From NCBI RefSeq assembly GCF_014349155.1, contig NZ_JACSIT010000091.1:1-64000 (forward strand): DNA of 64,000 nucleotides, read 5' to 3'. Made by a program: the position numbers and the translations under genes. Below, piece after piece: positions 1-64,000 of the stretch. The stretch's first letter is position 1. The number at the start of each line of letters is the position of its first letter. This DNA is from Neolewinella lacunae (GTDB lineage: Bacteria; Bacteroidota; Bacteroidia; Chitinophagales; Saprospiraceae). The notes below the pieces were generated by a model that saw nothing but the letters and a program-made list of their open reading frames with translations, was not told the DNA's origin and made no database searches.

Positions 1-298
1 ACTTACCACTTTTAGTGATGTAGCAGGGGTCGAAAGCAATAACCCTGTCTTTACTCAGATGTTGCTTGACTAGGAGCAAGTTGAGTTGAAAAAAATCAAA
101 AGATCTAGCGAAATTGTGCCGAAACGTACTCTCGTCGCGTTCGTCGTAGCGGGCAAGGTGAGTGAAGTTGTAGCGGCCGTGGATACACAGCCACAAGTCG
201 AACAAGTCAAGTAAAAAATCTCGTTGCCAGACGCCAATGTCATCCATTTGCTGTATAATTGTGCGAGCGAGGGCGCGAGTCTTCGTAGGACAAGTCAT
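1..298 (-). CDS. DDE transposase, N-terminal part (runs off window)
   Basis: Reading the minus strand from an ATG at 298 gives an open frame of 99 residues to the window edge. It starts MTCPTKTRALART, continues through GRYNFTHLARYDERDESTF, and reaches IAFDPCYITKSGK at the edge. This pattern (a short helical N-terminus, then an Asp in an IAFDPsYIsKSGK context) is characteristic of a DDE transposase group common in Bacteroidota, probably IS4-like. The Asp would be the first catalytic acid. The rest of the catalytic domain is not visible, so activity cannot be judged. It lies directly beside a truncated outer-membrane gene, which suggests that this element inserted there. The family assignment is from memory of the motif and is moderately sure. 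Confidence 0.7.
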   Translation of the reverse strand, partial: MTCPTKTRALARTIIQQMDDIGVWQRDFLLDLFDLWLCIHGRYNFTHLARYDERDESTFRHNFARSFDFFQLNLLLVKQHLSKDRVIAFDPCYITKSGK

Positions 299-377
299 AG
301 CTTGGTGTGTTTGGTAACTTCCAAGATATGTACTTGTCCGTTTTCATCCAAACTGGCCCATTTTTAGCCTAAAATCA
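1..377 (-). mobile_element. Edge of an insertion sequence (partial)
   Basis: The window begins inside an insertion sequence whose transposase gene reads leftward off the edge. Its visible end must lie near position 380, because the neighbouring barrel gene loses similarity to its intact paralogue there. Neither the terminal inverted repeat nor the target duplication can be confirmed, since the other end is outside the window. Confidence 0.6.
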
Positions 378-557
378 CTACGGACCATTGCCCAAATCAG
401 CAAACCCTGCACTTTCATTGTCCGGATCCTGCTCCGCGAACTCCCCAATTGGAATACTTGGCCCCAAGGAAATTCCGAGGTAACCCCTTTCGCCTTGCGC
501 AGCCATCCCGGTTGCGATGGCCAACAGCATCAGCATAATAAGTATAGTCTTCTTCAT
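378..557 (-). pseudogene. Truncated outer-membrane beta-barrel paralogue
   Basis: From the MKKTILIMLMLLAIATG signal peptide (start at 557) this fragment encodes about 59 residues nearly identical to the N-terminus of the intact gene at 1199-1913: both share the AQG-RGYLGISLGPSIPIG stretch. Similarity stops after SAGFADLGNG, where the frame runs into insertion-sequence DNA and a TAG stop. The upstream 50 bases also match those of the intact copy (an AGGTTTT-GAAAGC block and a GGGATCC), so the duplication included the leader. I read it as a duplicate gene broken by the insertion sequence. The remaining barrel may lie beyond the left edge. It is unlikely to make a functional porin-like protein. 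Confidence 0.75.
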
Positions 558-1044
558 TTGTGGTGAATTTAATTTGTTAAGCATTAGGTTTTGGAAAGCT
601 CCCCGTTTTTCAGGGGCAGGGATCCCCAATGTTGTACGTTCTTGCTTTAAGCATAGATGCCCCCAAAAGCACCTGAAATTGGTGCTTTTCTCACCACTTC
701 ATTTTGCAGTATACTTTCGTTTAGTTTCCAGCTGAATTTTACTCCCCAATTCTCCTGATTATGCAAAGGGCATCCCCTTCCGCGAGGTGCGGAATAGACC
801 TTCTCAACGATTGAACCTTAAATTTTCTGTTCCGTTGCTAAAATACCCAACTAGGCCGTCGGAGAGACAACAAGGAAGACAGTAAAAAATATGATCAAAT
901 GAATAGGTAAGGGTATAGCTGTATCGAAAATGGGTTTATTTATCCAGTAATAGATGGCCGGAAAGGTAAAGCGTTTTTCTGAATTTCCCACCTTCGCTGG
1001 TATATTTTTTTACTCGGAGATATAATTTTTTAGGCTCGCTACCG
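558..1044. other. Intergenic, no gene recognised
   Basis: Apart from the duplicated leader sequence at about 580-635, this stretch shows no credible coding frame, hairpin or repeat. It is AT-richer than the neighbouring genes. A dispersed composite repeat begins at 1045. Confidence 0.5.
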
Positions 1045-1122
1045 GTTCCAGACCTCCGGTCCGGCTGGATTTTTTAGCCCATGGAGTTACATGGAGTGAG
1101 GCATGGAGTTACTTGGAGTGAG
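1045..1122 (-). repeat. Composite intergenic repeat R1/R2 (copy 1)
   Basis: Contains a GACCTCCGGTCCGG palindrome followed by TTTTTTAGCCCATGGAGT and further iterations of CATGGAGT/CTTGGAGT. This is the reverse orientation of the 110-bp unit seen in tandem at 34871-35221. Confidence 0.8.
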
Positions 1123-1198
1123 GGCAAAACTTGAGGAAAAGACCTTCCCCGTACGTACCGCAGGCCGGAACCGAGTCAATTCATTATCAGGAGTGTGC

Positions 1199-1913
1199 TT
1201 AAAACTTCAGGCCAAGCCCTACGCTGAAGTTTAACGTTCTAATCTTCTGGCTCACATCACGGGTCTGGGTGGCACCCTCACTGATGCTTATCACCACATT
1301 GGAAAACTCTGGCTCTGCGGTGAAATAATCAAGGTTGGTCGTTAAACAGAGCTTGTTCCCTAAATCAAAGGTAAAACCTCCCCCGTAGAGCTGTCCGAAC
1401 GCTGATGCAGTTGCGCTGCTCCGCTCAATAGTTAATATCGTTATGCCTCTCGAATTTCCTACAGCTTCTATTTTAGGCGAAGTGGCACTTACAATACCGG
1501 CCATTACCCGCACGTAAAAACTTAGTTTATCCGAAAAGGGAACCGAGCCAAACCCACCCAGCATTGCTGTGCGAACGCCCCAACTACCACTTTCAACATC
1601 ATAATCAAAATCTATATCGAGTATTTCATTGAACCTCTCATACCGGACTTCGTCATCAAATGGGTTTAGCTGTCCGCGCAACATGGCCGTTATCCCATAG
1701 TTGCCCTTGCCCAGCTGGTAGACGAGAGATAGGTCCAGCATTGCGCCCATCTCCCCAAACCCTGCTTCTTCACTTCTGTCGTCCTGGCTCGCGAACACCC
1801 CAATTGGAATACTTGGCCCCAAGGAAATTCCGAGGTATCCTCTTTTGCCTTGCGCGTCCAGCCCGGTTGCGATGGCCAACAGCGTCAGCGTGATAAGTAT
1901 AGTCTTCTTCATT
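1199..1913 (-). CDS. Outer-membrane beta-barrel protein
   Basis: A 237-residue protein if started at MKKTILITLTLLAIATG; an upstream ATG at 1939 would only add nine residues before a normal signal peptide, so the inner start is preferred. After cleavage near LDAQG the sequence alternates hydrophobic and polar residues in beta-strand fashion, with many aromatic residues. It ends in RTLNFSVGLGLKF, the C-terminal phenylalanine typical of barrels assembled by the BAM machinery. This matches the broad family of small Bacteroidota outer-membrane barrels with no assigned substrate. A truncated duplicate lies at 378-557. Function beyond membrane location cannot be inferred. Confidence 0.7.
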
Positions 1914-2048
1914 TGTGGCGAATCTAATTGGTTAAACATAAGGTTTTCGAAAGCGGGCCTTTTTCATGGGTAGGGATCCTCGTTTTGAAACCAATTTCTA
2001 CGGAGGGGTAATCTTCCAAGGCAAATGTTTCTATGAAATGTACATCGT

Positions 2049-2232
2049 GAAGTCAAGACGTTTTACGTCGCAGCAGACGGGATCCGGACCTCTGGTCCGG
2101 CAGGGTTTTTAGCCCATGGAGTGGCATGGAGTTACTTGGAGTTTTTGCCGAGGTCTCACCGTGAGGTCAAGATGTTTTACTTCGCAGGCAGACATCCAGG
2201 GGGCATTATTCGACGTGAAACGTCTCAACCAT
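2049..2232 (-). repeat. Composite intergenic repeat R1/R2 (copy 2)
   Basis: A near-complete unit in reverse orientation: GTCAAGACGTTTTACGTCGCAG, the palindrome GGATCCGGACCTCTGGTCCGG in two overlapping pieces, then AGCCCATGGAGT iterations, then a second GAGGTCAAGATGTTTTAC. An inverted TTCGACGTGAAACGTCTCAACC piece follows at 2211-2232, so both orientations abut. Confidence 0.85.
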
Positions 2233-2235
2233 CCC

Positions 2236-3072
2236 CTACCCCTTAATCACCCGAAAAACCTGCCCCTGCACCCGCACGTAGTAGCTCCCGCGCGGGAAAC
2301 TCGTCAGCGAAAAATCCCGGGCCAGGTGGGCAGCGGGGCCAGCCCAAAGCCGCTGGCCCAGGCCATCGTAGACGCTGGCGGGTGCGGCGAGCAGTGCCGT
2401 TGGTAAATCCCAAAACAGCGTTCCGGTGGTCGGATTAGGGTACGGCGCGGGCCAGCGTTCCAACCCCGGTTCCGGCACCGCGTTGGGGCTACAGGTCTCA
2501 ACTTCCAGCGTCAAGCCCAGATTTTGGATAAAATCCGGGCATTCCCCGGGGGCCGATACTACCGTATAGCTGCCCGGTTGGGTCACGACCAATTCAACAC
2601 CATTTTCACCCTCCAATGGGCTGCCATCGCGGAACCAGCGAACGTTCACCGCCGTCTGGTCCAACAGCCGAAAACGCAGGGTATCGCCGGGGCAGAGCAG
2701 GGATTGCCCCTCGTCTCCGATCGTGAAATCGCCCGTACTTTCCACGGCGGGCGGCAGGAAAACCAGTCCATCCACCAACACTTCGGGCGCCCGCAAAGTA
2801 GTGCCCTCACGTACGATTTCGGCCGAGAGGTAAAGTGGAGTATCTCCGTAACAGATTGATACGGTGGAGTCGGTCGCGCCCTCCAGCAACAGCGTATCCG
2901 TACTCCCGAAGGCCCGCGTGAACCAGCGGTAAGAGGTGGCGGAATCGACCCGAAACGTCTCGCACGCGTTCGGGCACAGCAGCAAATTGCCGGTGATGGA
3001 GGGCGTTTGGGCCAAAAGGCCGGGTCCGGCGAAGGGCAAAAATGCCAGGCAGCAGAGTAAAATTCGCAGCAT
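2236..3072 (-). CDS. Secreted protein with Ig-like repeats and T9SS sorting domain
   Basis: The start at 3072 gives a clean signal peptide (MLRILLCCLAFLPFAGPGLLAQ) and a 278-residue product; in-frame upstream codons would only read through repeat DNA. Two cysteine-containing beta-sandwich segments follow. The second has the pattern CPGDTLRFRL...VRWFRDG...GSYTVV of Ig/PKD-like surface domains. From about residue 205, PAPYPNPTTGTLFWDLP through SYYVRVQGQVFRVIKG is a type A T9SS C-terminal sorting domain. The protein is therefore predicted to cross the outer membrane by T9SS and be attached or released. The substrate or binding role is unknown. Confidence 0.75.
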   Translation of the reverse strand: MLRILLCCLAFLPFAGPGLLAQTPSITGNLLLCPNACETFRVDSATSYRWFTRAFGSTDTLLLEGATDSTVSICYGDTPLYLSAEIVREGTTLRAPEVLVDGLVFLPPAVESTGDFTIGDEGQSLLCPGDTLRFRLLDQTAVNVRWFRDGSPLEGENGVELVVTQPGSYTVVSAPGECPDFIQNLGLTLEVETCSPNAVPEPGLERWPAPYPNPTTGTLFWDLPTALLAAPASVYDGLGQRLWAGPAAHLARDFSLTSFPRGSYYVRVQGQVFRVIKG

Positions 3073-3158
3073 CGTGTAGGTGATTGGGTTACTGCCTGTC
3101 CAGACGGTGGTGCGCGGCGGAAGCGTTGGTGGGTTGGGGTGGAAAATGGTTTTTATTG

Positions 3159-3176
3159 GGGCGCGGCCGCAGGTGC
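3159..3176 (-). repeat. 18-bp dispersed repeat, exact copy
   Basis: GGGCGCGGCCGCAGGTGC on the plus strand, upstream of the T9SS-sorted protein gene. Intergenic. Confidence 0.9.
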
Positions 3177-3226
3177 CAGGAATTGAATAAGGAGCGGGGA
3201 AGGGTTCTCGGGGCGGTCTCTTGCCC

Positions 3227-3420
3227 ATGGAGTGAGGTCAAGAACTTTTACGTCGCAGCAGCCTGGATCTGGGCCTCCGGTCCGGCGATGGTTTTTAGCC
3301 CATGGAGTAGCATGGAGTGAGTCATGGAGTTTTGCTGCGCAGTATTTCATGCTCATGGAGGGAGGTCAAGACGTTTTACGTCGCAGCAAACCGGATCCGG
3401 CTGGTTTAAGCCCATGGAGC
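3227..3420 (-). repeat. Composite intergenic repeat R1/R2 (copies 3 and 4)
   Basis: Two successive partial units in reverse orientation: GAGGTCAAGAACTTTTACGTC then GCCTCCGGTCCGG, AGCCCATGGAGT and CATGGAGT iterations, then again GAGGTCAAGACGTTTTACGTC, GGATCCGG and AGCCCATGGAGC. They fill the gap between the minus-strand T9SS gene and the plus-strand sigma factor gene. The rest of the gap (3421-3746) holds no recognised gene. Confidence 0.85.
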
Positions 3421-3746
3421 TACTTGGGGATCTTGCTTTAGGGCTAGCGTTGACGCACAGATCGAGAAAATTTCACTTTGCTGGGGAGAACTTATCTGGG
3501 CAAGCCTACATTTACGGTGCGGAGCGCTCCCAAAGGCCCCTTGGTTCTGCCGAAGTCCTCTGCCGGGAGAATTTCCTCCCGCAGTCCTCGTCCCTGGCAA
3601 GAGAGGGAACGTCGCTGAGGAGCGCAATACGGTAGCCAGGTGCTGTGGCGTCTCTGTTGAGTTTGAGTGGCGGCCCCGCAAAGCCAGTTGCTTTGCCGCA
3701 GCAGCCGGGAGATAGGCTTAGTGTTTAAAACAACAATAAAGCAACG

Positions 3747-4622
3747 ATGAATCCTTTCAAAAGCACGTACAGTTCAGACCAAACGGACCAAGAACTCATC
3801 CAACAAGTCTTGGAAGGGAACAAAAATGCTTTAACCCAACTTGTGGAACGCCACCAGCCTTTCCTCTACAACACAGCGTGGAAAATGACCGGCAGCATCG
3901 CCGACGCGGAAGACCTCACGCAAGAGACCTGGATCAAAATTATTAGTAATCTCAGCCGCTTTAAACAAGAAAGTACTTTCCAGACCTGGGCTTACCGCAT
4001 CGCAAAAAACCATTTCCTCAATAGTAAAACTAAGGCATCGAGCGTATTTGCCAATAACTTTGAAGAATTGGGTGCACGTTTAGATGCTGCCCCCAACACC
4101 GATTTATCCGAAAGTGAGCAAATGGAACAGCGCGAAACCATCCGGGAAGTGCGCTTGAATTGTCTGTCGGGCATGTTGCTCTGCCTGACCAAAGAACAAC
4201 GCCTGATCTACATCATTGGGGAAATATTTAGTGCCGACCACACGATTGGGTCAGAAATAATGGAAATCAGCAAGGCCAACTACCGAATGAAATTGAGTAA
4301 GGCCCGGAAGGATTTGTACAATTTCATGCAAAACAAATGTGGGTTGGTTAATAAGGCCAACCCGTGCCGCTGCCACAAGAAAGTAACTTTTGCTACCGCC
4401 AACGGCATGGTGGATGCCAAAAACCTCCTTTACAACCGAAAAGAGTACTCGACATTCAAGGAGCAACTAGGGGATGATGCCAACTTTTTGGTCGACGATT
4501 CAGAACTCAAATACGCGAGCCTGCACCACGACCACAGTTTTAAAACGCAATTCGAGAAGAAAAACTTCCTCGTCCAGCTCCTGGATGACGAGAATTGGAA
4601 AAGCAGATTGAATTTGAATTGA
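3747..4622 (+). CDS. ECF-type RNA polymerase sigma factor with C-terminal extension
   Basis: 291 residues. Residues 15-93 form sigma region 2, with DAEDLTQETWIKI and STFQTWAYRIAKNHFLN matching the core-binding and -10-binding helices. Residues 135-195 form region 4 with a helix-turn-helix (IGSEIMEISKANYRMKLSKAR). The last 95 residues are an extension containing Cys198, Cys207 and Cys209 in a CRCHKK context, which may bind a metal or act as a regulatory tail; this is inferred. No anti-sigma factor gene is next to it. It heads a plus-strand run of small membrane proteins and oxidoreductase-type genes and is a good candidate to control them. Confidence 0.85.
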   Translation: MNPFKSTYSSDQTDQELIQQVLEGNKNALTQLVERHQPFLYNTAWKMTGSIADAEDLTQETWIKIISNLSRFKQESTFQTWAYRIAKNHFLNSKTKASSVFANNFEELGARLDAAPNTDLSESEQMEQRETIREVRLNCLSGMLLCLTKEQRLIYIIGEIFSADHTIGSEIMEISKANYRMKLSKARKDLYNFMQNKCGLVNKANPCRCHKKVTFATANGMVDAKNLLYNRKEYSTFKEQLGDDANFLVDDSELKYASLHHDHSFKTQFEKKNFLVQLLDDENWKSRLNLN

Positions 4623-4770
4623 GCGCCCGGTTTTAGCCCTTTGTTGAGCCACCATCCCACTGCTCCGGCGCAAGAGGAACAGGCAATTTAGCGCAGCTTC
4701 GCGGCAGGGCGGCAGGGCGGGCAAAAAAAATTCTCGAAAGTCTTTACACCTGCGGAGTCCTCTTGTCTAA

Positions 4771-4776
4771 GGAGGA
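4771..4776 (+). promoter_or_regulatory. Strong Shine-Dalgarno-like sequence
   Basis: AAGGAGG sits 12-18 bases before the ATG at 4789. Strong Shine-Dalgarno sequences are uncommon in Bacteroidota, so this one stands out and supports that start. Confidence 0.5.
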
Positions 4777-4788
4777 AAAGACCGCTGT

Positions 4789-5226
4789 ATGGGAGTGAAG
4801 ATCTTCGACAAAAGCCTGCCACGACACATCAAAACTGGCATCTGGGCGAGTATTGTGTCAGCAGTGATGCTGATTGGCATTGGCATTTTTTGGCTGGTTC
4901 ACCCTGCCGCCGCGGAAGGCTCCTTCACGATTGTCCCGGACTCCGATGCAGCCCTGCGGTTTGCAAAAATCGCCTCCATCTTTAAGGCGGTTGGCGATGT
5001 ACTTCCCCCCATTTTCGTACTGTTCGCAATCCGGTTTCGGCAATACACCCTGGCTGGCTACTTCCACCTGGCGACCCTCCTTCTGGTTATTGTCGTGGAC
5101 ATGTTTGTCTGGGGCCTTTTCGTACCCAACGCAAGGGCTACGGACATCCTACAACACATCCCCTTTGCCATCCCCATTATGGTTGCGGCGTACTGCTTTT
5201 TGAAACCAATCAATAAAAATCCATAA
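4789..5226 (+). CDS. Small integral membrane protein
   Basis: 145 residues with four likely transmembrane helices: about residues 18-37 (IWASIVSAVMLIGIGIFWLV), 62-80, 90-110 and 122-140. It begins with a short basic cytoplasmic segment. No catalytic motif is visible and I do not recognise a named family with confidence. It is followed two bases later by a DUF4345-like membrane protein, so the two are probably co-translated and may work together. The gene belongs to the plus-strand run led by the sigma factor. Confidence 0.7.
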   Translation: MGVKIFDKSLPRHIKTGIWASIVSAVMLIGIGIFWLVHPAAAEGSFTIVPDSDAALRFAKIASIFKAVGDVLPPIFVLFAIRFRQYTLAGYFHLATLLLVIVVDMFVWGLFVPNARATDILQHIPFAIPIMVAAYCFLKPINKNP

Positions 5227-5228
5227 TC

Positions 5229-5597
5229 ATGCTTCTCTTCATCCGCGTTTTCCTGGTGCTGTACGGCCTCATTGCCATTGCCACAGGTTTTATGGGGACT
5301 ACCACTGCGTATGACCCTGCGGCAGTTGATCCGATGACGGATAACAACCACCGTTACGTTGCAGCTATTTGGATGGCCACCTCACTAGCCTTTTTCTACG
5401 TGGCCTGGAACCCGTCCGAAACCGCCCTGTTTCGTTTCCTGATGATTGCTGTTTTCTTCGGGGGTATTGTCCGGACCGCAGCCTTGATCCACTACCCCCC
5501 AACCCCCTTCATCATTTTCGGCATTTTGATAGAATTGATTCCAACCGCACTAATGCTTTGGTTTCACACGAAGCTATTAAACGCTGGTTCACTATAA
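5229..5597 (+). CDS. DUF4345-like membrane protein
   Basis: 122 residues with four predicted membrane helices. The pattern RVFLVLYGLIAIATGFMG, then DNNHRYVAAIWMATSL and RTAALIHYPPT, fits the DUF4345 family: a conserved glycine-rich first helix, an N-x-x-R-Y loop before helix 2, and an Arg in helix 3. No biochemical function is known for that family. It starts two bases after the previous gene, which implies one operon. Confidence 0.65.
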   Translation: MLLFIRVFLVLYGLIAIATGFMGTTTAYDPAAVDPMTDNNHRYVAAIWMATSLAFFYVAWNPSETALFRFLMIAVFFGGIVRTAALIHYPPTPFIIFGILIELIPTALMLWFHTKLLNAGSL

Positions 5598-5610
5598 AAA
5601 AACATTTATA

Positions 5611-6375
5611 ATGTTATATTCCAATCAAAAAGTACTCATCACCGGTGGGGGTTCAGGCATCGGGCTTTCCCTTGCAAAAAAATTCCTGACCCACAACAAC
5701 ACGGTCATCATCACGGGTAGGAACCTTTCTAAACTGGAAAAGGTTAAAGCCGAATTTCCTGGCATCCATATCTTCCAAAGTGACGTAACCCAGGAGGACG
5801 AGGTTAAACAGCTAGCGGCAGCCGTTCAAAAAGTCTTTGGCGGCATAGATGTCTTAATAAACAATGCGGGAATAATGCTGCTCCTGGATACGGGCAACGA
5901 AAACAATGACCTGCAAAAGCAAATGGAAGAAATAGAAATCAACTTCCACTCCCCTATCCGGATGCTGCACCACTTTTTACCCCAGCTGAAGAAAAGTAAA
6001 AATGGAGTACTGGTGAATGTTTCCTCGGGCCTGGCCTTCGTTCCATTCGCTCAATCACCTGTGTATTCGGGCACAAAAGCCGCCGTGCATTTCTGGACAA
6101 AATCTATTCGTCCTCAGCTAAAACCCTATAAAATTAAAGTAGTTGAGCTTTTGCCGCCGGTGGTAGACACCAAATTAGCGGCGGATGCGGACTTAAAAGA
6201 CGACAACCTGAATCCAATGCCACCCGAGCGATTGGCAGATATTTTCTGGAAAGACTACACCAACGGTAAGGAAGAAATTACCCCGGGAATTTCAAAAACA
6301 TTAAAGATCATGAGTCGCTTAGCGCCCGCCTTCATTTTCAAGCAACTTAACAAGCAAGCCATTCCAAACAAATAA
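5611..6375 (+). CDS. Short-chain dehydrogenase/reductase (DltE-like)
   Basis: 254 residues of classical SDR architecture. TGGGSGIG (11-18) binds the dinucleotide, NNAG is at 84-87, the catalytic Ser is in NVSSG near 138-139, and Tyr152 and Lys156 lie in VYSGTKAAVHF. The overall pattern resembles the DltE-type SDRs found beside small membrane proteins; the substrate cannot be read from sequence. It sits 13 bases after the DUF4345-like gene and 4 bases before the next one, so it is in the same operon. Confidence 0.85.
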   Translation: MLYSNQKVLITGGGSGIGLSLAKKFLTHNNTVIITGRNLSKLEKVKAEFPGIHIFQSDVTQEDEVKQLAAAVQKVFGGIDVLINNAGIMLLLDTGNENNDLQKQMEEIEINFHSPIRMLHHFLPQLKKSKNGVLVNVSSGLAFVPFAQSPVYSGTKAAVHFWTKSIRPQLKPYKIKVVELLPPVVDTKLAADADLKDDNLNPMPPERLADIFWKDYTNGKEEITPGISKTLKIMSRLAPAFIFKQLNKQAIPNK

Positions 6376-6379
6376 CGCA

Positions 6380-6847
6380 ATGAATAAATCACTGGCGTAC
6401 ATTTCAATAATCGGCATTGCCGCATTTGTAGGCAACATGCTGGTCATTGGCCTCGGGTTTGGGACCTACTGGCAAACGCTGGACCCCGTGGAATTCATGA
6501 AGCAATTCACGCTTCAGTTCCCCAACCTACTCCCCCCGACCATGGGCATTCTCTTGCCCGCCCTGATTGCTACCATTGCTTTGGTGGTGAAGACGAAAGG
6601 TCAAATGGAAGTCCGTAAAAACTGGAGCATTGCGCTTGCGGGCCTGGTCATTGCTTGCACGATAACCAGCGTTTATCACTTGCCCGCCAACCTAGGCTTT
6701 ATGCAATCAAAATATTCCGCCGAAGAAGCTTTGAGCAAACTCCATTGGTGGGTGATCCTTCACTGGGTCAGAACCATTGTGGTTTTCACCGCTGCCATTT
6801 TTGCAGTTAGGGCTTTTGAGGTGTCTCGTAGTAATTCAACAACATAA
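6380..6847 (+). CDS. DUF1772 (anthrone-oxygenase-like) membrane protein
   Basis: 155 residues with four transmembrane helices. The features SIIGIAAFVGNMLVIG..YW near the N-terminus and W..LHWVRTIVVFTAA in the last helix resemble DUF1772 proteins, whose fungal members include anthrone oxygenases. Whether this one has oxygenase activity is unknown. It starts four bases after the SDR stop codon, so the two are translationally coupled and may act on the same small molecule. Confidence 0.6.
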   Translation: MNKSLAYISIIGIAAFVGNMLVIGLGFGTYWQTLDPVEFMKQFTLQFPNLLPPTMGILLPALIATIALVVKTKGQMEVRKNWSIALAGLVIACTITSVYHLPANLGFMQSKYSAEEALSKLHWWVILHWVRTIVVFTAAIFAVRAFEVSRSNSTT

Positions 6848-6854
6848 CAAAACG

Positions 6855-7859
6855 ATGAATCCGAAAACAATTACTTACGCACTCTTAATGCTAGGCATTA
6901 TGGCGTTTCTCAATATCAAAGCACAAGATGTATATCCAGGAAAAGCCCAGAAGGTAGAAAAGGACATATCTGCAGATTTCCCTTTTGAATCAAAATACTT
7001 AAGCCTGGGCGCTGAGAATATTCATTATATAGAATCTGGCGAAGGAGACCCCGTTCTGTTACTACACGGATTGCCAGCCAATGTTTATCTGTGGAGAAAT
7101 ATTATACCCCAGATAGATGATAATAAAAAAGTAATAGCCCTTGATTTTCTAGGTTTTGGCAAATCGAGTTTCCCAAAGGATAGCATTGTTTCAGTAGAAG
7201 TACAGTATAAAATGTTCACCGACTTCATTGAAGCCAAGCAACTCAAAAATGTTACTTTGCTCATACAAGACATTGGCTCATTGGTAGGCATGCTGTACGC
7301 AATCAGAGAGCCACAGAACGTAAAAGGAATAGCCCTCTTCGAAGCACCTTTTATGCCTGCTGAAGTGATGTACGATCAACTGCCCTTTAGCTTCAGGTTC
7401 TTTATGAAATTAACGCGTACCCAAAAAGGGAATGAAGCGTGGATGGTAAAACGGAATTTTGCAGGCAAAAAATTAGCAGTAAATTTTTTCACGGGCAGAA
7501 AATTACCAAAAGAAGCGTACCAGTATTACACTCAACCCTGGGATGAGCAAGAACGACGCTACGCAATAACCAAGGGGCCGGACCCGGCGGTATTGTCATA
7601 CACGAAAGGAAAAGGCGAAAGTGAATTTGCTACTTTATTAGACACAATTTCCAGCGGAATGAAAGTAACAAAACTGCCAATTCTATATCTCTATGCCAAA
7701 AAAGGCTTGGTAAACCGAAAAGAAGCCGTGGAATATGCGATGGAAAATTTCAGAAATGCCACTTATGTATACCTGGGTAAAGGGAAGCACTTCCTGAGCG
7801 AAAGCCACCCGAAACAGATGAGTGATGAATTTAACCAATGGTTTGAAATTTTAAAATAA
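6855..7859 (+). CDS. Alpha/beta hydrolase, haloalkane-dehalogenase-like
   Basis: 334 residues, starting at MNPKTITYALLMLGIM, which gives an N-terminal export signal (cleavage near NIKAQ). The fold markers follow the haloalkane dehalogenase order: HGLPANVYLWRNIIP (71 on), ALDFLGFGKS, the nucleophile Asp139 in LLIQDIGS, the acid Glu163 in LFEAPFMP and the base His312 in KHFLSESHP. However, the two halide-holding residues of true dehalogenases are replaced: the Asn of HGNP is Leu73, and the Trp after the nucleophile is Ile140. It may therefore be an epoxide hydrolase or another Asp-nucleophile hydrolase. It lies in the same run as the DUF1772 gene, with a 7-base gap. Confidence 0.75.
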   Translation: MNPKTITYALLMLGIMAFLNIKAQDVYPGKAQKVEKDISADFPFESKYLSLGAENIHYIESGEGDPVLLLHGLPANVYLWRNIIPQIDDNKKVIALDFLGFGKSSFPKDSIVSVEVQYKMFTDFIEAKQLKNVTLLIQDIGSLVGMLYAIREPQNVKGIALFEAPFMPAEVMYDQLPFSFRFFMKLTRTQKGNEAWMVKRNFAGKKLAVNFFTGRKLPKEAYQYYTQPWDEQERRYAITKGPDPAVLSYTKGKGESEFATLLDTISSGMKVTKLPILYLYAKKGLVNRKEAVEYAMENFRNATYVYLGKGKHFLSESHPKQMSDEFNQWFEILK

Positions 7860-7863
7860 AAAA

Positions 7864-8394
7864 ATGGACAATTTTACAATTTTCAACATGCAAACCATCG
7901 CAGGTTTGCTCACTTTTTACTTCGCGTTCAAGTGGTTCGTCTTTCCTAGGCTCGCTAAACTCAGTGTCCATGACGCATTGGTGCCGATGGTGCTTATTCA
8001 CGGCCTTCGTTACTTAGGGATGGTCTTTATGGTAGACACCCAAGTGTACGACGAATTCCCCGACGACTTAGCATTTACCGTTGGCATTTGGGATTACGCT
8101 ACAGCGATCCTTGCCGTTGCTACCGCTTTTGCTTTGAGAAACAGGTGGAAGTACGCCATACCCTTAGTTTGGGTATTTAACATCTTCGGGGTCACAGACC
8201 TGGTGGTGGCCTTCCCCCAAGTATTTGCCATAGAGTTCTACAATTATGATCTGGGGACTATGTGGTGGGCATTCACAACCATCGGCGTTGTGAATTTGAT
8301 TTCCCACGTCTATATTTTCTACCGCTTACTCCGGCCGCATCCTACCGCTCCCACAGTGGCTGTAGATTACAACAAGCTCAGCGATACAATCTAA
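7864..8394 (+). CDS. Membrane protein of unknown function
   Basis: 176 residues with about five hydrophobic helices (residues 10-28, 45-60, 77-97, 103-125 and 133-153). No known motif is apparent. It starts four bases after the hydrolase stop codon and ends the tightly packed part of this operon. Its TAA stop is directly followed by one arm of a MITE-like repeat, so the original downstream context has been replaced. Confidence 0.65.
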   Translation: MDNFTIFNMQTIAGLLTFYFAFKWFVFPRLAKLSVHDALVPMVLIHGLRYLGMVFMVDTQVYDEFPDDLAFTVGIWDYATAILAVATAFALRNRWKYAIPLVWVFNIFGVTDLVVAFPQVFAIEFYNYDLGTMWWAFTTIGVVNLISHVYIFYRLLRPHPTAPTVAVDYNKLSDTI

Positions 8395-8431
8395 GAACTT
8401 GTCCAAATTTTTACTCCCTGATAAACAAGCA
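8395..8431. repeat. Single arm of the MITE family seen at 42641-42793
   Basis: GAACTTGTCCAAATTTTTACTCCCTGATAAACAAGCA is close to the inverted-repeat arm of the MITE at 42641-42793 (GAGCTTGTCTAAATTTTTAC... on the reverse strand). It also directly follows a TAA, the same target triplet. The other arm is not recognisable, so this is a remnant or a rearranged copy. A short GTTTGC-GAC-GCAAAC hairpin follows at 8432-8446. Confidence 0.7.
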
Positions 8432-8553
8432 GTTTGCGACGCAAACTTCAAATTGTCAGACTTTATTTCTCTCCCTTTTCAAGATATAGTGGTTAAGCTT
8501 CTTGAAGACCCCACACCGCCATTAAATAAATAAATCTTTTCAACAAATCAATT

Positions 8554-8670
8554 ATGACCAAGCAAGAAATCACCAGGCAGCTGAAAAAAACCATCAAGCA
8601 GCTAAAAGCGATTATCGAACAAGACAAAAAGGGCAAGAAAGCCAAAAAAGCCAAAAACAAAGCGAGGTAA
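8554..8670 (+). CDS. Small lysine-rich protein (38 aa)
   Basis: ATG at 8554 to TAA at 8668 encodes 38 residues, beginning MTKQEITRQLKKTIKQLKA and ending in a run of K, A and N residues. The amphipathic N-terminal helix and the basic tail resemble small nucleic-acid- or ribosome-associated proteins. The codon pattern looks like its neighbours and no competing frame is better. It is too short to be certain; an alternative is non-coding sequence with a chance frame. Confidence 0.45.
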   Translation: MTKQEITRQLKKTIKQLKAIIEQDKKGKKAKKAKNKAR

Positions 8671-9008
8671 AGGAAACGGATAAAGGGGAATCAGCTGAAT
8701 AGTCATTGCTTCGGCCACCAAGTATAATAATTTCACGCCCTTTCATTAACTGCAATCGAAACACCTCCTCCTCTCCAAGAACAGGAAACAGTTCGGAAAA
8801 AGCAATTTTGCAAACAACACATTTTTGAAAAACGGTCCGCACATCCAAACCACTACTCCAGCACCCGATACCCCCAAAACATTGAGTGGGTCGGTAGACT
8901 TGGAAGATTGGGAGCGGGTCTTGAGCATGAAAGCAACGGAGCAAAGTATCGAACAAGAAATTGCAGCGTGTATTCGAGCTTACGCTAATAAAGTTATAGC
9001 GAAACATT
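8671..9008. other. Intergenic, no gene recognised
   Basis: No convincing reading frame: the plus-strand frame from 8825 starts at TTG and overlaps the next gene in another frame. No clear hairpin or repeat was seen. It may carry the promoter of the 9009 gene. Confidence 0.45.
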
Positions 9009-9437
9009 ATGAACAACAAAACCAGACCCACCCTTATTTACGTAATTGTCGCACTAACGGCACTGACTGTTACGAGAGCTCAGGCTATTTATTTTCTCTT
9101 CACTTTAGAAATGTTTGGTGGCACCAGTCCTGACGAGTGGCTTGGGCCATGGGTCACTGATTCCATTTTGGGGATTATGTTGCCTTTAGTCATTTACTTT
9201 ATTTTAAATGGCTCGGGAATGAAAACCTGGGCCCTGATTATCGTTTACAGCGCGCTCGGTTCGTTCGACTACGCCAATGGTTTAGTAACGGAATGGCTAC
9301 ATCCATTACCTGAAGAAACGGCTGGAAGGATGTTAGTATTTTCCGCCCTTGCCGCCACGTTAACCTTTCAGATCGTTGCCACCTATTTACTTTTTCAGGA
9401 TAAAGCAGTAGGTCATTTTTTTAAGCAGAATCATTAG
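9009..9437 (+). CDS. Membrane protein of unknown function
   Basis: 142 residues with four likely membrane helices (about residues 8-28, 48-68, 74-92 and 108-128). No family motif was recognised. It precedes the cyclase-like gene by 14 bases on the same strand and could share its transcript. The codon usage is AT-leaning like the rest of the 3.7-10.5 kb island. Confidence 0.6.
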   Translation: MNNKTRPTLIYVIVALTALTVTRAQAIYFLFTLEMFGGTSPDEWLGPWVTDSILGIMLPLVIYFILNGSGMKTWALIIVYSALGSFDYANGLVTEWLHPLPEETAGRMLVFSALAATLTFQIVATYLLFQDKAVGHFFKQNH

Positions 9438-9451
9438 TTGTTTAAATTGCT

Positions 9452-10498
9452 ATGAGAAAAATAAAGCTTCAAAGGGTTATTGTTATCGCCCTGACCATGA
9501 GCCTCGTAGGAGGGCTACAGTCATTGTACGATTATGCCATATTAATGAGTCTTTTTAGCTTAGGTCCGTCATCGCTGTATCAGTTTAAAACCGAGTTTGT
9601 GTTCAATCTTGCGTCAGGTTTCGGAGGTGGTTTGGTAGCTGGGGTGACGCTAAATTTAATTGACGAAAGATATCGTACTAAACCTTACTACCAGAGTCTG
9701 TTCATTTTGATCGCTATGTTCATAGCCGTCTGGGTCATCAGGAATATTATCGAGGGCTTAATTCAGGTGCAAATGGGAGGCACGTTCTATTTTTCATTCG
9801 ACGCAACGGACATTAAAAATATTTTCTTCTGAATGATCATCGTCATTCTCGCTTACTTCTTCCTCGAAATGAATAACAAGTTCGGCCCTGGGAAACTGCA
9901 GAAAATATTTCTAGGCAAGTTCAATACACCAGTTGAAGAAGAGCGAATTTTCATGTTTCTTGACCTGAAATCTTCCACAACCATAGCCGAAAAACTAGGG
10001 GGCATACAGTACCACCTCTTTCTAAAAGAGGTTTTTTCTGATGTCACGATCCCCATTTTGGCTACTCAGGGGGACATTTACCAATACATTGGTGATGAAA
10101 TTGTCCTAACCTGGGAGATAACCCACCCGGAGAATGCAGTCAACTGCATTCAATGCTTTTTTGAAATCCAGCAATTGCTTGAAAAAAAAGAAAGCAGATA
10201 CCTACGGAAGTTCGGGCTGACGCCACAATTTAAAGCTGGGGCGCACTTTGGATATGTGATAGCGGGCGAAATAGGGGTAATTAAGCGAGACATCACCTAT
10301 TCAGGGGACGTACTCAATACTACCGCACGCATCCAGGGCATGTGCAACGAATTGAAAAGTAATTTCCTAATCTCCCGGCCTTTATTTGAAATGGGTGGAT
10401 TGAATGCCCAGGACTACAAATTCGAGCAAAAAGGCGATATCTTGCTAAAAGGAAAGGCAGAATCAATGGAGTTAATAGCGGTTACCTTGCAGCTATAA
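9452..10498 (+). pseudogene. Adenylate/guanylate cyclase-like gene split by an in-frame TGA
   Basis: Two adjacent frames are in the same phase and separated only by TGA at 9830-9832: residues 1-126 form a membrane domain (three to four helices) ending DATDIKNIFF, and an ATG directly after the stop opens 221 residues. The downstream part completes the last helix (MIIVILAYFFLEMNNKFGPG) and continues into a class III nucleotide cyclase domain with ERIFMFLDLKSSTTIAEKLG, GDIYQYIGDEIVLTW and KRDITYSGDVLNTTARIQ. The Asp of FLDLKSS and the Asp in GDEIV are the usual metal ligands. A normal member is about 350 residues, matching the sum (348). TGG to TGA is the simplest mutation. The catalytic part might still be made from the ATG at 9833. 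Confidence 0.7.
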
Positions 10499-10537
10499 TT
10501 TCCAGCCTGGGACATCCCAGGAGAAGAGTTTAAACGC

Positions 10538-10596
10538 GAGGTCAAGACGTTTTACGTCGCAGGGAATTACTGTGCGACGTAAAACGTCTCCACCTC
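10538..10596. terminator. Inverted repeat between convergent genes (R1 family)
   Basis: GAGGTCAAGACGTTTTACGTCGCA (10538-10561, longer than a typical terminator arm) pairs with TGCGACGTAAAACGTCTCCACCTC (10573-10596), with two mismatches over 24 bases. It sits between the plus-strand cyclase gene and the minus-strand NmrA gene, so it could end both transcripts. There is no clear T-tract, and it is built from two opposed copies of the R1 core. Confidence 0.5.
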
Positions 10597-10617
10597 ACGG
10601 CTCAACCTCACGCCGCC

Positions 10618-11451
10618 CTAAGCAAAGTCCTGGGCTAAAACGGAACGCACATCGGTGGCGGGTCGACCGAGGAGCGTGGGGATATCCTGCGTGACTTTAT
10701 TTGCCGCTCCGGAGCGCATGAGGTTGTAAACGGGGATCATGTAGTCGGCCACGAAGGGAGGAGCTCCGGCGGCAGCCAGTGCCCCACGGTAGGTTTCGTC
10801 GCTGGGTTCGGGGTAGACGATGGTTTTGCCCGTCAGCTCAGAAATCAGGGCGGCGATGTCGTGCATGCTGTGGACCTCCGGACCGGTCAGCTCGTACACC
10901 CGGCCAACGTGGTCTTCCGTTGCCAGGGCCAGGGCCGCCACCTCGCCGATGTCGGCCGGGGCGACGAAAGCGGCTTCCCCTGCCCCCGAGGGAGTAAAAA
11001 TGATGCCTCGCTGCTCGATGTTTTCCCGTTCGTAGATGCCGAAGTTGCTGGCGAAGAAGCTGGGCCGCAGGATGGTCACCGGTAAGCCGGAGGTCCGCAG
11101 TTTGGCTTCCATTTCCGCGTGGAAGGGCAGCTCCGCCAGGTCGTTCATCCCCAGGGCACTGAGGTAGGTGACGCGGGGCCGGCCGTGGTCGGCCAGGTAA
11201 TCCAGGAAGGGAGCGACCATCTCGCTGAGTCCCGGTTCCAGGGGTGGGCCAACGACAAAAACGGCCGCGTGGCCATCGACGGCCGAGTAAGTACTGGGGT
11301 CTTTGAAATCGAAAATGGCCGTAGCCGTGGGGGCTCCCGCGATGGCTTGGCGGCTGGCGGCCGTGACGGCCACGCCAGCGTGCTGTTGCAGGGCAGCAAC
11401 TACCTGCCGGCCAATGGTTCCGGTAGCACCGGTGACGAATACTTTAGTCAT
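10618..11451 (-). CDS. NmrA-like NAD(P)-binding protein
   Basis: 277 residues of the atypical SDR (NmrA/HSCARG) class. The N-terminal TGATGTIGRQVV is the Rossmann glycine motif. There is no Tyr-x-x-x-Lys pair, the middle part has the FFASNFGIY substrate loop, and HSMHDIAALISELTGK is in the C-terminal half. Related proteins are NAD(P)H:quinone oxidoreductase-like (QOR2) or redox-sensing proteins. It is transcribed away from an HxlR regulator with a 116-base shared control region, an arrangement typical of electrophile- or quinone-responsive pairs. The chemistry is inferred from that context. Confidence 0.8.
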   Translation of the reverse strand: MTKVFVTGATGTIGRQVVAALQQHAGVAVTAASRQAIAGAPTATAIFDFKDPSTYSAVDGHAAVFVVGPPLEPGLSEMVAPFLDYLADHGRPRVTYLSALGMNDLAELPFHAEMEAKLRTSGLPVTILRPSFFASNFGIYERENIEQRGIIFTPSGAGEAAFVAPADIGEVAALALATEDHVGRVYELTGPEVHSMHDIAALISELTGKTIVYPEPSDETYRGALAAAGAPPFVADYMIPVYNLMRSGAANKVTQDIPTLLGRPATDVRSVLAQDFA

Positions 11452-11492
11452 GTTAAAATGCTTTTGTTAACGGGGCAAAGTTGGGTGCGATT

Positions 11493-11534
11493 AGTACCTT
11501 TACGCAAGTAGGTACGAAAAAGTCAGGTAGGTAC
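11493..11534. promoter_or_regulatory. Candidate HxlR operator
   Basis: Between the divergent NmrA and HxlR genes, GTAGGTAC occurs at 11508-11515 and 11527-11534, 19 bases apart, and an inverted AGTACCT lies at 11493-11499. Repeated GTAC half-sites on one face of the helix fit binding by a dimeric winged-helix repressor. Inferred from position and symmetry only. Confidence 0.45.
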
Positions 11535-11567
11535 CTAAAAGTAACCAATGTTGAAAATCAGGTAATT

Positions 11568-11927
11568 ATGTCCGAAAAAAATATGCCCCTCCGCGATGCT
11601 GGCCCCAAAAACACCGGTTTTGGGCAGTGTCCGGTGATGACCTCCCTGGCCGTCATCGGCGGGAAATGGAAGCCGGCCATCCTGTATTTTCTCCAGCAAC
11701 ACGGGGTACTGCGCTTCGGCGAACTGCGCAAGGTGGTGCCGGGCATCACCCAGAAAATGCTCTCGCAACAGCTCAAGGAATTGGAAACAGATGGCATCAT
11801 CGTGCGCCGGGTGTACGCCGAAATTCCTCCGCGGGTGGAGTACCGGCTCAGTACGTTGGGCGAGAGCCTCCGGCCCATGCTGGACGCGATGGCGAGCTGG
11901 GGGATGGATTATTTGCGGCGTGGGTGA
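11568..11927 (+). CDS. HxlR-family winged-helix transcriptional regulator
   Basis: 119 residues when started at MSEKNMPLRDAG; the longer upstream frame would run through the operator region. The domain is complete: Cys at CPVMTSLAVIGGKWKPAILYFL (the redox-active Cys position of this family), the recognition helix in PGITQKMLSQQLKELE, and the wing IIVRRVYAEIPPRVEYRLS, which is the HxlR signature. It probably represses itself and the divergent NmrA-like gene, and senses electrophiles or quinones through the N-terminal Cys; sensing is inferred from family members. Confidence 0.85.
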   Translation: MSEKNMPLRDAGPKNTGFGQCPVMTSLAVIGGKWKPAILYFLQQHGVLRFGELRKVVPGITQKMLSQQLKELETDGIIVRRVYAEIPPRVEYRLSTLGESLRPMLDAMASWGMDYLRRG

Positions 11928-11939
11928 GCTTTAGACCGG

Positions 11940-12076
11940 ATTAGCCCATGGAGGGGCATGGAGTGAGGCATGGAGTTGCATGGAGTTTTTTTTGCGGGAG
12001 GTCAAGACGTTTTACGAGCCCATGGAGTTACCTGGAGTTAAGCATAGAGTTACGTGGAGTGGATCCCGACCTCTGA
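11940..12076 (-). repeat. Composite intergenic repeat R1/R2 (copies 5 and 6)
   Basis: AGCCCATGGAGGGGCATGGAGT iterations, a GAGGTCAAGACGTTTTACG core that jumps directly into a second AGCCCATGGAGT block, and GGATCCCGACCTCTGA. The R1 palindrome is truncated at the jump, showing recombination between units. Confidence 0.8.
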
Positions 12077-12077
12077 A

Positions 12078-12108
12078 TTTACCCCGCCTTTACACCTTTT
12101 TACATTTG
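12078..12108 (+). promoter_or_regulatory. Candidate promoter of the DUF2911 gene
   Basis: TACATTTG at 12101-12108 matches the Bacteroidota -7 box TAnnTTTG. A TTTA at 12078-12081, 19 bases upstream, is one base off the -33 TTTG. It would give a leader of about 100 bases before the ATG at 12218. Confidence 0.4.
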
Positions 12109-12217
12109 GATCGGGGCCGGTGGCCGGGGCTGGCGCTACTTTGCCGGCCTTATCATCACCCGTAGTCGTGGTGTGACGGATCGTCACCCCGCACCACCCT
12201 ACTCAAGCGATTTTCCC

Positions 12218-13087
12218 ATGCATTTTCGTTCCCTGCTTTTTCTTCTTTGCTGTTTGAGTGCGTCATTGTGGGCGCAGTTGCCGCCCGTTAGCCCGAAGGC
12301 CGAGTTGCGGCAGCAGGTGGGCAATACCCATATTACGGTGGAGTTCGCCCGGCCGATCGCCCGGGGCCGGAAGATTTTTGGGGGCCAGGTGCCCTACGGA
12401 CAGCAGTGGCAGACCGGCGCGGAGGCCACCTTCATCCGTTTCGACCAGCCCGTCACCATCGCCGGGAAGGAACTGCCAGCCGGTGGCTACGCGCTGATCA
12501 CCATCCCCGATAAAACGGAATGGACCATCATGATCCACGACGCCGCGCACGGCAGCATGCGTTACGACAAATCAACCTATAAGGTCCAAATCTGCGTCCC
12601 CGTCACCCAGCCTAACCGCTTTTACGAAGCCCTCTCGCTGGAGTTCGACGTGCTGCAACACAGCGCCCGCCTCTACATCACCTGGACGGACGTACAGGTA
12701 AGCATCCCCATCGAAACGCAATCGGAGCAGTCGGCCACGGCCTACATCAACAACCTGCTGAAGAGCTCCACGCCATACGTCGAGGAAGACCATTTCCGGG
12801 CAGTGAATTACCTGCTCTTCAATAAGGTAGAACCCGAAAAAGCCATCTCCCTCATCCAACGGATCCAGCGGGACAATCCTGCGGAATACCCTTACCGGCA
12901 GCTCGTGCGGGCCTACCTGCAACTGGGCAAAAAAGAGGCGGCCCTAAAGGCCCTCGACGAAGGAAGAGCTGCCCTCCGCCGGGAGTACGCCGATGACCAA
13001 CAGACGCTCAATGCCTTTCTTGAGGCTTATACGGAGCAGCGGGCGAAGATCGTGGCGGGCACGGCGGATGGGCAGAAGGCTTGGTGA
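12218..13087 (+). CDS. DUF2911 domain secreted protein
   Basis: 289 residues from MHFRSLLFLLCCLSASLWAQ, a clear signal peptide; the frame extends upstream but without a signal. Residues 22-170 are a DUF2911 domain: SPKAELRQQVGNTHITVEFARPIARGRKIFG, VPYGQQWQTGAEATF and GGYALITIPDKTEWTI carry its conserved Gly, Trp and Thr residues. The C-terminal 100 residues are helical and TPR-like, with YRQLVRAYLQLGKKEAALKALDEG. DUF2911 proteins are periplasmic or lipid-anchored proteins with no proven function. No operon partner is evident. Confidence 0.8.
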   Translation: MHFRSLLFLLCCLSASLWAQLPPVSPKAELRQQVGNTHITVEFARPIARGRKIFGGQVPYGQQWQTGAEATFIRFDQPVTIAGKELPAGGYALITIPDKTEWTIMIHDAAHGSMRYDKSTYKVQICVPVTQPNRFYEALSLEFDVLQHSARLYITWTDVQVSIPIETQSEQSATAYINNLLKSSTPYVEEDHFRAVNYLLFNKVEPEKAISLIQRIQRDNPAEYPYRQLVRAYLQLGKKEAALKALDEGRAALRREYADDQQTLNAFLEAYTEQRAKIVAGTADGQKAW

Positions 13088-13103
13088 GGTGCCTGCTTCG
13101 CAG

Positions 13104-13177
13104 TTTTTTTTGAACCACTAAGCGTACGAAGGGGAGCTTCGCTCTTTTTTTGAACCACTAAGCACACGAAGAGGGGC
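13104..13177 (+). repeat. Dispersed repeat R3, two tandem copies
   Basis: TTTTTTTGAACCACTAAG followed by CGTACGAAGGGG, then 40 bases on again TTTTTTTGAACCACTAAGCACACGAAGAGGGG, with a GGGAGCTTCGCTC hairpin between them. Other copies are at 22038-22152 and 39633-39825. Confidence 0.75.
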
Positions 13178-13190
13178 TAAGTAGGGCAAG

Positions 13191-13290
13191 ACTGGATCCG
13201 GACCTCTGGTCCGGCGAGGTTCTTTTTGACCATGGAGTGGCATAGAGTTGCATGGAGTTTTTTGCGCGAGGTCAAGACTTTCCACGTCGC
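13191..13290 (-). repeat. Composite intergenic repeat R1/R2 (copy 7)
   Basis: GGATCCGGACCTCTGGTCCGG region, then CCATGGAGTGGCATAGAGTTGCATGGAGT and GAGGTCAAGACTTTCCACGTCGC. Reverse orientation relative to 34871-35221. Confidence 0.8.
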
Positions 13291-13428
13291 TGAAGGAAAT
13301 TCAAAGCGTCCACATTCGGCGTATAACGCCTCAACCAATGGTGGAACGCTTTGACCTCACCATTCAAGCTCATTACGTAATCAAAATAGTTTCATTTTAA
13401 AATTTATTTCAACTTTAGCATCAATTTG

Positions 13429-13460
13429 TTTGCCCAGTTGCGTAAGCGGCCCTACTTTTG
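13429..13460 (+). promoter_or_regulatory. Bacteroidota-type promoter
   Basis: TTTG at 13429-13432, a spacer of 20 bases, and TACTTTTG at 13453-13460 match the TTTG/TAnnTTTG consensus exactly. The predicted transcript start is about ten bases before the ATG at 13477. This is the best promoter match I see in the window. Confidence 0.6.
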
Positions 13461-13476
13461 AATCAAATAGTGAACC

Positions 13477-13875
13477 ATGGGCCACTTTATCATCAAGGAC
13501 GCTACACTTTTTGGCGAAATTTTGCAAGAACACCCCTTGGACATTGACCTGGAGACGATCACTGTGCGCGACTTGATTGCGGCGAGGGTGACGGAAGAAG
13601 TGGGGCGGCGGAACAAGCTTACGCCAGAGCATTACCGCTATCTGGTGGATCTGGCCCCGGCCGAAAGCCGCCTCAACGCCATGGTGCGCAGGCTCTCGGG
13701 GCTGAAGGCAGTGGATGCGGAAAATCCGATCCTGGAAGCACTACAGGCCTTCGAGCGGAACGTCTTTTTCGTCCTGGTGGGCGACCGGCAGGTAACGTCG
13801 CTGGAAGAAGTTATTCCTGCTACGGCGCAACAGGAAGTCACCTTCATCAAGCTTACCCAATTGATTGGTGGGTAG
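13477..13875 (+). CDS. Hypothetical protein upstream of DUF4132 gene
   Basis: 132 residues, mostly alpha-helical, with no signal peptide or membrane segment and no motif I recognise. A middle part, LTPEHYRYLVDLAPAESRLNA, is followed by a hydrophobic segment FFVLVGDRQVTSLEEVIP. It has its own good promoter and ends 16 bases before the DUF4132 gene, so the two probably form an operon and may act together. Its position suggests a small partner of the DUF4132 protein. Confidence 0.65.
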   Translation: MGHFIIKDATLFGEILQEHPLDIDLETITVRDLIAARVTEEVGRRNKLTPEHYRYLVDLAPAESRLNAMVRRLSGLKAVDAENPILEALQAFERNVFFVLVGDRQVTSLEEVIPATAQQEVTFIKLTQLIGG

Positions 13876-13891
13876 ACAAATCCTTACGCTG

Positions 13892-15970
13892 ATGATCAAG
13901 CAATTGTTACCATTCTTCGCTCCGAAGACTTCCCCGGCACCTGCGGCCGCGCCCAATGCACCTGATTTTGCCCGCACCGTGGCCGCCATTCAGGAAACGA
14001 CGGCCCCAAAAGACTTCGATTTCAATCCCTTGCTCGATGCGTTTGGCCTGCCCATGAACCTGCTGATCAAGGAGCACGATGTCGAGCCCGGCCTCCAGGC
14101 CCTGCTGCGCCACGCCGCCACCGCCTCCGCCGCAAGGCCCTCCGCCACCTGGCGCAAGAAGGCCCGGGCGCTGGGTACGGCCTTCGGAGTAGAGGCCAGC
14201 ACCGCTTTTTTGCAAGATTTCCTCCTGCTACTGCACGCCATTAAACCTACTACACCCGCCGAATACACCGCCACGGAGTACCGCGACTACCTGATCCACA
14301 AAAACCACCAGCCGGTGGTGAAGGGGCTCCTTTGGCTCTGCAGCCAGCAGGACCGCGAGGATTTTGCGCACCACCTGGGCGGCATTGCGCTGGTGGCCTA
14401 CAAAAAAGTACCGGGCCAGGGACCGCTGGACCTGGCCATTGGCAACGCCTGCACCGCAGCGCTGGCCCTGATGGAAGGCCACCACGGCATCGGCCAACTC
14501 GCCAGCCTCAGCTACCGCGTTAAGCAGAGCAGCATCCGCAAAAAAATAGAGCGTTTGCTGGACGAAAGTGCGGGGACTCGCAACTTGAGTCGGCAGGAAA
14601 TCGAAGATATATCCGTGCGCGACTACGGCCTGCGGGGCGATGTCCTCGAAAGCAGCATCGGCGAATACACCGCCGTGCTCCGGCTGGAAAAACCTGGCAA
14701 GGTGGCCCTCACCTGGCGGAAAGCGGACAAAACGCAAAAGAGCGTGCCCCAATCCGTACGCGCGCACTTTGCGGGAGACTTGACGCGCCTGAAAGCCACG
14801 AAAAAGGCGTTGGAAAGCGACAGCAGCAGTTTGCGGGACCGCCTGGACTGGAGCCTGCGCCTGAACCGCAGCCTCCCCATGGCCTACTTTTTGGAAACGT
14901 GGCTGGGCAAGGACTTGCTGCGCTACTTCGCCGACCGGCTCATCTGGCAATTCAGCGACGGCGGAGCGGAAACGGCCGTGAGTGCCATCCGCGGACCGGA
15001 GGGCTGGGAAAATGCCGCCGGGGAACCGGTGGAGGTAAACGACAAAAGCGTGGTGCGCATGTGGCATCCCGCGCTGGCTACGACCACCGAGGTGGAAGCC
15101 TGGCGGGCTTACTGCATCGCGCGGCAATTGACGCAGCCGCTGAAGCAGGCCTTCCGCGAGGTGTACCTGCTGACGCTGGCCGAAGAAAATACCCGCACGT
15201 ACAGCAACCGGATGGCGGCACACCTGCTGAAACAACACCAATTTGCGCAGTTGGCGCGGGGTCGGGGCTGGACCTACTCCCTGATCGGTGCCTTCGACCA
15301 CGGCATGGCGACCCAGCCCTGCTACCAGGAGCTTCAGGAAGTGGGCATCCGCGCCGAATACCTGATCCAGGAATTGGATAACCGGGACGGCTTCAACCAG
15401 ATGGGCATTTGGAACGTGGTGGGCACCGACCAGGTCCGCTTTTTCAACCTCAACAATGGCCGGGAGGTGCTGGAGCTCGTGCGGGTCCCGCCCATCGTGC
15501 TCTCGGAGGTTTTGCGGGATACCGACCTGTTCGTTGGGGTGGCCAGCATCGGCAACGACGAGCAGTGGGCCGACGGGGGCGGGGAAAGGTTCCAGACTTA
15601 CTGGCGGAGCTACTCGACGGATGCGCTTACGGAGCTGGGGGCCAATCGGAAACTCGCGCTGGAGCGGCTGCTGCCCCGCCTGAAAATTCGCAACGTGGCT
15701 ACGCTCGATGATAAATACTTACGGGTGCGGGGTAAAATCCGTCACTATAAAATCCACATCGGCAGCGGCAATATTTTGATGGAGCCGAATGACCAGTATT
15801 TGTGCATCGTGCCGGGGCCGACGGGTGCGCGGGCCACTCCCGGCGAAGGCCTTTATTTGCCCTTCGAGGGCGACCGGACGCTCTCGATTATTCTATCCAA
15901 AGCGCTACTCCTGGCCGATGACGACAAGATAAAAGACGTGACGATAACGCGGCAGTTGAAGCGGTGGTGA
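13892..15970 (+). CDS. DUF4132 (MolR-like) domain protein
   Basis: 692 residues from the ATG at 13892; a TTG at 13865 is possible but would overlap the previous gene. The C-terminal half carries the DUF4132 pattern: TQPLKQAFREVYLLT, ENTRTYSNRMAAHLLKQHQFAQLARGRGW and IRAEYLIQELD. The final 90 residues include HYKIHIGSGNILMEPNDQYLCIVP, also conserved in this group. E. coli MolR/WGR-DUF4132 proteins are the nearest named relatives; the biochemical role is unknown. Near the N-terminus an APAAAP peptide is encoded by an exact copy of the 18-bp dispersed repeat. Confidence 0.75.
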   Translation: MIKQLLPFFAPKTSPAPAAAPNAPDFARTVAAIQETTAPKDFDFNPLLDAFGLPMNLLIKEHDVEPGLQALLRHAATASAARPSATWRKKARALGTAFGVEASTAFLQDFLLLLHAIKPTTPAEYTATEYRDYLIHKNHQPVVKGLLWLCSQQDREDFAHHLGGIALVAYKKVPGQGPLDLAIGNACTAALALMEGHHGIGQLASLSYRVKQSSIRKKIERLLDESAGTRNLSRQEIEDISVRDYGLRGDVLESSIGEYTAVLRLEKPGKVALTWRKADKTQKSVPQSVRAHFAGDLTRLKATKKALESDSSSLRDRLDWSLRLNRSLPMAYFLETWLGKDLLRYFADRLIWQFSDGGAETAVSAIRGPEGWENAAGEPVEVNDKSVVRMWHPALATTTEVEAWRAYCIARQLTQPLKQAFREVYLLTLAEENTRTYSNRMAAHLLKQHQFAQLARGRGWTYSLIGAFDHGMATQPCYQELQEVGIRAEYLIQELDNRDGFNQMGIWNVVGTDQVRFFNLNNGREVLELVRVPPIVLSEVLRDTDLFVGVASIGNDEQWADGGGERFQTYWRSYSTDALTELGANRKLALERLLPRLKIRNVATLDDKYLRVRGKIRHYKIHIGSGNILMEPNDQYLCIVPGPTGARATPGEGLYLPFEGDRTLSIILSKALLLADDDKIKDVTITRQLKRW
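13937..13954 (+). repeat. 18-bp dispersed repeat, exact copy inside DUF4132 gene
   Basis: GCACCTGCGGCCGCGCCC read in frame as A-P-A-A-A-P, in the loosely structured N-terminus. Confidence 0.9.
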
Positions 15971-16034
15971 TTTCCTTTTTAGTAGGGATTTTTTGGGCGC
16001 GGGCGCGGAGATGGTTGAGGGAGAAGGGGATTTA

Positions 16035-16170
16035 CAAAATACGATTTAGGATTTAAGATTTAGGATTGGGCTACGCGGCTGGGTGGTGGGCTTGCGCGGC
16101 TCGAAGGATTTTTACTGCGCGCAGGATTTACATTGGGATAGACGATAGACGATAGAGGATATTTGATTGG
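16035..16170. repeat. Short simple repeats
   Basis: ACGATTTAGGATTTAAGATTTAGGATT (overlapping 9-10-base iterations) and GATAGACGATAGACGATAGAGG. A related GATAGACGATATTGGATATTTGATT occurs at 27733-27757, again shortly before an R4 copy. The rest of 15971-16272 holds nothing recognised. Confidence 0.6.
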
Positions 16171-16272
16171 GCTTGCGCGGGAGGGGGGATTTTTTGCTGC
16201 GGCCGGGGATTTAGAACTGTGATGTGAAACGACTTGACCTCGCGTTGGCCGGGGAAACTCCAACGAACTTCA

Positions 16273-16357
16273 TTTATCGAAAACGTCGGGCTTTACCCGA
16301 CGCTACGCTGGTCCCTTCCAGGGACGATCAGCTAGAGCCGAGATTTTTAGCAGGATG
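16273..16357. repeat. Dispersed repeat R4 (copy 1)
   Basis: TTTATCGAAAACGTCGGGCT, then an inverted ACCCGAC that folds with GTCGGGC, a variable hairpin with CCTTCCAGG, and GATCAGCTAGAGCCGAGATTTTT. The second copy is at 27769-27852. The outer blocks are conserved and the middle differs, as expected for a folding-dependent element. Confidence 0.7.
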
Positions 16358-16366
16358 GGGCTGGCT

Positions 16367-16424
16367 GGGAAAACTCCATGCTACTCCATGCAAAGCTCCA
16401 AGCAACTCCATGGGCTAAAACGCA
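16367..16424 (+). repeat. Composite intergenic repeat, R2 part (copy 8)
   Basis: AAACTCCATGCTACTCCATGC, AGCTCCAAGCAACTCCATGG and GCTAAAA in forward orientation, immediately downstream of an R4 copy. Confidence 0.8.
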
Positions 16425-16470
16425 AATGATGCTTGGAGGCAAACCGCGAATTGGTACCACCCCAACCACT

Positions 16471-17361
16471 TTAAAGATCTTGCAGCACCAATCGTTTATA
16501 CATTTCTATTGGCATCATCCCAATCTCCCTTCTCCGCTTATCTAAATTTTCTACATCGTCTGTTTTGGCTAATTCGACCGTTTTGTTAACTGGGTCCACT
16601 TTGCTAAACTGCGTTCCGTATAATTGGTTTTCGCCATTGTTCATTTTGATCCTATCGTACAGATAGGCAAAACTTTGGCCGTCCATGTCACCATTTTTCA
16701 CGGCGCTTTCTACGTTGCTAAGCTGAGCTTGCTGCCACTCCTTATCTTCGTCGCTATGTTGAATCATTAGAAATACGCCCTGCATAGCATCCCTACCTAC
16801 TAATTGCTTAGTGGGAAATCCGTGTTGTTGAAAGATTTCTTTCAGCCGGTTTCTGTTTTGCTCGTCCACTGTGACGCCTACCCCTGGAGTGACGCTGGCA
16901 GGGTCAATCTGGTATTTCTCGATGATATCTTGCACTATATTGCCTCTGGCTGCTTGGTCGGCAACGTACATACGAATTAACTCCGCCTGCAATTCTTGGT
17001 TTTCTACGGCGGGGGCAGGGGTGCTGGCACAGGATGGTAATTCTGGAGAAAATTGCTTTGCGCAAATCTCTTGCAACGCCGCTTCTTCTTGAGCATTCAA
17101 TAGCGTAGCAATTTCCCCTGATTTTCCAAGTTTATTTTTGACCTTAAGCCCTACGACGAGGTACTGAAGATCGAGTTGAGGCGATATGTTCCGTAGAGAG
17201 TCAAATTGCTTATCCGCCAACACAAAGTTTTCCTCGATGGAGCTTTCGATCATGCGCCACCCCAATTTCCAAATTTCTTCCTCCGTTCTTTGAGAGGGGC
17301 CAGCTGGACCACAAGACGCTAAAAAGCCTAGGCTGGCTATCAACAAGGTTAGTATTTTCAT
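16471..17361 (-). CDS. DUF6624 lipoprotein
   Basis: 296 residues from MKILTLLIASLGFLASCG, a lipoprotein signal with Cys17 in a LASC lipobox; upstream in-frame codons are discarded because they destroy it. The last 150 residues match the DUF6624 pattern: NRLKEIFQQHGFPTKQLVGRDA, VFLMIQHSDEDKEWQ, SFAYLYDRIKMNNGENQLYGTQF and LDKRRREIGMMPIEMYKRLV. The family has no proven activity; the conserved HsDxD and Arg residues suggest an enzyme or binding site. It is predicted to be membrane-anchored and facing the periplasm or the surface. No operon partner. Confidence 0.75.
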   Translation of the reverse strand: MKILTLLIASLGFLASCGPAGPSQRTEEEIWKLGWRMIESSIEENFVLADKQFDSLRNISPQLDLQYLVVGLKVKNKLGKSGEIATLLNAQEEAALQEICAKQFSPELPSCASTPAPAVENQELQAELIRMYVADQAARGNIVQDIIEKYQIDPASVTPGVGVTVDEQNRNRLKEIFQQHGFPTKQLVGRDAMQGVFLMIQHSDEDKEWQQAQLSNVESAVKNGDMDGQSFAYLYDRIKMNNGENQLYGTQFSKVDPVNKTVELAKTDDVENLDKRRREIGMMPIEMYKRLVLQDL

Positions 17362-17587
17362 GCTGCGTTTCCTTTTTCGGTCACTCCTCGCTCCCGCTGT
17401 GAATGCCCGGTGCTGGGCCAATTGTGATTTGTGCATTCAGCTGGTCAGGGCAGTAAAATAAGGTCTTTCACAGACTTTGGAACAAGAGACGTACCAGCGT
17501 GGGACTTGGTGCCTGAAAACGCTAGGATTTCCCTAACACGCTTGACCTATACAGCGGCAATCTGCTGGGCCCCATACTTGGCTAGCC

Positions 17588-17829
17588 GCGAAAAACTCCA
17601 TGCAACTCCATGTTAAACTCCAAGCAACTCCATGGGCTAAATGCCGCCCACGGATAAACTAGGTCTTGACCTCACGATACAACTTCGACGTGAAACGTCT
17701 TGACCTCACGATACAACTTCGACGTGAAACGTCTTGACCTCACGATACAACTTTCGACGTGAAACGTCTTGACCTCACGATACAACTGCGACGTAAAACG
17801 TCTTGACCTCACTCCACGCAACTCCATGG
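17588..17829 (+). repeat. Composite repeat with a 34-bp tandem array
   Basis: An R2 part (CTCCATG iterations and GGGCTAAAT, 17588-17641) is followed by a tandem array at 17665-17810. The unit is CTTGACCTCACGATACAAC plus TTCGACGTGAAACGT, repeated with starts at 17665, 17699, 17733, 17768 and 17802, giving periods of 34, 34, 35 and 34 bases. It then returns to an R2 end (CTCACTCCACGCAACTCCAT). There are no unique spacers, so it is not CRISPR. Confidence 0.85.
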
Positions 17830-17855
17830 GCGAAATCCCCCCCCACGTTTCGCGT

Positions 17856-18842
17856 TTAGTCAATAACGAGTTTGCGCTGGACGGAACTTTCTTCGTCGCC
17901 CAACTTGACGACGTAGAGGCCTTTGGGAAGGGTGGAAAAATCAAAACCCAGCGTATTGTTGCCCGGGGAAAGGACTTGCCGCTGCTGCCGGAGCCGCTTA
18001 CCGCTTACGTCGAATACGGAGACGCTGATCTTCGCCGCTTCTTGGGCGTGGTAAATGAGCTGGACCACACCCGATTTACTGGGGTTGGGATAAAAGGCGC
18101 CCACCGCTTCGTTGCCGCCGGAAGTGTTTACGCTGACCACTTCGCTGTGGACGAACTGCCCGTCAAAATCAATTTGCTTGAGGCGGTAGTAGGCCATTCC
18201 GCGGGTGGGTACATCCACCAAGAAGGCGTAATTTTGCGGCTCATTGGCGGTGCCACCTCCGGCCACCTCACCGATTTTCTGGAAGGCCAATCCATCCGTG
18301 CTGGCTTCCACTTCAAATTTTTCGTTGTTCTGTTCCGTAGCCGTTTGCCAAAGCAGGGTGGTTTTATTCGCGTTTTGCACTGCTTTAAAATACACCATTT
18401 CAACGGGTAAGCCGACGGAACTTTGCACATCGCCCGTTAAGATGGCAACAGGGTCTGCACAAAAGCCCGCATTATTCCAAGTTCCCAAACTCAGGCTGGG
18501 CGGATTAGGCGCGGAAGCCGACAAGTTGAAGTACAACTCAGCAGTCGTGTAATCCGGTGCATTGAGGGGGCCGTCATTATCGAGTTGTATTTCCCACCGA
18601 TCCTGGGTAACGTCCCAGATAATGCGTAATTCACAAACGCCCGCCGGACAACTTTGCGTAAAATCGCCCGGTAGGCTTTCGTAGGTATTCCGGATGACTC
18701 CGCCGTCGTTGGTCGTTCCGGAAAGACTAAGCGTAAAGTTTTGGGCACCTAAAACACCGATACAACCTCGGTAGGTAATTTGCCCCTCGGAATAGGAGCA
18801 CAGGGCACATAGCAGTACCAGGATAAAAATAAATCGTTTCAT
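17856..18842 (-). CDS. Secreted protein with T9SS C-terminal sorting domain
   Basis: 328 residues with signal peptide MKRFIFILVLLCALCSYSEGQ. The middle (LPVEMVYFKAVQNANKTTLLWQTATE, then NNEKFEVEASTDGLAFQKIGEV and AYYRLKQIDFDGQFVHSEVV) is a fibronectin-like segment very common just before T9SS sorting domains. The end, AFYPNPSKSGVVQLIYH through LPKGLYVVKLGDEESSVQRKLVID, is a type A sorting domain. The N-terminal 130 residues have cysteine pairs and aromatic residues but no recognised domain. It is likely a surface or released protein of unknown ligand. Confidence 0.75.
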   Translation of the reverse strand: MKRFIFILVLLCALCSYSEGQITYRGCIGVLGAQNFTLSLSGTTNDGGVIRNTYESLPGDFTQSCPAGVCELRIIWDVTQDRWEIQLDNDGPLNAPDYTTAELYFNLSASAPNPPSLSLGTWNNAGFCADPVAILTGDVQSSVGLPVEMVYFKAVQNANKTTLLWQTATEQNNEKFEVEASTDGLAFQKIGEVAGGGTANEPQNYAFLVDVPTRGMAYYRLKQIDFDGQFVHSEVVSVNTSGGNEAVGAFYPNPSKSGVVQLIYHAQEAAKISVSVFDVSGKRLRQQRQVLSPGNNTLGFDFSTLPKGLYVVKLGDEESSVQRKLVID

Positions 18843-19447
18843 TGGTCGAATTTTTAAAGCAATTGAAGTAGGTGGTAATGCTGGCCATCCTCTGAAAAAT
18901 TCGCTTCCACCTTGTTTCCTTTGTCTTTTTATTCCCGATTACCTATTTCCCGCGTACAATAGGTGAAGGCCCCGGACCATTACCGAAAGGGAGTTCAGGA
19001 CAGCGACCGGATTCTCCGGCCAAGTGCACTAACCCTAAGTGATTAGTCCTCCCGGCCAGGAACGCCTAAAACGACAAAGGACATCCAGGATGACCAAGCG
19101 ATATTCCAGGTTTTAGTAGCGTTACCAGGGCTGTTTTGGCCTGCTTTGCAGTGGCCGCCGGCAAGATAGGCAATTATAGCAGAAACGTGTTTTTCCGGCC
19201 AACTGCGGTGGAATAGACTTTATTAGTTATCGGGGACCTGCCGTTTTGGGAAGAGCCGGGCTAAAGCTGCGACAGTACTCTGGGAGGCCTGCGGTCGTGA
19301 TTGGTCGGGCTAAAGCCGCGACAATACCTTGCGGGACTTCCACCGCTTCCCAAAGACATTCCCTGGCACCTGCGGCCGCGCCCTAAAAAAACTTAGCGGT
19401 ACGACAAAAGGCCCGAAATTTTGCCCAGCCAAGGGCTTGCACCCGAG
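18843..19447. other. Long intergenic region upstream of the GMC oxidoreductase
   Basis: About 600 bases without a credible gene. It holds a direct repeat, GGGCTAAAGC(T/C)GCGACA(G/A)TA, at about 19258-19278 and 19309-19329, and an exact 18-bp dispersed repeat at 19366-19383. The regions of the divergent T9SS gene and the GMC gene meet here, so it should contain both promoters. Confidence 0.5.
19366..19383 (+). repeat. 18-bp dispersed repeat, exact copy
   Basis: GCACCTGCGGCCGCGCCC, intergenic, about 100 bases before the GMC gene. Confidence 0.9.
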
Positions 19448-19455
19448 TAATTTTG
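19448..19455 (+). promoter_or_regulatory. Candidate -7 box of the GMC operon
   Basis: TAATTTTG fits TAnnTTTG, 32 bases before the ATG at 19488. A TTTTG at 19419-19423 is the only -33 candidate, but the spacer is 24 bases, longer than usual. Confidence 0.35.
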
Positions 19456-19487
19456 TAGATTGGGCCCGCTAAAGCCGATCATGTACT

Positions 19488-21194
19488 ATGGCCAACTACA
19501 ATATTGATGCCGATAAGGCGCTGACTTACGACGTCATCGTTGTCGGGTCAGGAATTTCCGGCGGCTGGGCTGCCAAGGAGTTTACCGAAAAGGGGCTCAA
19601 GACCCTCGTTTTGGAGCGCGGGCGCATCGTCAAGCACGTCGAGGATTACCCTACGATGAACCTTGACCCCTGGGACATGGAGCTCCGCGGCGGGCTCACC
19701 CCCGAGGAAAAGGACCGCCACTACAAGGGCGGCCGCTCCGGCTTCATCGGTAAGGATACCGAGCATTTCTGGGCCAACGACCGTGAAAATCCTTACACCG
19801 AGGAAAAGCCGTTCCTCTGGATCCGCGCCCACCAGATGGGCGGCCGCTCCCTGCTCTGGGGCAAGCAGACCTACCGCTGGAGCGACATCGACTTTGAGGC
19901 CAACGCCAAAGACGGCCACGGCGTCGACTGGCCCATCCGCTACAAAGACCTCGAGCCCTGGTACACCTACGTGGAAAAATTTGCCGGCATCAGCGGCTCC
20001 GCCGAGAACCTCAAACAGCTGCCCGACGGACACTTTTTGCCGCCGATGGACCTCAACGTCGTCGAAAAATCCGTCAAGGAACGCATTGAAAAGAACCACC
20101 CCGGGCGCAAGATGATCATCGGCCGCGTCGCGCACCTGACCGAGCCGCTCAACGGCCGCGGCACCTGCCAGTACCGCAACCGCTGCAGCCGGGGCTGCCC
20201 CTACGGCGCCTACTTCAGCTCCAATGCAGTGACGCTGCCGGCGGCCAACGCCACGGGCAATCTCACGATTCGCCCCTTCTCCATCGTCCAGGAAGTGATC
20301 TACGACGAAAAAGCCGGCAAAGCCACCGGCGTACGGGTCATCGACGCGGAAACGAGCGAAGTGATTGACTACAAAGCCAAAATCATTTTCCTCAACGCCT
20401 CCACCCTGAGCAGCACCCAGATCCTGCTGAATTCCAAGTCCAGCCGCTTCGAAAACGGCATGGGCAACGATTCCGGCGAGCTGGGGCACAACCTGATGGA
20501 CCACACCTACCGCGTCGGGGCCGTTGGCCAGGTGGAAGGGTTTGAAGACCGCTACTACAAAGGGCGGCGGCCCAATGGCATCTACATTCCGCGCTACTGG
20601 AACATTGACCGGGAGAGCCAGTCGGATAAATTCGTCCGGGGCTTCGGCTTCCAGGGCGGGGCCGGCCGGGGTGGTTCGCGCGCAGCGGCCAACCGCGCGG
20701 AATTCGGGGCAGAATACAAGGATTCGCTCTTCGCTCCCGGCCCCTGGGAGTTCTTCATCACCGGCTTTTCCGAATGTTTGCCCTACCACAGCAACGAGGT
20801 AAAACTCAACACCGACGTGCTCGACAAGTGGGGGCAGCCCACCCTGACGATCAACGCCGAGTGGGGAGACAACGAGCGGGCGCTCAACGACCAGGCGCAG
20901 GCAGACGCCACCGAAATGCTGGAGCAGGCGGGACTGACCAACATCGTCAGCTTCAACAACCAGCACGAAATGGGCTACGGCATCCACGAAATGGGCACCG
21001 CCCGGATGGGCCGCGACCCCAAAACGTCGGTTCTCAACGGCTGGAACCAGATCCACGCCGTCAAAAACGTCTTCGTTACCGACGGTGCCTGCATGACGAG
21101 CTCGGCCTGCGTCAACCCCTCCCTCACCTACATGGCGCTGACGGCGCGCGCGGCCAACTACGCCGTTTCTGAACTCAACAAACGCAATATCTGA
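19488..21194 (+). CDS. GMC-family FAD-dependent oxidoreductase
   Basis: 568 residues. [17 protein letters not shown] (17-33) is the FAD Rossmann motif. A middle Cys-rich stretch ([21 protein letters not shown]) is typical of the gluconate/2-keto-gluconate dehydrogenase-like branch. The C-terminal [18 protein letters not shown] and [16 protein letters not shown] segments carry the catalytic His and Asn of the GMC family. It oxidises an alcohol or sugar hydroxyl; the substrate is not readable. The next gene overlaps by one base (TGATG) and encodes the subunit-3 partner, so the pair forms a heterodimeric, probably periplasmic, dehydrogenase. Confidence 0.85.
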
Positions 21195-21796
21195 TGCTGA
21201 ACCGTAGAGAATTACTCCGCCGCGCTTCCTGGCTGACCGGTGGTGCGCTGGCCGCGCCGGCGATGCTGGCGATTTTGCAATCCTGCCAGGAAGAAGCCAA
21301 GGCGAGCTTCGAGCCCACCTACTTCACCCCCGCCGAGGCGGCGTTTGTGACGGCTTACGTCGATACCCTCTTGCCCCGTACGGAGACTCCGGGCGGCCTG
21401 GACGTTGGGGTGGATCGCTTCATCGATAAGGTGATGGCCGCGGCCGGTCCGCGCGTCGATACCCCCGGCGATTTCGGGTCGGGCATCCGCGCGATGGAGG
21501 AAGAGGCCAGCAAATTGCACGGCCGGGCCTTCGCGGAACTGGACCTGGCGCAGCGCGGCGAATTGTTTGCGGCGGCCGAAGAGCGCTCGGCCCGCTACAA
21601 CCCCCAGGTGTGGGGCACGGCGGTGGGCGAACAGCCGCCGATTGATTTTTACCGCTCTTTCAAATCGATGGTGCTTTGGGCCTACCTCAGCTCGGAAACC
21701 ATCGCTACCGAGGTGCTCAATTACGACCCCGTCCCAGGCGAATACAACGGCGATATTCCGCTCTCTAGCGTCAATGGCCGGGCCTGGAGTTTGTAG
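21194..21796 (+). CDS. Gluconate 2-dehydrogenase subunit 3 family protein
   Basis: 200 residues starting [22 protein letters not shown], a twin-arginine-type signal, followed by LAILQSC, which could be a lipobox. The mature part, YFTPAEAAFVTAYVDTLLPRTETPGGLDVGVDRFID, is the family hallmark. Such proteins help export and mature the GMC catalytic subunit through the Tat system. Start codon and upstream stop overlap as TGATG, so translation is coupled to the GMC gene. A cytochrome subunit is not nearby. Confidence 0.85.
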   Translation: MLNRRELLRRASWLTGGALAAPAMLAILQSCQEEAKASFEPTYFTPAEAAFVTAYVDTLLPRTETPGGLDVGVDRFIDKVMAAAGPRVDTPGDFGSGIRAMEEEASKLHGRAFAELDLAQRGELFAAAEERSARYNPQVWGTAVGEQPPIDFYRSFKSMVLWAYLSSETIATEVLNYDPVPGEYNGDIPLSSVNGRAWSL

Positions 21797-21824
21797 TTTT
21801 TTTTGCTGCGCAGTATTTCGTGCT

Positions 21825-21842
21825 GGGCGCGGCCGCAGGTGC
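21825..21842 (-). repeat. 18-bp dispersed repeat, exact copy
   Basis: GGGCGCGGCCGCAGGTGC on the plus strand, 29 bases after the subunit-3 gene. It abuts a perfect hairpin, CTCCCCCC-CGAA-GGGGGGAG, at 21842-21861. Confidence 0.9.
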
Positions 21843-21861
21843 TCCCCCCCGAAGGGGGGAG
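21842..21861 (+). terminator. Stable hairpin after the GMC operon
   Basis: CTCCCCCC CGAA GGGGGGAG is an 8-bp all-but-one GC stem with a 4-base loop, 45 bases after the stop codon. No T-tract follows, so it may be a processing or stability element rather than an intrinsic terminator. Confidence 0.4.
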
Positions 21862-21899
21862 TTAGGATGAGGAGCAGTGACAGCCTTCGCCTCACGGTT

Positions 21900-22022
21900 T
21901 ATCGCTGCGACGTAGAAGGTCGTGACCCTCACTCCATGCCACTTCCATGGGCTGAAAAAACCCTCGCCGGACAAGAGGTCCGAATCAGGGCTGCTGCGAA
22001 CCAAACCGTCTTGACCTCACGT
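21900..22022 (+). repeat. Composite intergenic repeat R1/R2 (copy 9, diverged)
   Basis: CGCTGCGACGTAGAAGGTCGTGACC, ACTCCATGCCACTTCCATGGGCTGAAAA, the GGACAAGAGGTCCG palindrome and CTGCTGCGAACC...CGTCTTGACCTCAC. Every block of the 110-bp unit is present but diverged, indicating an older copy. Confidence 0.8.
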
Positions 22023-22037
22023 CCAGACCTACTTAGC

Positions 22038-22152
22038 TCCTCTTCGTGTTCTTAGTGGTTCAAAAATGGTAGAGCCGTTATACGGCGACCCAATCCATTT
22101 TTCGGCGTACAACACCTCAACCATCTTTTCGTATCCGAAGTAGTTCAAAAAC
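22038..22152 (-). repeat. Dispersed repeat R3 (copy 2)
   Basis: CCTCTTCGTGTTCTTAGTGGTTCAAAA, then GTTATACGGCGACCCAATCC and TTCGGCGTACAACACCTCAACCATC, then a partial TTCGTATCCGAAGTAGTTCAAAA. The same blocks recur at 39633-39825. Another CCCATGGGCTAAAAAAA (R2 end) is at 22169-22184, directly downstream of madM. Confidence 0.7.
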
Positions 22153-22175
22153 CCTGCGCAGCAGGCACCCATGGG

Positions 22176-22916
22176 CTAAAAAAACGCCACCACCAAATAA
22201 AACACCGAAGGGCAAAGCAAGCACCCCAGCCCCGTATAAAACGTCGCCGTAAGCGCACCGTAGGGCACCAGCTTTTCATCCGTCGCCGCCAGGCCAGCAA
22301 TTACGCCGCTGGTCGTGCCCAATAATCCCCCAAAAACAATGGCGGAATGGGGATTATCCAATTGAATGGCCTTTGCGATGAGCGGCGTGACGATGGTCGT
22401 AAAAATGGTTTTTACCACGCCCGTCGCTACGCTGATGGCAATAACGTCGGAACTAGCCCCGATCGCCGTACCGGTCACCGGCCCCACGATGTAAGTACAG
22501 GCTCCCGCGCCAATGGTCGTCAGGCTCACCGCATCGGTATACCCCATTGCTAAGGCAATTAAAACACCGAGAAAAAAGGAGACCGATACGCCGGTGAACA
22601 GGGCAATCAGTCCTGCCAGGCCGGCCCTTTTTACCTGGGATAAATCCGCACTCATCGCGGTGGAAACCACGGCGAAATCGCGGAGCATCGCCCCGCCCAG
22701 CACGGCCATCCCCGCAAAAAGGGGGACATCGGCAATGCCCTTATTCCCGCCCAACAGCGCCAGCGCCAAACCGATGACGATCGCGATGGCCACGCCGGGA
22801 ATTTTATTGCCCAGCAGGTGCTTCGCCACCCAGAAGGAAAACACCATCACCAGGCCCACGCAGAGGAAAGCGAAGATGAGCCCGTTTTTATCGATAATGT
22901 CTCTAGCGATCTCCAT
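22176..22916 (-). CDS. madM: Malonate transporter subunit MadM
   Basis: 246 residues from MEIARDIIDKNGLIFAFL with about eight hydrophobic helices. The segments AIAIVIGLALALLGGNKGIADVPLFAGMAVLGGAMLRDFAVVSTA and TTIGAGACTYIVGPVTGTAIGASSDVIA are characteristic of MadM, the larger subunit of the Na+-coupled two-part malonate importer. The start chosen overlaps madL by 14 bases; an earlier ATG at 22946 would overlap more. It lies third in the matB-madL-madM operon, whose logic is malonate import followed by CoA activation. Confidence 0.85.
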   Translation of the reverse strand: MEIARDIIDKNGLIFAFLCVGLVMVFSFWVAKHLLGNKIPGVAIAIVIGLALALLGGNKGIADVPLFAGMAVLGGAMLRDFAVVSTAMSADLSQVKRAGLAGLIALFTGVSVSFFLGVLIALAMGYTDAVSLTTIGAGACTYIVGPVTGTAIGASSDVIAISVATGVVKTIFTTIVTPLIAKAIQLDNPHSAIVFGGLLGTTSGVIAGLAATDEKLVPYGALTATFYTGLGCLLCPSVFYLVVAFF

Positions 22917-23301
22917 CCTCGGGTGATTGGGGCAGGGCATTTTCATCCCCTCGCCCGATTTTAGACAGCACGGGAACGAGCAACATGCATGCCACCGTCA
23001 CCCCTACGCCCGCAGCGAGCGTCACAAAACCTCCGGAAAGGGCGGCCCGGACGTTGAGGGTGGCGGCCATAGCGACGATGATGGGAATGTACATGGCGCT
23101 CCAGAACAGGATGCCGCTTTCGGTCTCGGGCGGCAGCAGGTTTTTTCTCCGCAGGTAAATATTGGCGGCCATCAGAAGAAACATGGCAAAACCTACCCCG
23201 CCGATGTCACTGTCGATGTTGATGAGCTGGCCCAGCAGGTTGCCCAGCAGCTTGCCGATTAAAAAGCAGGCGGCCAGCAGCGCGACTCCGTAAATTTTCA
23301 T
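22903..23301 (-). CDS. madL: Malonate transporter subunit MadL
   Basis: 132 residues with four membrane helices, beginning MKIYGVALLAACFLIGKLLGNLLGQL; IGGVGFAMFLLMAANIYL and the middle SGILFWSAMYIPIIVAMAA match MadL, the small subunit of the malonate carrier. Its ATG overlaps the matB stop codon as ATGA (23298-23301), and its end overlaps madM, so the three proteins are translationally coupled. Upstream in-frame codons lie inside matB and are rejected. Confidence 0.85.
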   Translation of the reverse strand: MKIYGVALLAACFLIGKLLGNLLGQLINIDSDIGGVGFAMFLLMAANIYLRRKNLLPPETESGILFWSAMYIPIIVAMAATLNVRAALSGGFVTLAAGVGVTVACMLLVPVLSKIGRGDENALPQSPEDGDR

Positions 23302-24797
23302 AGATGGCCGCTGGAGTTGACAAAAAGATCTTTGATGGCTTGCTTGGTGACTTTCCCCATTACGTTCCGCGGGAGGTCTTCCTGGAGCAGGTACTTCCGG
23401 GGCGTCTTGTAGCCGGGGAGCTGTTCGTTCATCCAGGCCTTCAGCGCGGGGAGGTCGAGGTCGGCGGCCGCCGGCACTATGCTGGCACCAATGACTTCTC
23501 CCCATTCGTCATCCGGGATGCCCACCACGGCGCAGTCTTTGACGCCAGGGTGGTTGCGGAGCACTTCCTCAATTTCAATGGCGGAGATTTTGTAGCCGCC
23601 CGACTTAATGATGTCAATCGAATTCCTGCCCAGGATCTGGTAGCTGTCTTCGTTGAGCACTGCTACGTCGCCCGTGCGGAACCAGCCATCGGGGGTGAAG
23701 GTCTTGCTGGTTTCCTCCGGCTTGCCCCAGTATTCTTTGAAGACGTTGGCGCCTTTGATTTGGATCTCTCCTGGCTGTCCGGTAGCGGTAAGGGGCTGGT
23801 CGTTTTCGTCGGCCAGGCGCACTTCCACGCCCGGCAGGGGCTGGCCGATGTGTCCGGGCCGCCGCGTTCCGTGGTAGGGGTTACTGATGGCCATGCCCAT
23901 TTCCGTCATCCCGTACCGTTCCAGTAAAGTATGGCCGCTAATCGCTTTCCACTGTTCCAGAACGCTCACCGGCAGGGCGGCGGAGCCGGAGACCATCAAG
24001 CGGAACTTCACCAGGGCGGTGGAGATCGCTTCCTGTTCTTTAGCCGACAGCGTATGGTAGTAAGCAATCAACTTGAAATAGATGGTGGGGACGGCCATGA
24101 AAACGTTCACCTCCCCCCGGCGGAACAACTCAAAAACCCCGGCTTCCCGGAATTTGGGCAAAAATTCGCAGCAGGCCCCGCTCCACAGCGCACAACTTAA
24201 GACGTTGATGATGCCGTGGACGTGGTGGAGGGGGAGTACGTTGAGCGCGTGATCATCGGGGTGCCATTCCCACGACGTGGTCAGCGCCGTAATCTGGGCT
24301 TCGATGTTGGCGTGGGTCGTTACCACCCCTTTCGGTGCGCCGGTAGTGCCGCTGGTGTAGAGGATGAGGGCATTGCGGGTGGGGTCTACTTCGGGCAAAG
24401 GGCCTTTTTCCTGGCCAAGTTCTTCGGCCGGCAGAAAAACGAAGGCCGGGTTACTGAAAAGAGGGTTGAGGAGTGCCGCGTAGTCCGCCGAAAAAACCAC
24501 CGTCGAGGCCTGGGTATCGGTCAGGACGTATTCAATGGACGGCAGGGGATGTTTTTCGCACAGGGGAACGGCCACGCCGCCGGCCCGCCAAATCCCCCAC
24601 TGGATGGCGGCGTAAGCAAAGCCGGCGGGTACCAGGAAGGCGATGCGGGCGCCGTTGAGGTCGGGCTCCCCGTTCAAAAGTTTGCGGGCAACGCTCTCTG
24701 AGGCGGCCAGGAGCTGGGCGTAGGAATAATCCTGTCCCTCGCTTTTTATGGCTGTTCTTGTGGCGAAGGCGTGCGCCCTCTCTACTAGTTGTATCAT
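23298..24797 (-). CDS. matB: Malonyl-CoA synthetase (MatB-like acyl-CoA ligase)
   Basis: 499 residues from MIQLVERAHAFATRTAI. It is an ANL-superfamily ligase with the P-loop TSGTTGAPKG at 148-157, LERYGMTEMGMA, the hinge region WFRTGDVAVLNEDSYQILGR and SGGYKISAIEIEEVL, the last being nearly diagnostic for MatB-type enzymes. The C-terminal catalytic Lys lies in NVMGKVTKQA. It converts malonate, ATP and CoA to malonyl-CoA in the cytoplasm. Its coupling to madL and madM supports malonate as substrate. No malonate decarboxylase or malonyl-CoA decarboxylase gene is visible nearby, so the malonyl-CoA presumably feeds fatty-acid or polyketide synthesis. Confidence 0.85.
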   Translation of the reverse strand: MIQLVERAHAFATRTAIKSEGQDYSYAQLLAASESVARKLLNGEPDLNGARIAFLVPAGFAYAAIQWGIWRAGGVAVPLCEKHPLPSIEYVLTDTQASTVVFSADYAALLNPLFSNPAFVFLPAEELGQEKGPLPEVDPTRNALILYTSGTTGAPKGVVTTHANIEAQITALTTSWEWHPDDHALNVLPLHHVHGIINVLSCALWSGACCEFLPKFREAGVFELFRRGEVNVFMAVPTIYFKLIAYYHTLSAKEQEAISTALVKFRLMVSGSAALPVSVLEQWKAISGHTLLERYGMTEMGMAISNPYHGTRRPGHIGQPLPGVEVRLADENDQPLTATGQPGEIQIKGANVFKEYWGKPEETSKTFTPDGWFRTGDVAVLNEDSYQILGRNSIDIIKSGGYKISAIEIEEVLRNHPGVKDCAVVGIPDDEWGEVIGASIVPAAADLDLPALKAWMNEQLPGYKTPRKYLLQEDLPRNVMGKVTKQAIKDLFVNSSGHL

Positions 24798-24928
24798 TCC
24801 CTGTTGGTTCGGCGGTGGTGTAGACGGGGTGTAACCGGACGGCAGCTGCCCAGCACCCACGGTGGGGACGGTGAGGGCGATAAAGGTAATAGGATTTGCG
24901 AAAGCGGCAAGTGGGGAAGAAGGGCAGC

Positions 24929-24979
24929 AAACCCTGCTGTTCTTACCCCGCAGGAGCAGGAGGAAAAACAGCAGGGTTT
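24929..24979. repeat. Perfect 13-bp inverted repeat after the transposase gene
   Basis: AAACCCTGCTGTT (24929-24941) and AACAGCAGGGTTT (24967-24979) flank a 25-base loop with GCAGGAGCAGGAGG. It lies 57 bases past the RAYT stop codon, where REP elements and terminators of such genes normally sit. Confidence 0.6.
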
Positions 24980-25035
24980 CGGTGGGCAGCGGTGGCCATT
25001 CGGAGGTCCGGTCCTTTCCCGCTGGGCCACCCGCG

Positions 25036-25788
25036 TCAAAAAAATTTGTCCTCCTTCCAGTTTTTCGGATTGTTGATGATGTAGGCGGAAATCCTTAAGA
25101 AGGCACCATCATCGCGGATGATGTGATCGTGGAAGCGGGTCTGCCAATGGAATTCAAATCCCAGGCGGCGGGCGTGTTTCGTCACGGCGGATTTGTACGA
25201 TCCCACGATGGAGGAAATGGAATTTTTGCCGATGTTTTGAAATCGTTGTTGGCCGATGGTTTTGGGGGGCGATGGGGGCGATGGGGGCGATGGGGGCGAT
25301 GGGGGCGATGGGGGCGTAGAGACAGGGCATGCCCTGTCTGTACGATCCCCGGCGCCCCCATCATCCGCGCGATCCCCGGCGCCCCCATCATCCCCGCCAC
25401 GATCATCCGCAATCCGATCATCCCCGCCGCCATCATCCCCGCCACGATCATTCGCGATTCCATCATCCACGCCATCATCATCCCCGCCGCCATCATCCCG
25501 CCCATGATCATCCCCCTGCGCAGGAATAATCAGAATCCCATGAATATGATTTGGCATCACGATGAATGCCCCCAATTCCACGTTTTCCGTATGGTAGGGG
25601 ATCTGGTGCCACAATACATCCGCGATGGCACCCACCGGCGACAATTGCATCTTTTTATCCACAATTTCCCCGAAATAATGCGCCCTGTTGTGCGTACAAA
25701 TGGTGATGAAATACGCACCCGCCCAGCGGTAGTCCCAGTGCTGGTGGCGGGCCGAAGGGATGCGGTATTTGTTTTTGTATTTTTCCAC
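25036..25788 (-). CDS. REP-associated tyrosine transposase (RAYT) with low-complexity insert
   Basis: 250 residues of the Y1/HUH transposase family. YRWAGAYFITICTHNRAHYFG and AFIVMPNHIHGIL carry the family start and the HUH motif (His81, His83); Tyr198 in IVGSYKSAV is the likely nucleophile; FHDHIIRDDGAFLRISAYIINNP is the conserved end. Family members are usually under 200 residues. The excess is a low-complexity insert between about residues 92 and 170, made of GDDGG/DDRGG repeats and then (PSP)n. RAYTs nick and spread REP palindromes. This window is full of dispersed palindromic repeats, so it is a candidate for having moved one of those families. Confidence 0.85.
   Translation of the reverse strand: MEKYKNKYRIPSARHQHWDYRWAGAYFITICTHNRAHYFGEIVDKKMQLSPVGAIADVLWHQIPYHTENVELGAFIVMPNHIHGILIIPAQGDDHGRDDGGGDDDGVDDGIANDRGGDDGGGDDRIADDRGGDDGGAGDRADDGGAGDRTDRACPVSTPPSPPSPPSPPSPPSPPKTIGQQRFQNIGKNSISSIVGSYKSAVTKHARRLGFEFHWQTRFHDHIIRDDGAFLRISAYIINNPKNWKEDKFF
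25267..25317 (-). repeat. 9-bp tandem repeat inside the RAYT gene
   Basis: Five to six iterations of GCGATGGGG/G on the plus strand, encoding PSPPSPPSPP on the minus strand. A slippage-prone tract with a 9-base period, so length changes keep the reading frame. Confidence 0.8.
25320..25339. repeat. Perfect 20-bp palindrome inside the RAYT gene
   Basis: AGACAGGGCATGCCCTGTCT is a complete palindrome in the low-complexity insert. It resembles REP palindromes widespread in environmental Bacteroidota (from memory), so the transposase may have hit its own gene. Confidence 0.75.
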
Positions 25789-25944
25789 GGAGGGATGGGT
25801 TAAGGTGATGCGGTAGGATGCAGGGAGGCAAAACCGTTCTAGTCACGCCCTTGGGTTAATCAAATGGTGGCCCTTGCCCCAATGCGGGGATCTTATGCGG
25901 CGCACGTCATAAACCCGTTCCAAAAATAATAAATTTCCAATCCC

Positions 25945-27576
25945 CTACCCCAACAAATTATACAACACCTGCACCGCCAATATCTTCCCAATCAGCACTA
26001 CCGGCAGCATGCGGGTATAACCGATGGTGGGGTATTTATTGCCCGCCTGCTCAATGGCAAAATCCAGCACGGCCGGCTGGCTGCCCACCATACCACTCAG
26101 GAAGCTGAAGGGGATGCCCAGCAGCCGGTAGCCAATCACCAGCGTAGCCAGGGTGGAAAAGATGGCGATGACGCCGCCGGCCAGGAAAAGCTGGTAACCC
26201 AGCCCGGTCTGCAGCGTCTGGAAAAAGGTTTGGCCCGAGCGGATGCCAATGCCCGCCAGCAAAAAAATGAGCCCCATCTGCCGCAGCGTCAGGTTCGCGC
26301 CGTAGGGCAAAGTCCACACAATCGGCCCCGTCCGCCGCAACTGCCCCAACAGCAAGGCCACAATCAACGGTCCACCGGCAAAGCCCAGACTAAAACTATA
26401 GCCCCCCGGCAAAGTAATGTTGATCATGCCCAGCAACAGCCCCAGCGTAATGCCGAACCCGAAGGAAAGCAAATTCACCCGCGCCAGCGCTTCGTAGCTG
26501 TTGCCAAAGACTTTCTCAATGGCCGCAAAATCATTGCGGTGGGCCACCAGCAAAATGCGGTCGCCCAGCTCCAATACCGTGTCGCCCGAGGCCAACAGGT
26601 CCATATCCCCCCGCTGCACGCGCGTGATGAGCACGTTGAAATGCTCCTGCAAATTGAGCGAGGCAATCGTCTTACCCGCAATGCCGTCGTTGGAAACAAA
26701 GAGCCGGCGGGTGTCGAAAACGGAACGATCGTAGGTCAGCTGCCCTTCGTCGGGCGGACCAATCAGCGGGCCCACCGTAGCCAAATGCTCTTCCGTGCCG
26801 ACCACCACCAGCAAGTCGCCGAGCTCCGGAATGGTCTCCCAGGAAGTCAGCGAAGTCCGCCCTTCGTGCAGGATGCGGCCGAAGACGACCCGCGCGGGGT
26901 GCGCACGGTTAAAATCGCGGAGGGTCCGCCCGATTACGGCGGCATTTTCCACGCGGTAGGTGACGCTCGTCAGCTCTTCGCCGAGGGGATAATCGCGGTG
27001 CAACGTGCGGGCCTCGGCGGGGTAATCCACCCGCAGCAGCCGCTGGTAGGCGACGATGGCCATCATCACCCCCAGCACCCCCATCGGGTAGGCCAGGGAG
27101 TAGCCCACCACGGCTTGCTCGCTCATCCGGTCCACCGCACCTGCGTCCGCGCCCTTCTGGATCGCGTCCAAAAGCCCCGCCAGCGCCGGCGTATTCGTCG
27201 ATGCCCCCGCGTACAGCCCGCCCGTGAGTGCCGCATCAAAGCCCAGCCAGCGGCCAATGCCGTAGGCCATCAGCCCCGAAAGCAGCACCGTAAAGAAGGC
27301 AAAATAGACGTCGCGAAAGCCATGCCGCCGGAAACTGGCGAAAAAAGCCGAGGCCGAACTGAGGCCCACCGTGTACACAAACATGGCCAGCCCCAGAAAA
27401 ATAATGAACTGCGGCACCGTCAACTCCGGACTCAGCGCCCCGAAGCCCAGCCCAACGAAAAGCACTGCCGCCACCCCCAGTTTAAAACTGCCAATGCGTA
27501 ATTCCCCCACCCCATAACCCAGGGCAATGACGGTAAAAAGCAGCAGGAGCGGAGATTGGATGAAGGCTTGAATCAT
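25945..27576 (-). CDS. AspT/YidE-type exchanger with TrkA-C domains
   Basis: 543 residues from MIQAFIQSPLLLLF; an upstream in-frame start would add residues encoded by a degenerate 18-bp repeat. Two membrane halves of five or six helices each (YTVGLSSASAFF... and FGITLGLLLGMINITLP...) are the aspartate:alanine exchanger (AAE) duplication. Between them are two cytosolic TrkA-C-like domains (about 200-370), with PELGDLLVVVGTEEHLATVG and LELGDRILLVAHRNDFAAIEKVFG. The family includes AspT, succinate exporters and E. coli YidE/YbjL; the substrate here is unknown, probably a C4 acid or amino acid. An imperfect 18-bp repeat is read as GADAGA near residue 150. Confidence 0.8.
   Translation of the reverse strand: MIQAFIQSPLLLLFTVIALGYGVGELRIGSFKLGVAAVLFVGLGFGALSPELTVPQFIIFLGLAMFVYTVGLSSASAFFASFRRHGFRDVYFAFFTVLLSGLMAYGIGRWLGFDAALTGGLYAGASTNTPALAGLLDAIQKGADAGAVDRMSEQAVVGYSLAYPMGVLGVMMAIVAYQRLLRVDYPAEARTLHRDYPLGEELTSVTYRVENAAVIGRTLRDFNRAHPARVVFGRILHEGRTSLTSWETIPELGDLLVVVGTEEHLATVGPLIGPPDEGQLTYDRSVFDTRRLFVSNDGIAGKTIASLNLQEHFNVLITRVQRGDMDLLASGDTVLELGDRILLVAHRNDFAAIEKVFGNSYEALARVNLLSFGFGITLGLLLGMINITLPGGYSFSLGFAGGPLIVALLLGQLRRTGPIVWTLPYGANLTLRQMGLIFLLAGIGIRSGQTFFQTLQTGLGYQLFLAGGVIAIFSTLATLVIGYRLLGIPFSFLSGMVGSQPAVLDFAIEQAGNKYPTIGYTRMLPVVLIGKILAVQVLYNLLG
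27137..27154 (+). repeat. 18-bp dispersed repeat, one mismatch, inside exchanger gene
   Basis: GCACCTGCGTCCGCGCCC; read on the minus strand as G-A-D-A-G-A in the loop after the membrane half-repeat. Confidence 0.85.
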
Positions 27577-27617
27577 GGCCAGAAAATTGCGCGCTTGAAC
27601 CCGCCACACAGCAAGTT

Positions 27618-27635
27618 GGGCGCGAACGCAGGTGC
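27618..27635 (-). repeat. 18-bp dispersed repeat, two mismatches
   Basis: GGGCGCGAACGCAGGTGC, in the leader of the exchanger gene. Confidence 0.7.
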
Positions 27636-27700
27636 AAAGGACGGGATAATTGAGCAATGGCGGAGCGGCGGCCGAGATTTAGCCCTTCATCTTTGCCTAA

Positions 27701-27722
27701 AAAACTCCAAGCAACTCCATGC
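27701..27722 (+). repeat. R2 fragment (copy 10a)
   Basis: AAACTCCAAGCAACTCCATGCG, the R2 core in forward orientation, followed by R4 copy 2 and then another R2 piece. Confidence 0.75.
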
Positions 27723-27768
27723 GCCAAAATTTGATAGACGATATTGGATATTTGATTTAACTGTCGCT

Positions 27769-27852
27769 TTTATCGAAAACGTCGGGCTCCACCCGACGCT
27801 ACCCAAGCGCCCGCTACGGGGGAGATCCGCTAGGCCCGAGATTTTTGGAAAG
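27769..27852. repeat. Dispersed repeat R4 (copy 2)
   Basis: TTTATCGAAAACGTCGGGCT, CACCCGACGCTACCC, GATCCGCTAGGCCCGAGATTTTT. Outer blocks match copy 1 at 16273-16357; it also lies directly next to R2. Confidence 0.7.
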
Positions 27853-27865
27853 ATCAAGAAATAAA

Positions 27866-27917
27866 AAATACTCCAAGTAACTCCATGCTTAACTCCATGC
27901 AACTCCTTGGGCTAAAA
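27866..27917 (+). repeat. R2 fragment (copy 10b)
   Basis: AAATACTCCAAGTAACTCCATG, CTTAACTCCATGCAACTCCTTG and GGCTAAAAA, directly downstream of the GT2 gene stop. Confidence 0.8.
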
Positions 27918-27927
27918 AAACGCCCCC

Positions 27928-28779
27928 TTACCCCGCAAAATAACTCCGGTACTTCCCCTCCTCCCCTTCCGGAATCCGCTGGAACTTATTAAAATACCAT
28001 TCATACTTCCAGTGAAAACCCGTCACTTTCTGCAACGCAAAGAGCCCAAATGACTTGAGCACAAACTTCACCGTCCGCCAGGCCCGCGCGTAGTTCCCCG
28101 GAAAGTGCTTACGTTGCAGGGCCCAGGCATCCTGCCAGCGCTGGCGCACGGACCGAAACCGGGAAAGGTCCCGCGAAAGGCCCCCAAGTTCGAAGATGAC
28201 CGTCAGGCTGGGAATGTGCTGGTTGGGGTAGGCGCGCAGGGCCCGGATCTTGTAGTCGTCGTCCGCCGCAATCCGGAAGCTGAGGTCATAGCGGTTGTTT
28301 TGGTAAAAGGCGCGGGGGAAGAGGCTGGCCTGGTGATTGGGCAGTCCTCGTGCCGGGCAGAGGGGACCCACGGGGCGGGCCATGGGGTTGAGCCGGAAGA
28401 TGTGCTTACCGTCGGTCATCACCGCCGTGCCGTAGTAATAGACGTCGGGCTCCGTAATCTCCGCCACCAACTCCGCCAGGCTCTCCGGCGCGTAGAAGGC
28501 GTCGCCCGCGTTGAGGAAAAGGCAAAAGTCGCCGGTGGCCTGGTCGAGCCCCTTGTTCATCGCATCGTAGAGGCCCGCGTCGGGGGCGCTGGCGAAATAG
28601 CTGAGTTGGGAGCGGTATTGTTCCAGGTACTCCACCGTCCCGTCCGTACTGGCTCCATCAATGATGATGTACTCCACGTGGGGGTAAGTCTGGCCGAAGA
28701 CGGAGGCCAGGGTGAGGGGCAGGGTGCTGCGGCGGTTGTAGACTACGGTGATGATGGAGATGCGGGGCGGGACGTTCAT
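27928..28779 (-). CDS. Glycosyltransferase family 2
   Basis: 283 residues. RISIITVVYNRRSTLPLTLASVF begins the GT-A fold, VEYIIIDGASTDGTVEYLE binds the nucleotide, and SAPDAGLYDAMNKGLDQATG with FLNAGDAFY carries the DxD-equivalent. The closest group is the WcaA/WcaE-type GT2 enzymes that put sugars on colanic-acid-like or capsular repeats. It overlaps the upstream GT4 gene by four bases (ATGA), so they are co-translated. It is the last gene of this minus-strand glycan run. The acceptor sugar is unknown. Confidence 0.85.
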   Translation of the reverse strand: MNVPPRISIITVVYNRRSTLPLTLASVFGQTYPHVEYIIIDGASTDGTVEYLEQYRSQLSYFASAPDAGLYDAMNKGLDQATGDFCLFLNAGDAFYAPESLAELVAEITEPDVYYYGTAVMTDGKHIFRLNPMARPVGPLCPARGLPNHQASLFPRAFYQNNRYDLSFRIAADDDYKIRALRAYPNQHIPSLTVIFELGGLSRDLSRFRSVRQRWQDAWALQRKHFPGNYARAWRTVKFVLKSFGLFALQKVTGFHWKYEWYFNKFQRIPEGEEGKYRSYFAG

Positions 28780-30038
28780 TGCGCGGAAAGTATTTGCTGG
28801 TACAAAGCCCGGTATTCCCCGGCAATGGCGGTGGCCGAAAAGCGTTCCGTGGCCTGCTGCCGGGCCGCTGCGGTCATCGCTGCGTACGCGGCGGGCGGCA
28901 AAGCACAGATGTGGCGAACCCCCGCCGCGAGGCCTTCAGGGGCGAAGGGAGGGGCAGCGTAGCCGCTCACGAGGTGCTCCACCAAGGCCCCCGTACCCGT
29001 AGCGTTGAAACAAACGACGGGCGTGCCACAGGCCATCGCCTCCACAATCGTTTTGCCAAAAGCCTCCTGGATGGACGGTGCCACGAACACATCGGCTGCT
29101 GAGTAGGCCAGCCGCAGGTAAGCATCATCTTCCACGTAACCGAGTGCCGTGTACCGGCCAGCCAGGGGTGCCAAAGCCGCCGGGTCCACCCGCCCGAAAA
29201 AGACGTAGTGAATGTCCGGTCCCTCCGCCCCCAGCAATTCCATGGCCCGCTGGTACTGCCCAAATCCTTTGTACGGGTTGGCGCTGTTGATGGCCCCGCT
29301 CAAGACCAGCTTCCGTCCATCGTCGGGCAGGCCCAGGCGCTGGCGGGCCAGGTGCTTTTCTTCCGGAAAGAAAAGGTCCATATTGACGCAGTTCATAATC
29401 TGGTGCACGGCGTGCCCGGCGGGGTGGTAGACGGGAGATTGCCGCAGACAGTCGGCCATCCACGGACTGATCGGCGCCCAGTGGATGGGCAGGGCTGCAA
29501 AAGCCGCCCGCTTGGCCGCCAAGCGCCGCGAAGAAAGGTCGGGGTCGGCCGCAGATTGCAGTACCGGACAAGCCCCGCAGCCCGTAGTATATTTCGTACA
29601 ATCGAGCGAGTAATGGCAACCACCGGTGAAGGGCCACATGTCCCGCACCGTCCAAACCAGGGGTTTGTTGAGCGCGGCGATGTTGCGGACCCCGAGCATG
29701 CCGTTGTTGATCCAGTGGAGGTGGACAATATCAGCCGCCTTTACCAAAGGGTGCTGCGCCAGGTCGTTGCCCAGCACGCCCGGAGAAAACAGGCGCTTGT
29801 TTTTGAGGGGATAGCGGAGCAGCAGCAGACGGTCCAGGCGCGGCAGCATGCGCTGTTTAAACCACGAAGGACGGTCCGTGCCGATCAAGGAGTGGATGCC
29901 CGCCTCCGCATCCGGCGAAGCTTCCTGGCTCAGCACCTGGCTATCAACGCCCAGCTTCCTCAGGCCCTGGTGCAACCACAACACGCCCCGGCCCGCGCCG
30001 CTGAAAAGTTTCGTCCCGTTGAGGTGGAGGATCTTCAA
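28776..30038 (-). CDS. Glycosyltransferase family 4 (GT-B)
   Basis: 420 residues. MKILHLNGTKLFSGAGRGVLWLHQGL is the N-terminal acceptor domain. A Cys-rich loop (FTGGCHYSLDCTKYTTGCGACPVL) is common in this subgroup of capsule and O-antigen glycosyltransferases. The C-terminal EAFGKTIVEAMACGTPVVCFNATG is the E-x7-E nucleotide-sugar site of GT4. Likely cytoplasmic, acting on a lipid-linked glycan intermediate. The preceding FkbM methyltransferase gene ends 11 bases before its start, and the next gene overlaps by four bases. Confidence 0.85.
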   Translation of the reverse strand: MKILHLNGTKLFSGAGRGVLWLHQGLRKLGVDSQVLSQEASPDAEAGIHSLIGTDRPSWFKQRMLPRLDRLLLLRYPLKNKRLFSPGVLGNDLAQHPLVKAADIVHLHWINNGMLGVRNIAALNKPLVWTVRDMWPFTGGCHYSLDCTKYTTGCGACPVLQSAADPDLSSRRLAAKRAAFAALPIHWAPISPWMADCLRQSPVYHPAGHAVHQIMNCVNMDLFFPEEKHLARQRLGLPDDGRKLVLSGAINSANPYKGFGQYQRAMELLGAEGPDIHYVFFGRVDPAALAPLAGRYTALGYVEDDAYLRLAYSAADVFVAPSIQEAFGKTIVEAMACGTPVVCFNATGTGALVEHLVSGYAAPPFAPEGLAAGVRHICALPPAAYAAMTAAARQQATERFSATAIAGEYRALYQQILSAQ

Positions 30039-30049
30039 GTCATCGGGGA

Positions 30050-30772
30050 TTAGCGCACAAAAATGCCGTCAACCTGCAATTGCTCACCGGTGTCGGAATG
30101 GTAAAAGCCGGGTTCGAGGCCCACCAGGCGGAAGCCGCGCTCCGTCAGCAAGGCCATACATTCTTCCAGGCCGAGACCCTGGTCGTAGAGCGGGACCAGC
30201 GAAATTTCCAACTGGATGGCCCGCACATCCCCCAGGCTCTGCTGCGCGCCTTTGAGCACCTCCCGCTCGTAGCCCTGGGTATCAATCTTCAGGTAGGTTT
30301 TTTTGCCCGCCAGCCGGAGGGCGGCGAATTGCTCGTCAACGGTACTCAGTTGAATCGTCTCCTTGGCCACGTACACGCTATCGGGCGCACCCTCGAGGTG
30401 TTCGGGCAGCAAGTCGCGGAGGGAGCTGCTGTAGCTGTTTTGCGATACGTTGATCTCCCCCACCCCGGCGGCTGCCCCCAGGGCGAGTTGGTGGACCTGC
30501 CACTGCGGATCCCCAGCTGCAACGGCCTGTAACGCCGCAAAAGCAGCGGCCGTAGGCTCGAAGGAATGGATGGTCCCCGTGTAGCCCAATTGCCGGAGTT
30601 CTCCGCCGTATTGCCCCACATTCGCCCCCACGTCCAACACCATCTCAATGCCATGGTGCCGCAGCAGGGCCCGCCGCCGCCGCAATTCGTGGGGCGGCTT
30701 CAGCTGCACGTACAGCCCGCGTGCGGCGAGAAAATCCTGAATCTTTTTGGCGATGGACATTGGCAAAGGCAT
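30050..30772 (-). CDS. FkbM-family methyltransferase
   Basis: 240 residues from MPLPMSIAKKIQDF (a second Met at 30760 is equally possible). SAM-binding GIEMVLDVGANVGQYGGELRQLG is motif I. SFEPTAAAF, TVDEQFAALRLAGKKTYLKIDTQGYEREVLKGA and RAIQLEISLVPLYDQG complete the FkbM fold. Such enzymes O-methylate sugars or polyketides; within this locus a glycan hydroxyl is the likely target. It has its own TAACTTTG box about 50 bases upstream, so it may begin a transcript of three genes. Confidence 0.8.
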   Translation of the reverse strand: MPLPMSIAKKIQDFLAARGLYVQLKPPHELRRRRALLRHHGIEMVLDVGANVGQYGGELRQLGYTGTIHSFEPTAAAFAALQAVAAGDPQWQVHQLALGAAAGVGEINVSQNSYSSSLRDLLPEHLEGAPDSVYVAKETIQLSTVDEQFAALRLAGKKTYLKIDTQGYEREVLKGAQQSLGDVRAIQLEISLVPLYDQGLGLEECMALLTERGFRLVGLEPGFYHSDTGEQLQVDGIFVR

Positions 30773-30821
30773 GGTTCGGCCCCGGATGATCCGGCAAGAC
30801 CCCAACGGCGGCAAAGTTAAG

Positions 30822-30829
30822 CCTTCCCG
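30822..30829 (-). promoter_or_regulatory. Candidate -7 box for the FkbM-GT4-GT2 genes
   Basis: TAACTTTG on the minus strand matches TAnnTTTG, 50 bases before the ATG at 30772, in the 148-base gap that interrupts an otherwise tightly packed glycan run. No clear -33 element. Confidence 0.4.
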
Positions 30830-30920
30830 CCCAACTGCGCTCTGCTGCGGAATTACGGGGTTTGGGGAGTAAGCACACGGATGCGAACTGCGCCCCGACC
30901 AACACGTACTTCCTCTCCGC

Positions 30921-32081
30921 TCATGGCAAGCCCTGCAAAAACCCTTTCATCGCCCGGTGCTGCTCATCCACCCGGCCAACCACCGCCCCCAGCCTCGGCC
31001 AGCCGTGCGCCCGTTCGTATTCGTAGATGCGGATGACGTCGTCGGCCAGACCTTCAAATGCCCCGAAGCGATCAAAACTGCCCCGCCCCAGTTTGCGCCG
31101 GATTTTATCACGCAGGCCCGGCGAGCGGAACGCGTAGGTGTCCAGAATTACGCCCCCCAGAACGTCTTTCAGCCCGCGCCCGCGACCGTCTTCGGTCAGC
31201 AAAATACTCGGCTTGCGCAGGCTGCTCATGCAGATGTGGGCGTGTACGCGGTAGCCGACGTGAAAGTCGGCCGCCTGGTACAGGGCCAACAGTTTATCTA
31301 CGCCGCCACTGATGTCTTCGTAAGCAATGCCCTCCGCCTGCAACCAATCCACCAAGGCCCGGTGCTGGGTCACGAAGGGGTTCGGACGGTCACCGTACAC
31401 CGCCGCAATCACGGCAGGCTCCACAGAATGGTGAAAAGCAACCGTCAGCCGCTCCCGCCCGAAGTGCGCAGCTAAGCGCAGCAACAAGTCTTTGGCCTGT
31501 TTCGCTAATCCCGGGCTCTGCACGAAATTAACGCCCGGTGAAAACACCACCCGCCCGGGCCCCGCGGCCGGTAGACCCACGAAGGGCGTCCCGATGCGCT
31601 CCGGGACGTAGAGGGCCGGACAGCCCGTCATTACGCCCCCGGGGATGCCAGCACGATCCAGGGCGTTCAAGGAGCGGTAATCCCGTACACTCAGGCCCAG
31701 CCCATCCGCCGCGCAGCGTTGCAACAAGGCCAAAGTTTGGTCGGTAAACCGGTAGTTGCGGCTGTCTTCCCAGGTCCCCGGGTAGGCGTGCCACCCCGCG
31801 CCTAGCGTGGTAATGGGTGCGGTGATTTCCCGCAGGTCTTCCCGCAGGGGATAGACGTTGGGGTACATGTCTTTGCGGAGGGCAGGGCCACCGAGTAAGA
31901 TCAGGGCAGCGGCACCGTTGACGGTCGCTAGGTCTTCGTCGGTAAAAGTTTTCCAGCCATCGAGGTCAACGACAGCGCGGTCGGGCCGGTGGGCCGCCAG
32001 CAGGGCGTGGCCGCGGTGGCGGATGAGGAAGTCGCCTGCGTTGTTCCGCGAGCCCGTCAGGGTTACGTAGTAGGGGCGCAT
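30921..32081 (-). CDS. Polysaccharide pyruvyl transferase family protein
   Basis: 386 residues from the ATG at 32081 (overlapping the neuB stop as TGATG). RPYYVTLTGSRNNAGDFLIRHRG is the N-terminal glycine-rich nucleotide-like motif. AALILLGGPALRKDMYPN, GLGLSVRDYRSLNALDRAG, FHHSVEPAVIAAVYGD and VGYRVHAHICMSSLRKPSILLTEDGRGRG make up the family pattern. These enzymes attach pyruvate ketals to polysaccharides, or belong to related sugar transferases of the CsaB/WcaK group. Its place between neuB and an FkbM methyltransferase fits modification of an acidic capsule-like glycan. Confidence 0.75.
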   Translation of the reverse strand: MRPYYVTLTGSRNNAGDFLIRHRGHALLAAHRPDRAVVDLDGWKTFTDEDLATVNGAAALILLGGPALRKDMYPNVYPLREDLREITAPITTLGAGWHAYPGTWEDSRNYRFTDQTLALLQRCAADGLGLSVRDYRSLNALDRAGIPGGVMTGCPALYVPERIGTPFVGLPAAGPGRVVFSPGVNFVQSPGLAKQAKDLLLRLAAHFGRERLTVAFHHSVEPAVIAAVYGDRPNPFVTQHRALVDWLQAEGIAYEDISGGVDKLLALYQAADFHVGYRVHAHICMSSLRKPSILLTEDGRGRGLKDVLGGVILDTYAFRSPGLRDKIRRKLGRGSFDRFGAFEGLADDVIRIYEYERAHGWPRLGAVVGRVDEQHRAMKGFLQGLP

Positions 32082-33139
32082 CACTCGAGTTGGTTCCAGT
32101 AAAGAATGGCATCAGCAGCCAGGGCAACGCGGGCTTTGCGGCCCACCACCTCCCCGAGGAACTGCGGCGATATCCCGAAGGCAGGGCGCTTCCAGGTCAG
32201 GTCGTCGGAGCGCAGTATCTCCCCCGCCGCCACGTCGCGGCGCAAGACCAGGCTCCGGCGGGCGTTGCGGCGGGAAATGTCTTCCTCCGGCAAGGCACGC
32301 TTCTGGAAACTGCCCAGGCGGGAGAAAAGGACGTCCATCCGCCGCTGAAAGGCCCGCAGATCGTCCTTGTCCATGGCGTGGTAGTGGTCGTTGCCCGGCA
32401 GGCTTTTATCGTGGGTGAAGTGTTTTTCCAGAACCGGTGCGCCCAGGAGTACGGCCGTTTCCAGGACCGACATATCTCCCGGTAAAGTGTGGTCGCTGTA
32501 ACCCAGGGTGCGGCCGGGGAAGCGCTGCCGGAGGTCGAGAATCATCCCCAGGTTGGCCAATGCATCGGGGGTGGGGTAATTCAGGATGCAGTGCAACAGG
32601 CACAAGGGGTTGCCCTTCGCCTCGATGCGCTGGACGGCCGCGAAGACCTCATCCAAGTTGGCCGCCCCCGTCGAAAGCAAAACGGGCTTGCCAAAATCAC
32701 ACATGAATTCAATGAAGGGGTGGTTGGTCAGGTCCGAACTGCTGATTTTGTACACCTCCATCAGGTCGTTGAGAAAGGTGGCGCTTTCCACATCAAAAGG
32801 GGTCGATAAAAATTCGATACCCACCCCATCGCAGTGGATTTTCAGGGCCTCGAATTCTTCCTTCCAGAACTTGTCGTATTTCTGGAACAGCGCGTGCTGG
32901 CTGGTGGTGGGTTCCTTACTCAGATCCCAGTAGGAGGGGCTGTGGCGGGCGGCGATTTTGTCGGCCTTGTACGACTGAAACTTTATCGCATCCGCTCCGC
33001 CCTCGGCTGCTTCTTCGATCAGGCGCTTGGCCAGTTCCATGGAGCCTTCGTGGTTGACGCCCGCCTCGGCGATGACGAAAGGACGTCGGATCTCGGCTGC
33101 CCGGGGATCGTTGGTCCGGATAAATTGCGCTAGGCTCAT
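32081..33139 (-). CDS. NeuB-family nonulosonic acid synthase
   Basis: 352 residues. The TIM-barrel NeuB domain has RPFVIAEAGVNHEGSMELAKRLI, GGADAIKFQSYKADK, FLSTPFDVESATFL, YKISSSDLTNHPFIE and LGYSDHTLPGDMS. A C-terminal SAF domain (RRSLVLRRDVAAGEILRSDDLTWKRP) follows. It condenses phosphoenolpyruvate with an N-acyl hexose to give a sialic acid, legionaminic acid or pseudaminic acid; which one cannot be told. It overlaps the CMP-sugar gene by four bases upstream and the pyruvyl transferase by one base downstream. Genes for making the hexose precursor are not all present. Confidence 0.85.
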   Translation of the reverse strand: MSLAQFIRTNDPRAAEIRRPFVIAEAGVNHEGSMELAKRLIEEAAEGGADAIKFQSYKADKIAARHSPSYWDLSKEPTTSQHALFQKYDKFWKEEFEALKIHCDGVGIEFLSTPFDVESATFLNDLMEVYKISSSDLTNHPFIEFMCDFGKPVLLSTGAANLDEVFAAVQRIEAKGNPLCLLHCILNYPTPDALANLGMILDLRQRFPGRTLGYSDHTLPGDMSVLETAVLLGAPVLEKHFTHDKSLPGNDHYHAMDKDDLRAFQRRMDVLFSRLGSFQKRALPEEDISRRNARRSLVLRRDVAAGEILRSDDLTWKRPAFGISPQFLGEVVGRKARVALAADAILYWNQLE

Positions 33140-34776
33140 GGTTGGTCGATGGTTTGCTTAATCAATTGAAGTACGCGGTCCAGGCCCGTGCGGATTTCCT
33201 GGGCCAACATCAATTCTCCCAGGTGGCGGCGCTGCTCTGCGGAGTCGAGCAGCCCCAGGAAGGCATCCAGAATGGCCCCATCCTCGGCCTCCGCCCCCAG
33301 GCCCAGGTTGATGAAGCCGTAGTTGGGGCCGGCGAAGAAGTGGGTAGTCTCACGCGGGTTCTGGCACAGCACGATGGTGGGTAAGCCCAGTGCGGCGGTT
33401 TCGAAGGTCGTCCGGCCCGCCGAGGTAAACGCCAGGTCGGCCCCCAGCATGTGCTCGGCCATATCCCGCACGTCATCCAGCAACTCAATTTCCCCCGTGT
33501 AGTCCTTCAGGCTCGCGCGGGCGGCGTAGCCCCGGCCCAGAATGACTTTTACCCGGATGCCCCGCCGCCGGCATTCCGGCAAAATCAAGGCAAGCACCCG
33601 CTGCGTGAAGTTGTTCGGGTCTACCCCGCCAAAAGTCACCAGCACGTCCTGCACCACTGGGCGCGTCACGACCGATTCTCCGGTGAGCAGGAATTCCGGT
33701 CGCAGGCAGAAGTAGCGGTGCCCGAAGTAATGGTTGAGCAATACTTTTTGTTCCGGATACATGGCATTGATGACCAGGTCGGCGTAACGCGCCCCAGGGC
33801 CCAAGTCTTCAAAGTTGATCAGGGGCACCCCCAGCGCCTTCAGCTCGGCCATTTCCGCTGCGGTGGTGTCGAGGCGGTCATTGATGATGACGTCGGGCGC
33901 CAACTCGGCCAGGCAGCGGACGAGCTCACCGGGCGCACTCATCCGCACGGGGTAGTTGTAGGCAGCGATCGTCGAGAACGCCAGCTGGCTGTTGGCGTCC
34001 ACGACGAAGTTCAGTTCGTGGTCCAGAATACCGCTGGCGATGGCGAGCAGGTTATGGACGTGCCCCAGGCCAATGGCCGGATAGCCCGCCGTGACCAACG
34101 CAATACGCTTCCGGCGCAGGTAGTATTCGCACAGGGCCCAGTCGGCAAAAGTGTCCACGTCGATGCTTTCCCGGTCGGAAATGGCGAAGACGGCCACCTC
34201 CGCCCCGAAGCGGGAAGTTGGCGTCACCACCCGGCGGCGGGCGATGAAAAAGCCCCCCGTCTCGCGGTACCGCGGCGGCAGGTATTGGCGGTTGAGGCGC
34301 GCGGTGTAAGCCGGCACCAGCTTCCCATCTCGTTCTTCCCAGGACAGGTGGCGGTCGTCAACGGCACTGATGAGGGTATCAATAGTAGGGTTGGCCAACA
34401 TCCGGTCGATGGCCGCATCAAGGGTCGCCGTTTGCAGGAGCGGGGAGGTCGGCTGGGCCGTGATGACCAGGTCGTAGGGCTGTCCGCAATTGGCTTCGGC
34501 CTGCACCGTGGCATCGTAAATGACGCTGTCGAGCGTAGTCGCATCCTGGCTCAGCGAAGGGTCTCTTTCGATGACGCCCGCCCCCAGCTTGCGGGCCACC
34601 ATCCGGATTTCTTCGTCTTCGGAACTCACCACCACTTCCGCCCCGTGGCGACTGCCCTTGGCCATGCGAATGGTGTAGTACAACAGGGGCTTGCCGCCCA
34701 AAGTCCGCAGGTTTTTTCGCGGAATGCCTTTGGACCCTCCCCGGGCGGGGATGACGATGAGGATGCGGGGGTTCAT
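33136..34776 (-). CDS. CMP-nonulosonate synthetase fused to a PseG-like domain
   Basis: 546 residues from MNPRILIVIPARGGSKGIP; a longer frame upstream reads through repeat DNA. Residues 1-225 are a CMP-sialic acid synthetase (ARGGSKGIPRKN at 11-22, QPTSPLLQ, and a C-terminal DVDTFADW). Residues 225-546 resemble PseG, the UDP-sugar hydrolase of pseudaminic acid synthesis: VTAGYPAIGLGHVHNLLAIA has the catalytic-type His, and GGVDPNNFT, TSAGRTTFETAALGLPTIVLCQN form the GT-B-like nucleotide site. Fusion of the hydrolase with the activating enzyme is unusual; most species have separate PseF and PseG. It probably acts with the overlapping neuB gene. The alternative is a glycosyltransferase function for the second half. 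Confidence 0.8.
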   Translation of the reverse strand: MNPRILIVIPARGGSKGIPRKNLRTLGGKPLLYYTIRMAKGSRHGAEVVVSSEDEEIRMVARKLGAGVIERDPSLSQDATTLDSVIYDATVQAEANCGQPYDLVITAQPTSPLLQTATLDAAIDRMLANPTIDTLISAVDDRHLSWEERDGKLVPAYTARLNRQYLPPRYRETGGFFIARRRVVTPTSRFGAEVAVFAISDRESIDVDTFADWALCEYYLRRKRIALVTAGYPAIGLGHVHNLLAIASGILDHELNFVVDANSQLAFSTIAAYNYPVRMSAPGELVRCLAELAPDVIINDRLDTTAAEMAELKALGVPLINFEDLGPGARYADLVINAMYPEQKVLLNHYFGHRYFCLRPEFLLTGESVVTRPVVQDVLVTFGGVDPNNFTQRVLALILPECRRRGIRVKVILGRGYAARASLKDYTGEIELLDDVRDMAEHMLGADLAFTSAGRTTFETAALGLPTIVLCQNPRETTHFFAGPNYGFINLGLGAEAEDGAILDAFLGLLDSAEQRRHLGELMLAQEIRTGLDRVLQLIKQTIDQP

Positions 34777-34870
34777 TGGGTAAAGGTAGTACGTGCCAGC
34801 GGATGGCCAAGCATCCATTGGCCGTAAGAAACGCCGATCCACGCCCCAAAAAACCAAATTGCCAAGGGCC

Positions 34871-35221
34871 CGACCAGAGGTGCGGATCCGGTCTGCTGCG
34901 ACGTAAAACGCCTTGACCTCACAAAACTCCAAGCAACTCCATGCCTCACTCCATGTTACTCCATGGGCTAAAAAATCACCGGACCAGAGGTCCGGATCCG
35001 GTCTGCTGCGACGTAAAACGCCTTGACCTCACAAAACTCCAAGCAACTCCATGCCTCACTCCATGTTACTCCATGGGCTAAAAAATCACCGGATTAGAGG
35101 TCCGGATCCGGTCTGCTGCGACGTAAAACGTCTTGACCTCACAAAACTCCAAGCAACTCCATGCCTCACTCCATGTTACTCCATGGGCTAAAAGAGCCAG
35201 CCGGACCAGAGGTCCGGATCC
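34871..35221 (+). repeat. Tandem array of the 110-bp composite repeat (3.1 copies)
   Basis: Units start at 34871, 34981, 35091 and 35203 (periods 110, 110, 112). Each reads GGACCAGAGGTCCGG, ATCCGGTCTGCTGCGACG, TAAAACGCCTTGACCTCAC, AAAACTCCAAGCAACTCCAT, GCCTCACTCCATGTTACTCC and ATGGGCTAAAA. The copies are almost identical, so the expansion is recent. This array defines the family found singly in many other gaps, and it splits the glycan gene run between the CMP-sugar gene and the GT gene. Confidence 0.95.
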
Positions 35222-35222
35222 G

Positions 35223-36356
35223 TCAGGCCAGCGCCTCCCGGTAGTGGGCAATGACCCGCTCTTCGGCAAAAACGCTCAGCACCAGTTCCCGACTCCGCAC
35301 GCCCAATCCGGGCAGATCCGCAGCCGGGTCCGCTGCCGCCAGGCAGGCTGCTGCCAGCGCCGCGGCATCTCGCGCGGGCACGAGCCAACCATTGACGCCC
35401 GGCAAAACGACCTCCCGCACGCCTGCCACGTCCGCCCCAATCAAGGCCCGGCCCGTTGCCCCCGCTTCCAGGAGGACCCGCGGACAACCCTCCCGGTACG
35501 AAGGCAAGACGACCACCGCCGCCCGCGCCAGGTGCGGCCGCACGTCAGTCGTCGCCCCGGCGTAACGGATGACGCCCTCCCCGATCCAGCCTTCCAGCTC
35601 CGCCGCACTGATGCCCGTGGGGTTTTCGCCGTCAAGCGGGCCCAAAACGTCGAAGACCAGGTCCGGACGCTCCCGTCGCACCAGCCGCGCCGCCGCCACG
35701 TACTCCCGGATGCCCTTATCCGCGAGCAGGCGCCCGACGAAGAGAAAATGCCCCGCTGCGGCCTGCGCGTAAGGCACCAGCGGGAAGTCGGCCACCCGCA
35801 CACCGGAGCCTGGCACCACGCCTGCTTGCTCCCCCGTCACCAGGCCCGCTTGTAAAAACAGGTCGCGGTCGTCGGGATTATGAAAAAATACCCGCGTGCT
35901 GCCGCGCAGGGCCCAGCGGTACAAGTGCCTGACGATCCAGGCCGTTGCCCCGCCGGCCAGAAAGGTGTAGCCCAGCCCCGTCAGCGTATTGATGCTTCGC
36001 ACCCCGTTGCGCCGGGCGGCGATGGAGCCGAAAATGACGGGCTTGATGGTGTAGTGCAGCACTGCCGCCACCCCCTCCCGGCGGTAGTGCTGCGCCAGTT
36101 CGCGGGTCAGGGCCAGGTCTTGGAGGGGGTTGAGGCCACTGCGGCGCAAGCGCTGTAAGGCGATGAATTGCGCGCCCGTAGCTTCCAGGGCGGCGCGGGC
36201 CGGGCCATCGGGGGCCAGCAAAATGACGCGGTGCCCCTCGGCCAGCAATGCTTCGATGATGCCCCGGCGAAAGTTCCAGAGGTTCCAGGCCGTATTGGCC
36301 ACCAGCGCAATGGTTGGGGGGGCGGAGCGTTCGATGGGCAGTACTTGAGGGGGCAA
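35223..36356 (-). CDS. Glycosyltransferase family 4
   Basis: 377 residues if translation starts at the TTG at 36356, one base after the upstream stop codon; ATG codons farther upstream lie inside the preceding gene and give a nonsense N-terminus. PTIALVANTAWNLWNFRRGIIEAL starts the fold. VLHYTIKPVIFGSIAARRNGVRSINTLTGLGYTFL is typical of the CapM/PglA-like group. The C-terminal REGCPRVLLEAGATGRALIGADVAGVREVV is the GT4 E-x7-E region. It is predicted to extend a lipid-linked oligosaccharide. The start is the least certain part of this call. Confidence 0.8.
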   Translation of the reverse strand: MPPQVLPIERSAPPTIALVANTAWNLWNFRRGIIEALLAEGHRVILLAPDGPARAALEATGAQFIALQRLRRSGLNPLQDLALTRELAQHYRREGVAAVLHYTIKPVIFGSIAARRNGVRSINTLTGLGYTFLAGGATAWIVRHLYRWALRGSTRVFFHNPDDRDLFLQAGLVTGEQAGVVPGSGVRVADFPLVPYAQAAAGHFLFVGRLLADKGIREYVAAARLVRRERPDLVFDVLGPLDGENPTGISAAELEGWIGEGVIRYAGATTDVRPHLARAAVVVLPSYREGCPRVLLEAGATGRALIGADVAGVREVVLPGVNGWLVPARDAAALAAACLAAADPAADLPGLGVRSRELVLSVFAEERVIAHYREALA

Positions 36357-36357
36357 T

Positions 36358-37572
36358 TTACGGTGCCAGCGGCCCTGCGTCGAGAAATTGGCGCAGGAAA
36401 TGGGGGTTGGCAGACCATTCCAGGGTCTGCGTTGGGAGCCAGGCCCGGTAGCGGTCGAGCAACCATTGCCGGACCTCCCCTTGCTCTTCCGTCGGGAACA
36501 CGGCACCTGCGGCCGCGCCCGCAATAATGCCCCGCAATTCGGGGTCGTCGGGGCCATTGACGAGGGCCAGAATGGGTCGGCCACTGGCCAGATAATCCCA
36601 CAATTTGGCCGTCAGCACGCCGTAATAGCCAGGTGCCGACCAGCTGAGCAGCAGTAAAAGCGTAGCGGATTGTTGCATTTTTTGCGCGGCCGCAGGTGCA
36701 ATGGAAGTCTGAATATCGAGGCACTCCGCCGGCAGCTCCCGCATCCACTCCCGGAACAAATCGGCGTCTTTGCCCCGGTAGAGCAGGCGCAGGTGGCGGG
36801 CCGGGATCTCCCCCGCCGCCAGCAAATCCGCCAGGGCTTCAGCCAGGGGTGCGGCCGACTGCAAACCCGCGTACAAACTGCCCGTGTAGACGATGGTGAA
36901 GTGCACGGTTCGGGGTGCCGTAGTCGCCGGCGGCAAGCCCAAAAGGGCGTTGCGAAACACCTGGATGCGGGGGTGCCAGCCCGCCAGCTGCGCCCGTTGC
37001 CCCTCGGAAACGGTCCAGACCACGTCGGCCAACTTCAGCACCCGCCCCCCCCAGCGGCGTTGCAGGGCTGGCCACCAGACGTCGGCGCGAACCAGATCCA
37101 CCGGCAGGTCGCGGAAATCGGCCACCCAGCGCAGGTGGGGAAACTCCCGCTTCAGCTGCCGGGCCACGAGGTGATCCGTCCAGGGCTGGTACGAAGAAAA
37201 GACGGTATCGATGCCTTCCTCGCGGATGAGCTGTCGGGCCAGGGCGAGGGCCTTCCGCCGGTAGTCCGCCCCCCCGTCGTCGGTAAAATACACGAAAGGG
37301 AAGGCCTGCCGGAGGGGCAACAGAAAACGGTACAAAGGCTTGCGGCGGGTAGCGCTGCCCAGGGTTTGCCCGTCTTTACCCAGCCAATTGCGGAGGTCGT
37401 TGGCTGCAATGGCGTAGGTAGCAGCTACGAACGGCAAGGGCTCGCGCGCCGCGCCCCGGCAAATGACGAAAAGCTTCCCCTCCCGCGCGAAGTATTCGGC
37501 GAGGTGCCGCAGCCGGCGCGCGGCGGGCCCGGCGTGGGGCGGGAAGCGTTGGGTGAGGAAGAGCGTCGGCAT
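36358..37572 (-). CDS. Glycosyltransferase family 4
   Basis: 404 residues. MPTLFLTQRFPPHAGPAARRLRHLAEYF is a typical N-terminal acceptor domain. YQPWTDHLVARQLKREFPHLRWVADFRDLP and the C-terminal GYYGVLTAKLWDYLASGRPILALVNGPDDPEL form the donor site. It is closest to GT4 enzymes of capsule/O-antigen clusters. Two copies of the 18-bp repeat are inside this gene (36503 exact, 36682 with two changes), encoding GAAAGA and APAAAQ on opposite orientations. It lies three bases after the polysialyltransferase-like gene and one base before the next GT. Confidence 0.8.
   Translation of the reverse strand: MPTLFLTQRFPPHAGPAARRLRHLAEYFAREGKLFVICRGAAREPLPFVAATYAIAANDLRNWLGKDGQTLGSATRRKPLYRFLLPLRQAFPFVYFTDDGGADYRRKALALARQLIREEGIDTVFSSYQPWTDHLVARQLKREFPHLRWVADFRDLPVDLVRADVWWPALQRRWGGRVLKLADVVWTVSEGQRAQLAGWHPRIQVFRNALLGLPPATTAPRTVHFTIVYTGSLYAGLQSAAPLAEALADLLAAGEIPARHLRLLYRGKDADLFREWMRELPAECLDIQTSIAPAAAQKMQQSATLLLLLSWSAPGYYGVLTAKLWDYLASGRPILALVNGPDDPELRGIIAGAAAGAVFPTEEQGEVRQWLLDRYRAWLPTQTLEWSANPHFLRQFLDAGPLAP
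36503..36520 (+). repeat. 18-bp dispersed repeat, exact copy inside GT4 gene
   Basis: GCACCTGCGGCCGCGCCC; on the coding strand read as G-A-A-A-G-A, in the C-terminal donor-domain helix near FPTEEQG. Confidence 0.9.
36682..36699 (-). repeat. 18-bp dispersed repeat, two mismatches, inside GT4 gene
   Basis: TTGCGCGGCCGCAGGTGC; on the coding strand read as I-A-P-A-A-A-Q. Second copy in the same gene, opposite orientation, 180 bases away. Confidence 0.8.
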
Positions 37573-37575
37573 GTC

Positions 37576-38625
37576 TCAGAGGGGGCGGGCGATGCGGTAA
37601 TAGATTTCAACGCCCGTTTTGGCCAGGTAATCCGTAGCGCCGGGGGCCAGCCGCAGGATGTCGGCGTGGTAGTGCAACACCTCCGATCCCGTAGCCGCAA
37701 CGTGGAAGGCCAGGGTGCTGATGCCGGTGATGAAGGTGATCCGGTTGCCGGCGGCCAGGGATTCAATGCTCGTCGTTTGGGGCAATTCCCGCAGCTCGAT
37801 TTGGTCCCTAAACTCGGCCAGCACGGCGCGGTACTGCGGGGCATTCTCCGGGTGGCGGGCCTGGACGGGGTGCAGTTTTACGTACAACACCGTGATGCCG
37901 CGCGCGACGATCTTGGTGAGCACCGTCCGGAGCAAAGTCAGGTACACCGGCAGGGCAATGTAACCGGATTCCACGAGGCAGGAAGTCCCCAGCACATAGG
38001 CACCGGTGTATTCACCCACGAACTGGGGAGGAAAGACTTCCCGGACCACCACGCGTTTTTCCGGCGCGGCCCAGGGGAAGCAGCCGGGGAGCGTGCTGTA
38101 GCAGCGCCCTACGCCGTCGAGCAGGGCAATGGTGCGGCCCACGTTCAGCCGCTGCCCGGGCACCATCGTCGTGCGCGCTTGCCAGGCCCGGAGCTGTTGC
38201 CTCCAGCCCTCCACCCGCAAGAAATTGAAGTAAAAGCCCAGCTCTTCGCGCGACTGGTAGCTGCCAAACCCGTCTTCCAGCACGTGGTAGGCGGCTGCGT
38301 GGTGGGCCAGGACGTTGATGTACCAGTAAGTATACATCGGGGCGTAGACCTGGAAATCGGGCGCCACTTGGTCCAGTACCTCCGCCTTAAAGTGGGCGTA
38401 GCGGCGGCGGTTGGTGCGGCGGTGGCGGAGGAGGTTGCGGCCGTTGGCAGCCAGGTATTCCTCTCCGTTGCGGATGGGGTAAGCGGCGGTATCCCCCGCG
38501 CGGTAGCTGCCCCGGCTGCGGATGACCAAGACGGTGGCTGGGTCAAGGTTCTCCTGCCGGATGATGGCGTCCGTCAGGCGTTCCTGGAGAATGGCGTGGG
38601 TAACGAAAACGTGGGCGAATGCCAT
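37576..38625 (-). CDS. Polysialyltransferase-like glycosyltransferase
   Basis: 349 residues with no strong match to common GT4/GT2 patterns. HVLEDGFGSYQS (EDG at 117-119) and LYVKLHP near residue 252 correspond to the D/E-D/E-G and HP motifs of bacterial sialyl/polysialyltransferases. ITFITGISTLAFHVA could be the S/T motif of that fold. With neuB and CMP-sugar synthetase genes in the same locus, a CMP-nonulosonate donor is plausible. It ends three bases before the GT4 gene. Linkage and acceptor are unknown, and the family assignment is moderate. Confidence 0.6.
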   Translation of the reverse strand: MAFAHVFVTHAILQERLTDAIIRQENLDPATVLVIRSRGSYRAGDTAAYPIRNGEEYLAANGRNLLRHRRTNRRRYAHFKAEVLDQVAPDFQVYAPMYTYWYINVLAHHAAAYHVLEDGFGSYQSREELGFYFNFLRVEGWRQQLRAWQARTTMVPGQRLNVGRTIALLDGVGRCYSTLPGCFPWAAPEKRVVVREVFPPQFVGEYTGAYVLGTSCLVESGYIALPVYLTLLRTVLTKIVARGITVLYVKLHPVQARHPENAPQYRAVLAEFRDQIELRELPQTTSIESLAAGNRITFITGISTLAFHVAATGSEVLHYHADILRLAPGATDYLAKTGVEIYYRIARPL

Positions 38626-38691
38626 GGGAAAGAGAGGTAACGTCAGGTTGGGGAGTGGAAGAAAATATTTTCCCGCTCAAAGTCGCGCTGC

Positions 38692-39624
38692 TCAGTACCA
38701 TTCTTCTCCCGCCAGGCTGGCGTAGACGGCCTCGATGCCGGTGCGGAGGTCAATGCGGTGCTTCCAGCCGAGGGCGTGGATTTTACTGACGTTCATCAGT
38801 TTGCGGGGGGTGCCGTCGGGCTTGGATAAGTCGTGGGTGATTTCCCCGGGGTAGCCGACGATGTCTTTTACCATCTCCGCGAGGGCGAGGATGGAGAGGT
38901 CTTCGCCCGTGCCGATGTTGACGAAGCCAGCCTCGCTGTAGTGGTTCATGAGGTAGACGCAGGCTTCGGCCAGGTCGTCAGCGTGGAGGAATTCCCGAAG
39001 GGGTGAGCCAGTGCCCCACATGACGACTTCGGCGGCACCTTCTTTCTTGGCGGTGTGGAACTTGCGGATGAGGGCGGGCAAGACGTGGCTGCGCTCGAGG
39101 TCGTAGTTGTCGTTGGGCCCGTAGAGGTTGGTGGGCATCGCCGAGATGAAATCGCAGCCATACTGGTGGCGGTAGGCATCGCAGAGTTTGATGCCGGCAA
39201 TTTTGGCGATGGCGTAGGGCTCGTTGGTGGGCTCCAGCAGTCCGGTCAGCAGGGCGTCCTCCGTCAGGGGCTGGGGGGCCAGCTTGGGGTAGATGCAGGA
39301 GGAACCGAGAAAGAGCAGTTTCTGCACCCCGTACTGCCGGGCGGCCTCGATGATGTTGGCCTCGATCATGAGGTTATCGTAGAGGAATTCGCCGCGGTAA
39401 GTGTTGTTGGCCAGGATGCCCCCCACCTTGGCGGCGGCCAGAAAGACGTAGGCCGGGCGCTCCTCGGCGAAGAAGCGGTTGACGAGGCGCTGGTCGCGCA
39501 GGTCGAGCTCGCGGCTGCTGCGGGTAATGAGGTAGGTGTAGCCCTCAGCTTCGAGCTTGCGTTGAATGGCGGAGCCGACCATGCCGCGGTGGCCAGCGAT
39601 GTAAATTTTATCTGTTTTGTTCAT
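38692..39624 (-). CDS. fcl: GDP-L-fucose synthase
   Basis: 310 residues. [19 protein letters not shown] is the NADP Rossmann start. [37 protein letters not shown] holds the catalytic Ser and the Y-x-x-x-K pair; [23 protein letters not shown] and [17 protein letters not shown] are diagnostic. It epimerises and reduces GDP-4-keto-6-deoxymannose to GDP-L-fucose, completing the pathway begun by the gmd gene 204 bases upstream. The fucose donor is used by the fucosyltransferase at 44340-45218. Confidence 0.9.
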
Positions 39625-39632
39625 TGTCTTTT

Positions 39633-39825
39633 TTGGGAAGCTTCGCTCCCTTTTTTTGAACCACTAAGAGATGGTTGAGGCGTGGTACGCCGAAGAAGGA
39701 ATTGGGTCGCCGTACAACGGCTCCACCATTTTTAAACCACTAAGGACACGAAGAGGGGCAAAAGGGACTAAATCTTAGTCCCTCTTCGTGTTCTTAGTGG
39801 TTCAAAACAGGAGCGAAGCTCAAAA
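39633..39825. repeat. Dispersed repeat R3 with nested hairpin (copy 3)
   Basis: GGGAAGCTTCGCTCCC hairpin, TTTTTTTGAACCACTAAG, then GGTTGAGGCGTGGTACGCCG and TGGGTCGCCGTACAACGGCT. AACCACTAAGGACACGAAG (39735 on) pairs with CTTCGTGTTCTTAGTGGTT, with GGGACTAA-ATC-TTAGTCCC (39764-39782) folding inside. It fills the gap between gmd and fcl, two genes of one pathway. Confidence 0.8.
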
Positions 39826-39828
39826 AAC

Positions 39829-40944
39829 CTACTCATACTGCTCCCGCACCACAAACCCCGCCTCCTTCAGCAACTGGTGCTTCCGGAAAATCTCTACGTC
39901 GGCCCGGACCATCTCCGCACACATTTCCGCCAGGGTGTAGGTCGCCTTCCAGCCCAGTTGCTGCTGGGCCTTCTTGGGGTCGCCCAGGAGCAAGTCGACC
40001 TCGGTAGGCCGGAAGTAGGCCGGGTCTACCGCCACTACGGCGGTGCCAACGGGAAGCGGGAAAGCGGGGTCGGCCACGGAGGCAATCCGCCCTACTTCGT
40101 GCACTCCCTTGCCCTGCCAATCCAGTTCCACCCCCACCTCGCGGAAGCTCATCACCACGAATTCCCGCACGCGGGTGGTCACGCCGGTGGCCAAGACGAA
40201 GTCTTCCGCCACGTCGTGTTGCAGGATGCGCCACATGCCTTCGACGTAGTCTTTGGCGTGGCCCCAGTCGCGTTCGGCGTCGAGGTTGCCGAGGTAAAGT
40301 TTGTTTTGGAGACCAAGGCTGATTTTGGCCACCGCGCGGGTGATCTTGCGGGTCACGAAAGTCTCCCCGCGCAAGGGGGACTCGTGGTTGAACAAGATGC
40401 CGTTGCAGGCAAACATCCCGTAGGCTTCGCGGTAGTTCACGGTAATCCAGTAGGCGTAGAGCTTGGCCACCGCGTAGGGCGAGCGGGGATAAAAGGGCGT
40501 CGTCTCCCGCTGGGGGACTTCCTGCACCTTGCCGTACAGTTCGCTGGTGGACGCCTGGTAAAAGCGGGTTTTCTCCGTCAGGCCCAGCAGGCGGATGGCT
40601 TCCAGCAGGCGGGTCGTGCCGATGCCGTCGGTGTCGGCGGCGTACTCCGGCATATCGAAACTGACCTTCACGTGGCTCATCGCGCCGAGGTTGTAGATTT
40701 CGTCGGGCTGGACTTCCTGGACGATGCGGACCAGGTTGGTGGAGTCCGTCAAGTCGCCGTAGTGTAAGACGAAGTTGCGGTTATCGACGTGGGGGTCCTG
40801 GTAGAGGTGGTCAATGCGGTCGGTGTTGAACAGGGAGGAGCGGCGTTTGATGCCGTGGACTTCGTAGCCTTTCTGCAACAGCAGTTCCGAAAGGTAGGCA
40901 CCATCCTGGCCGGTGACGCCGGTAATGAGGGCGCGCTTAGACAT
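39829..40944 (-). CDS. gmd: GDP-mannose 4,6-dehydratase
   Basis: 371 residues from [23 protein letters not shown]; the in-frame extension upstream is unlikely. [47 protein letters not shown] holds the catalytic Thr/Glu and Y-x-x-x-[24 protein letters not shown] and [23 protein letters not shown] complete the Gmd signature. It converts GDP-mannose to GDP-4-keto-6-deoxymannose. The next enzyme (fcl) follows after an R3 repeat, so the two are not tightly coupled here. Confidence 0.92.
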
Positions 40945-40959
40945 ACAAGATTTTTTTTG

Positions 40960-40967
40960 CGAAGGTA
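40960..40967 (-). promoter_or_regulatory. Candidate -7 box of gmd
   Basis: TACCTTCG on the minus strand is one base off TAnnTTTG and lies 15 bases before the gmd ATG. It implies a very short leader. Confidence 0.35.
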
Positions 40968-41086
40968 GCGCATTTCGGCGGGCCAGCGGAAGCAAGTGGG
41001 CCAAACGTATTGCTGCCCGGCGGATGTCTGCGGTCACTTTCCTTGCCACTGCTTACCTTTGGAGACTGGCCCGCCGCCGCAAAAAA

Positions 41087-42193
41087 ATGAAGGAACAACC
41101 GCAAGCTTTCAAATTATCCGCCGGCGGATCCCTTTGGCTCGACCTCCTCCGCGGGCTCAGTGCCCAGGCCGTCGTTATTGGCCACGGCCTTTTCTTCTGT
41201 GGCCTGATGAACCTGGAAACGGACCCCGGAATTTTCGTCGTGCAAAATTTTGCCGTCCTCCTGTTCTTCATCCTCTCGGGTTTCCTCATCACCTACTCTA
41301 CAGCGGGGAAGCTGGTACGCACGCCGGGTTACGGATTTAGCCACTTCTTCATCGACCGCTTCAGCCGCATTTATACCGCCTTCGTTCCCGCCCTGGTGCT
41401 GGTTTTCTTGATCGATAGCTGGAGCATCTACCTCAACGCCGCAACCTACCAATACGGCGCAGGCTACAACCCAAAAACCTTCGTGGGCAACCTGCTCATG
41501 CTCCAGGATGCTCCCGGCGTCAGCCTGCTGCTGGGCCGCCTGACCAGCTTTGGCTCCGGCCGCCCTTTCTGGACCTTGAGCGTAGAGTGGTGGATTTACC
41601 TCTGCTTCGGCTGGTTGCTGCTGCGGGTGCTCCGCCCCGCCCGCAGGCGCTGGTACGACGCGCTGCTTTTGCTGCCCCTGCTGGTGATCCCCGCTTTCAA
41701 TTTCTGGGGCGGAAAGGGCAACGGCCTCATGGTTACCTGGCTGTTCGGTGCGGTAGCTTATCTGCTCTTGGCGGGGCACCAGCTCCAGAAATTACGCCCT
41801 CAATGCTACCTCGCCGGAGCACTCCTATTTGCCGCTCTGGGGGCCCTGCGCTTCCGGGAAACGGGGCAGGAATACGACGTCATTTTGGCCTTCGCCGCCA
41901 CCGGGGCCGTAATGACCTTACTGGCCTACTTTCAACATACCACCTGGCCCCGCCGGCTGGCCAGCGCGGTACGCACCAACGCCGCTTTTTCCTACACCCT
42001 CTACCTCCTCCACTACACCGTTTACGATTTCCTACGCAGCCACCTGGGGGATTTTTTCACGCCGTGGACGCTGCTGCTGGCGGGTTTTCTGCTCTCCAAC
42101 CTCCTCAGTTTGGCCGTCGGGCTTTTCTTTGAGACCAAGGCAACGCGGTGGGTGAAAAATGGGCTGTACCGCCGTTTTTTGCCGGGGGCGTAG
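41087..42193 (+). CDS. Acyltransferase 3 family membrane protein
   Basis: 368 residues from MKEQPQAFKLSAGGSLWLDLLRGLSAQAVVIGHGLFF, in which the RG...GH pattern is the acyltransferase 3 signature. About ten membrane helices follow, including FAVLLFFILSGFLITYST, and RFSRIYTAFVPAL. Such proteins O-acetylate cell-surface glycans in the membrane. It is transcribed opposite to the rest of the locus, away from gmd, with a TACCTTTG box at 41054-41061. It is likely a decoration enzyme for the glycan encoded around it. Confidence 0.8.
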   Translation: MKEQPQAFKLSAGGSLWLDLLRGLSAQAVVIGHGLFFCGLMNLETDPGIFVVQNFAVLLFFILSGFLITYSTAGKLVRTPGYGFSHFFIDRFSRIYTAFVPALVLVFLIDSWSIYLNAATYQYGAGYNPKTFVGNLLMLQDAPGVSLLLGRLTSFGSGRPFWTLSVEWWIYLCFGWLLLRVLRPARRRWYDALLLLPLLVIPAFNFWGGKGNGLMVTWLFGAVAYLLLAGHQLQKLRPQCYLAGALLFAALGALRFRETGQEYDVILAFAATGAVMTLLAYFQHTTWPRRLASAVRTNAAFSYTLYLLHYTVYDFLRSHLGDFFTPWTLLLAGFLLSNLLSLAVGLFFETKATRWVKNGLYRRFLPGA

Positions 42194-42227
42194 CGGAGGC
42201 TTCGCTTTAAGTGGAACTGATGAATAA

Positions 42228-42638
42228 TTACAACTCAGCAACCAACACCACTTCGAGCTCATCCAACTTTACCAGGTCCTTGTCATTCGTCAGGAATTTT
42301 TCACAGCCTTCGTCAATCGCTACGGCAACCTGAAAGGCATCCATTCCCTTAAGACTTTGGTATTTGCCACGTAGTTTGGCGGCCAATTCAGCCCGGATAA
42401 GCGAAATCGGGAGAACATCGATTCCAGTGTGTTCGATGAAATCCTTGAGCTGAACGATGATCTCTAAACGCTGATCCCGGATAGGTTTGACGGAAAATTC
42501 CGATAGCGTAACCACACTCGTTACAAACTCATCCCCCGATTTAAATCGATCAATAAAGTATGCTTTTACCTTCTCAGCAAAATCGGGGTGCTCCTCTATC
42601 AGATAGATGAATGGAGCCGTGTCGATAAAGATTTTCAT
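42228..42638 (-). CDS. PIN-domain toxin (VapC-like)
   Basis: 136 residues. IFIDTAPFIYLIEE gives the first catalytic Asp (5), SVVTLSEFSVKP a Glu, LKGMDAFQVAVAIDEG the central Asp, and FLTNDKDLVKLDEL the last acidic pair. This is a complete PIN ribonuclease active site, so an active RNase toxin is predicted. Its ATG overlaps a TAA triplet that is one copy of the target duplication of a MITE. The partner antitoxin-like gene lies on the far side of the MITE. Confidence 0.8.
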   Translation of the reverse strand: MKIFIDTAPFIYLIEEHPDFAEKVKAYFIDRFKSGDEFVTSVVTLSEFSVKPIRDQRLEIIVQLKDFIEHTGIDVLPISLIRAELAAKLRGKYQSLKGMDAFQVAVAIDEGCEKFLTNDKDLVKLDELEVVLVAEL

Positions 42639-42796
42639 TAGAGCTTGTCTAAAATTTTTAAGAACTGATAATCAATGACTTATGGTTCTGGCTAGACAAA
42701 AAATTGCGCGCATAGTGGGCTACGTAAGTCATTTTTTGTGACGCCAGGTTCATAAGTGCTTGGTTATCAGGAAGTAAAAATTTAGACAAGCTCTTA
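42638..42796. mobile_element. MITE inserted at the antitoxin-toxin junction
   Basis: A 153-base element (42641-42793) with long imperfect inverted arms: left GAGCTTGTCTAAAATTTTTA, right (reverse strand) GAGCTTGTCTAAATTTTTAC, remaining similar for about 65 bases. The flanks are TTA at 42638-42640 and 42794-42796, a 3-base target duplication. It carries no transposase. The T(T/N)A duplication suggests mobilisation by an IS5-like transposase, which is inference. A related arm is at 8395-8431. Confidence 0.85.
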
Positions 42797-43006
42797 GAAG
42801 GACCTTTCTTCCGAGCGAAGTTCATTTACGTATGCTTGAGCATCGCCGCCCCAAAAACCCTTGCCCGCCCCGACAAAGGCCTGTAAGGCTTCTTCCATCC
42901 GGCGCTGCCTGCGCAAACGTTCTTTTATTTCGTCCAAGATCAACTCAAGTTCCTCTTTTTGTAAGAGCTTGATGTTGGTCAGCACTTGTTCCACTAATGC
43001 CGTCAT
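42794..43006 (-). CDS. Antitoxin-like small protein
   Basis: 70 residues, helical and charged: MTALVEQVLTNIKLLQKEELELILDEIKERLRRQRRMEEAL, then a short GKGFWGGDAQAYVNELRSEERSF tail. The two-part layout (helical dimerisation part plus toxin-binding tail) fits antitoxins paired with PIN toxins in Bacteroidota. Its TAA stop is the second copy of the MITE target triplet. Without the MITE, its stop and the toxin start would overlap as TAATG, a normal toxin-antitoxin arrangement. Confidence 0.65.
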   Translation of the reverse strand: MTALVEQVLTNIKLLQKEELELILDEIKERLRRQRRMEEALQAFVGAGKGFWGGDAQAYVNELRSEERSF

Positions 43007-43123
43007 GACTTTTCCTTTATCAACGACTAAAGATAGCGAACGGTTGCTTACCCACTCTTCGCTTGTCTAATCGCTCATCGTAGCTCAGCCCAAGCGGGTG
43101 ATTACTCGCCCGCAGTTTCGGGC

Positions 43124-44227
43124 TCAAGCCCCCAACTCCGCCAGCAAAATATCCCGGATCCGCTCTGCAGCCCGCCCATCCCAGAGGGGTGGAATGATGC
43201 CGGTTTTGGCGCGGCCGGCCAGGATGTTGTCGATCTCGGCCAAGACGGTATCGGGGTGCAGATCGGCCAGCAGCAGGTTCGTGCCCAGCTCCACCGTGAT
43301 CGGCCGCTCGGTCGTGTCGCGGAAGGTGAGGCAGGGGACCTGCAGGTAGGTCGTCTCTTCCTGGATGCCGCCGGAATCCGTCACAATCAGGCGCGCATTG
43401 TCCATGAGCTGCAAAAATTGCAGATAGCCCTGCGGCTCCAAAAGGTGGAGGTTTTCAATGGCCAACACTTCATCCAGCAGGCCAAAATGCGCAAAATTAT
43501 TGCGCGTCCGCGGGTGCATGGGAAAGACGACGGGCAGGCGACGGGCACTGCGCCGCAAAATATCCAGTATCGCCCCCAGCCCCTCGGCACCGTCTACGTT
43601 GTGCGGCCGGTGCATCGTCGTCAGGAGGTAAGATTTTGCTGCCAGCCCGAGGCCCTCCAGGACTTTCTCCTGCGCGGCTTTTTCCCGGAAGTGGATCAAA
43701 GAATCGATCATCACGTTGCCCACCAGGTGGATGCCCCGGCTCAGGGTATTTTCCCGGGCCAGGTTGACCAGGCCGCTGTGTTCCGTGACGAAGTGGTACT
43801 GGCAAATGGCGTCGGTCACTACGCGGTTGACTTCCTCGGGCATCGTCCGGTCCCCACTCCGCAGGCCCGCCTCCACGTGGGCTACGGGGATGCCCATCTT
43901 CACCGCTACCAGCGTGGTAGCCGTCGTGGCGTTTACGTCGCCCACCACCAAGACCAGATCGGGTTGCTCGGCCAGCAAGACCTCCTCGAATTTCAACATC
44001 ACGTTGGCCTTCTGGTAAGTATGGCTCCCCCCCCCCACGCCCAGGTGAAAGTGTGGCTCCGGCAAACCGAGTTGGTTGAAGAAGATGTCGCTCATCTTCG
44101 CATCGTAGTGCTGGCCGGTGTGGACAATGCGGCTGTCAATCTGGCCCGAAGCCACGAAGGCGCGGTGCAGCGGAGCTACTTTCATGAAGTTCGGCCGGGC
44201 ACCGACAACGGATAGGATCTTAATCAT
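43124..44227 (-). CDS. wecB: UDP-N-acetylglucosamine 2-epimerase, non-hydrolysing
   Basis: 367 residues. ILSVVGARPNFMKVAPLHRAF, HTGQHYDAKMSDIFFNQLGLPEPH, VHVEAGLRSGD in the form VAHVEAGLRSGDRTMPEEVNR, HPRTRNNF and TDSGGIQEETTYLQVPCLTFRDTTERPITV are the full WecB signature. It interconverts UDP-GlcNAc and UDP-ManNAc in the cytoplasm, feeding ManNAc-type sugars to the surface glycan. It is the last gene in the run from the NRPS side, 112 bases after the fucosyltransferase. A TACCTTTG box at 44232-44239 lies only four bases before the ATG. Confidence 0.9.
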   Translation of the reverse strand: MIKILSVVGARPNFMKVAPLHRAFVASGQIDSRIVHTGQHYDAKMSDIFFNQLGLPEPHFHLGVGGGSHTYQKANVMLKFEEVLLAEQPDLVLVVGDVNATTATTLVAVKMGIPVAHVEAGLRSGDRTMPEEVNRVVTDAICQYHFVTEHSGLVNLARENTLSRGIHLVGNVMIDSLIHFREKAAQEKVLEGLGLAAKSYLLTTMHRPHNVDGAEGLGAILDILRRSARRLPVVFPMHPRTRNNFAHFGLLDEVLAIENLHLLEPQGYLQFLQLMDNARLIVTDSGGIQEETTYLQVPCLTFRDTTERPITVELGTNLLLADLHPDTVLAEIDNILAGRAKTGIIPPLWDGRAAERIRDILLAELGA

Positions 44228-44231
44228 CGGA

Positions 44232-44239
44232 CAAAGGTA
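44232..44239 (-). promoter_or_regulatory. -7 box abutting the wecB start
   Basis: TACCTTTG on the minus strand exactly matches TAnnTTTG and ends five bases before the ATG. If it is used, transcription would start at or almost at the start codon, giving a leaderless message. No good -33 element. Confidence 0.4.
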
Positions 44240-44308
44240 GGGACAGTCCTGCTTTCCACGGCCAGCCAGCCCGGGCTTTGGCCCAACCTTGCTCCTTCAC
44301 TTTTCCCT

Positions 44309-44326
44309 GCACCTGCGACCGCGCCC
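44309..44326 (+). repeat. 18-bp dispersed repeat, one mismatch
   Basis: GCACCTGCGACCGCGCCC, in the 112-base gap between the fucosyltransferase and wecB genes. Confidence 0.85.
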
Positions 44327-44339
44327 TCCGCAACAATTC

Positions 44340-45218
44340 CTACATCCGCAGCCACGTGGCGGGCACCAGATCCGAAGTATCGATACTGGGGTCGGTAAAC
44401 CAGTTGGCCGGGGCAACGACGGTTTTCTCCGGACCCACGTTGAGCCAGGCCGCCCACCAGGCGAAGGAACTGTTCGGGATGATGAAGTGGCGGCAGGCCT
44501 GCATCAGGCGCAGGTAGTTGCCAAATTTCCAGCCCTTGTGCTCGTGCCCCACCACCTCGGTCGGGAAGTCCAGCACAATATTTTCCCGGCACCACGCCAC
44601 ATCATCGGAAAAGATGAAAAAGCGGGGTTCACTAAGCGTGCGCCCCAGGTGGTCGGCCGCCCGCAGGAAGTACTCGCGGTTGGTGGCGTTGAGAATGGCG
44701 TCCTGCAAAAAGTCGGTGCGGCGCACGTTCAGGCAAATCGAATTGCTCTCCCTGATCCGCGCCAGCAGGGCTTCCGACTCCGGCAAGAGCGGCCGACTGA
44801 ACTGAAAGTCGCGCCGGATTTCGTCCTCCACCCCGGCAAAGTAACGGGGGCTCTGCCACCAACCGTTGTAAATGACGCCCTCCTGCGGAGCCGCCAGCAC
44901 CGAGGCGTCGAAGTGGAAATGCGGCTCTTTGTACACCGCTTGCTTGCGCAGGTAAACGTAGCGCAGGCCCAGGCTCAAGTAGCGGTTTCGGAGGTTAAAG
45001 ACGGTCCGCAGCAAGGCTGGCGGCTGGAGGAAATCCGCCTCCACCCGGAAAACGTCCAGGTCATAATCCCGGTACACGAAACCCGGCGGGTTGTTGCGGT
45101 AGAGCAGGTTGGTGAGGTCGAATTTCAATTCCGTCCCCAGCTGCCGGGCCAACTGTTTGCCCAGGGCGTACTGGAACATCTGGTTCCCCATGCCGCCTTT
45201 TAGTCTGATCAGGATCAT
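44340..45218 (-). CDS. Alpha-1,2-fucosyltransferase-like (GT11)
   Basis: 292 residues. MILIRLKGGMGNQMFQYALGKQLAR is the GT11 N-terminal motif, with YNGWWQSPRYFAG, SICLNVRRTDF (the H/N-x-R-R-G/T-D donor motif) and FIIPNSSFAWWAAWL. It transfers fucose from GDP-fucose in an inverting alpha-1,2 manner. GDP-fucose is made by gmd and fcl 4-5 kb away. It begins 15 bases after the FkbM methyltransferase gene in the operon that starts with the NRPS genes, so its acceptor may be either the surface glycan or the glycosylated peptide. Confidence 0.85.
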   Translation of the reverse strand: MILIRLKGGMGNQMFQYALGKQLARQLGTELKFDLTNLLYRNNPPGFVYRDYDLDVFRVEADFLQPPALLRTVFNLRNRYLSLGLRYVYLRKQAVYKEPHFHFDASVLAAPQEGVIYNGWWQSPRYFAGVEDEIRRDFQFSRPLLPESEALLARIRESNSICLNVRRTDFLQDAILNATNREYFLRAADHLGRTLSEPRFFIFSDDVAWCRENIVLDFPTEVVGHEHKGWKFGNYLRLMQACRHFIIPNSSFAWWAAWLNVGPEKTVVAPANWFTDPSIDTSDLVPATWLRM

Positions 45219-45233
45219 GTGGTCTTAAGTGGT

Positions 45234-45986
45234 TTACTCGACGGCTGGCATTCGCGCGGCCATTTCCCCGAGGAGTTTTTCGCCCAGCTTGCGGTGGACG
45301 GCCAGGTGGTCAATACTGGTTTGGAAGACGCGGTATTGGGGGGCCAGAAAGGCCGCCGCGGCCGCCAGTTCTTCCGCCGCCAGGTGCTGGGCTTCGTAAA
45401 GGATGAAAGTGGGGGCGTAGCGGCTCAGGTCCAGTTGCCCGAGAATTTTCCAATCGTAGCCCTCGGTGTCGATGTGGAGCAGGTCGATGCCCGCAATATT
45501 GTGCCGCGCCAGTAAGTCGGCCAGCGTAATGCCCTCCACCGTGGTGGTGCGGACGTAAGGGGTCAAGACGCCGTCGAGTTCCTTTTCGATGTGGCCGCGG
45601 TAGAAGGAGCCCAGTTGTTCGTACCAGTAGGGCAGGTCGGGCAAGTCGGTCTTGGCCCGGGGGTCTACGTAGTAAAAGGGCAGCGCAGTGCCGTCGTTGA
45701 TGGCGACGTTGGCGAGTTGGAAGCGTTCCCGGTCGGGGTAGTTTTCCTGGAGGCGGGCGAAAGTGGCCGGCAGTGGCTCCACCAGCAGGCCGCGCCAGGC
45801 GGGGTAGCGTTGGAACAAGGGGTAGAGGGGGTCGCCCGTCTTACCGTCGTTGCTGCCGATCTGGACGATCTGGGCCGGGTGCCCCCCCAGCACCCTGGCG
45901 AACCAGTAGGCGGGGAAGCGAGGGTCCCGGAGGTAGGGCTTGCGCAACAGGCGGCGGCGCAGTTTTTTGAGGAAGGCTTTGATCAT
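45234..45986 (-). CDS. FkbM-family methyltransferase
   Basis: 250 residues from MIKAFLKKLRRRLLRKPYLRDPRFPAYW; codons upstream lie inside the preceding gene. AQIVQIGSNDGKTGDPLYPLF is SAM motif I, and LLVEPLPATFARLQENYP, TTVEGITLADLLARHNIAGIDLLHIDTEGYDWKIL and APTFILYEAQHL complete the FkbM pattern. Family members O-methylate polyketide, peptide or sugar hydroxyls. Its ATGA overlap with the GT1 gene suggests that both act on one product. This is a second FkbM enzyme; the other at 30050-30772 serves the glycan run. Confidence 0.8.
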   Translation of the reverse strand: MIKAFLKKLRRRLLRKPYLRDPRFPAYWFARVLGGHPAQIVQIGSNDGKTGDPLYPLFQRYPAWRGLLVEPLPATFARLQENYPDRERFQLANVAINDGTALPFYYVDPRAKTDLPDLPYWYEQLGSFYRGHIEKELDGVLTPYVRTTTVEGITLADLLARHNIAGIDLLHIDTEGYDWKILGQLDLSRYAPTFILYEAQHLAAEELAAAAAFLAPQYRVFQTSIDHLAVHRKLGEKLLGEMAARMPAVE

Positions 45987-47359
45987 GGTCGGATGACTTG
46001 TTCGGTGGGCATTTGCAGCCATTCGGCCACGCGTTTCTCGAGCGTTTGGGCAGTGGCGTAGGCCTGGCAAGACTGGCGCATGGCCAGCACCCGTTGCCGG
46101 TAGGCGGGGTCTTCCAGCACCGTCGCGATGTTGCGGGCAATGGCCCCAGCGTCGTCCACGTCCTTATCCGCCAGCAAGCCAACGCCGTGGTAATGGACAC
46201 GGGCGGCGCAGCCCGGTTGGTCCGATTGTTTGCCGGAATACACCAGCATGGGCACCCCACAGTGCAAACACTCGTGGATGGTGTGGATGCCCCCGTGGTT
46301 GATGGAAAGATCGGCCTGCCGCAGCACCCGCAGCTGGGGGACGTAAGTAAAAGTGTGGACTTGCTCCGGCAATTCCCCCAGCGCAGCGGGATCAAAAGTA
46401 CCGCCCAAGCCGAGGAATAGCGTCCAGTTCCTCCGAACCGCCACCGCCGCCACCAAGCGCCGGAGGAAAGCCGCATCGCCACCGGAAAGGGTGCTGATGG
46501 TGCAGAGGATGAGCTTGCGGCCCGACTTCGCCTGCTCCTCCAGCAAGTCACTGCACCTGCGGCCGCGCCCACTCCACGCATCGGCTTCCCACCGCTTTGC
46601 GTAGACCATTGGCCCAACGTAATGCAGACCCGGCCGGGGGACGTGCGGAAACTCCATCTCGTAGGGCGTCATCGTCAGCACCGGCAGTCTCGCGTAGCTG
46701 AACACTCCCGGCCACCAGTTTTCCCGGATGTAGGCCGGCGGGAAGCCATTTTCCCGCGCCAGGGCCAGCAGGACGCTGCGGCGGTCGGTGCCAAAACTGC
46801 GCCAGGCCATGCGGCGAAACATCCACTGTCGCTGCCGCCGCACCCGCTCCCAGTGGGCTGCAATGCCGGCCGGGCTCCCGCGTTCGCCCCCCCGCCCTGG
46901 AATGACGTCGGTCAGCAAATAAGGCAAACCCGGCTGTCGCCAAAGGGAGTACCACTGGCTCAGTAAAGCAAATTTCTGGCCCAGCCCGTAGGCGGCAAAA
47001 ATGTATTCGTGCAGCTCAATGTCGATCAAAACCAGGTCGGGGCGCAGTCGTTCCACCAAGGATTGAAAGGCGCGGGGGCGGTAGCGCTCCAGGGCCATCC
47101 TGCGCCGCTGCCGGCGCTGCCGGAAGCGCCACCAGATTCTGCCCACTTTGCCCAGGCCCGCTGGTAGTGACGGGGCCGGATCCGTGGAGATGAAAGGCAA
47201 CTCCTCAAAGACAAAACCCTCGGTTTCTACCCTTTCCCCCACCGGACGCGGAGCGGCCAGCACCACCCCGTGCCCCGCCGCCGTCAGGCGATCCGCAAGG
47301 GCCAGGCTGGCGTGGAGAATGCCCGTAAGACCGGTGGTGACGATCAACAACTGCGCCAT
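45983..47359 (-). CDS. GT1-family (UGT-like) glycosyltransferase
   Basis: 458 residues. MAQLLIVTTGLTGILHASLALADRLTAAGH is the UGT-like N-terminal start, and the C-terminal donor domain holds TFTYVPQLRVLRQADLSINHGGIHTIHECLHCGVPMLVYSGKQSDQPGCAARV, a good match to the HGG...GVP...QSDQ pattern of natural-product and macrolide glycosyltransferases. It begins exactly at the base after the NRPS stop codon (TAG, then ATG), so it is co-translated with the NRPS. A likely role is glycosylation of the peptide product. A copy of the 18-bp repeat gives S-G-R-G-R-R-C-S-D at the interdomain region. Confidence 0.8.
   Translation of the reverse strand: MAQLLIVTTGLTGILHASLALADRLTAAGHGVVLAAPRPVGERVETEGFVFEELPFISTDPAPSLPAGLGKVGRIWWRFRQRRQRRRMALERYRPRAFQSLVERLRPDLVLIDIELHEYIFAAYGLGQKFALLSQWYSLWRQPGLPYLLTDVIPGRGGERGSPAGIAAHWERVRRQRQWMFRRMAWRSFGTDRRSVLLALARENGFPPAYIRENWWPGVFSYARLPVLTMTPYEMEFPHVPRPGLHYVGPMVYAKRWEADAWSGRGRRCSDLLEEQAKSGRKLILCTISTLSGGDAAFLRRLVAAVAVRRNWTLFLGLGGTFDPAALGELPEQVHTFTYVPQLRVLRQADLSINHGGIHTIHECLHCGVPMLVYSGKQSDQPGCAARVHYHGVGLLADKDVDDAGAIARNIATVLEDPAYRQRVLAMRQSCQAYATAQTLEKRVAEWLQMPTEQVIRP
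46553..46570 (+). repeat. 18-bp dispersed repeat, exact copy inside GT1 gene
   Basis: GCACCTGCGGCCGCGCCC; on the coding strand it is read in a third frame as G-R-G-R-R-C, between the N- and C-terminal domains. Confidence 0.9.
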
Positions 47360-50300
47360 CTATTCTTCGTTCATGGCATCCAGCAGGCTGCGGATGACGG
47401 CCTCGGTGTGGGCCGCCAAGCTGCGCACCGTCGGGAAACGGAAAATGGTGTTGGCGGGCAAGTCAAGCTCCAGGGCATCGTTGATTTGGTTGATCAGGCG
47501 GATGGCCGACAGGGAGTGCCCCCCCAGGTCATGAAAACTCGTCGTTACACCAATGTCTTCCAGCCCCAGGGTGTCCCGCCAGAGCTGGAGGATGATGCCT
47601 TCTAATTCGTTGGCCGGAGCGGTGGCCTCGCCAGCCCCACCAACCAACACCGGCGCGGGCAAGGCGGCGCGGTCAATTTTGCCGTTGCTGTTCAAGGGGA
47701 AGTCGGCCAGGACCATGTAGTGCCCCGGCACCATGTAGGCGGGCAGTCGCTCGGCCAGGAAGGCCTGGGCCCCGTCGGCAGAAAAATCGTCCGCCACTAC
47801 GTAAGCTACCAGGTAGGCGTCGTGCCCTTCCTGCCGGGCCAGCACCTGGGCCCGCGTCACCCCCGGCAGCGTGAGCAAAACCGCTTCGATTTCCCCGAGT
47901 TCCACCCGGAAGCCGCGTAGTTTGATCTGGGAATCGATCCGCCCCAGGAAATCAATGTTGCCGTCGGGCAGCCACCGTGCCAGGTCGCCCGTGCGGTATA
48001 GGCGCTGGGGCGTGCCCCGGCCGTCGATGGCTACCCGGACGAATTTCTCGGCCGTCAGCTCCGGCTTGCCGTGGTAACCGAGGGCCACCTGCAGGCCGCC
48101 GATGTGGAGCTCTCCCGGCACCCCCGGCTCGCAGCGCACCCCGTCGGGCCCCAGAATGTAGAGCGGAACGTTGGGCAGGGGCCGCCCGATGGGGACTTGC
48201 GTTAGCGCCGGCCCCGCCGCGGGAGCCCGCCAGTGCGTCACCTCAATGGAGGCTTCCGTGGGGCCGTAGAGGTTGTGGAGTTCTACGCCCGGGAGCCGCG
48301 AGCGGAAGAGGTTCACCTGGTGCGGCGTCAGCGCTTCGCCACTGCAAAAAACGCGGCGAAGGCTCGGCAATTCCAGCGGCCCGCCCAGAAAAGCCTCCAG
48401 CATGGGCGGCACAAAATGGGCGATCGTGATGCCTTCGCGCCGGATGAGGGCAGCGAGGTATTGGTTGTCTTTGTGCCCCTCGGGTTTGGCAAATACCAGC
48501 TTCATGCCCGTCATCAAGGGCCAGAAAAGTTCCCAGATGGAGACGTCGAAACAGTAGGTCGTTTTTTGCAGCAGCACGTCGGAGTCCGCCGATACGGGGA
48601 AGGCCCGGAGGCCGAATCTGAGGCGGTTCATCACCCCCCGGTAGCGGTTGCGCACGCCCTTCGGCTGGCCCGTCGATCCCGAAGTATGGATGATGTACAT
48701 GAGTTGGTCCGGGCCGGGCCGGAGAATGGGGCGGCCCGCCGGATGGTCGGCAAAAACCGGCGGAGCGGCATCGAGCAAGACCAGTTCACCCTCGTGCAGC
48801 GGGCGCAGGGTCGCCGCGTAGCGTTCCTGGGTGAGCAAGACCGGGGCGGCGGTATCTTCCAGGAGGTAGCGGATGCGCAGGGCAGGGTAGGTGGGGTCAA
48901 TGGGCACGTAAGCCGCCCCCGCCTTGAGGATGCCGAGCAGGCCCACCATCATCTCCACCGAGCGGTCCAGGCAGATGGCCACCGGCGTTTCGGGCGGCAG
49001 CTGGAGGGCCAGCAGGTAGTTGGCCAGGCGGTTGGAGCGCTCGTCGAGGGCCGCAAAAGTGAGGGACGTCGCTTCGGCCACCACGGCGGTGCGAGCAGGG
49101 TGGTAATCAACGCTGGCGTAGAAAAAATCGAGCACCGTGTCTTCCCCGAGCAGGCTGGGGTCGACGGGATTAAAAGTATCGAGCAGGGCGCGGCCGCAGG
49201 TGCTGGGGAAGTTGACCGGCAAGGAGCGGTCGGCCAGGAAATCCTCCAGCAAATCCAGGTACTGCTGCGGGAGCAAGCGCTGCAAGGCCGGGTCGATGAT
49301 GGCATCGTTGCAATCAAAGCAGAGGTCCAGCCGTCCTTTCCCCTCGAAGTCGAAAACCTGAAATTTGAGGTGGTGCCCGGGCTCGGTGTGGCCAGGGTGC
49401 AGCCATTCGGCCTCCAGCGCGGGGTCCCCCTCCCCCACCAACGCCTGGTTGAGGTAGTTGAAAAGTACGTTGAAGCGCTGGTTGAGCTGCGCAGAACTCG
49501 TGCCCGGCTTGGCGTAGCGCAGCCATTCCATGGTTTCGGCCCGGACTTTGGCCAAGAGGCTGGCGAAGGTGTCTTCCGGACTGATCTGCACGCTCTGGGG
49601 AAAGAGCTCCATCAGCAGGCCGGGCGTCTTTTTGTCGGCCGCACTCAGTCGGTGGTGGGCGGGAACGCCGATGCAGGGCCGTGCGCCGCCGCTGATCCGG
49701 TGGAGGAGGGCGAAGAGGACGGTGGCAAAAACGGTGTAGCGGGCCAGGTCCACCGACCAATTGCGCACCTCCGGCGTAGCACAGACTGCGTCGAGGCGGG
49801 CCATCGTCGCCGCGTCCAGCGTACGGAGGTAGCGGAGGGTGCGGCTGGCCCGCTCGGGGTTGCCCCGGCCGAACAACAAGGGGGGCGTGGGGAGTTCCCG
49901 GGCTTTTTCCGCCCAGTAGGCCGTGGTTTTTTCCCGCTCCGGCGTTGTTGCTGCCAGCGCATCCGCTTCCAGGTAACGGCGGAAGCTGGAGAAGTCCCCC
50001 TCCGGAAGAGGCAAGCCAGCGGCCAGTGCAGCGTAGGCGGCCTCGACGTAGCGGAATTGCAAGGCCAGGCTCCAGCCGTCGGTGATGAGGTGGTGCTGGT
50101 TGAAGTACCAAACGTAGTGATCTTCGGCCACCTTCAGCAGGGCGAGGTCGAAGAGGTGCTCCCCGGGCGAGAACACGCGCTGGCAACGTTCGTCCAGCCA
50201 GGTGGCCAGTAGCCCGGCGGGGTCGGCGGCGGCGGAGCAATCGAAGTAGCTTAAGGCAGCGGACGGTGGCACCGCGAAGGTCTGCTCGGGTTCTCCGTCG

Positions 50301-50512
50301 CGTTCCCCGAACACCAGGTGCAGGGCATCGAAGCGCTCCACCAGCGCCTGGCAGGCTTGGCGAAAAAGTTCCGGGTCAATGGCGCGCCGCCAGGTGAAGG
50401 CGAACGCCATGTTGTTGAGCGGACTACCGGGCAGCAGGCGTTGGCCGGTCCATACCCAGGTTTGGGTCCGGGTGAGGGGATAACGGTCGGCGTTGGACGA
50501 TTGGCTAGGCAT
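47360..50512 (-). CDS. NRPS module, C-A-T (serine-like specificity)
   Basis: 1050 residues. Condensation domain 1-440 with the intact HHLITDGWS at 140-148; adenylation domain about 460-960 with the A3 motif HTSGSTGQPKG and YGPTEASIEVTHW; peptidyl carrier domain at the end with GGHSLSAIRL, where Ser1000 would carry phosphopantetheine. The pocket residues I read are D-V-W-H-F-S-L-I-E-K, close to the serine code DVWHFSLVDK of EntF. No thioesterase or epimerisation domain is present. An exact 18-bp repeat at 49186 is read S-T-C-G-R-A. It lies after the carrier-protein gene by 21 bases and before the GT1 gene by none, so product assembly and glycosylation are one operon. Confidence 0.9.
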   Translation of the reverse strand: MPSQSSNADRYPLTRTQTWVWTGQRLLPGSPLNNMAFAFTWRRAIDPELFRQACQALVERFDALHLVFGERDGEPEQTFAVPPSAALSYFDCSAAADPAGLLATWLDERCQRVFSPGEHLFDLALLKVAEDHYVWYFNQHHLITDGWSLALQFRYVEAAYAALAAGLPLPEGDFSSFRRYLEADALAATTPEREKTTAYWAEKARELPTPPLLFGRGNPERASRTLRYLRTLDAATMARLDAVCATPEVRNWSVDLARYTVFATVLFALLHRISGGARPCIGVPAHHRLSAADKKTPGLLMELFPQSVQISPEDTFASLLAKVRAETMEWLRYAKPGTSSAQLNQRFNVLFNYLNQALVGEGDPALEAEWLHPGHTEPGHHLKFQVFDFEGKGRLDLCFDCNDAIIDPALQRLLPQQYLDLLEDFLADRSLPVNFPSTCGRALLDTFNPVDPSLLGEDTVLDFFYASVDYHPARTAVVAEATSLTFAALDERSNRLANYLLALQLPPETPVAICLDRSVEMMVGLLGILKAGAAYVPIDPTYPALRIRYLLEDTAAPVLLTQERYAATLRPLHEGELVLLDAAPPVFADHPAGRPILRPGPDQLMYIIHTSGSTGQPKGVRNRYRGVMNRLRFGLRAFPVSADSDVLLQKTTYCFDVSIWELFWPLMTGMKLVFAKPEGHKDNQYLAALIRREGITIAHFVPPMLEAFLGGPLELPSLRRVFCSGEALTPHQVNLFRSRLPGVELHNLYGPTEASIEVTHWRAPAAGPALTQVPIGRPLPNVPLYILGPDGVRCEPGVPGELHIGGLQVALGYHGKPELTAEKFVRVAIDGRGTPQRLYRTGDLARWLPDGNIDFLGRIDSQIKLRGFRVELGEIEAVLLTLPGVTRAQVLARQEGHDAYLVAYVVADDFSADGAQAFLAERLPAYMVPGHYMVLADFPLNSNGKIDRAALPAPVLVGGAGEATAPANELEGIILQLWRDTLGLEDIGVTTSFHDLGGHSLSAIRLINQINDALELDLPANTIFRFPTVRSLAAHTEAVIRSLLDAMNEE
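49186..49203 (-). repeat. 18-bp dispersed repeat, exact copy inside NRPS gene
   Basis: GGGCGCGGCCGCAGGTGC on the plus strand; on the coding strand read S-T-C-G-R-A, in the linker between condensation and adenylation domains. Confidence 0.9.
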
Positions 50513-50533
50513 GGTGGTCAGCGTTTGGGTTCC

Positions 50534-50776
50534 TTAGGCTCTGCGGGCAGCGCTTACGTAACGGGCCATTGCAGCCACGGTCAGGAAGTTTTCGATGGCC
50601 ATATCCTGGGGTTGGACCCGGAAGTGGAAGGTGTTTTCCAGGTGTTCGACGAGGCGCATCATTTCCATGGAGCCGAGCAGTCCACTGCCCAGGAGGTCGT
50701 CCTCGGGGTCAATGTCCAGGCTTTGGTCTCCGGCGTGGATCTCGTTTTTGATGTAGTCGATGATGGTTTGTTCCAT
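50534..50776 (-). CDS. Stand-alone acyl/peptidyl carrier protein
   Basis: 80 residues. The helical carrier fold is evident, with DDLLGSGLLGSMEMMRLVEHLENTF, where Ser36 is the expected phosphopantetheine site (LGS-M in place of the usual DS-L). It is small enough to be a free PCP of the PltL/RedO kind. It is coded 24 bases after the stand-alone adenylation gene and 21 bases before the NRPS module. Loading by the adenylation enzyme and oxidation by the acyl-CoA dehydrogenase is the expected order. Confidence 0.85.
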   Translation of the reverse strand: MEQTIIDYIKNEIHAGDQSLDIDPEDDLLGSGLLGSMEMMRLVEHLENTFHFRVQPQDMAIENFLTVAAMARYVSAARRA

Positions 50777-50800
50777 GTTGGATCGCTTGGGATGGTCGGT

Positions 50801-52375
50801 TCAGGAGGGGACTTGGTCCGCCAGGAGAGATTGGAGCGCCGGGCGGTCAATTTTGTCGGATCCGGTGCGGGGGAAAGATTCCCGAAGGTACAGGCTTTCG
50901 GGGAGGGCGTACCAGGGGAAGGCGGCGGCGAGGTGCTCTTGGAGGTCTTGCACGGTGGCTTCGTCGCCGGCCCGGAGGATGACGGCCACGACAATGCTGA
51001 GGGCATCGGCCTGGCGCTGGACGGTCACCGCCGCCGCTTCCGCTACGGCCGGATGGGTCAGCAAGTGGGCTTCGAGTGCACTGAGTTCTACGCGGTAGCC
51101 CCGGATTTTCACCTGATGGTCGCGGCGGCCCAGGAAGTGGAGGACGCCAACGGGGTCTTCCCGAACGAGGTCGCCCGTCCGGTAAAAACGCTCCGTGGAT
51201 CCTCCCTGGGTAACGTGGGTGTACCAGGCCCGCGTGCTCAACTCCACTTGGTTCCAGTAGCCGAGCATGTTGGTGGTGGCGCGGATGAGGAGTTCCCCGC
51301 TGTTGCCCGTTGCGACGGGCTGGTCTTGGTCGTCGACAATCAGGCGTTCGGTATTGTCCCACACCTCTCCGATGGGGATGGACGCGTCGTCTTGGGGCGG
51401 ACCGGGGAGGTCGTAGACGGTGCAGACGTTGGTTTCGGCCGGGCCGTACCAGTTGGCGATGCGGGTAGTCGGGAGCAATTCAGCCAGCTGCCGGGCGTAG
51501 CGGGGGGCGAGGGGCTCGCCGGCGTAAAAGAGGTAGCGGAGGGAAGTGAGGTCTTGGCCAGCCAGTGCCCCGGCGTTGAGGAGCTGGGTTATGGCCAGGG
51601 GAACGGAGTACCAGACCGTCAGCCGTTCTTCGCCGAAGAGCCGCCCCAGGCTGGCGGGCAGGACGGTGTGGGCATCAGTGGCCAGTACGGCGGTGGCGCC
51701 CACGAGCGGAGCGCCGAAATAGGCCAGTTGGGAGATATCGAAATAGATGGGCGCGTGGTTGCCGAAGCGGTCTTGAGGGCCAAAGGCGTAGCGGGCCGCA
51801 GCGTTGCGCACGAAGGCCAATCCGCTGGCGTGGCTGTGCATGATGCCCTTGGGTTGGCCCGTCGAGCCGGAAGTATAGATGAGGTAAGCCAGGTCGGTTT
51901 CCACCTGGCGGGGAACGGCAAAAGTGGCGGGAGGAGCAGCGAAAACCGTGGGCCAATCCACGGCTGGGTAGTCCTCCACCTCGCTCATTCCAACGATGCC
52001 CTGCACCTGCGGCCGCGCCCCCAACAGCTTCAGTAGACTGCGGCGTTGGGAAGGGTGCGTGACGAGGATGCGGATGCCACAGTCTTGCAGGAGGAAGTGG
52101 TTTTGGCTTTCGGGGGCCTTGGGGTTGAGGGGGACGTAAACCGCGCCGCAGCGCAGGATGCCGAAGATGGCCACCGCCGTTTCTAAGGAACGGCCGAGGA
52201 AGATGCCGACGCGGTCGCCCCGCCGGACGCCAAAGTCGTACAATACCGTGGCCAACTGGTCCGCCCGCTGCACCAGCTCGGCGTAGGTCAGTGCCGCGCC
52301 CGCACAGCGAAAAGCCTCCTGCGTGGGGTCACGGTCGGCGGAAGCCAGGATGGTATGCGGCAGGAGATAGATCAA
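50801..52375 (-). CDS. Stand-alone adenylation enzyme, prolyl-AMP ligase-like
   Basis: 524 residues starting at a TTG (52375) that overlaps the upstream stop as TTGA; no ATG start fits better. A3 is YTSGSTGQPKG (167 on), then RFGNHAPIYFDIS, WYSVP, LFYAGEPL, NWYGPAETNVCT, RTGDLV, and the catalytic Lys in GSDKIDRPAL. The pocket residues I read are D-I-L-Y-F-A-W-V-C-K. The prolyl-AMP ligases of pyrrole pathways (PltF, RedM, CloN4 type) have DLLYLALVCK as I recall it, so seven of ten agree. L-proline is therefore the predicted substrate. It has no carrier domain of its own and would load the next gene's carrier. An exact 18-bp repeat gives L-G-A-R-P-Q-V-Q. Confidence 0.85.
   Translation of the reverse strand: MIYLLPHTILASADRDPTQEAFRCAGAALTYAELVQRADQLATVLYDFGVRRGDRVGIFLGRSLETAVAIFGILRCGAVYVPLNPKAPESQNHFLLQDCGIRILVTHPSQRRSLLKLLGARPQVQGIVGMSEVEDYPAVDWPTVFAAPPATFAVPRQVETDLAYLIYTSGSTGQPKGIMHSHASGLAFVRNAAARYAFGPQDRFGNHAPIYFDISQLAYFGAPLVGATAVLATDAHTVLPASLGRLFGEERLTVWYSVPLAITQLLNAGALAGQDLTSLRYLFYAGEPLAPRYARQLAELLPTTRIANWYGPAETNVCTVYDLPGPPQDDASIPIGEVWDNTERLIVDDQDQPVATGNSGELLIRATTNMLGYWNQVELSTRAWYTHVTQGGSTERFYRTGDLVREDPVGVLHFLGRRDHQVKIRGYRVELSALEAHLLTHPAVAEAAAVTVQRQADALSIVVAVILRAGDEATVQDLQEHLAAAFPWYALPESLYLRESFPRTGSDKIDRPALQSLLADQVPS
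52003..52020 (+). repeat. 18-bp dispersed repeat, exact copy inside adenylation gene
   Basis: GCACCTGCGGCCGCGCCC; on the coding strand read as G-A-R-P-Q-V-Q, in a surface loop before the A2/A3 region. Confidence 0.9.
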
Positions 52376-53523
52376 AGCCCGAGGAGTTTGGCGATGATGT
52401 TGCGCTGGATGTCGGAAGTGCCGGCGTACAGCACGCCGCCAACGGCATCGCGCAGGTCTTTTTCGACGCCGTAGTCGTGAAGGTAGCCCGCGCCGCCGTG
52501 GGTGCGGATGGCATCGAGGCTGGAGGCCACGAAGGCTTCGCTGAGCTGGAGTTTGAGCAGGGCCGCTTCGAGGCGGGCGGCTTTGCCCTGTTGTTTGAGC
52601 CAGGCCGTTTTGTAGAGGAGGAGGCGGGAGGTTTCCAGGCGGAGCTTCATATCGGCGATGCGGTGGCTGACGGCCTGAAAGCCGCCGATGGCCTGCCCAA
52701 ACTGCTTGCGCTGGCGGGCGAAGGCGATGGCCGTTTCCAACTGCCGCTCCATGGCCCCGAGCTGGGAGGCGAGGATGGCGCAGCGGTCGTACTCCAGAGA
52801 GTGGTTCATGATGGAGAAGCCCAGCCCCTCCGTGCCCAGCAGGCTGCTGGCCGGCACGTGGCAATCGGTAAAGGTGAGGGACCCGAAGGGGATGGACCGC
52901 ATGCCCATCTTGCTCATCTTCTCGCTGCTGCTGAAGCCCGGCGTTCCGCGCTCCACCAGAAAGGCCGAGATGCCCCAGCTGCCGCGTTCGGGCCGGGCGT
53001 TGGCAAAGACCAGGACGACGTCGGCAATGGGGCCCAGGGTGATGAGGGCTTTGGTGCCGTTGAGGACGTAGCCAGTGTCGGTCTTGCGGGCGGAGAGCTG
53101 CATGCTCATCACGTCGGAGCCCGCGTCGGGTTCCGTCAGGGCGTGGGCCCCGATGCTGCGCCCCTGGGCCATGGCGGGCAGGTAGCGTTCCTTCTGGGCG
53201 GCATTGCCGAAGTGCAGGATGGGCGTCATCACCGTCCACATCTGGGCGTTGAGGGCGAAGGCCAAACCGTTGTCGGCACAACCCCGGCCGAGGGCCTCCA
53301 TGGCCAGGATGGCGCGCAGGAAGTCGACCTTCTCCAGTGGTCCGCCGTAGGCCGCTGGAAGGGCCAGGGCCTGGATGCCAAAGGCGGCACAGCGCTCCCA
53401 GTCCTGGCGCGGAAACTGCTGCTGTGCATCGTTATTCAGGTGTTGCGCGCCAAGCTCGGCGGTGGCAAAGTCGGTGACCGATTGCTGGTAAGTCAGGTAA
53501 GCTTCGGGCCAGGAGAAATCCAT
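52372..53523 (-). CDS. Acyl-CoA dehydrogenase (PltE/RedW-like prolyl-carrier oxidase)
   Basis: 383 residues from MDFSWPEAYLTYQQ. ALTEPDAGSD (129-137), AIGGFQAVSHRIADMKLRLETSRLLLY, IRTHGGAGYLHDYGVEKDLRDAVGGVLYAGTSDIQRNII all match acyl-CoA dehydrogenases, and the C-terminal half follows the prolyl-S-PCP oxidases (PltE type) closely as I recall them. The Glu of the usual IYEGT motif is Ala367. The alternative catalytic Glu seen in isovaleryl-type enzymes corresponds here to Asp246 in EYDR. It overlaps the adenylation gene. Expected role: oxidation of prolyl-carrier to pyrrole-2-carboxyl-carrier with FAD. Fatty-acid oxidation is unlikely in this context. Confidence 0.85.
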   Translation of the reverse strand: MDFSWPEAYLTYQQSVTDFATAELGAQHLNNDAQQQFPRQDWERCAAFGIQALALPAAYGGPLEKVDFLRAILAMEALGRGCADNGLAFALNAQMWTVMTPILHFGNAAQKERYLPAMAQGRSIGAHALTEPDAGSDVMSMQLSARKTDTGYVLNGTKALITLGPIADVVLVFANARPERGSWGISAFLVERGTPGFSSSEKMSKMGMRSIPFGSLTFTDCHVPASSLLGTEGLGFSIMNHSLEYDRCAILASQLGAMERQLETAIAFARQRKQFGQAIGGFQAVSHRIADMKLRLETSRLLLYKTAWLKQQGKAARLEAALLKLQLSEAFVASSLDAIRTHGGAGYLHDYGVEKDLRDAVGGVLYAGTSDIQRNIIAKLLGL

Positions 53524-53540
53524 GCAGTGGGGGGATTGGG

Positions 53541-53574
53541 GTGGGCCGTAGGAAATTGCTTTCCTACGGCCCAC
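53541..53574. promoter_or_regulatory. Perfect 15-bp hairpin in the leader of the NRPS operon
   Basis: GTGGGCCGTAGGAAA (53541-53555), loop TTGC, TTTCCTACGGCCCAC (53560-53574): a perfect inverted repeat. It lies 18 bases before the acyl-CoA dehydrogenase ATG and 48 bases after the TonB-receptor stop codon on the same strand. TACCTTGG (53581-53574, minus strand) overlaps its edge as a degenerate -7 box. Without a T-tract it is more likely an attenuator, protein-binding site or RNA stabiliser than a terminator. Confidence 0.55.
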
Positions 53575-53621
53575 CAAGGTACACGCAGCGGCGCTAAGCC
53601 TCCGCCTTCCCGGAAATTCAT

Positions 53622-55865
53622 CTAGAAAGTATAGCGCAGGACGCCACGAATCTGGAAAGGGGTGCCGGGGGTGAAGTGAATCTCTTCGACGCTGTTGAGT
53701 TCGTTGCGCAGCCGCGACTCGGTGGCGAACTGGGTTTCGTTCCAGTCTACGTCGAGGAGGTTGTCAATCGTCAGGCCGAGGGTGAAAGGGCGGAAGTTGT
53801 AGTTGGCGTTGAAGTCCACCACGGTGTACCCCTTGGCTACAATGCTGTTGTCTTCGTTGGCGGGTCGGTCGCCGAGGTAGCGCAGGCGGATGCCGCCGGT
53901 GAAGTCTCCCTGAATGGCGTTGAGGGCACCTACGAGGGTGGAAATTGGGGCCAGGGGGATGAGGTCTTCGCCCTCCGCCGCTTCGAGGCTGCGGGCGCGG
54001 GTGTAGGTATAATCGACCGTGGCGTAGAGCCAGTCGGCCGCCTGGTAGCGCAGGCCTACGTCGATGCCGTAGCGGCGGGTTTCGCCACTGGGTTCCACGA
54101 TGCCGGCGTCGCCGACGTACACAAATTCCTGGTCGAGTTTCAAGTACCACAGCGCCACGTTGGCGACCATGCGGGGCAGGGGCTTGAAGATGGCCCCCAG
54201 GTCGGCCCCGTAGGCGGAGGGGAGGATCTCGCGGTTGTCTTGCTCCAGCACCACGCGGGTGTCGTTGGAGTGGAATCCAATGCCAGTTTTGAAGAAGAGC
54301 TGCACGTCGTTGCTGGCGTTGTAGATGGCGCTGAACTTGGGCGTCACCTTGCCTCTCGTCTGGCCCAGCGGATCGTAGAGGGGCGTCAGGTCGTTGAGGT
54401 AGTTGTACTGGAAGTAGTCGTAGCGGAGGCCGGGGCGGAAGACGAAGTTGCCCACGTCAAATTCCGCATCGGCGAAGGCGTAGAGGTTGCGCTCATCGAC
54501 GTCCCCCTGCTGGATGATTTCCAGCGTTTCGGTGCGGTTGAGGGTACGGCTCAGGGAGTTGCCTTCGCTGCGGTCGGCACGCAGGCCCGCCCCGATGCGG
54601 AACAGTGCGCTGACGTCGCCGAGGTAAGCCACTTTATTGTAGCTGCTTTCGAAGCCGAACAAGCGGCGGTCTTCCACCTGGCGGATCTGGTCGCCGTTGA
54701 CGGGGTCTTCGAGGAAGAATGTGAAGTTGGAGAAGAGCTCAAAATCGTACAGCGAGTAGTACATGTTGGCCTTTACGAAGGAGTTCTTCGGCATGAGGCG
54801 GCTGAGTTCGAGGGCGACGTTGGTGCGGCTGGTGTTGCCACCCTCCGTATCGTCGATGGCCCCAAAGCGGGTGATGGTGCCGTCGGCAACGGCGCGTTCG
54901 GGGATCTGCCCAGAGGCGTCCCACTCACTCTCGAAGTGCGAAGCCAGGAGGGAAAATTGCAGGCCATTATCCAGCACCCCTGAGTACTTCGCCATCAGGT
55001 TGTTGCGGTAGAAATTCTGCGACGACTCAAAGGGGCCGTCGGAATGGAGGTACTCGGCAGCAACGTAAGCGTGGCGGTTGGCCGTATCGAGCAGCGAGAC
55101 CATACCCAGGGTGCGGAAGGTATTGAAATTGCCCACTTCCAAACCGATCTGTGAGGATTCCAGGCGGTCTTTGGTTTGGAAATTGACGTAGCCGGCGGTG
55201 TTGAAGTTGCCTACATCGGCGTAGTAGGGCCCTTTGCCAAAGTCGATCTTATCCACCGTTTCGGGGATGAGGAAGTGCAAATCGGCGTAGCCCTGCCCGT
55301 GGGCGTGGGAGACCATATTAACGGGCATACCGTCTACCGCGATGGCGATGTCCGTTCCGTGGTCGATGTCAAAGCCGCGCAGAAACAACTGTTCGGCCTT
55401 GCCCCCTCCGGCGTGCTGGCCGATGAACAGCCCGGGAACTTTGCGGAGGATTTCCTGGCTCGACTTGACGGGGTCGATCTCGACGTCAATGGCCGAGACG
55501 AGGTTGAACTCCCGGCTGTTGTTTTTCACAACGATCTCGCCGAGGTCGTAGTAGGATTCTTCCAGGACGATCTTCAGGCGGGCCTCGGGATCCCGGACAA
55601 TCACCCGCGCGGGCTTGAAGCCCAGGTAGGTCGTCAGCAGCGTATCGCCGGTATTGACGCCGCGGATGAGAAAGTTGCCAAATTCGTCGGAGTGGGTATG
55701 GGTGTCACTTCCGGCCAAAGAAACGTAAGCCCCCAGCAGCGGAGTACCGGCTTCAGACTGAACGCGTCCCTGGACATTTTGCCCCGGCACGACGCCGGGC
55801 GTGGCCACGCAGGCCAGCAAAAAAAAGAAACTCAACACCCGGTGGCGGAGTAAAAACTGTTCCAT
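53622..55865 (-). CDS. TonB-dependent outer-membrane receptor
   Basis: 747 residues: signal peptide to about residue 28, then a carboxypeptidase-regulatory-like domain (VQGRVQSEAGTPLLGAYVSL ... LTTYLGFKPARV), a plug domain (ILRKVPGLFIGQHAGGGKAEQLFLRGFDIDHGTDIAIAVDGMPVN) and a barrel ending IRGVLRYTF. Internal DTANRHAYVAAEYL and GLRYQAADWLYATVDYTYTRARS are typical barrel strands. It is not a SusC-length protein and no SusD gene follows. It lies on the same strand just upstream of the NRPS operon, so it could import the siderophore-like product or a precursor. The substrate is unknown. Confidence 0.85.
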   Translation of the reverse strand: MEQFLLRHRVLSFFFLLACVATPGVVPGQNVQGRVQSEAGTPLLGAYVSLAGSDTHTHSDEFGNFLIRGVNTGDTLLTTYLGFKPARVIVRDPEARLKIVLEESYYDLGEIVVKNNSREFNLVSAIDVEIDPVKSSQEILRKVPGLFIGQHAGGGKAEQLFLRGFDIDHGTDIAIAVDGMPVNMVSHAHGQGYADLHFLIPETVDKIDFGKGPYYADVGNFNTAGYVNFQTKDRLESSQIGLEVGNFNTFRTLGMVSLLDTANRHAYVAAEYLHSDGPFESSQNFYRNNLMAKYSGVLDNGLQFSLLASHFESEWDASGQIPERAVADGTITRFGAIDDTEGGNTSRTNVALELSRLMPKNSFVKANMYYSLYDFELFSNFTFFLEDPVNGDQIRQVEDRRLFGFESSYNKVAYLGDVSALFRIGAGLRADRSEGNSLSRTLNRTETLEIIQQGDVDERNLYAFADAEFDVGNFVFRPGLRYDYFQYNYLNDLTPLYDPLGQTRGKVTPKFSAIYNASNDVQLFFKTGIGFHSNDTRVVLEQDNREILPSAYGADLGAIFKPLPRMVANVALWYLKLDQEFVYVGDAGIVEPSGETRRYGIDVGLRYQAADWLYATVDYTYTRARSLEAAEGEDLIPLAPISTLVGALNAIQGDFTGGIRLRYLGDRPANEDNSIVAKGYTVVDFNANYNFRPFTLGLTIDNLLDVDWNETQFATESRLRNELNSVEEIHFTPGTPFQIRGVLRYTF

Positions 55866-56310
55866 ATAGCTGATATTTAAAGTGAGTGTTATGGTGCTTC
55901 ACTGGAGAAGTACCGATCTGGATTCCTCCGGTACGCTGTAATGACCTTTAATCGATCAGCGAACGGTAGGCTGCGGACCCTACGGGGCAGTAATTTTAAA
56001 AGATGCTTTTTGGTTCCGTGGCTACCATCCGGAATTGGCAAAATACGTGACAAAGTTGCGAATGGATTTGGGCCCCGGAGGGATACGGACTTCAAAAAGT
56101 GAAAAAATTCGCGCGGTGCGGCCAGAAGACGCAGGTGCGCGGACGGAGCGAAGTCCGGCCAAGCGCTTACTTTTACCGAAGGCTTCCCAAACCAAAAAGA
56201 CCGGGCCTTGCGTAGGTGGGGGGCGAATGCAGCGCAGGGATGGGCAGCCACAACAAATTGGCTGGACCGATCCTTAGGCAACACATGAGGGTCCAGATGA
56301 CGCACAAAGT
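55866..56310. other. Divergent control region of the peptide cluster
   Basis: 445 bases between the minus-strand TonB-receptor operon and the plus-strand ABC-HupE-NRPS operon. A minus-strand frame of about 138 codons is present but Arg/Pro-rich and out of character, so I do not call it. No exact promoter match was found. It must hold at least two promoters. Confidence 0.5.
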
Positions 56311-58104
56311 ATGCACGAACTAAAAAAAGTAGTGGCCATTCTCTCGCTGGCGGAGCGAAAAAAGTTTGCCTGGCTGGCCCTGGTGATCTTTGTGATGGGC
56401 CTGCTGGAGGTGGTGGGCGTGGTGTCTATTTTACCCTTCATCAAACTGGTGGCCGACCCCGGCATTGTAGACCGGCACCGGGTGCTCTACAACATCTACC
56501 ACTGGCTCCACTTCAGCAGCCAGCGGCAGATGCTCATCTGGGCCGGGGTGGCCGTCATCGTCTTGCTGCTCCTGACCAATGCCTTCTCAGTGTTCAAGAC
56601 CTGGCTGCAATTCCGCATCTCCTGGAGTGTGGCCCACCACGTGAGCATGCGCCTGCTCCAGACCTACCTGGGGCGGCCCTACGAGTATTTCCTGCGGCGG
56701 AATACGACGGAGTTTACGGCCAACGTCATCGGAGAAACCACCAACTTTACCAACGGGGTGGTTTTGCCCCTCATCGAGATCTTCTCCCGGGGCCTCGTCT
56801 CGCTGATCATTTTCGGTCTCCTGGTGTGGGTAGATCCCTTCATCGCCCTGGTGATGTTTGGCTTCTTGGGGGCGGCCTACCTGGTCATTTACTTCGCCCA
56901 ACGCAGCTACCTGCGCCGCATCGGGGAGTTGCGCATGGCCCTGGTCATCAAACGCTATAAAAACCTGCAGGAGATGTTTGCCGGCATCAAGACAGTGCAA
57001 GTCTTCAACCGCCAGGCTTTTTTCGCCGACCGCTACGAGGCGGCCTCCCTGGATTTTTGCGACATCCAGCCGAAGTACAATGTAATTGTCGCCTCCCCCC
57101 GCTACATCCTGGAAGTGCTGGCCTTCGGGGCCATCGTGGGCATTACCATCTACCTGTACCTTACCGAGGGCAACATCGCCAAACTGTTCCCTAAGTTGAG
57201 CCTCTACGCCGTGGCGGGTTACCGCTTATTGCCCGCGCTGCAATCGGCCTTCGCGGCGGTGGGAAAGTTTGTCCACAACTACCCCGTCATCGATAAGCTC
57301 TACGCCGCCCTTTACGCCGATCACCTGCCGCAGGAAGCGGCCCTACAGCCCCCCGGCGAGGCCCTGCCCCTGCGCGAAGCCATCACGCTGCACCAGGTCG
57401 GCTTCAGCTACGAGGGCAACGAACAGGCGACCTTACGAGACATCAACCTGACCATCCGCCGGGGCGAAACCGTGGCCTTCGTGGGCACCACCGGATCGGG
57501 CAAAACGACCTTGGTGGACCTCATCGTGGGCCTCCTGCACCCCAGCCGGGGCAGCGTTTGCATTGACGGCCGGGCGCTATCCGCCGAACAGCTGGCGGCC
57601 TGGCGCAGCAGCGTAGCTTACGTGCCACAAGACGTTTTTCTCTTCGACGACTCCGTTGCCCGCAACATCACCCTGCGGGAGGGGGGCGTGTCCGACGAGC
57701 GACGCCGGCTGGATGAGGCAACGCAGCTGGCCGACATTCACCGCTTCATCCAGGAAGAACTGCCCGCCGGCTACGCAACCCAGATCGGCGAAAAAGGCGT
57801 CCGACTCAGCGGTGGGCAGCGGCAGCGCCTCGGCCTGGCCCGCGCCTTTTACCACCGGCCCTCGGTCCTGATTCTGGACGAAGCCACCAGCGCGCTCGAT
57901 AACGTCACCGAACGCGGCATCATCCATGCGCTCCAGGGACTGCCCGAGGGCATTACCACCATCCTGATCGCCCACCGCCTGTCTACCGTCCGCTACGCCG
58001 ACCGCATCTTTTTGCTCGACGAGGGCCGGCTCGTAGCCTCCGGAACCTACGAAGAACTGCTCACCCACAACGACCTTTTCAAAAACATGGCCCAGGCCTA
58101 CTGA
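56311..58104 (+). CDS. ABC transporter, fused permease and ATPase
   Basis: 597 residues. Six membrane helices in residues 1-330 (WLALVIFVMGLLEVVGVVSILPF; LIWAGVAVIVLLLLTNAFSVF and others), then an ATPase domain with GTTGSGKTTL (Walker A), SYVPQDVFLFDD-type Q-loop in VAYVPQDVFLF, LSGGQRQRLG signature and VLILDEATSALD (Walker B). This is the MsbA/peptide-exporter type, working as a homodimer that flips lipids or exports hydrophobic products. As the first gene of the operon with the terminal NRPS, it is the probable exporter of the peptide. A lipid-glycan flippase role is possible. Confidence 0.88.
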   Translation: MHELKKVVAILSLAERKKFAWLALVIFVMGLLEVVGVVSILPFIKLVADPGIVDRHRVLYNIYHWLHFSSQRQMLIWAGVAVIVLLLLTNAFSVFKTWLQFRISWSVAHHVSMRLLQTYLGRPYEYFLRRNTTEFTANVIGETTNFTNGVVLPLIEIFSRGLVSLIIFGLLVWVDPFIALVMFGFLGAAYLVIYFAQRSYLRRIGELRMALVIKRYKNLQEMFAGIKTVQVFNRQAFFADRYEAASLDFCDIQPKYNVIVASPRYILEVLAFGAIVGITIYLYLTEGNIAKLFPKLSLYAVAGYRLLPALQSAFAAVGKFVHNYPVIDKLYAALYADHLPQEAALQPPGEALPLREAITLHQVGFSYEGNEQATLRDINLTIRRGETVAFVGTTGSGKTTLVDLIVGLLHPSRGSVCIDGRALSAEQLAAWRSSVAYVPQDVFLFDDSVARNITLREGGVSDERRRLDEATQLADIHRFIQEELPAGYATQIGEKGVRLSGGQRQRLGLARAFYHRPSVLILDEATSALDNVTERGIIHALQGLPEGITTILIAHRLSTVRYADRIFLLDEGRLVASGTYEELLTHNDLFKNMAQAY

Positions 58105-58123
58105 GTCCAGTTAATTCCCCACT

Positions 58124-59344
58124 ATGCGATTTTCTACCCATCAACTGCTGCCCCTGCTGTTCAGCATGCTCTTCCTTTTCCCGCCGAGCGCCCACGCCCA
58201 CGCCCCAGACCAGAGCTACCTCTACCTCAGCATTTACCAGGACAACATCAAGGGACGCTACGAGATTTCGCTTTCCGACATCAACCGCGCCGTCGGGTCC
58301 CAACTAACACGGCCCATGACCGCAGCGGCCTTCGAGCCCTACCTGGAGCCACTGCGGGCTTACATCCAGCGCCGCTCCAGCTTTACCGGAAACGTCCCGT
58401 ATACGATCACCTTTACCGACTTTGAGGTCGTCAACCTGGAAGAAGAGGAAGACTTCGTCCGCATCGGCTTCACGCTGGGTGCGCTTACCAGCATTCCCGA
58501 TTCCTTGGACATCACCTACAACCTGCTGTTCGATGTTTCCCCCAACCACAGCGGCGGCCTCATCCAAGAGCACAACTGGAAGGCGGGGGTGCTGAACAAC
58601 TACGCCAAACTCTCGGCCATCTTCGATAAAAACACCACGCGGCAAACGCTGGACCTCACGAACGGCTCCGTTTGGCAAGGTTTCACCGCCCTGGTAAAAC
58701 TCGGCATGTGGCACATCTGGATCGGGCTGGACCACATCCTTTTCCTCGTAGCCCTCATCCTGCCTTCCGTCGTGCGCCGGCGGCCCCGGGCAATTCCTAT
58801 GGCAAAAGGCAAAAACTGGGAGTGGGTCCCGGTGCAAGACTTCAAATCGGCGTTCCTGTACATCCTCAAGATCGTCACGTCCTTCACCATCGCCCACTCC
58901 ATCACGCTGGCGCTGGCGTCGTTGGACATCGTCACGCTCAATTCCCGCCTGGTGGAAAGCATCATTGCCTTTTCCATCGCCGTGGCGGCTTTCCACAACA
59001 TCGTCCCCATTTTCCGGGCGCGGGAGTGGGTGATCACCTTCATTTTTGGCTTGTTCCACGGCTTCGGCTTCGCCAGTGTGCTGGGGGAAAAGGGCTTGAG
59101 CGGCGATTACATGGCCTATTCCCTGCTGGGCTTCAACATCGGGGTAGAAATTGGACAGGTGCTCATTGTCTGCATGATCTTCCCCATCCTCTTCCTGATC
59201 CGGAAAACCCGCTTCTACCCCCACTTTGTCCTCTGGGGGTCGGTCTTCCTCATCCTCATGGCGCTGCACTGGGTGATCGAGCGGGCCTTCGATTTCAACT
59301 TCAAGTTTTTTGACCTGTTCAAAAATATCTTTGGCATTTCCTAA
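58124..59344 (+). CDS. HupE/UreJ-family membrane protein
   Basis: 406 residues. Signal peptide (MRFSTHQLLPLLFSMLFLFPPSAHAHA), an extracytoplasmic domain of about 170 residues, then a HupE/UreJ membrane part with WIGLDHILFLVALIL, FTIAHSITLALASL, SIIAFSIAVAAFHN and FGLFHGFGFASVLGEKG; the His/Asp residues in these helices are the family signature and suggest a metal carrier. E. coli-type relatives move nickel or cobalt. It sits between the exporter and the NRPS, 19 and 23 bases apart. Its link to the peptide pathway is unclear; metal supply or product handling are both possible. Confidence 0.8.
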   Translation: MRFSTHQLLPLLFSMLFLFPPSAHAHAPDQSYLYLSIYQDNIKGRYEISLSDINRAVGSQLTRPMTAAAFEPYLEPLRAYIQRRSSFTGNVPYTITFTDFEVVNLEEEEDFVRIGFTLGALTSIPDSLDITYNLLFDVSPNHSGGLIQEHNWKAGVLNNYAKLSAIFDKNTTRQTLDLTNGSVWQGFTALVKLGMWHIWIGLDHILFLVALILPSVVRRRPRAIPMAKGKNWEWVPVQDFKSAFLYILKIVTSFTIAHSITLALASLDIVTLNSRLVESIIAFSIAVAAFHNIVPIFRAREWVITFIFGLFHGFGFASVLGEKGLSGDYMAYSLLGFNIGVEIGQVLIVCMIFPILFLIRKTRFYPHFVLWGSVFLILMALHWVIERAFDFNFKFFDLFKNIFGIS

Positions 59345-59367
59345 GTGCGTGTCTAACGACTTTTCCT

Positions 59368-62300
59368 ATGTCTTCAGCCCGGCCGCCTCTTTCTCAGTCT
59401 GACCTGCTGCGCCAGTGGCGTAACCGGGCCAAGCCGCTCGATCGGTCCATTCCGCAGCGGCCGGCGGAGAGCGTAGTCCATCCCACCAGCGGCCAGGCCC
59501 GGCTGTGGTTGCTGCAGGAGCTGTATCCCGACAATGCTTTTTACCAGTACGGCCACCGCTACCACTTCCGGGGCCCCCTGGACGCCGACCGGCTGGAGGC
59601 CTGTTTCCGCCTGGTCATCGACCGCCACGAAATCCTGCGCAGCAACTACCGCCGCGAGGGGGAGGACCTGCTGCTCGTCGTACGCCCCACGGCCGACTTC
59701 TCCCTGGAGCGCGCCGACCTGAGCGCCGCACCTGTCCCCGAGACCCTGGCCCGGGAGCACGCCGACCGCGCGGTACGGAAGACCTTCGACCTGGCCAAAG
59801 ACCCTCTGCTGCGGGCGACGCTGCTCCGCCTCGGGCCGGAGGAACACTGGCTCATCGTGAGCATCCACCACATCATCGGCGACCGCGCTTCCTTGCTGGT
59901 CCTCAACGACGAAGTCTACCGCAGCTACACCGCCCTGAGCAACGGAGAGTCACCTACGCTGCCGGAGCTGGCCCTGCAGTTTCCCGACTTTGCCCACTGG
60001 CGCAACCAACGTCCGGAGGCCGAAGCCAGCCTGGCCTACTGGGCTGAACAGCTGGCGGGCGACTTGCCGCAGTCGGCGCTGCCTTTCGACCGTCCACGGC
60101 GGGGCGATGCCTCCTACGCCGGGGCAACCATCTCCCTGGATTTGAGCGAAGACGTCTCGGCTGGCCTCAAAGACCTGGCCCGGGCGGCGGGTACTACGGC
60201 CAACGTGGTCCTCCTTGCCGTCTACCAAACCTTGCACCTGCGTTTTAGCGCCCAAAAAGACCTCACGGTGGGCACGCCGATCAGCATTCGCGACCGGACG
60301 GAGCTGGAAAACATGATCGGTTTCCTCAACGAAACGATGGTACTGCGCAGCCAATTTCCTGACCCCAACGAATCCTTTCGCGGGCTCCTCGACCGGGTAA
60401 AAAGCCAGGTGGAAGCTGCGCTGGAGCACAAAGATGTGCCCTTCGACCGCTTGGTGCAGCACCTCCAGCCCGCCCGCGTGCCCGGGGCCAACCCGCTATT
60501 CCAGAATATGTTTGTGTTCAACACCGAGGCCCCGGCGGCGGTCTTGCCCGCGGGGCTGACGGTAGACGATGCGATGCTCGACCTGGGCGTGGCCAAGTTC
60601 GACCAGACCCTCTTTGCCACCGATCGCGGCAGCCACTTCAGCCTGGCCCTGGAGTACGCCACCGACCTGTTCGAGCCCGCCACCGCCCGCCGGATGCTGG
60701 AATCCACCGCCCAGTTGGCTGCCGCCGTAGTGGCCAATCCCACGGAGCGCCTGACCCACCTGGATCTGCTGCCGCCCGCCGAAAAGCACCGGATGCTGGT
60801 GGAGTGGAACGCCACGGCAAGGCCCGCGCCCGCCGCCCGTACCGTGGTGGAACTCATCGTCGCCGCCGCCCGCCGCAACCCGGAAGCCTGCGCGGTTGCC
60901 GACGCCAAGCACACCCTCACCTACGGCGATTTGCTGCACCGGGCCGACCGCCTGGCCAGCGACCTCCGCAGCGCCGGAACGCGCCCGGGCGACCTGGTGG
61001 GGCTCTACGCCGACCGCCACGTGGCGACCATCGTGGGCCTTCTCGGCATCCTCCGGGCGGGGGCGGCCTACGTGCCCCTCGACCCCGAGTACCCCGAGGC
61101 CCGCACCGCCTACGTAGTGGCCGATGCGGGCATCCGGACGGTCGTCCTGCTCCCCGAATCCCGCGAAAAATTCCCCGTTGCCACCCTGCAATTGCTCGAC
61201 ATTCCCGGTGCCAACGGCCCGGCCGCTACGCTGGATTCCCTACCTGCGGCTACCGACCTGGCCTACCTCATCTACACCTCCGGCAGCACGGGCCAGGCCA
61301 AGGGCGTCGCCATCACCCACGGCAACCTGCTGTACTCCACCGCGGCGCGGTTCGGTTACTTCCAGCACCAGCCCACGGCCTTTCTGCTGCTGTCTTCCTT
61401 CGCCTTCGATAGTTCGGTCGCGGGTATTTTCTGGACGCTCTGCCAAGGGGGCAAGCTCGTCTTACCCCCACCCCGGAGCGAGCAAGACCTCGGCGGATTA
61501 GCTGGCCTCATCCGCCGCCACAGCATTTCCCACACCCTCCTCTTGCCGTCGCTTTACCAGCTGCTGCTCGAGTTTAGCGACGCCGAAGCCCTGGCGAGTT
61601 TACGCACCGTGATGGTGGCCGGGGAGGCCTGCCACGCCGCCCAGATAGCCGCCCATTTTGCGCACTTGCCGGGGGTGGAACTCGTCAATGAATACGGCCC
61701 CACCGAAGGCACGGTCTGGAGTACCGCCCACCGCATCGAAGCCAGCGACCTGGCGGGCGTGGTGCCCATTGGCAGGCCCATCGCGAACGTCAAACATTAC
61801 GTGCTTGACGCGCATTTGCAGCCCGTACCGGTGGGGGTGGCGGGCGAACTTTACATCGGCGGGCCGGGCCTGAGCCCGGGTTACTGGCAACGGCCGGAAC
61901 TTACGGCGGAGCGGTTTCCGGAGCTTCCCGCCGCGACTTTGGGCCTCGCTGGCGCTAAGGTGGGCGCGGCCGCAGGTGCCACGAACGTTGAACGAGCGAG
62001 GCTCTACCGGACGGGGGACCTCGTCCGCTACCGGCCCACGGGGCAGATCGACTTTTTGGGGCGGGCCGACCAGCAGGTCAAAATCCGGGGTTTTCGCGTG
62101 GAGCTGGAGGAAATCAGCCGCCAACTCGAAGCCCTGCCCGCCGTGCGGGAGGCCGTCACTACCGTCGATCATTCCCCAGCGGGCCCCCAGCTCGTCGTTT
62201 ACTACACCCTCCGGACGGAAACGACCGAAACGGCCCTGCGCAGCGCCCTCAGCCGGGTACTGCCTGCCTACATGGTCCCCGCCGTCTGGGTGGCGCTGCC

Positions 62301-63429
62301 CGAATTGCCCCGCCTGCCCAATGGCAAAGTTGCCACCGCGGCCCTCCCCGCACCGCAGCCGCTGAACCACAGGGGCCCCAGCCCCACAGCCCTACCGACG
62401 ACGCCAACCGAACAAGCCCTGGCCGCCATCTGGGAAAAAGTCCTCCAAAGGGGCGCGGTGGGGCTGGACGACAACTACTTCAGCAGCGGCGGTGATTCCA
62501 TCCGGAGCATCCGCATCATTGCCCTGGCGAGCAAGCAGGGCCTCCACCTGGCTCCGCACCATATTTTCACTTACCAGACGGTACGGGAGCTGGCCGCCGT
62601 GCTCGACGAGGCGGCTTCGGTCTTGGCCGCTGGCAGTGCGGAGGCCAGCACGGTTGTCCCCCTGCGCGTAGGCGGCGAGGGCGGCCCCCTTTTCTGCATC
62701 CACGCCGGTGGTGGCCACGTTTTTTTCTACCAGCCCCTGGCCCAGCATTTGCCGCCCGGCCGGCCCGTGTACGCCATCCAGCCCCGCACCCTGGCGGGCG
62801 AGGAGACGCTCCCCGGCAGCATCGCAGAAATGGCGGCGGATTACCTGGCGGAAATGCGTAAGGTACAGCCCACGGGCCCCTACCACCTCCTCGGCACCTG
62901 CTTCAGCAACGCGGTAGTCCTGGAGCTGGCCCACCAGCTCACGGCGGCGGGCGAAACGATAGGCAGCCTCTTTTTCATCGACTCCGGCCCCACCCGCCTG
63001 GAGGCCATCCAGCGGGTGCGTTTTTCCCCGCTCTACACCGCCGTGCGCATTTTGCGGGAGCGGAACTGGAAACAACTGCGCCGCACCATCTACCGCTACT
63101 GGTTTTACACCCGGCAGGCGCTGGGCATCCCACTGGAAGACGCGCAGGGCAAGGTGCTGCGGCAGACGGTCAATGGCCTGTTCCGCCTCTATTCCGATTA
63201 CGATTGGCGGCCGGTGGAGCAACGCCTGACCCTCATCCGCAGCACCCAGTTTGCTGGCGACCCGGGCAAGCAATTTCACCTCGACCAACTGGGGCGTTTG
63301 GCGGGGGGTGGGTTGGACGTCCGCGTCACCCCCGGCACCCACGGCGATCTTTTTGCCGAGCCCTACGTTGGTGGCTTAGCTACAATCATCGAAGCATGTC
63401 TGCAGGAAGCCACTACCACCGTTCGCTAG
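59368..63429 (+). CDS. NRPS module, C-A-T-TE, with cysteine thioesterase
   Basis: 1353 residues. Condensation domain 30-460 with HHIIGDRAS at 167 (the Gly after the catalytic Asp is Arg); adenylation domain about 475-985 with TSGSTGQAKG at 637 and NEYGPTEGTVWST; carrier domain with SSGGDSIRSIRI, Ser1044; thioesterase from about 1100. The thioesterase nucleophile motif is LLGTCFSNAVVLE: Cys1178 replaces the usual Ser. The pocket residues I read are D-S-A-L-M-A-E-V-W-K, a code I do not recognise. An exact 18-bp repeat (61962) is read V-G-A-A-A-G-A inside an extra segment just before RLYRTGD. As the only module with a thioesterase, it should finish and release the product. Confidence 0.88.
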   Translation: MSSARPPLSQSDLLRQWRNRAKPLDRSIPQRPAESVVHPTSGQARLWLLQELYPDNAFYQYGHRYHFRGPLDADRLEACFRLVIDRHEILRSNYRREGEDLLLVVRPTADFSLERADLSAAPVPETLAREHADRAVRKTFDLAKDPLLRATLLRLGPEEHWLIVSIHHIIGDRASLLVLNDEVYRSYTALSNGESPTLPELALQFPDFAHWRNQRPEAEASLAYWAEQLAGDLPQSALPFDRPRRGDASYAGATISLDLSEDVSAGLKDLARAAGTTANVVLLAVYQTLHLRFSAQKDLTVGTPISIRDRTELENMIGFLNETMVLRSQFPDPNESFRGLLDRVKSQVEAALEHKDVPFDRLVQHLQPARVPGANPLFQNMFVFNTEAPAAVLPAGLTVDDAMLDLGVAKFDQTLFATDRGSHFSLALEYATDLFEPATARRMLESTAQLAAAVVANPTERLTHLDLLPPAEKHRMLVEWNATARPAPAARTVVELIVAAARRNPEACAVADAKHTLTYGDLLHRADRLASDLRSAGTRPGDLVGLYADRHVATIVGLLGILRAGAAYVPLDPEYPEARTAYVVADAGIRTVVLLPESREKFPVATLQLLDIPGANGPAATLDSLPAATDLAYLIYTSGSTGQAKGVAITHGNLLYSTAARFGYFQHQPTAFLLLSSFAFDSSVAGIFWTLCQGGKLVLPPPRSEQDLGGLAGLIRRHSISHTLLLPSLYQLLLEFSDAEALASLRTVMVAGEACHAAQIAAHFAHLPGVELVNEYGPTEGTVWSTAHRIEASDLAGVVPIGRPIANVKHYVLDAHLQPVPVGVAGELYIGGPGLSPGYWQRPELTAERFPELPAATLGLAGAKVGAAAGATNVERARLYRTGDLVRYRPTGQIDFLGRADQQVKIRGFRVELEEISRQLEALPAVREAVTTVDHSPAGPQLVVYYTLRTETTETALRSALSRVLPAYMVPAVWVALPELPRLPNGKVATAALPAPQPLNHRGPSPTALPTTPTEQALAAIWEKVLQRGAVGLDDNYFSSGGDSIRSIRIIALASKQGLHLAPHHIFTYQTVRELAAVLDEAASVLAAGSAEASTVVPLRVGGEGGPLFCIHAGGGHVFFYQPLAQHLPPGRPVYAIQPRTLAGEETLPGSIAEMAADYLAEMRKVQPTGPYHLLGTCFSNAVVLELAHQLTAAGETIGSLFFIDSGPTRLEAIQRVRFSPLYTAVRILRERNWKQLRRTIYRYWFYTRQALGIPLEDAQGKVLRQTVNGLFRLYSDYDWRPVEQRLTLIRSTQFAGDPGKQFHLDQLGRLAGGGLDVRVTPGTHGDLFAEPYVGGLATIIEACLQEATTTVR
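61962..61979 (-). repeat. 18-bp dispersed repeat, exact copy inside NRPS gene
   Basis: GGGCGCGGCCGCAGGTGC; read in frame as G-A-A-A-G-A at residues 865-871, in an unusually long loop between ERFPELP and the A7 motif RLYRTGD. Confidence 0.9.
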
Positions 63430-64000
63430 CCGCTACGCCCTGGGCCATCGGGTCGCCCGAGCGTGCCTGGCCCGCGCCGGGGATCGTCGAGGTCTGGCGG
63501 ACGCCCCTGCCCGGGACGCCGGAGTCGGCGGAGAGTGCCTATCCCTTGCTGTCGGCCGGAGAACGGGAGCGGGCCGAGCGCTTTTATTTTCCGGCGGACC
63601 GCTATGCCTACGTTCGTACCCGCGGCATCCTGCGGCGTTTGCTGGCGGGCTACCTCGGGCAACGGGCGGAAGACCTCGTTTTCCGCACCAACCCCTACGG
63701 CAAGCCCTACCTGGCCGACCATCCCGAGCTGGCCTTTAACCTCTCCCACGGCGGTGGCTACGGCTTGTTCGCCTTTACGGGGGCAACAACCGTTGGCATT
63801 GACCTGGAATCCATCGCGTTGGACGTGGATACCGACCAATTTTCCCACCGGGTTTTCTCCCCCACCGAGCGCCTGCGGGTCTTGGAACTGGAAAACGCCG
63901 AAGAACGCCGGGCCACCTTTTACCGGACCTGGACGCGCAAGGAAGCCTTCCTCAAAGCCCACGGGGAGGGCCTCACCCTTCCCCTCGACCAGTTTACGGT
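63396..64000 (+). CDS. Sfp-type 4'-phosphopantetheinyl transferase (partial)
   Basis: At least 201 residues, cut by the window end. From the ATG at 63396 the frame starts MSAGSHYHRSLAATPW and overlaps the NRPS by 34 bases. It carries the whole Sfp signature: NPYGKPYL, FNLSHGGGYGLFAF (114-127), VGIDLES (133-139, metal-binding Asp) and the C-terminal FYRTWTRKEAFLKAHGEGL (175-193). It converts apo to holo carrier proteins using CoA. It would activate Ser36 of the free carrier and Ser1000 and Ser1044 of the NRPS modules. Placement at the end of the operon is standard for such clusters. Confidence 0.88.
   Translation, partial: MSAGSHYHRSLAATPWAIGSPERAWPAPGIVEVWRTPLPGTPESAESAYPLLSAGERERAERFYFPADRYAYVRTRGILRRLLAGYLGQRAEDLVFRTNPYGKPYLADHPELAFNLSHGGGYGLFAFTGATTVGIDLESIALDVDTDQFSHRVFSPTERLRVLELENAEERRATFYRTWTRKEAFLKAHGEGLTLPLDQFT

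What the first reader, a model, noticed from the sequence alone, without database searches (positions are those of the whole stretch)
50534..53523. Pyrrole-2-carboxyl starter cassette in a Bacteroidota NRPS cluster
Three adjacent, overlapping or near-overlapping genes encode an acyl-CoA dehydrogenase, a stand-alone adenylation enzyme and a free 80-residue carrier protein. This set and order is the known PltE/PltF/PltL (RedW/RedM/RedO) system that turns L-proline into pyrrole-2-carboxyl-carrier. The adenylation pocket I read (DILYFAWVCK) agrees in seven of ten positions with the DLLYLALVCK recalled for prolyl-AMP ligases. The dehydrogenase C-terminus also follows the PltE type. Such cassettes are classically described in Pseudomonas and Streptomyces, so finding one here is notable.
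Basis: partly seen in the sequence, partly recalled or inferred. Interest (0 to 1): 0.85.

Follow-up and report, generated by a model that had tools for sequence, protein, structure and literature searches.

The report
Oxidised-proline starter for histidine-tipped metal ligand
A Bacteroidota bacterium carries enzymes that probably load proline on a small carrier protein, oxidise it, and use it to start a three-unit peptide ending in histidine that looks built to catch copper or nickel, in a gene set with relatives in several bacterial phyla.

Summary
The three genes are real and contiguous: dehydrogenase, stand-alone adenylation enzyme, free carrier protein. The dehydrogenase groups with prolyl-carrier oxidases; PltF is the best single-domain PDB match of the adenylation enzyme. 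Two points weaken a plain PltE/F/L label: the catalytic glutamate of PigA, AnaB and Bmp3 is aspartate here and in the whole surrounding clade, and the closest solved relative is AnaB, recalled as stopping at pyrroline. Oxidised proline is likely; pyrrole versus pyrroline is open. The cassette is not rare: 10 of 100 family genomes hold this type. The main result came from its surroundings. It starts a line whose two elongation modules read Ser and His; the genome has no other condensation-domain match, so X-Ser-His is predicted. Beside it lie a TonB receptor, an exporter and a HupE permease with histidine right after the signal peptide, whose outer domain best matches copper-bound Ang-1, 9gce, remotely. 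Parts of this core recur in Bacteroidota, cyanobacteria, Calditrichota, Chloroflexota and Gammaproteobacteria. I read it as a Cu/Ni metallophore cluster; chemistry and metal are untested.

The parts
52372..53523 (-). Prolyl-carrier-protein dehydrogenase-type flavoenzyme (ACAD fold)
   Evidence: Best PDB 4irn AnaB 375 bits, PigA 5zw0 291, Bmp3 6cxt 288; tree; AF2 model pLDDT 82, AnaB TM 0.96
52786..52788 (-). Asp246 codon, at the place of the catalytic Glu of PigA/AnaB/Bmp3
   Evidence: Alignments; LEYDR in the whole clade
50801..52375 (-). Stand-alone adenylation enzyme, pocket DILYFAWVC plus Lys, probably L-proline
50534..50776 (-). Free 80-aa peptidyl carrier protein, Ser36 (codon 50669-50671)
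   Evidence: Ser36 invariant in 10 of 10 aligned
47360..50512 (-). NRPS module 1, C-A-T, pocket DVWHFSLIE: serine-like; HHLITDG at residue 140
59368..63429 (+). NRPS module 2, C-A-T-TE, pocket DSALMAEVW: histidine-like; C motif HHIIGDR; TE with Cys motif GTCFSN
   Evidence: DSALIAEVWK listed with His-activating domains in PMC12283262
58124..59344 (+). Two-domain HupE/UreJ-2 permease, His after an AHA cleavage-like site, HX5DH motif
53622..55865 (-). TonB-dependent outer-membrane receptor with CarbopepD_reg_2 domain
56311..58104 (+). ABC exporter-type protein (membrane + ATPase in one chain)
63396..64000 (+). 4'-phosphopantetheinyl transferase, continues past the window end (L013:1396-2163)
45983..47359 (-). 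GT1-family glycosyltransferase abutting NRPS module 1 (0-base gap); probable accessory

Best explanation
The adenylation enzyme activates L-proline and loads it on the free carrier protein. The flavoenzyme oxidises prolyl-carrier to a 1-pyrroline or pyrrole-2-carboxyl thioester, with Asp246 as the base. The first synthetase condenses this with serine, the second adds histidine, and a Cys-type thioesterase releases (pyrrol(in)e-2-carbonyl)-Ser-His. This has the X-Y-His donor spacing of ATCUN ligands: ring N, two amide N, imidazole N. I infer that it is a metallophore for Cu or Ni, exported by the ABC protein, recaptured by the TonB receptor, with the metal handed to the HupE permease through its N-terminal His domain. 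Shown from sequence: genes, order, clades, pocket residues, His after the signal-peptide-like stretch, fold match. Inferred: substrates, degree of oxidation, product, metal, transport roles.
For: Prolyl-carrier oxidase clade. PltF best single-domain PDB match of the adenylation enzyme; pocket 6 of 9, and 8 of 9 in the nearest orthologue. Only two condensation-domain matches in a 99.36% complete genome, both here. Ser-like and His-like pockets (PMC12283262 passages). His-type pocket in 15 of 15 second synthetases read at nine positions, with three more agreeing in part. HupE in 23 of 29 core loci, or 20 of 26 once three loci fetched through HupE are left out; the loci were chosen by me as sharing the core. 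His after a signal-peptide-like site in 23 of 23 cluster HupEs. A HupE frame over 400 aa (limit set after seeing the list) in 10 of 10 cluster genomes against 3 of 90 others; one of the 3 is a cluster cut by a contig end. Outer-domain model pLDDT 91; best PDB hit copper-bound Ang-1 9gce, then ZrgA and PA4063, zinc-binding. PMC12537917 (section 8 part 1) reports Kd 74 nM for Cu and 220 nM for Ni for Ang-1.
Against: Catalytic Glu is Asp, so activity is not assured. Starter pocket only 6 of 9, with Trp322 unusual; Ser pocket 6 of 9 against the published Ser codes. No siderophore-chelator pathway or FecCD/binding-protein gene among the cluster genes scanned. A TonB gene was found in 14 of 29 core loci and an ABC exporter like this one in 10 of 29; several loci are truncated. 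HupE is missing from two Chloroflexota loci that have the NRPS line (L039, L040). NiFe-hydrogenase matches in 3 of 10 cluster genomes against 33 of 90 others; urease-alpha matches in none of the ten, though the contig-cut G038 has a weak one: nickel need is not indicated. The fold match to 9gce is remote (TM 0.57, 13% identity, rmsd 8.0) and sequence search of the outer domain found no metal protein. His after the signal peptide is a general trait of two-domain HupE forms (PMC12537917; L105 by eye), not proof of a link to the peptide. No regulator site was found.
Confidence: 0.55

Rival explanations
1. A classical pyrrole-2-carboxyl starter for an exported, possibly glycosylated bioactive peptide (antibiotic-like); TonB receptor and HupE merely travel along.
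For: Gene set like PigA/RedW cassettes; GT1 gene directly abutting module 1 and present in 10 of 29 core loci; exporter gene.
Against: HupE is found in 23 of 29 core loci, 20 of 26 without those fetched through HupE, and the terminal module is His-type wherever read, which fits metal handling better.
Confidence: 0.2
2. AnaB-like chemistry: the flavoenzyme removes two electrons only, giving 1-pyrroline-carboxyl-carrier, and the finished ligand carries an imine nitrogen. (Compatible with the metallophore reading.)
For: AnaB is the top match by sequence, profile and fold. That AnaB stops at pyrroline is recalled.
Against: AnaB is one of only three solved relatives; in the tree it joins other rows at 90/72, not the window clade. 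[quoted passage not shown] Sequence does not tell two from four electrons.
Confidence: 0.35
3. The starter is not proline but a larger cyclic imino acid (for example pipecolate), and Asp replaces Glu to make room for it.
For: Asn-type relatives have a pocket with Gly301 and Gln330 in 16 of 16 and an ornithine-cyclodeaminase-family gene above 300 bits in 13 of 16; the LEYDR dehydrogenase is shared by most of them.
Against: The window genome has no match to that cyclodeaminase family, and its pocket has Ala301 and Val330 as in PltF; 5 of 5 Ser-type pockets have Ala301.
Confidence: 0.2
4. An iron siderophore with an unrecognised chelating unit.
For: TonB receptor weakly like siderophore, haem and B12 receptors.
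Against: No catecholate, hydroxamate or alpha-hydroxy-acid pathway among the cluster genes scanned; a HupE-type permease instead of FecCD; X-Y-His suits Cu and Ni (recalled).
Confidence: 0.08

Closest known systems
Prolyl-carrier cassettes of the PigA, PltE/PltF/PltL, RedW/RedM/RedO and Bmp3 pathways
   Same: Gene set and order (recalled for the named pathways); clade and fold of the oxidase; Pro-like pocket
   Different: Asp for the catalytic Glu, YAGT for YSGT or FSGT, below NCBIfam cut-offs; feeds Ser and His modules; no polyketide synthase or halogenase among the cluster genes scanned
AnaB (prolyl-ACP oxidase of anatoxin-a biosynthesis, PDB 4irn)
   Same: Closest solved relative by sequence and fold
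   Different: AnaB has Glu (MEWER); no polyketide synthase among the cluster genes scanned
Chalkophomycin cassette ChmG-J (PMC10849742; start of abstract in listing and passages seen)
   Same: Proline activated on a carrier and oxidised; Cu-binding product
   Different: There a second flavoenzyme with Met at the Glu site N-oxygenates; here one enzyme with Asp
Anglerase HupE/UreJ-2 permeases Ang-1/Ang-2 (PMC12537917; abstract, passages and section 8 part 1 read)
   Same: PF13795 domain, His after the signal peptide, outer domain best matching 9gce
   Different: The part read names neighbours such as DUF4198 and kinases, no NRPS

Membership tests
Pyrrole-2-carboxyl-carrier cassette (PltE/F/L type) | Adjacent oxidase, stand-alone A enzyme and free carrier | tested here: met
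Pyrrole-2-carboxyl-carrier cassette (PltE/F/L type) | Oxidase in the prolyl-carrier clade, not fatty-acyl | tested here: met
   100/100 split from 7 fatty-type rows; two further long-branch rows that I had labelled fatty fell inside
Pyrrole-2-carboxyl-carrier cassette (PltE/F/L type) | Catalytic Glu essential in AnaB and Bmp3 | tested here: not met
   Asp246; importance of Glu from PMC10849742
Pyrrole-2-carboxyl-carrier cassette (PltE/F/L type) | Proline pocket DLLYLALVC(K) | tested here: inconclusive
   6 of 9 read positions
Pyrrole-2-carboxyl-carrier cassette (PltE/F/L type) | NCBIfam equivalog cut-offs for PigA or RedW | tested here: not met
   390 of 500 and 367 of 650 bits
Pyrrole-2-carboxyl-carrier cassette (PltE/F/L type) | Four-electron oxidation to pyrrole | not testable with these tools
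   Needs carrier MS
Nonribosomal peptide metallophore | NRPS line with TonB receptor alongside | tested here: met
Nonribosomal peptide metallophore | Recognised chelator pathway in the cluster | tested here: inconclusive
   None among the cluster genes scanned with Pfam; the published rule set was not run
Nonribosomal peptide metallophore | Product binds metal | not testable with these tools
   Inferred from X-Ser-His
Anglerase-type HupE/UreJ-2 permease | PF13795 domain | tested here: met
Anglerase-type HupE/UreJ-2 permease | His1 after signal peptide | tested here: met
   Invariant in 21 of 21, 23 of 23 cluster HupEs; cleavage inferred from an AxA-like site, no predictor run
Anglerase-type HupE/UreJ-2 permease | Ang fold | tested here: met
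   9gce top hit, E 1.8e-7, but TM 0.57 and rmsd 8.0
Anglerase-type HupE/UreJ-2 permease | Cu or Ni binding | not testable with these tools
   Needs the expressed domain

The most novel reading that the evidence does not exclude
A cross-phylum family of nonribosomal ATCUN-type metallophores: cyclic, oxidised imino-acid cap, then Ser or Asn, then His, bound for a HupE permease with an N-terminal histidine. The cap oxidases form a clade with Asp in place of the catalytic Glu. In Asn-type relatives the A domain carries an inserted amidotransferase-like PP-loop domain.
Probability: 0.45. Interest if true: 0.86.

Novelty: new variant of a known kind. Interest (0 to 1): 0.72.

Why it matters
If true, bacteria of several phyla make short nonribosomal peptides that copy the X-Y-His copper/nickel site of proteins. 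That would give the recently described histidine-tipped HupE permeases a natural metal supplier. It would also make the search for copper and nickel metallophores directly testable through one conserved gene set in which I saw none of the usual siderophore markers. The Glu-to-Asp oxidase clade is a natural experiment on what sets two- versus four-electron oxidation of proline.

Tried and rejected
Fatty-acyl ACAD: rejected. Catalytic base at the MCAD-type position (YEGT in six of the nine comparison rows printed): rejected, the window has YAGT. Rfam RNA: none at gathering score in 40000-64000. Shared operator: a TAAGTAG-N6-CTACTTA palindrome occurs in L015 and L026 of the 14 intergenic stretches scored, not in the window. 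Nickel-enzyme co-occurrence: weak urease-alpha matches in 6 of 100 genomes, none of them among the ten cluster genomes but one in G038, a contig-cut cluster; hydrogenase not enriched; so the metal is left open. TonB receptor ligand: PDB matches only weak, to BtuB, the colicin I receptor and YncD/PqqU. HupE outer domain by sequence: nothing meaningful; only the fold search told. PF13795 alone is useless as a marker: 83 of 100 family genomes have it.

Literature: searches of the held open library showed no paper on this cluster among the rows listed (held some 300 papers each, 20 listed). Most subscription papers are not held, so this is weak evidence of novelty. PMC12971057 was seen in passages only; PMC12283262 in passages and section 11.

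Choices that shape the counts: the 29 core loci were picked by me as sharing the core. L034, L037, L038, L041 and L059, which fall in the same 28-row dehydrogenase clade, were left out because no C-A-T with HupE was seen beside them (L059 does have a synthetase-like gene); the 29 are 27 genomes (L014/L108 and L024/L109 are pairs). Tree rows dropped: dehydrogenase fragments under 320 aa and L022, which I took as a copy of L058.

Correction of my own: the row named REF_PltE_5zw0 is PigA (titles); my earlier notebook entries also call it PltE.
Full report
OBSERVATION. On the minus strand the dehydrogenase (53523-52372), adenylation enzyme (52375-50801, TTG start, 4-base overlap) and carrier protein (50776-50534) are followed by a C-A-T synthetase (50512-47360).

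THE OXIDASE. Its best solved relatives are AnaB (4irn, 375 bits), PigA (5zw0, 291) and Bmp3 (6cxt, 288); the best ordinary acyl-CoA dehydrogenase scores 257. With a family profile the three score 481, 367 and 377 bits, and no other protein comes under 1e-100. The AlphaFold model (pLDDT 82) ranks AnaB, Bmp3 and PigA first, although the fold is common to all such dehydrogenases. In a 57-row tree it lies in the clade of these three references, split at 100/100 from seven fatty-type rows. Two methanotroph rows that I had labelled fatty-type fell inside that clade on a long branch, and I leave them unexplained.

A DEFINING FEATURE CHANGED. PigA, AnaB and Bmp3 carry a catalytic Glu (E in WEK or WER). 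6af6 differs from 5zw0 by Ala at that place in the aligned stretch and is titled PigA with FAD and proline. PMC10849742 calls this Glu essential in AnaB and Bmp3, and the enzyme with Met there turned out to N-oxygenate (passages). The window has Asp246 in SLEYDRC, with YAGT further on. All 19 tree rows of the window's clade (support 96/90) and one partial row (L050) have LEYDR; every other row printed keeps Glu, the partial row L052 being LEYER with YAGT. The tree fits one origin of the change. It is conserved and Asp can act as a base, so I expect an active enzyme. But it is not a plain member of the PltE type, and two versus four electrons cannot be read from sequence.

THE ADENYLATION ENZYME. 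PltF (6o6e) is the best single-domain match (260 bits; the six rows above it, LgrA and 8xjz, sum two stretches). PltF reads DLLYLALVC and the window DILYFAWVC, 6 of 9. The nearest orthologue, in Neolewinella persica (L025), reads DILYLALVC, 8 of 9. Proline is the likeliest substrate.

THE ASSEMBLY LINE. The whole genome (99.36% complete) has two condensation-domain matches, in the two synthetases of this window. Module 1 reads DVWHFSLIE; PMC12283262 gives DVWHLSLVDK and DVWHMSLVDK for Ser, 6 of 9. Module 2 reads DSALMAEVW; the same paper names DSALIAEVWK in its paragraph on His-activating domains, 8 of 9. The condensation motif of module 2 is HHIIGDR, with Arg for the usual Gly; relatives vary there too. 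The second protein ends in a thioesterase with a Cys motif GTCFSN, found by pattern in window, L016, L017, L019, L108 and L109; the pattern missed L032, a 1,339-aa protein. The predicted product is (oxidised prolyl)-Ser-His.

THE FAMILY. In 100 genomes of the taxonomic family, the window's own among them, 11 have a dehydrogenase match at 1e-80. Ten are of this type (one a fragment); the eleventh has only a distant type (41%), and G095, one of the ten, also has a distant copy (38%). The one other genome of the same genus in that set has none. Named relatives include Neolewinella persica, Agaribacillus aureus, Kriegella, Flavisolibacter, Crocosphaera, Leptolyngbya PCC 7375, Adonisia turfae, and Calditrichota, Chloroflexota and Gammaproteobacteria assemblies. 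I tabulated 29 loci that I judged to share the core. HupE is present in 23, or 20 of 26 without the three loci fetched through HupE hits (L107-L109). Of the six without it, L014 and L024 are the other contig of genomes that have it, L050 and L052 are short fragments, and L039 and L040 (Chloroflexota) lack it in the stretch held. The Calditrichota locus L036 has HupE and the cassette but ends before any synthetase. A TonB gene was seen in 14 of 29 and a like ABC exporter in 10 of 29; several loci are cut. The second synthetase reads DS[AV]L[MI]AEVW in 15 of 15 read at nine positions. L020, L021 and L029 agree on the parts read and L039 shows DS only. In L018, L030, L031, L033 and L035 the stretch held shows no A domain of it, so the cyanobacterial His module is not read.

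TWO SUBTYPES. Position 2 is Ser-type in five loci (window, L014, L019, L025, and L024 as DVPHFSLVE) and DLTKIGE[VI]G, which I take as Asn, in fifteen, plus DLSRVGEVG in L021. All five Ser-type starters have Ala301; all sixteen of the other kind have Gly301 and Gln330. Fisher p = 6e-5 for 5 against 15, not corrected for relatedness; the dehydrogenase tree needs at least two switches. Of the sixteen, 13 carry an ornithine-cyclodeaminase-family gene above 300 bits, L021 a weak one (92), L040 and the fragment L052 none; none was seen in the five Ser-type loci and the window genome has no match at all. In 15 loci the Asn-type protein holds an inserted PP-loop stretch (SGGKDS[TS], with CxxC pairs where looked at): 14 of the sixteen, and L042, whose pocket was only partly read; L021 lacks it and L052 is cut. 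In the one tested against NCBIfam, L015, residues 905-1224 match WbuX N-acetyl sugar amidotransferase at 2e-35, 123 bits against a cut-off of 203, so a relative and not a member. The window's Ser module lacks it.

THE METAL LINK. The HupE gene (PF13795) is the long two-domain form. Frames over 400 aa, a limit I set after seeing the list, occur in 10 of 10 cluster genomes and 3 of 90 others (p = 1.7e-11). One of those three (G038) is a cluster cut by its contig end; the other two have no recognised cluster gene but HupE in 20 kb and score far lower, 134 and 108 bits. All 23 cluster HupEs have His directly after a signal-peptide-like stretch, mostly ending AxA or the like (21 of 21 aligned), and the HX5DH motif. 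The outer domain was modelled at pLDDT 91. Its best PDB match is 9gce, the Ang-1 domain of a HupE/UreJ-2 protein with Cu bound, and all 17 hits at E up to 0.001 are Ang-1, ZrgA or PA4063 entries, ZrgA and PA4063 being known as zinc-bound structures. The match is remote (TM 0.57, 13% identity, rmsd 8.0). PMC12537917 reports Kd 74 nM for Cu and 220 nM for Ni for Ang-1 (section 8 part 1). X-Y-His is the classical ATCUN site (recalled).

MECHANISM AND LIMITS. I therefore read the cassette as the starter unit of a Cu/Ni metallophore. The steps from proline loading to release are inferred from residues; uptake roles are inferred from neighbourhood. Against nickel: hydrogenase matches are not enriched (3 of 10 against 33 of 90) and none of the ten cluster genomes has a urease-alpha match, the contig-cut G038 having a weak one. 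No metal-responsive site was found. An exported bioactive peptide remains possible.

VERDICT. The finding is real and more interesting than reported, for a different reason: not because a pyrrole cassette sits in a Bacteroidota genome, but because it caps a conserved His-ended peptide line beside a histidine-tipped metal permease.

Noticed in passing
L015:12449-16633 and 14 further loci (L017, L018, L020, L027-L033, L035, L039, L040, L042): NRPS A domain with an inserted PP-loop, N-acetyl-sugar-amidotransferase-like domain (WbuX 2e-35 in L015, the only one tested against NCBIfam), absent from the window; function unknown, amidination or similar possible.
   Followed up: partly
window 59368-63429, TE region: Thioesterase with Cys instead of Ser at the nucleophile motif (GTCFSN), also in L016, L017, L019, L108 and L109.
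   Followed up: no
L019, L108, L109: The second synthetase is about 1,830-1,890 aa and shows a further condensation motif (and in L019 and L108 a further carrier motif) with only one A domain read, so some relatives may add or dimerise a unit.
   Followed up: no
L022/L058, L060; L034 and L041: Other ACAD-A-PCP cassettes sit beside flavin-halogenase-like genes (Pfam-tested in L022 only), with Glu at the base position and DLxYxALV pockets: a separate halopyrrole-like type in Bacteroidota and Chloroflexota.
   Followed up: partly
window 27928-45986: Large glycan island: NeuB, a cytidylyltransferase, pyruvyl transferase, GDP-mannose dehydratase, UDP-GlcNAc 2-epimerase, FkbM and several glycosyltransferases, with like genes on the other side in L013.
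   Followed up: no
L018:9690-10460, L021:9422-10228: Sulfotransferase genes between the dehydrogenase and adenylation genes in two relatives.
   Followed up: no
L054:10239-11720: A prolyl-oxidase-type ACAD beside a stand-alone A enzyme with an Asn-like pocket (DLTKVGEVG), perhaps a different amino acid oxidised on a carrier.
   Followed up: no
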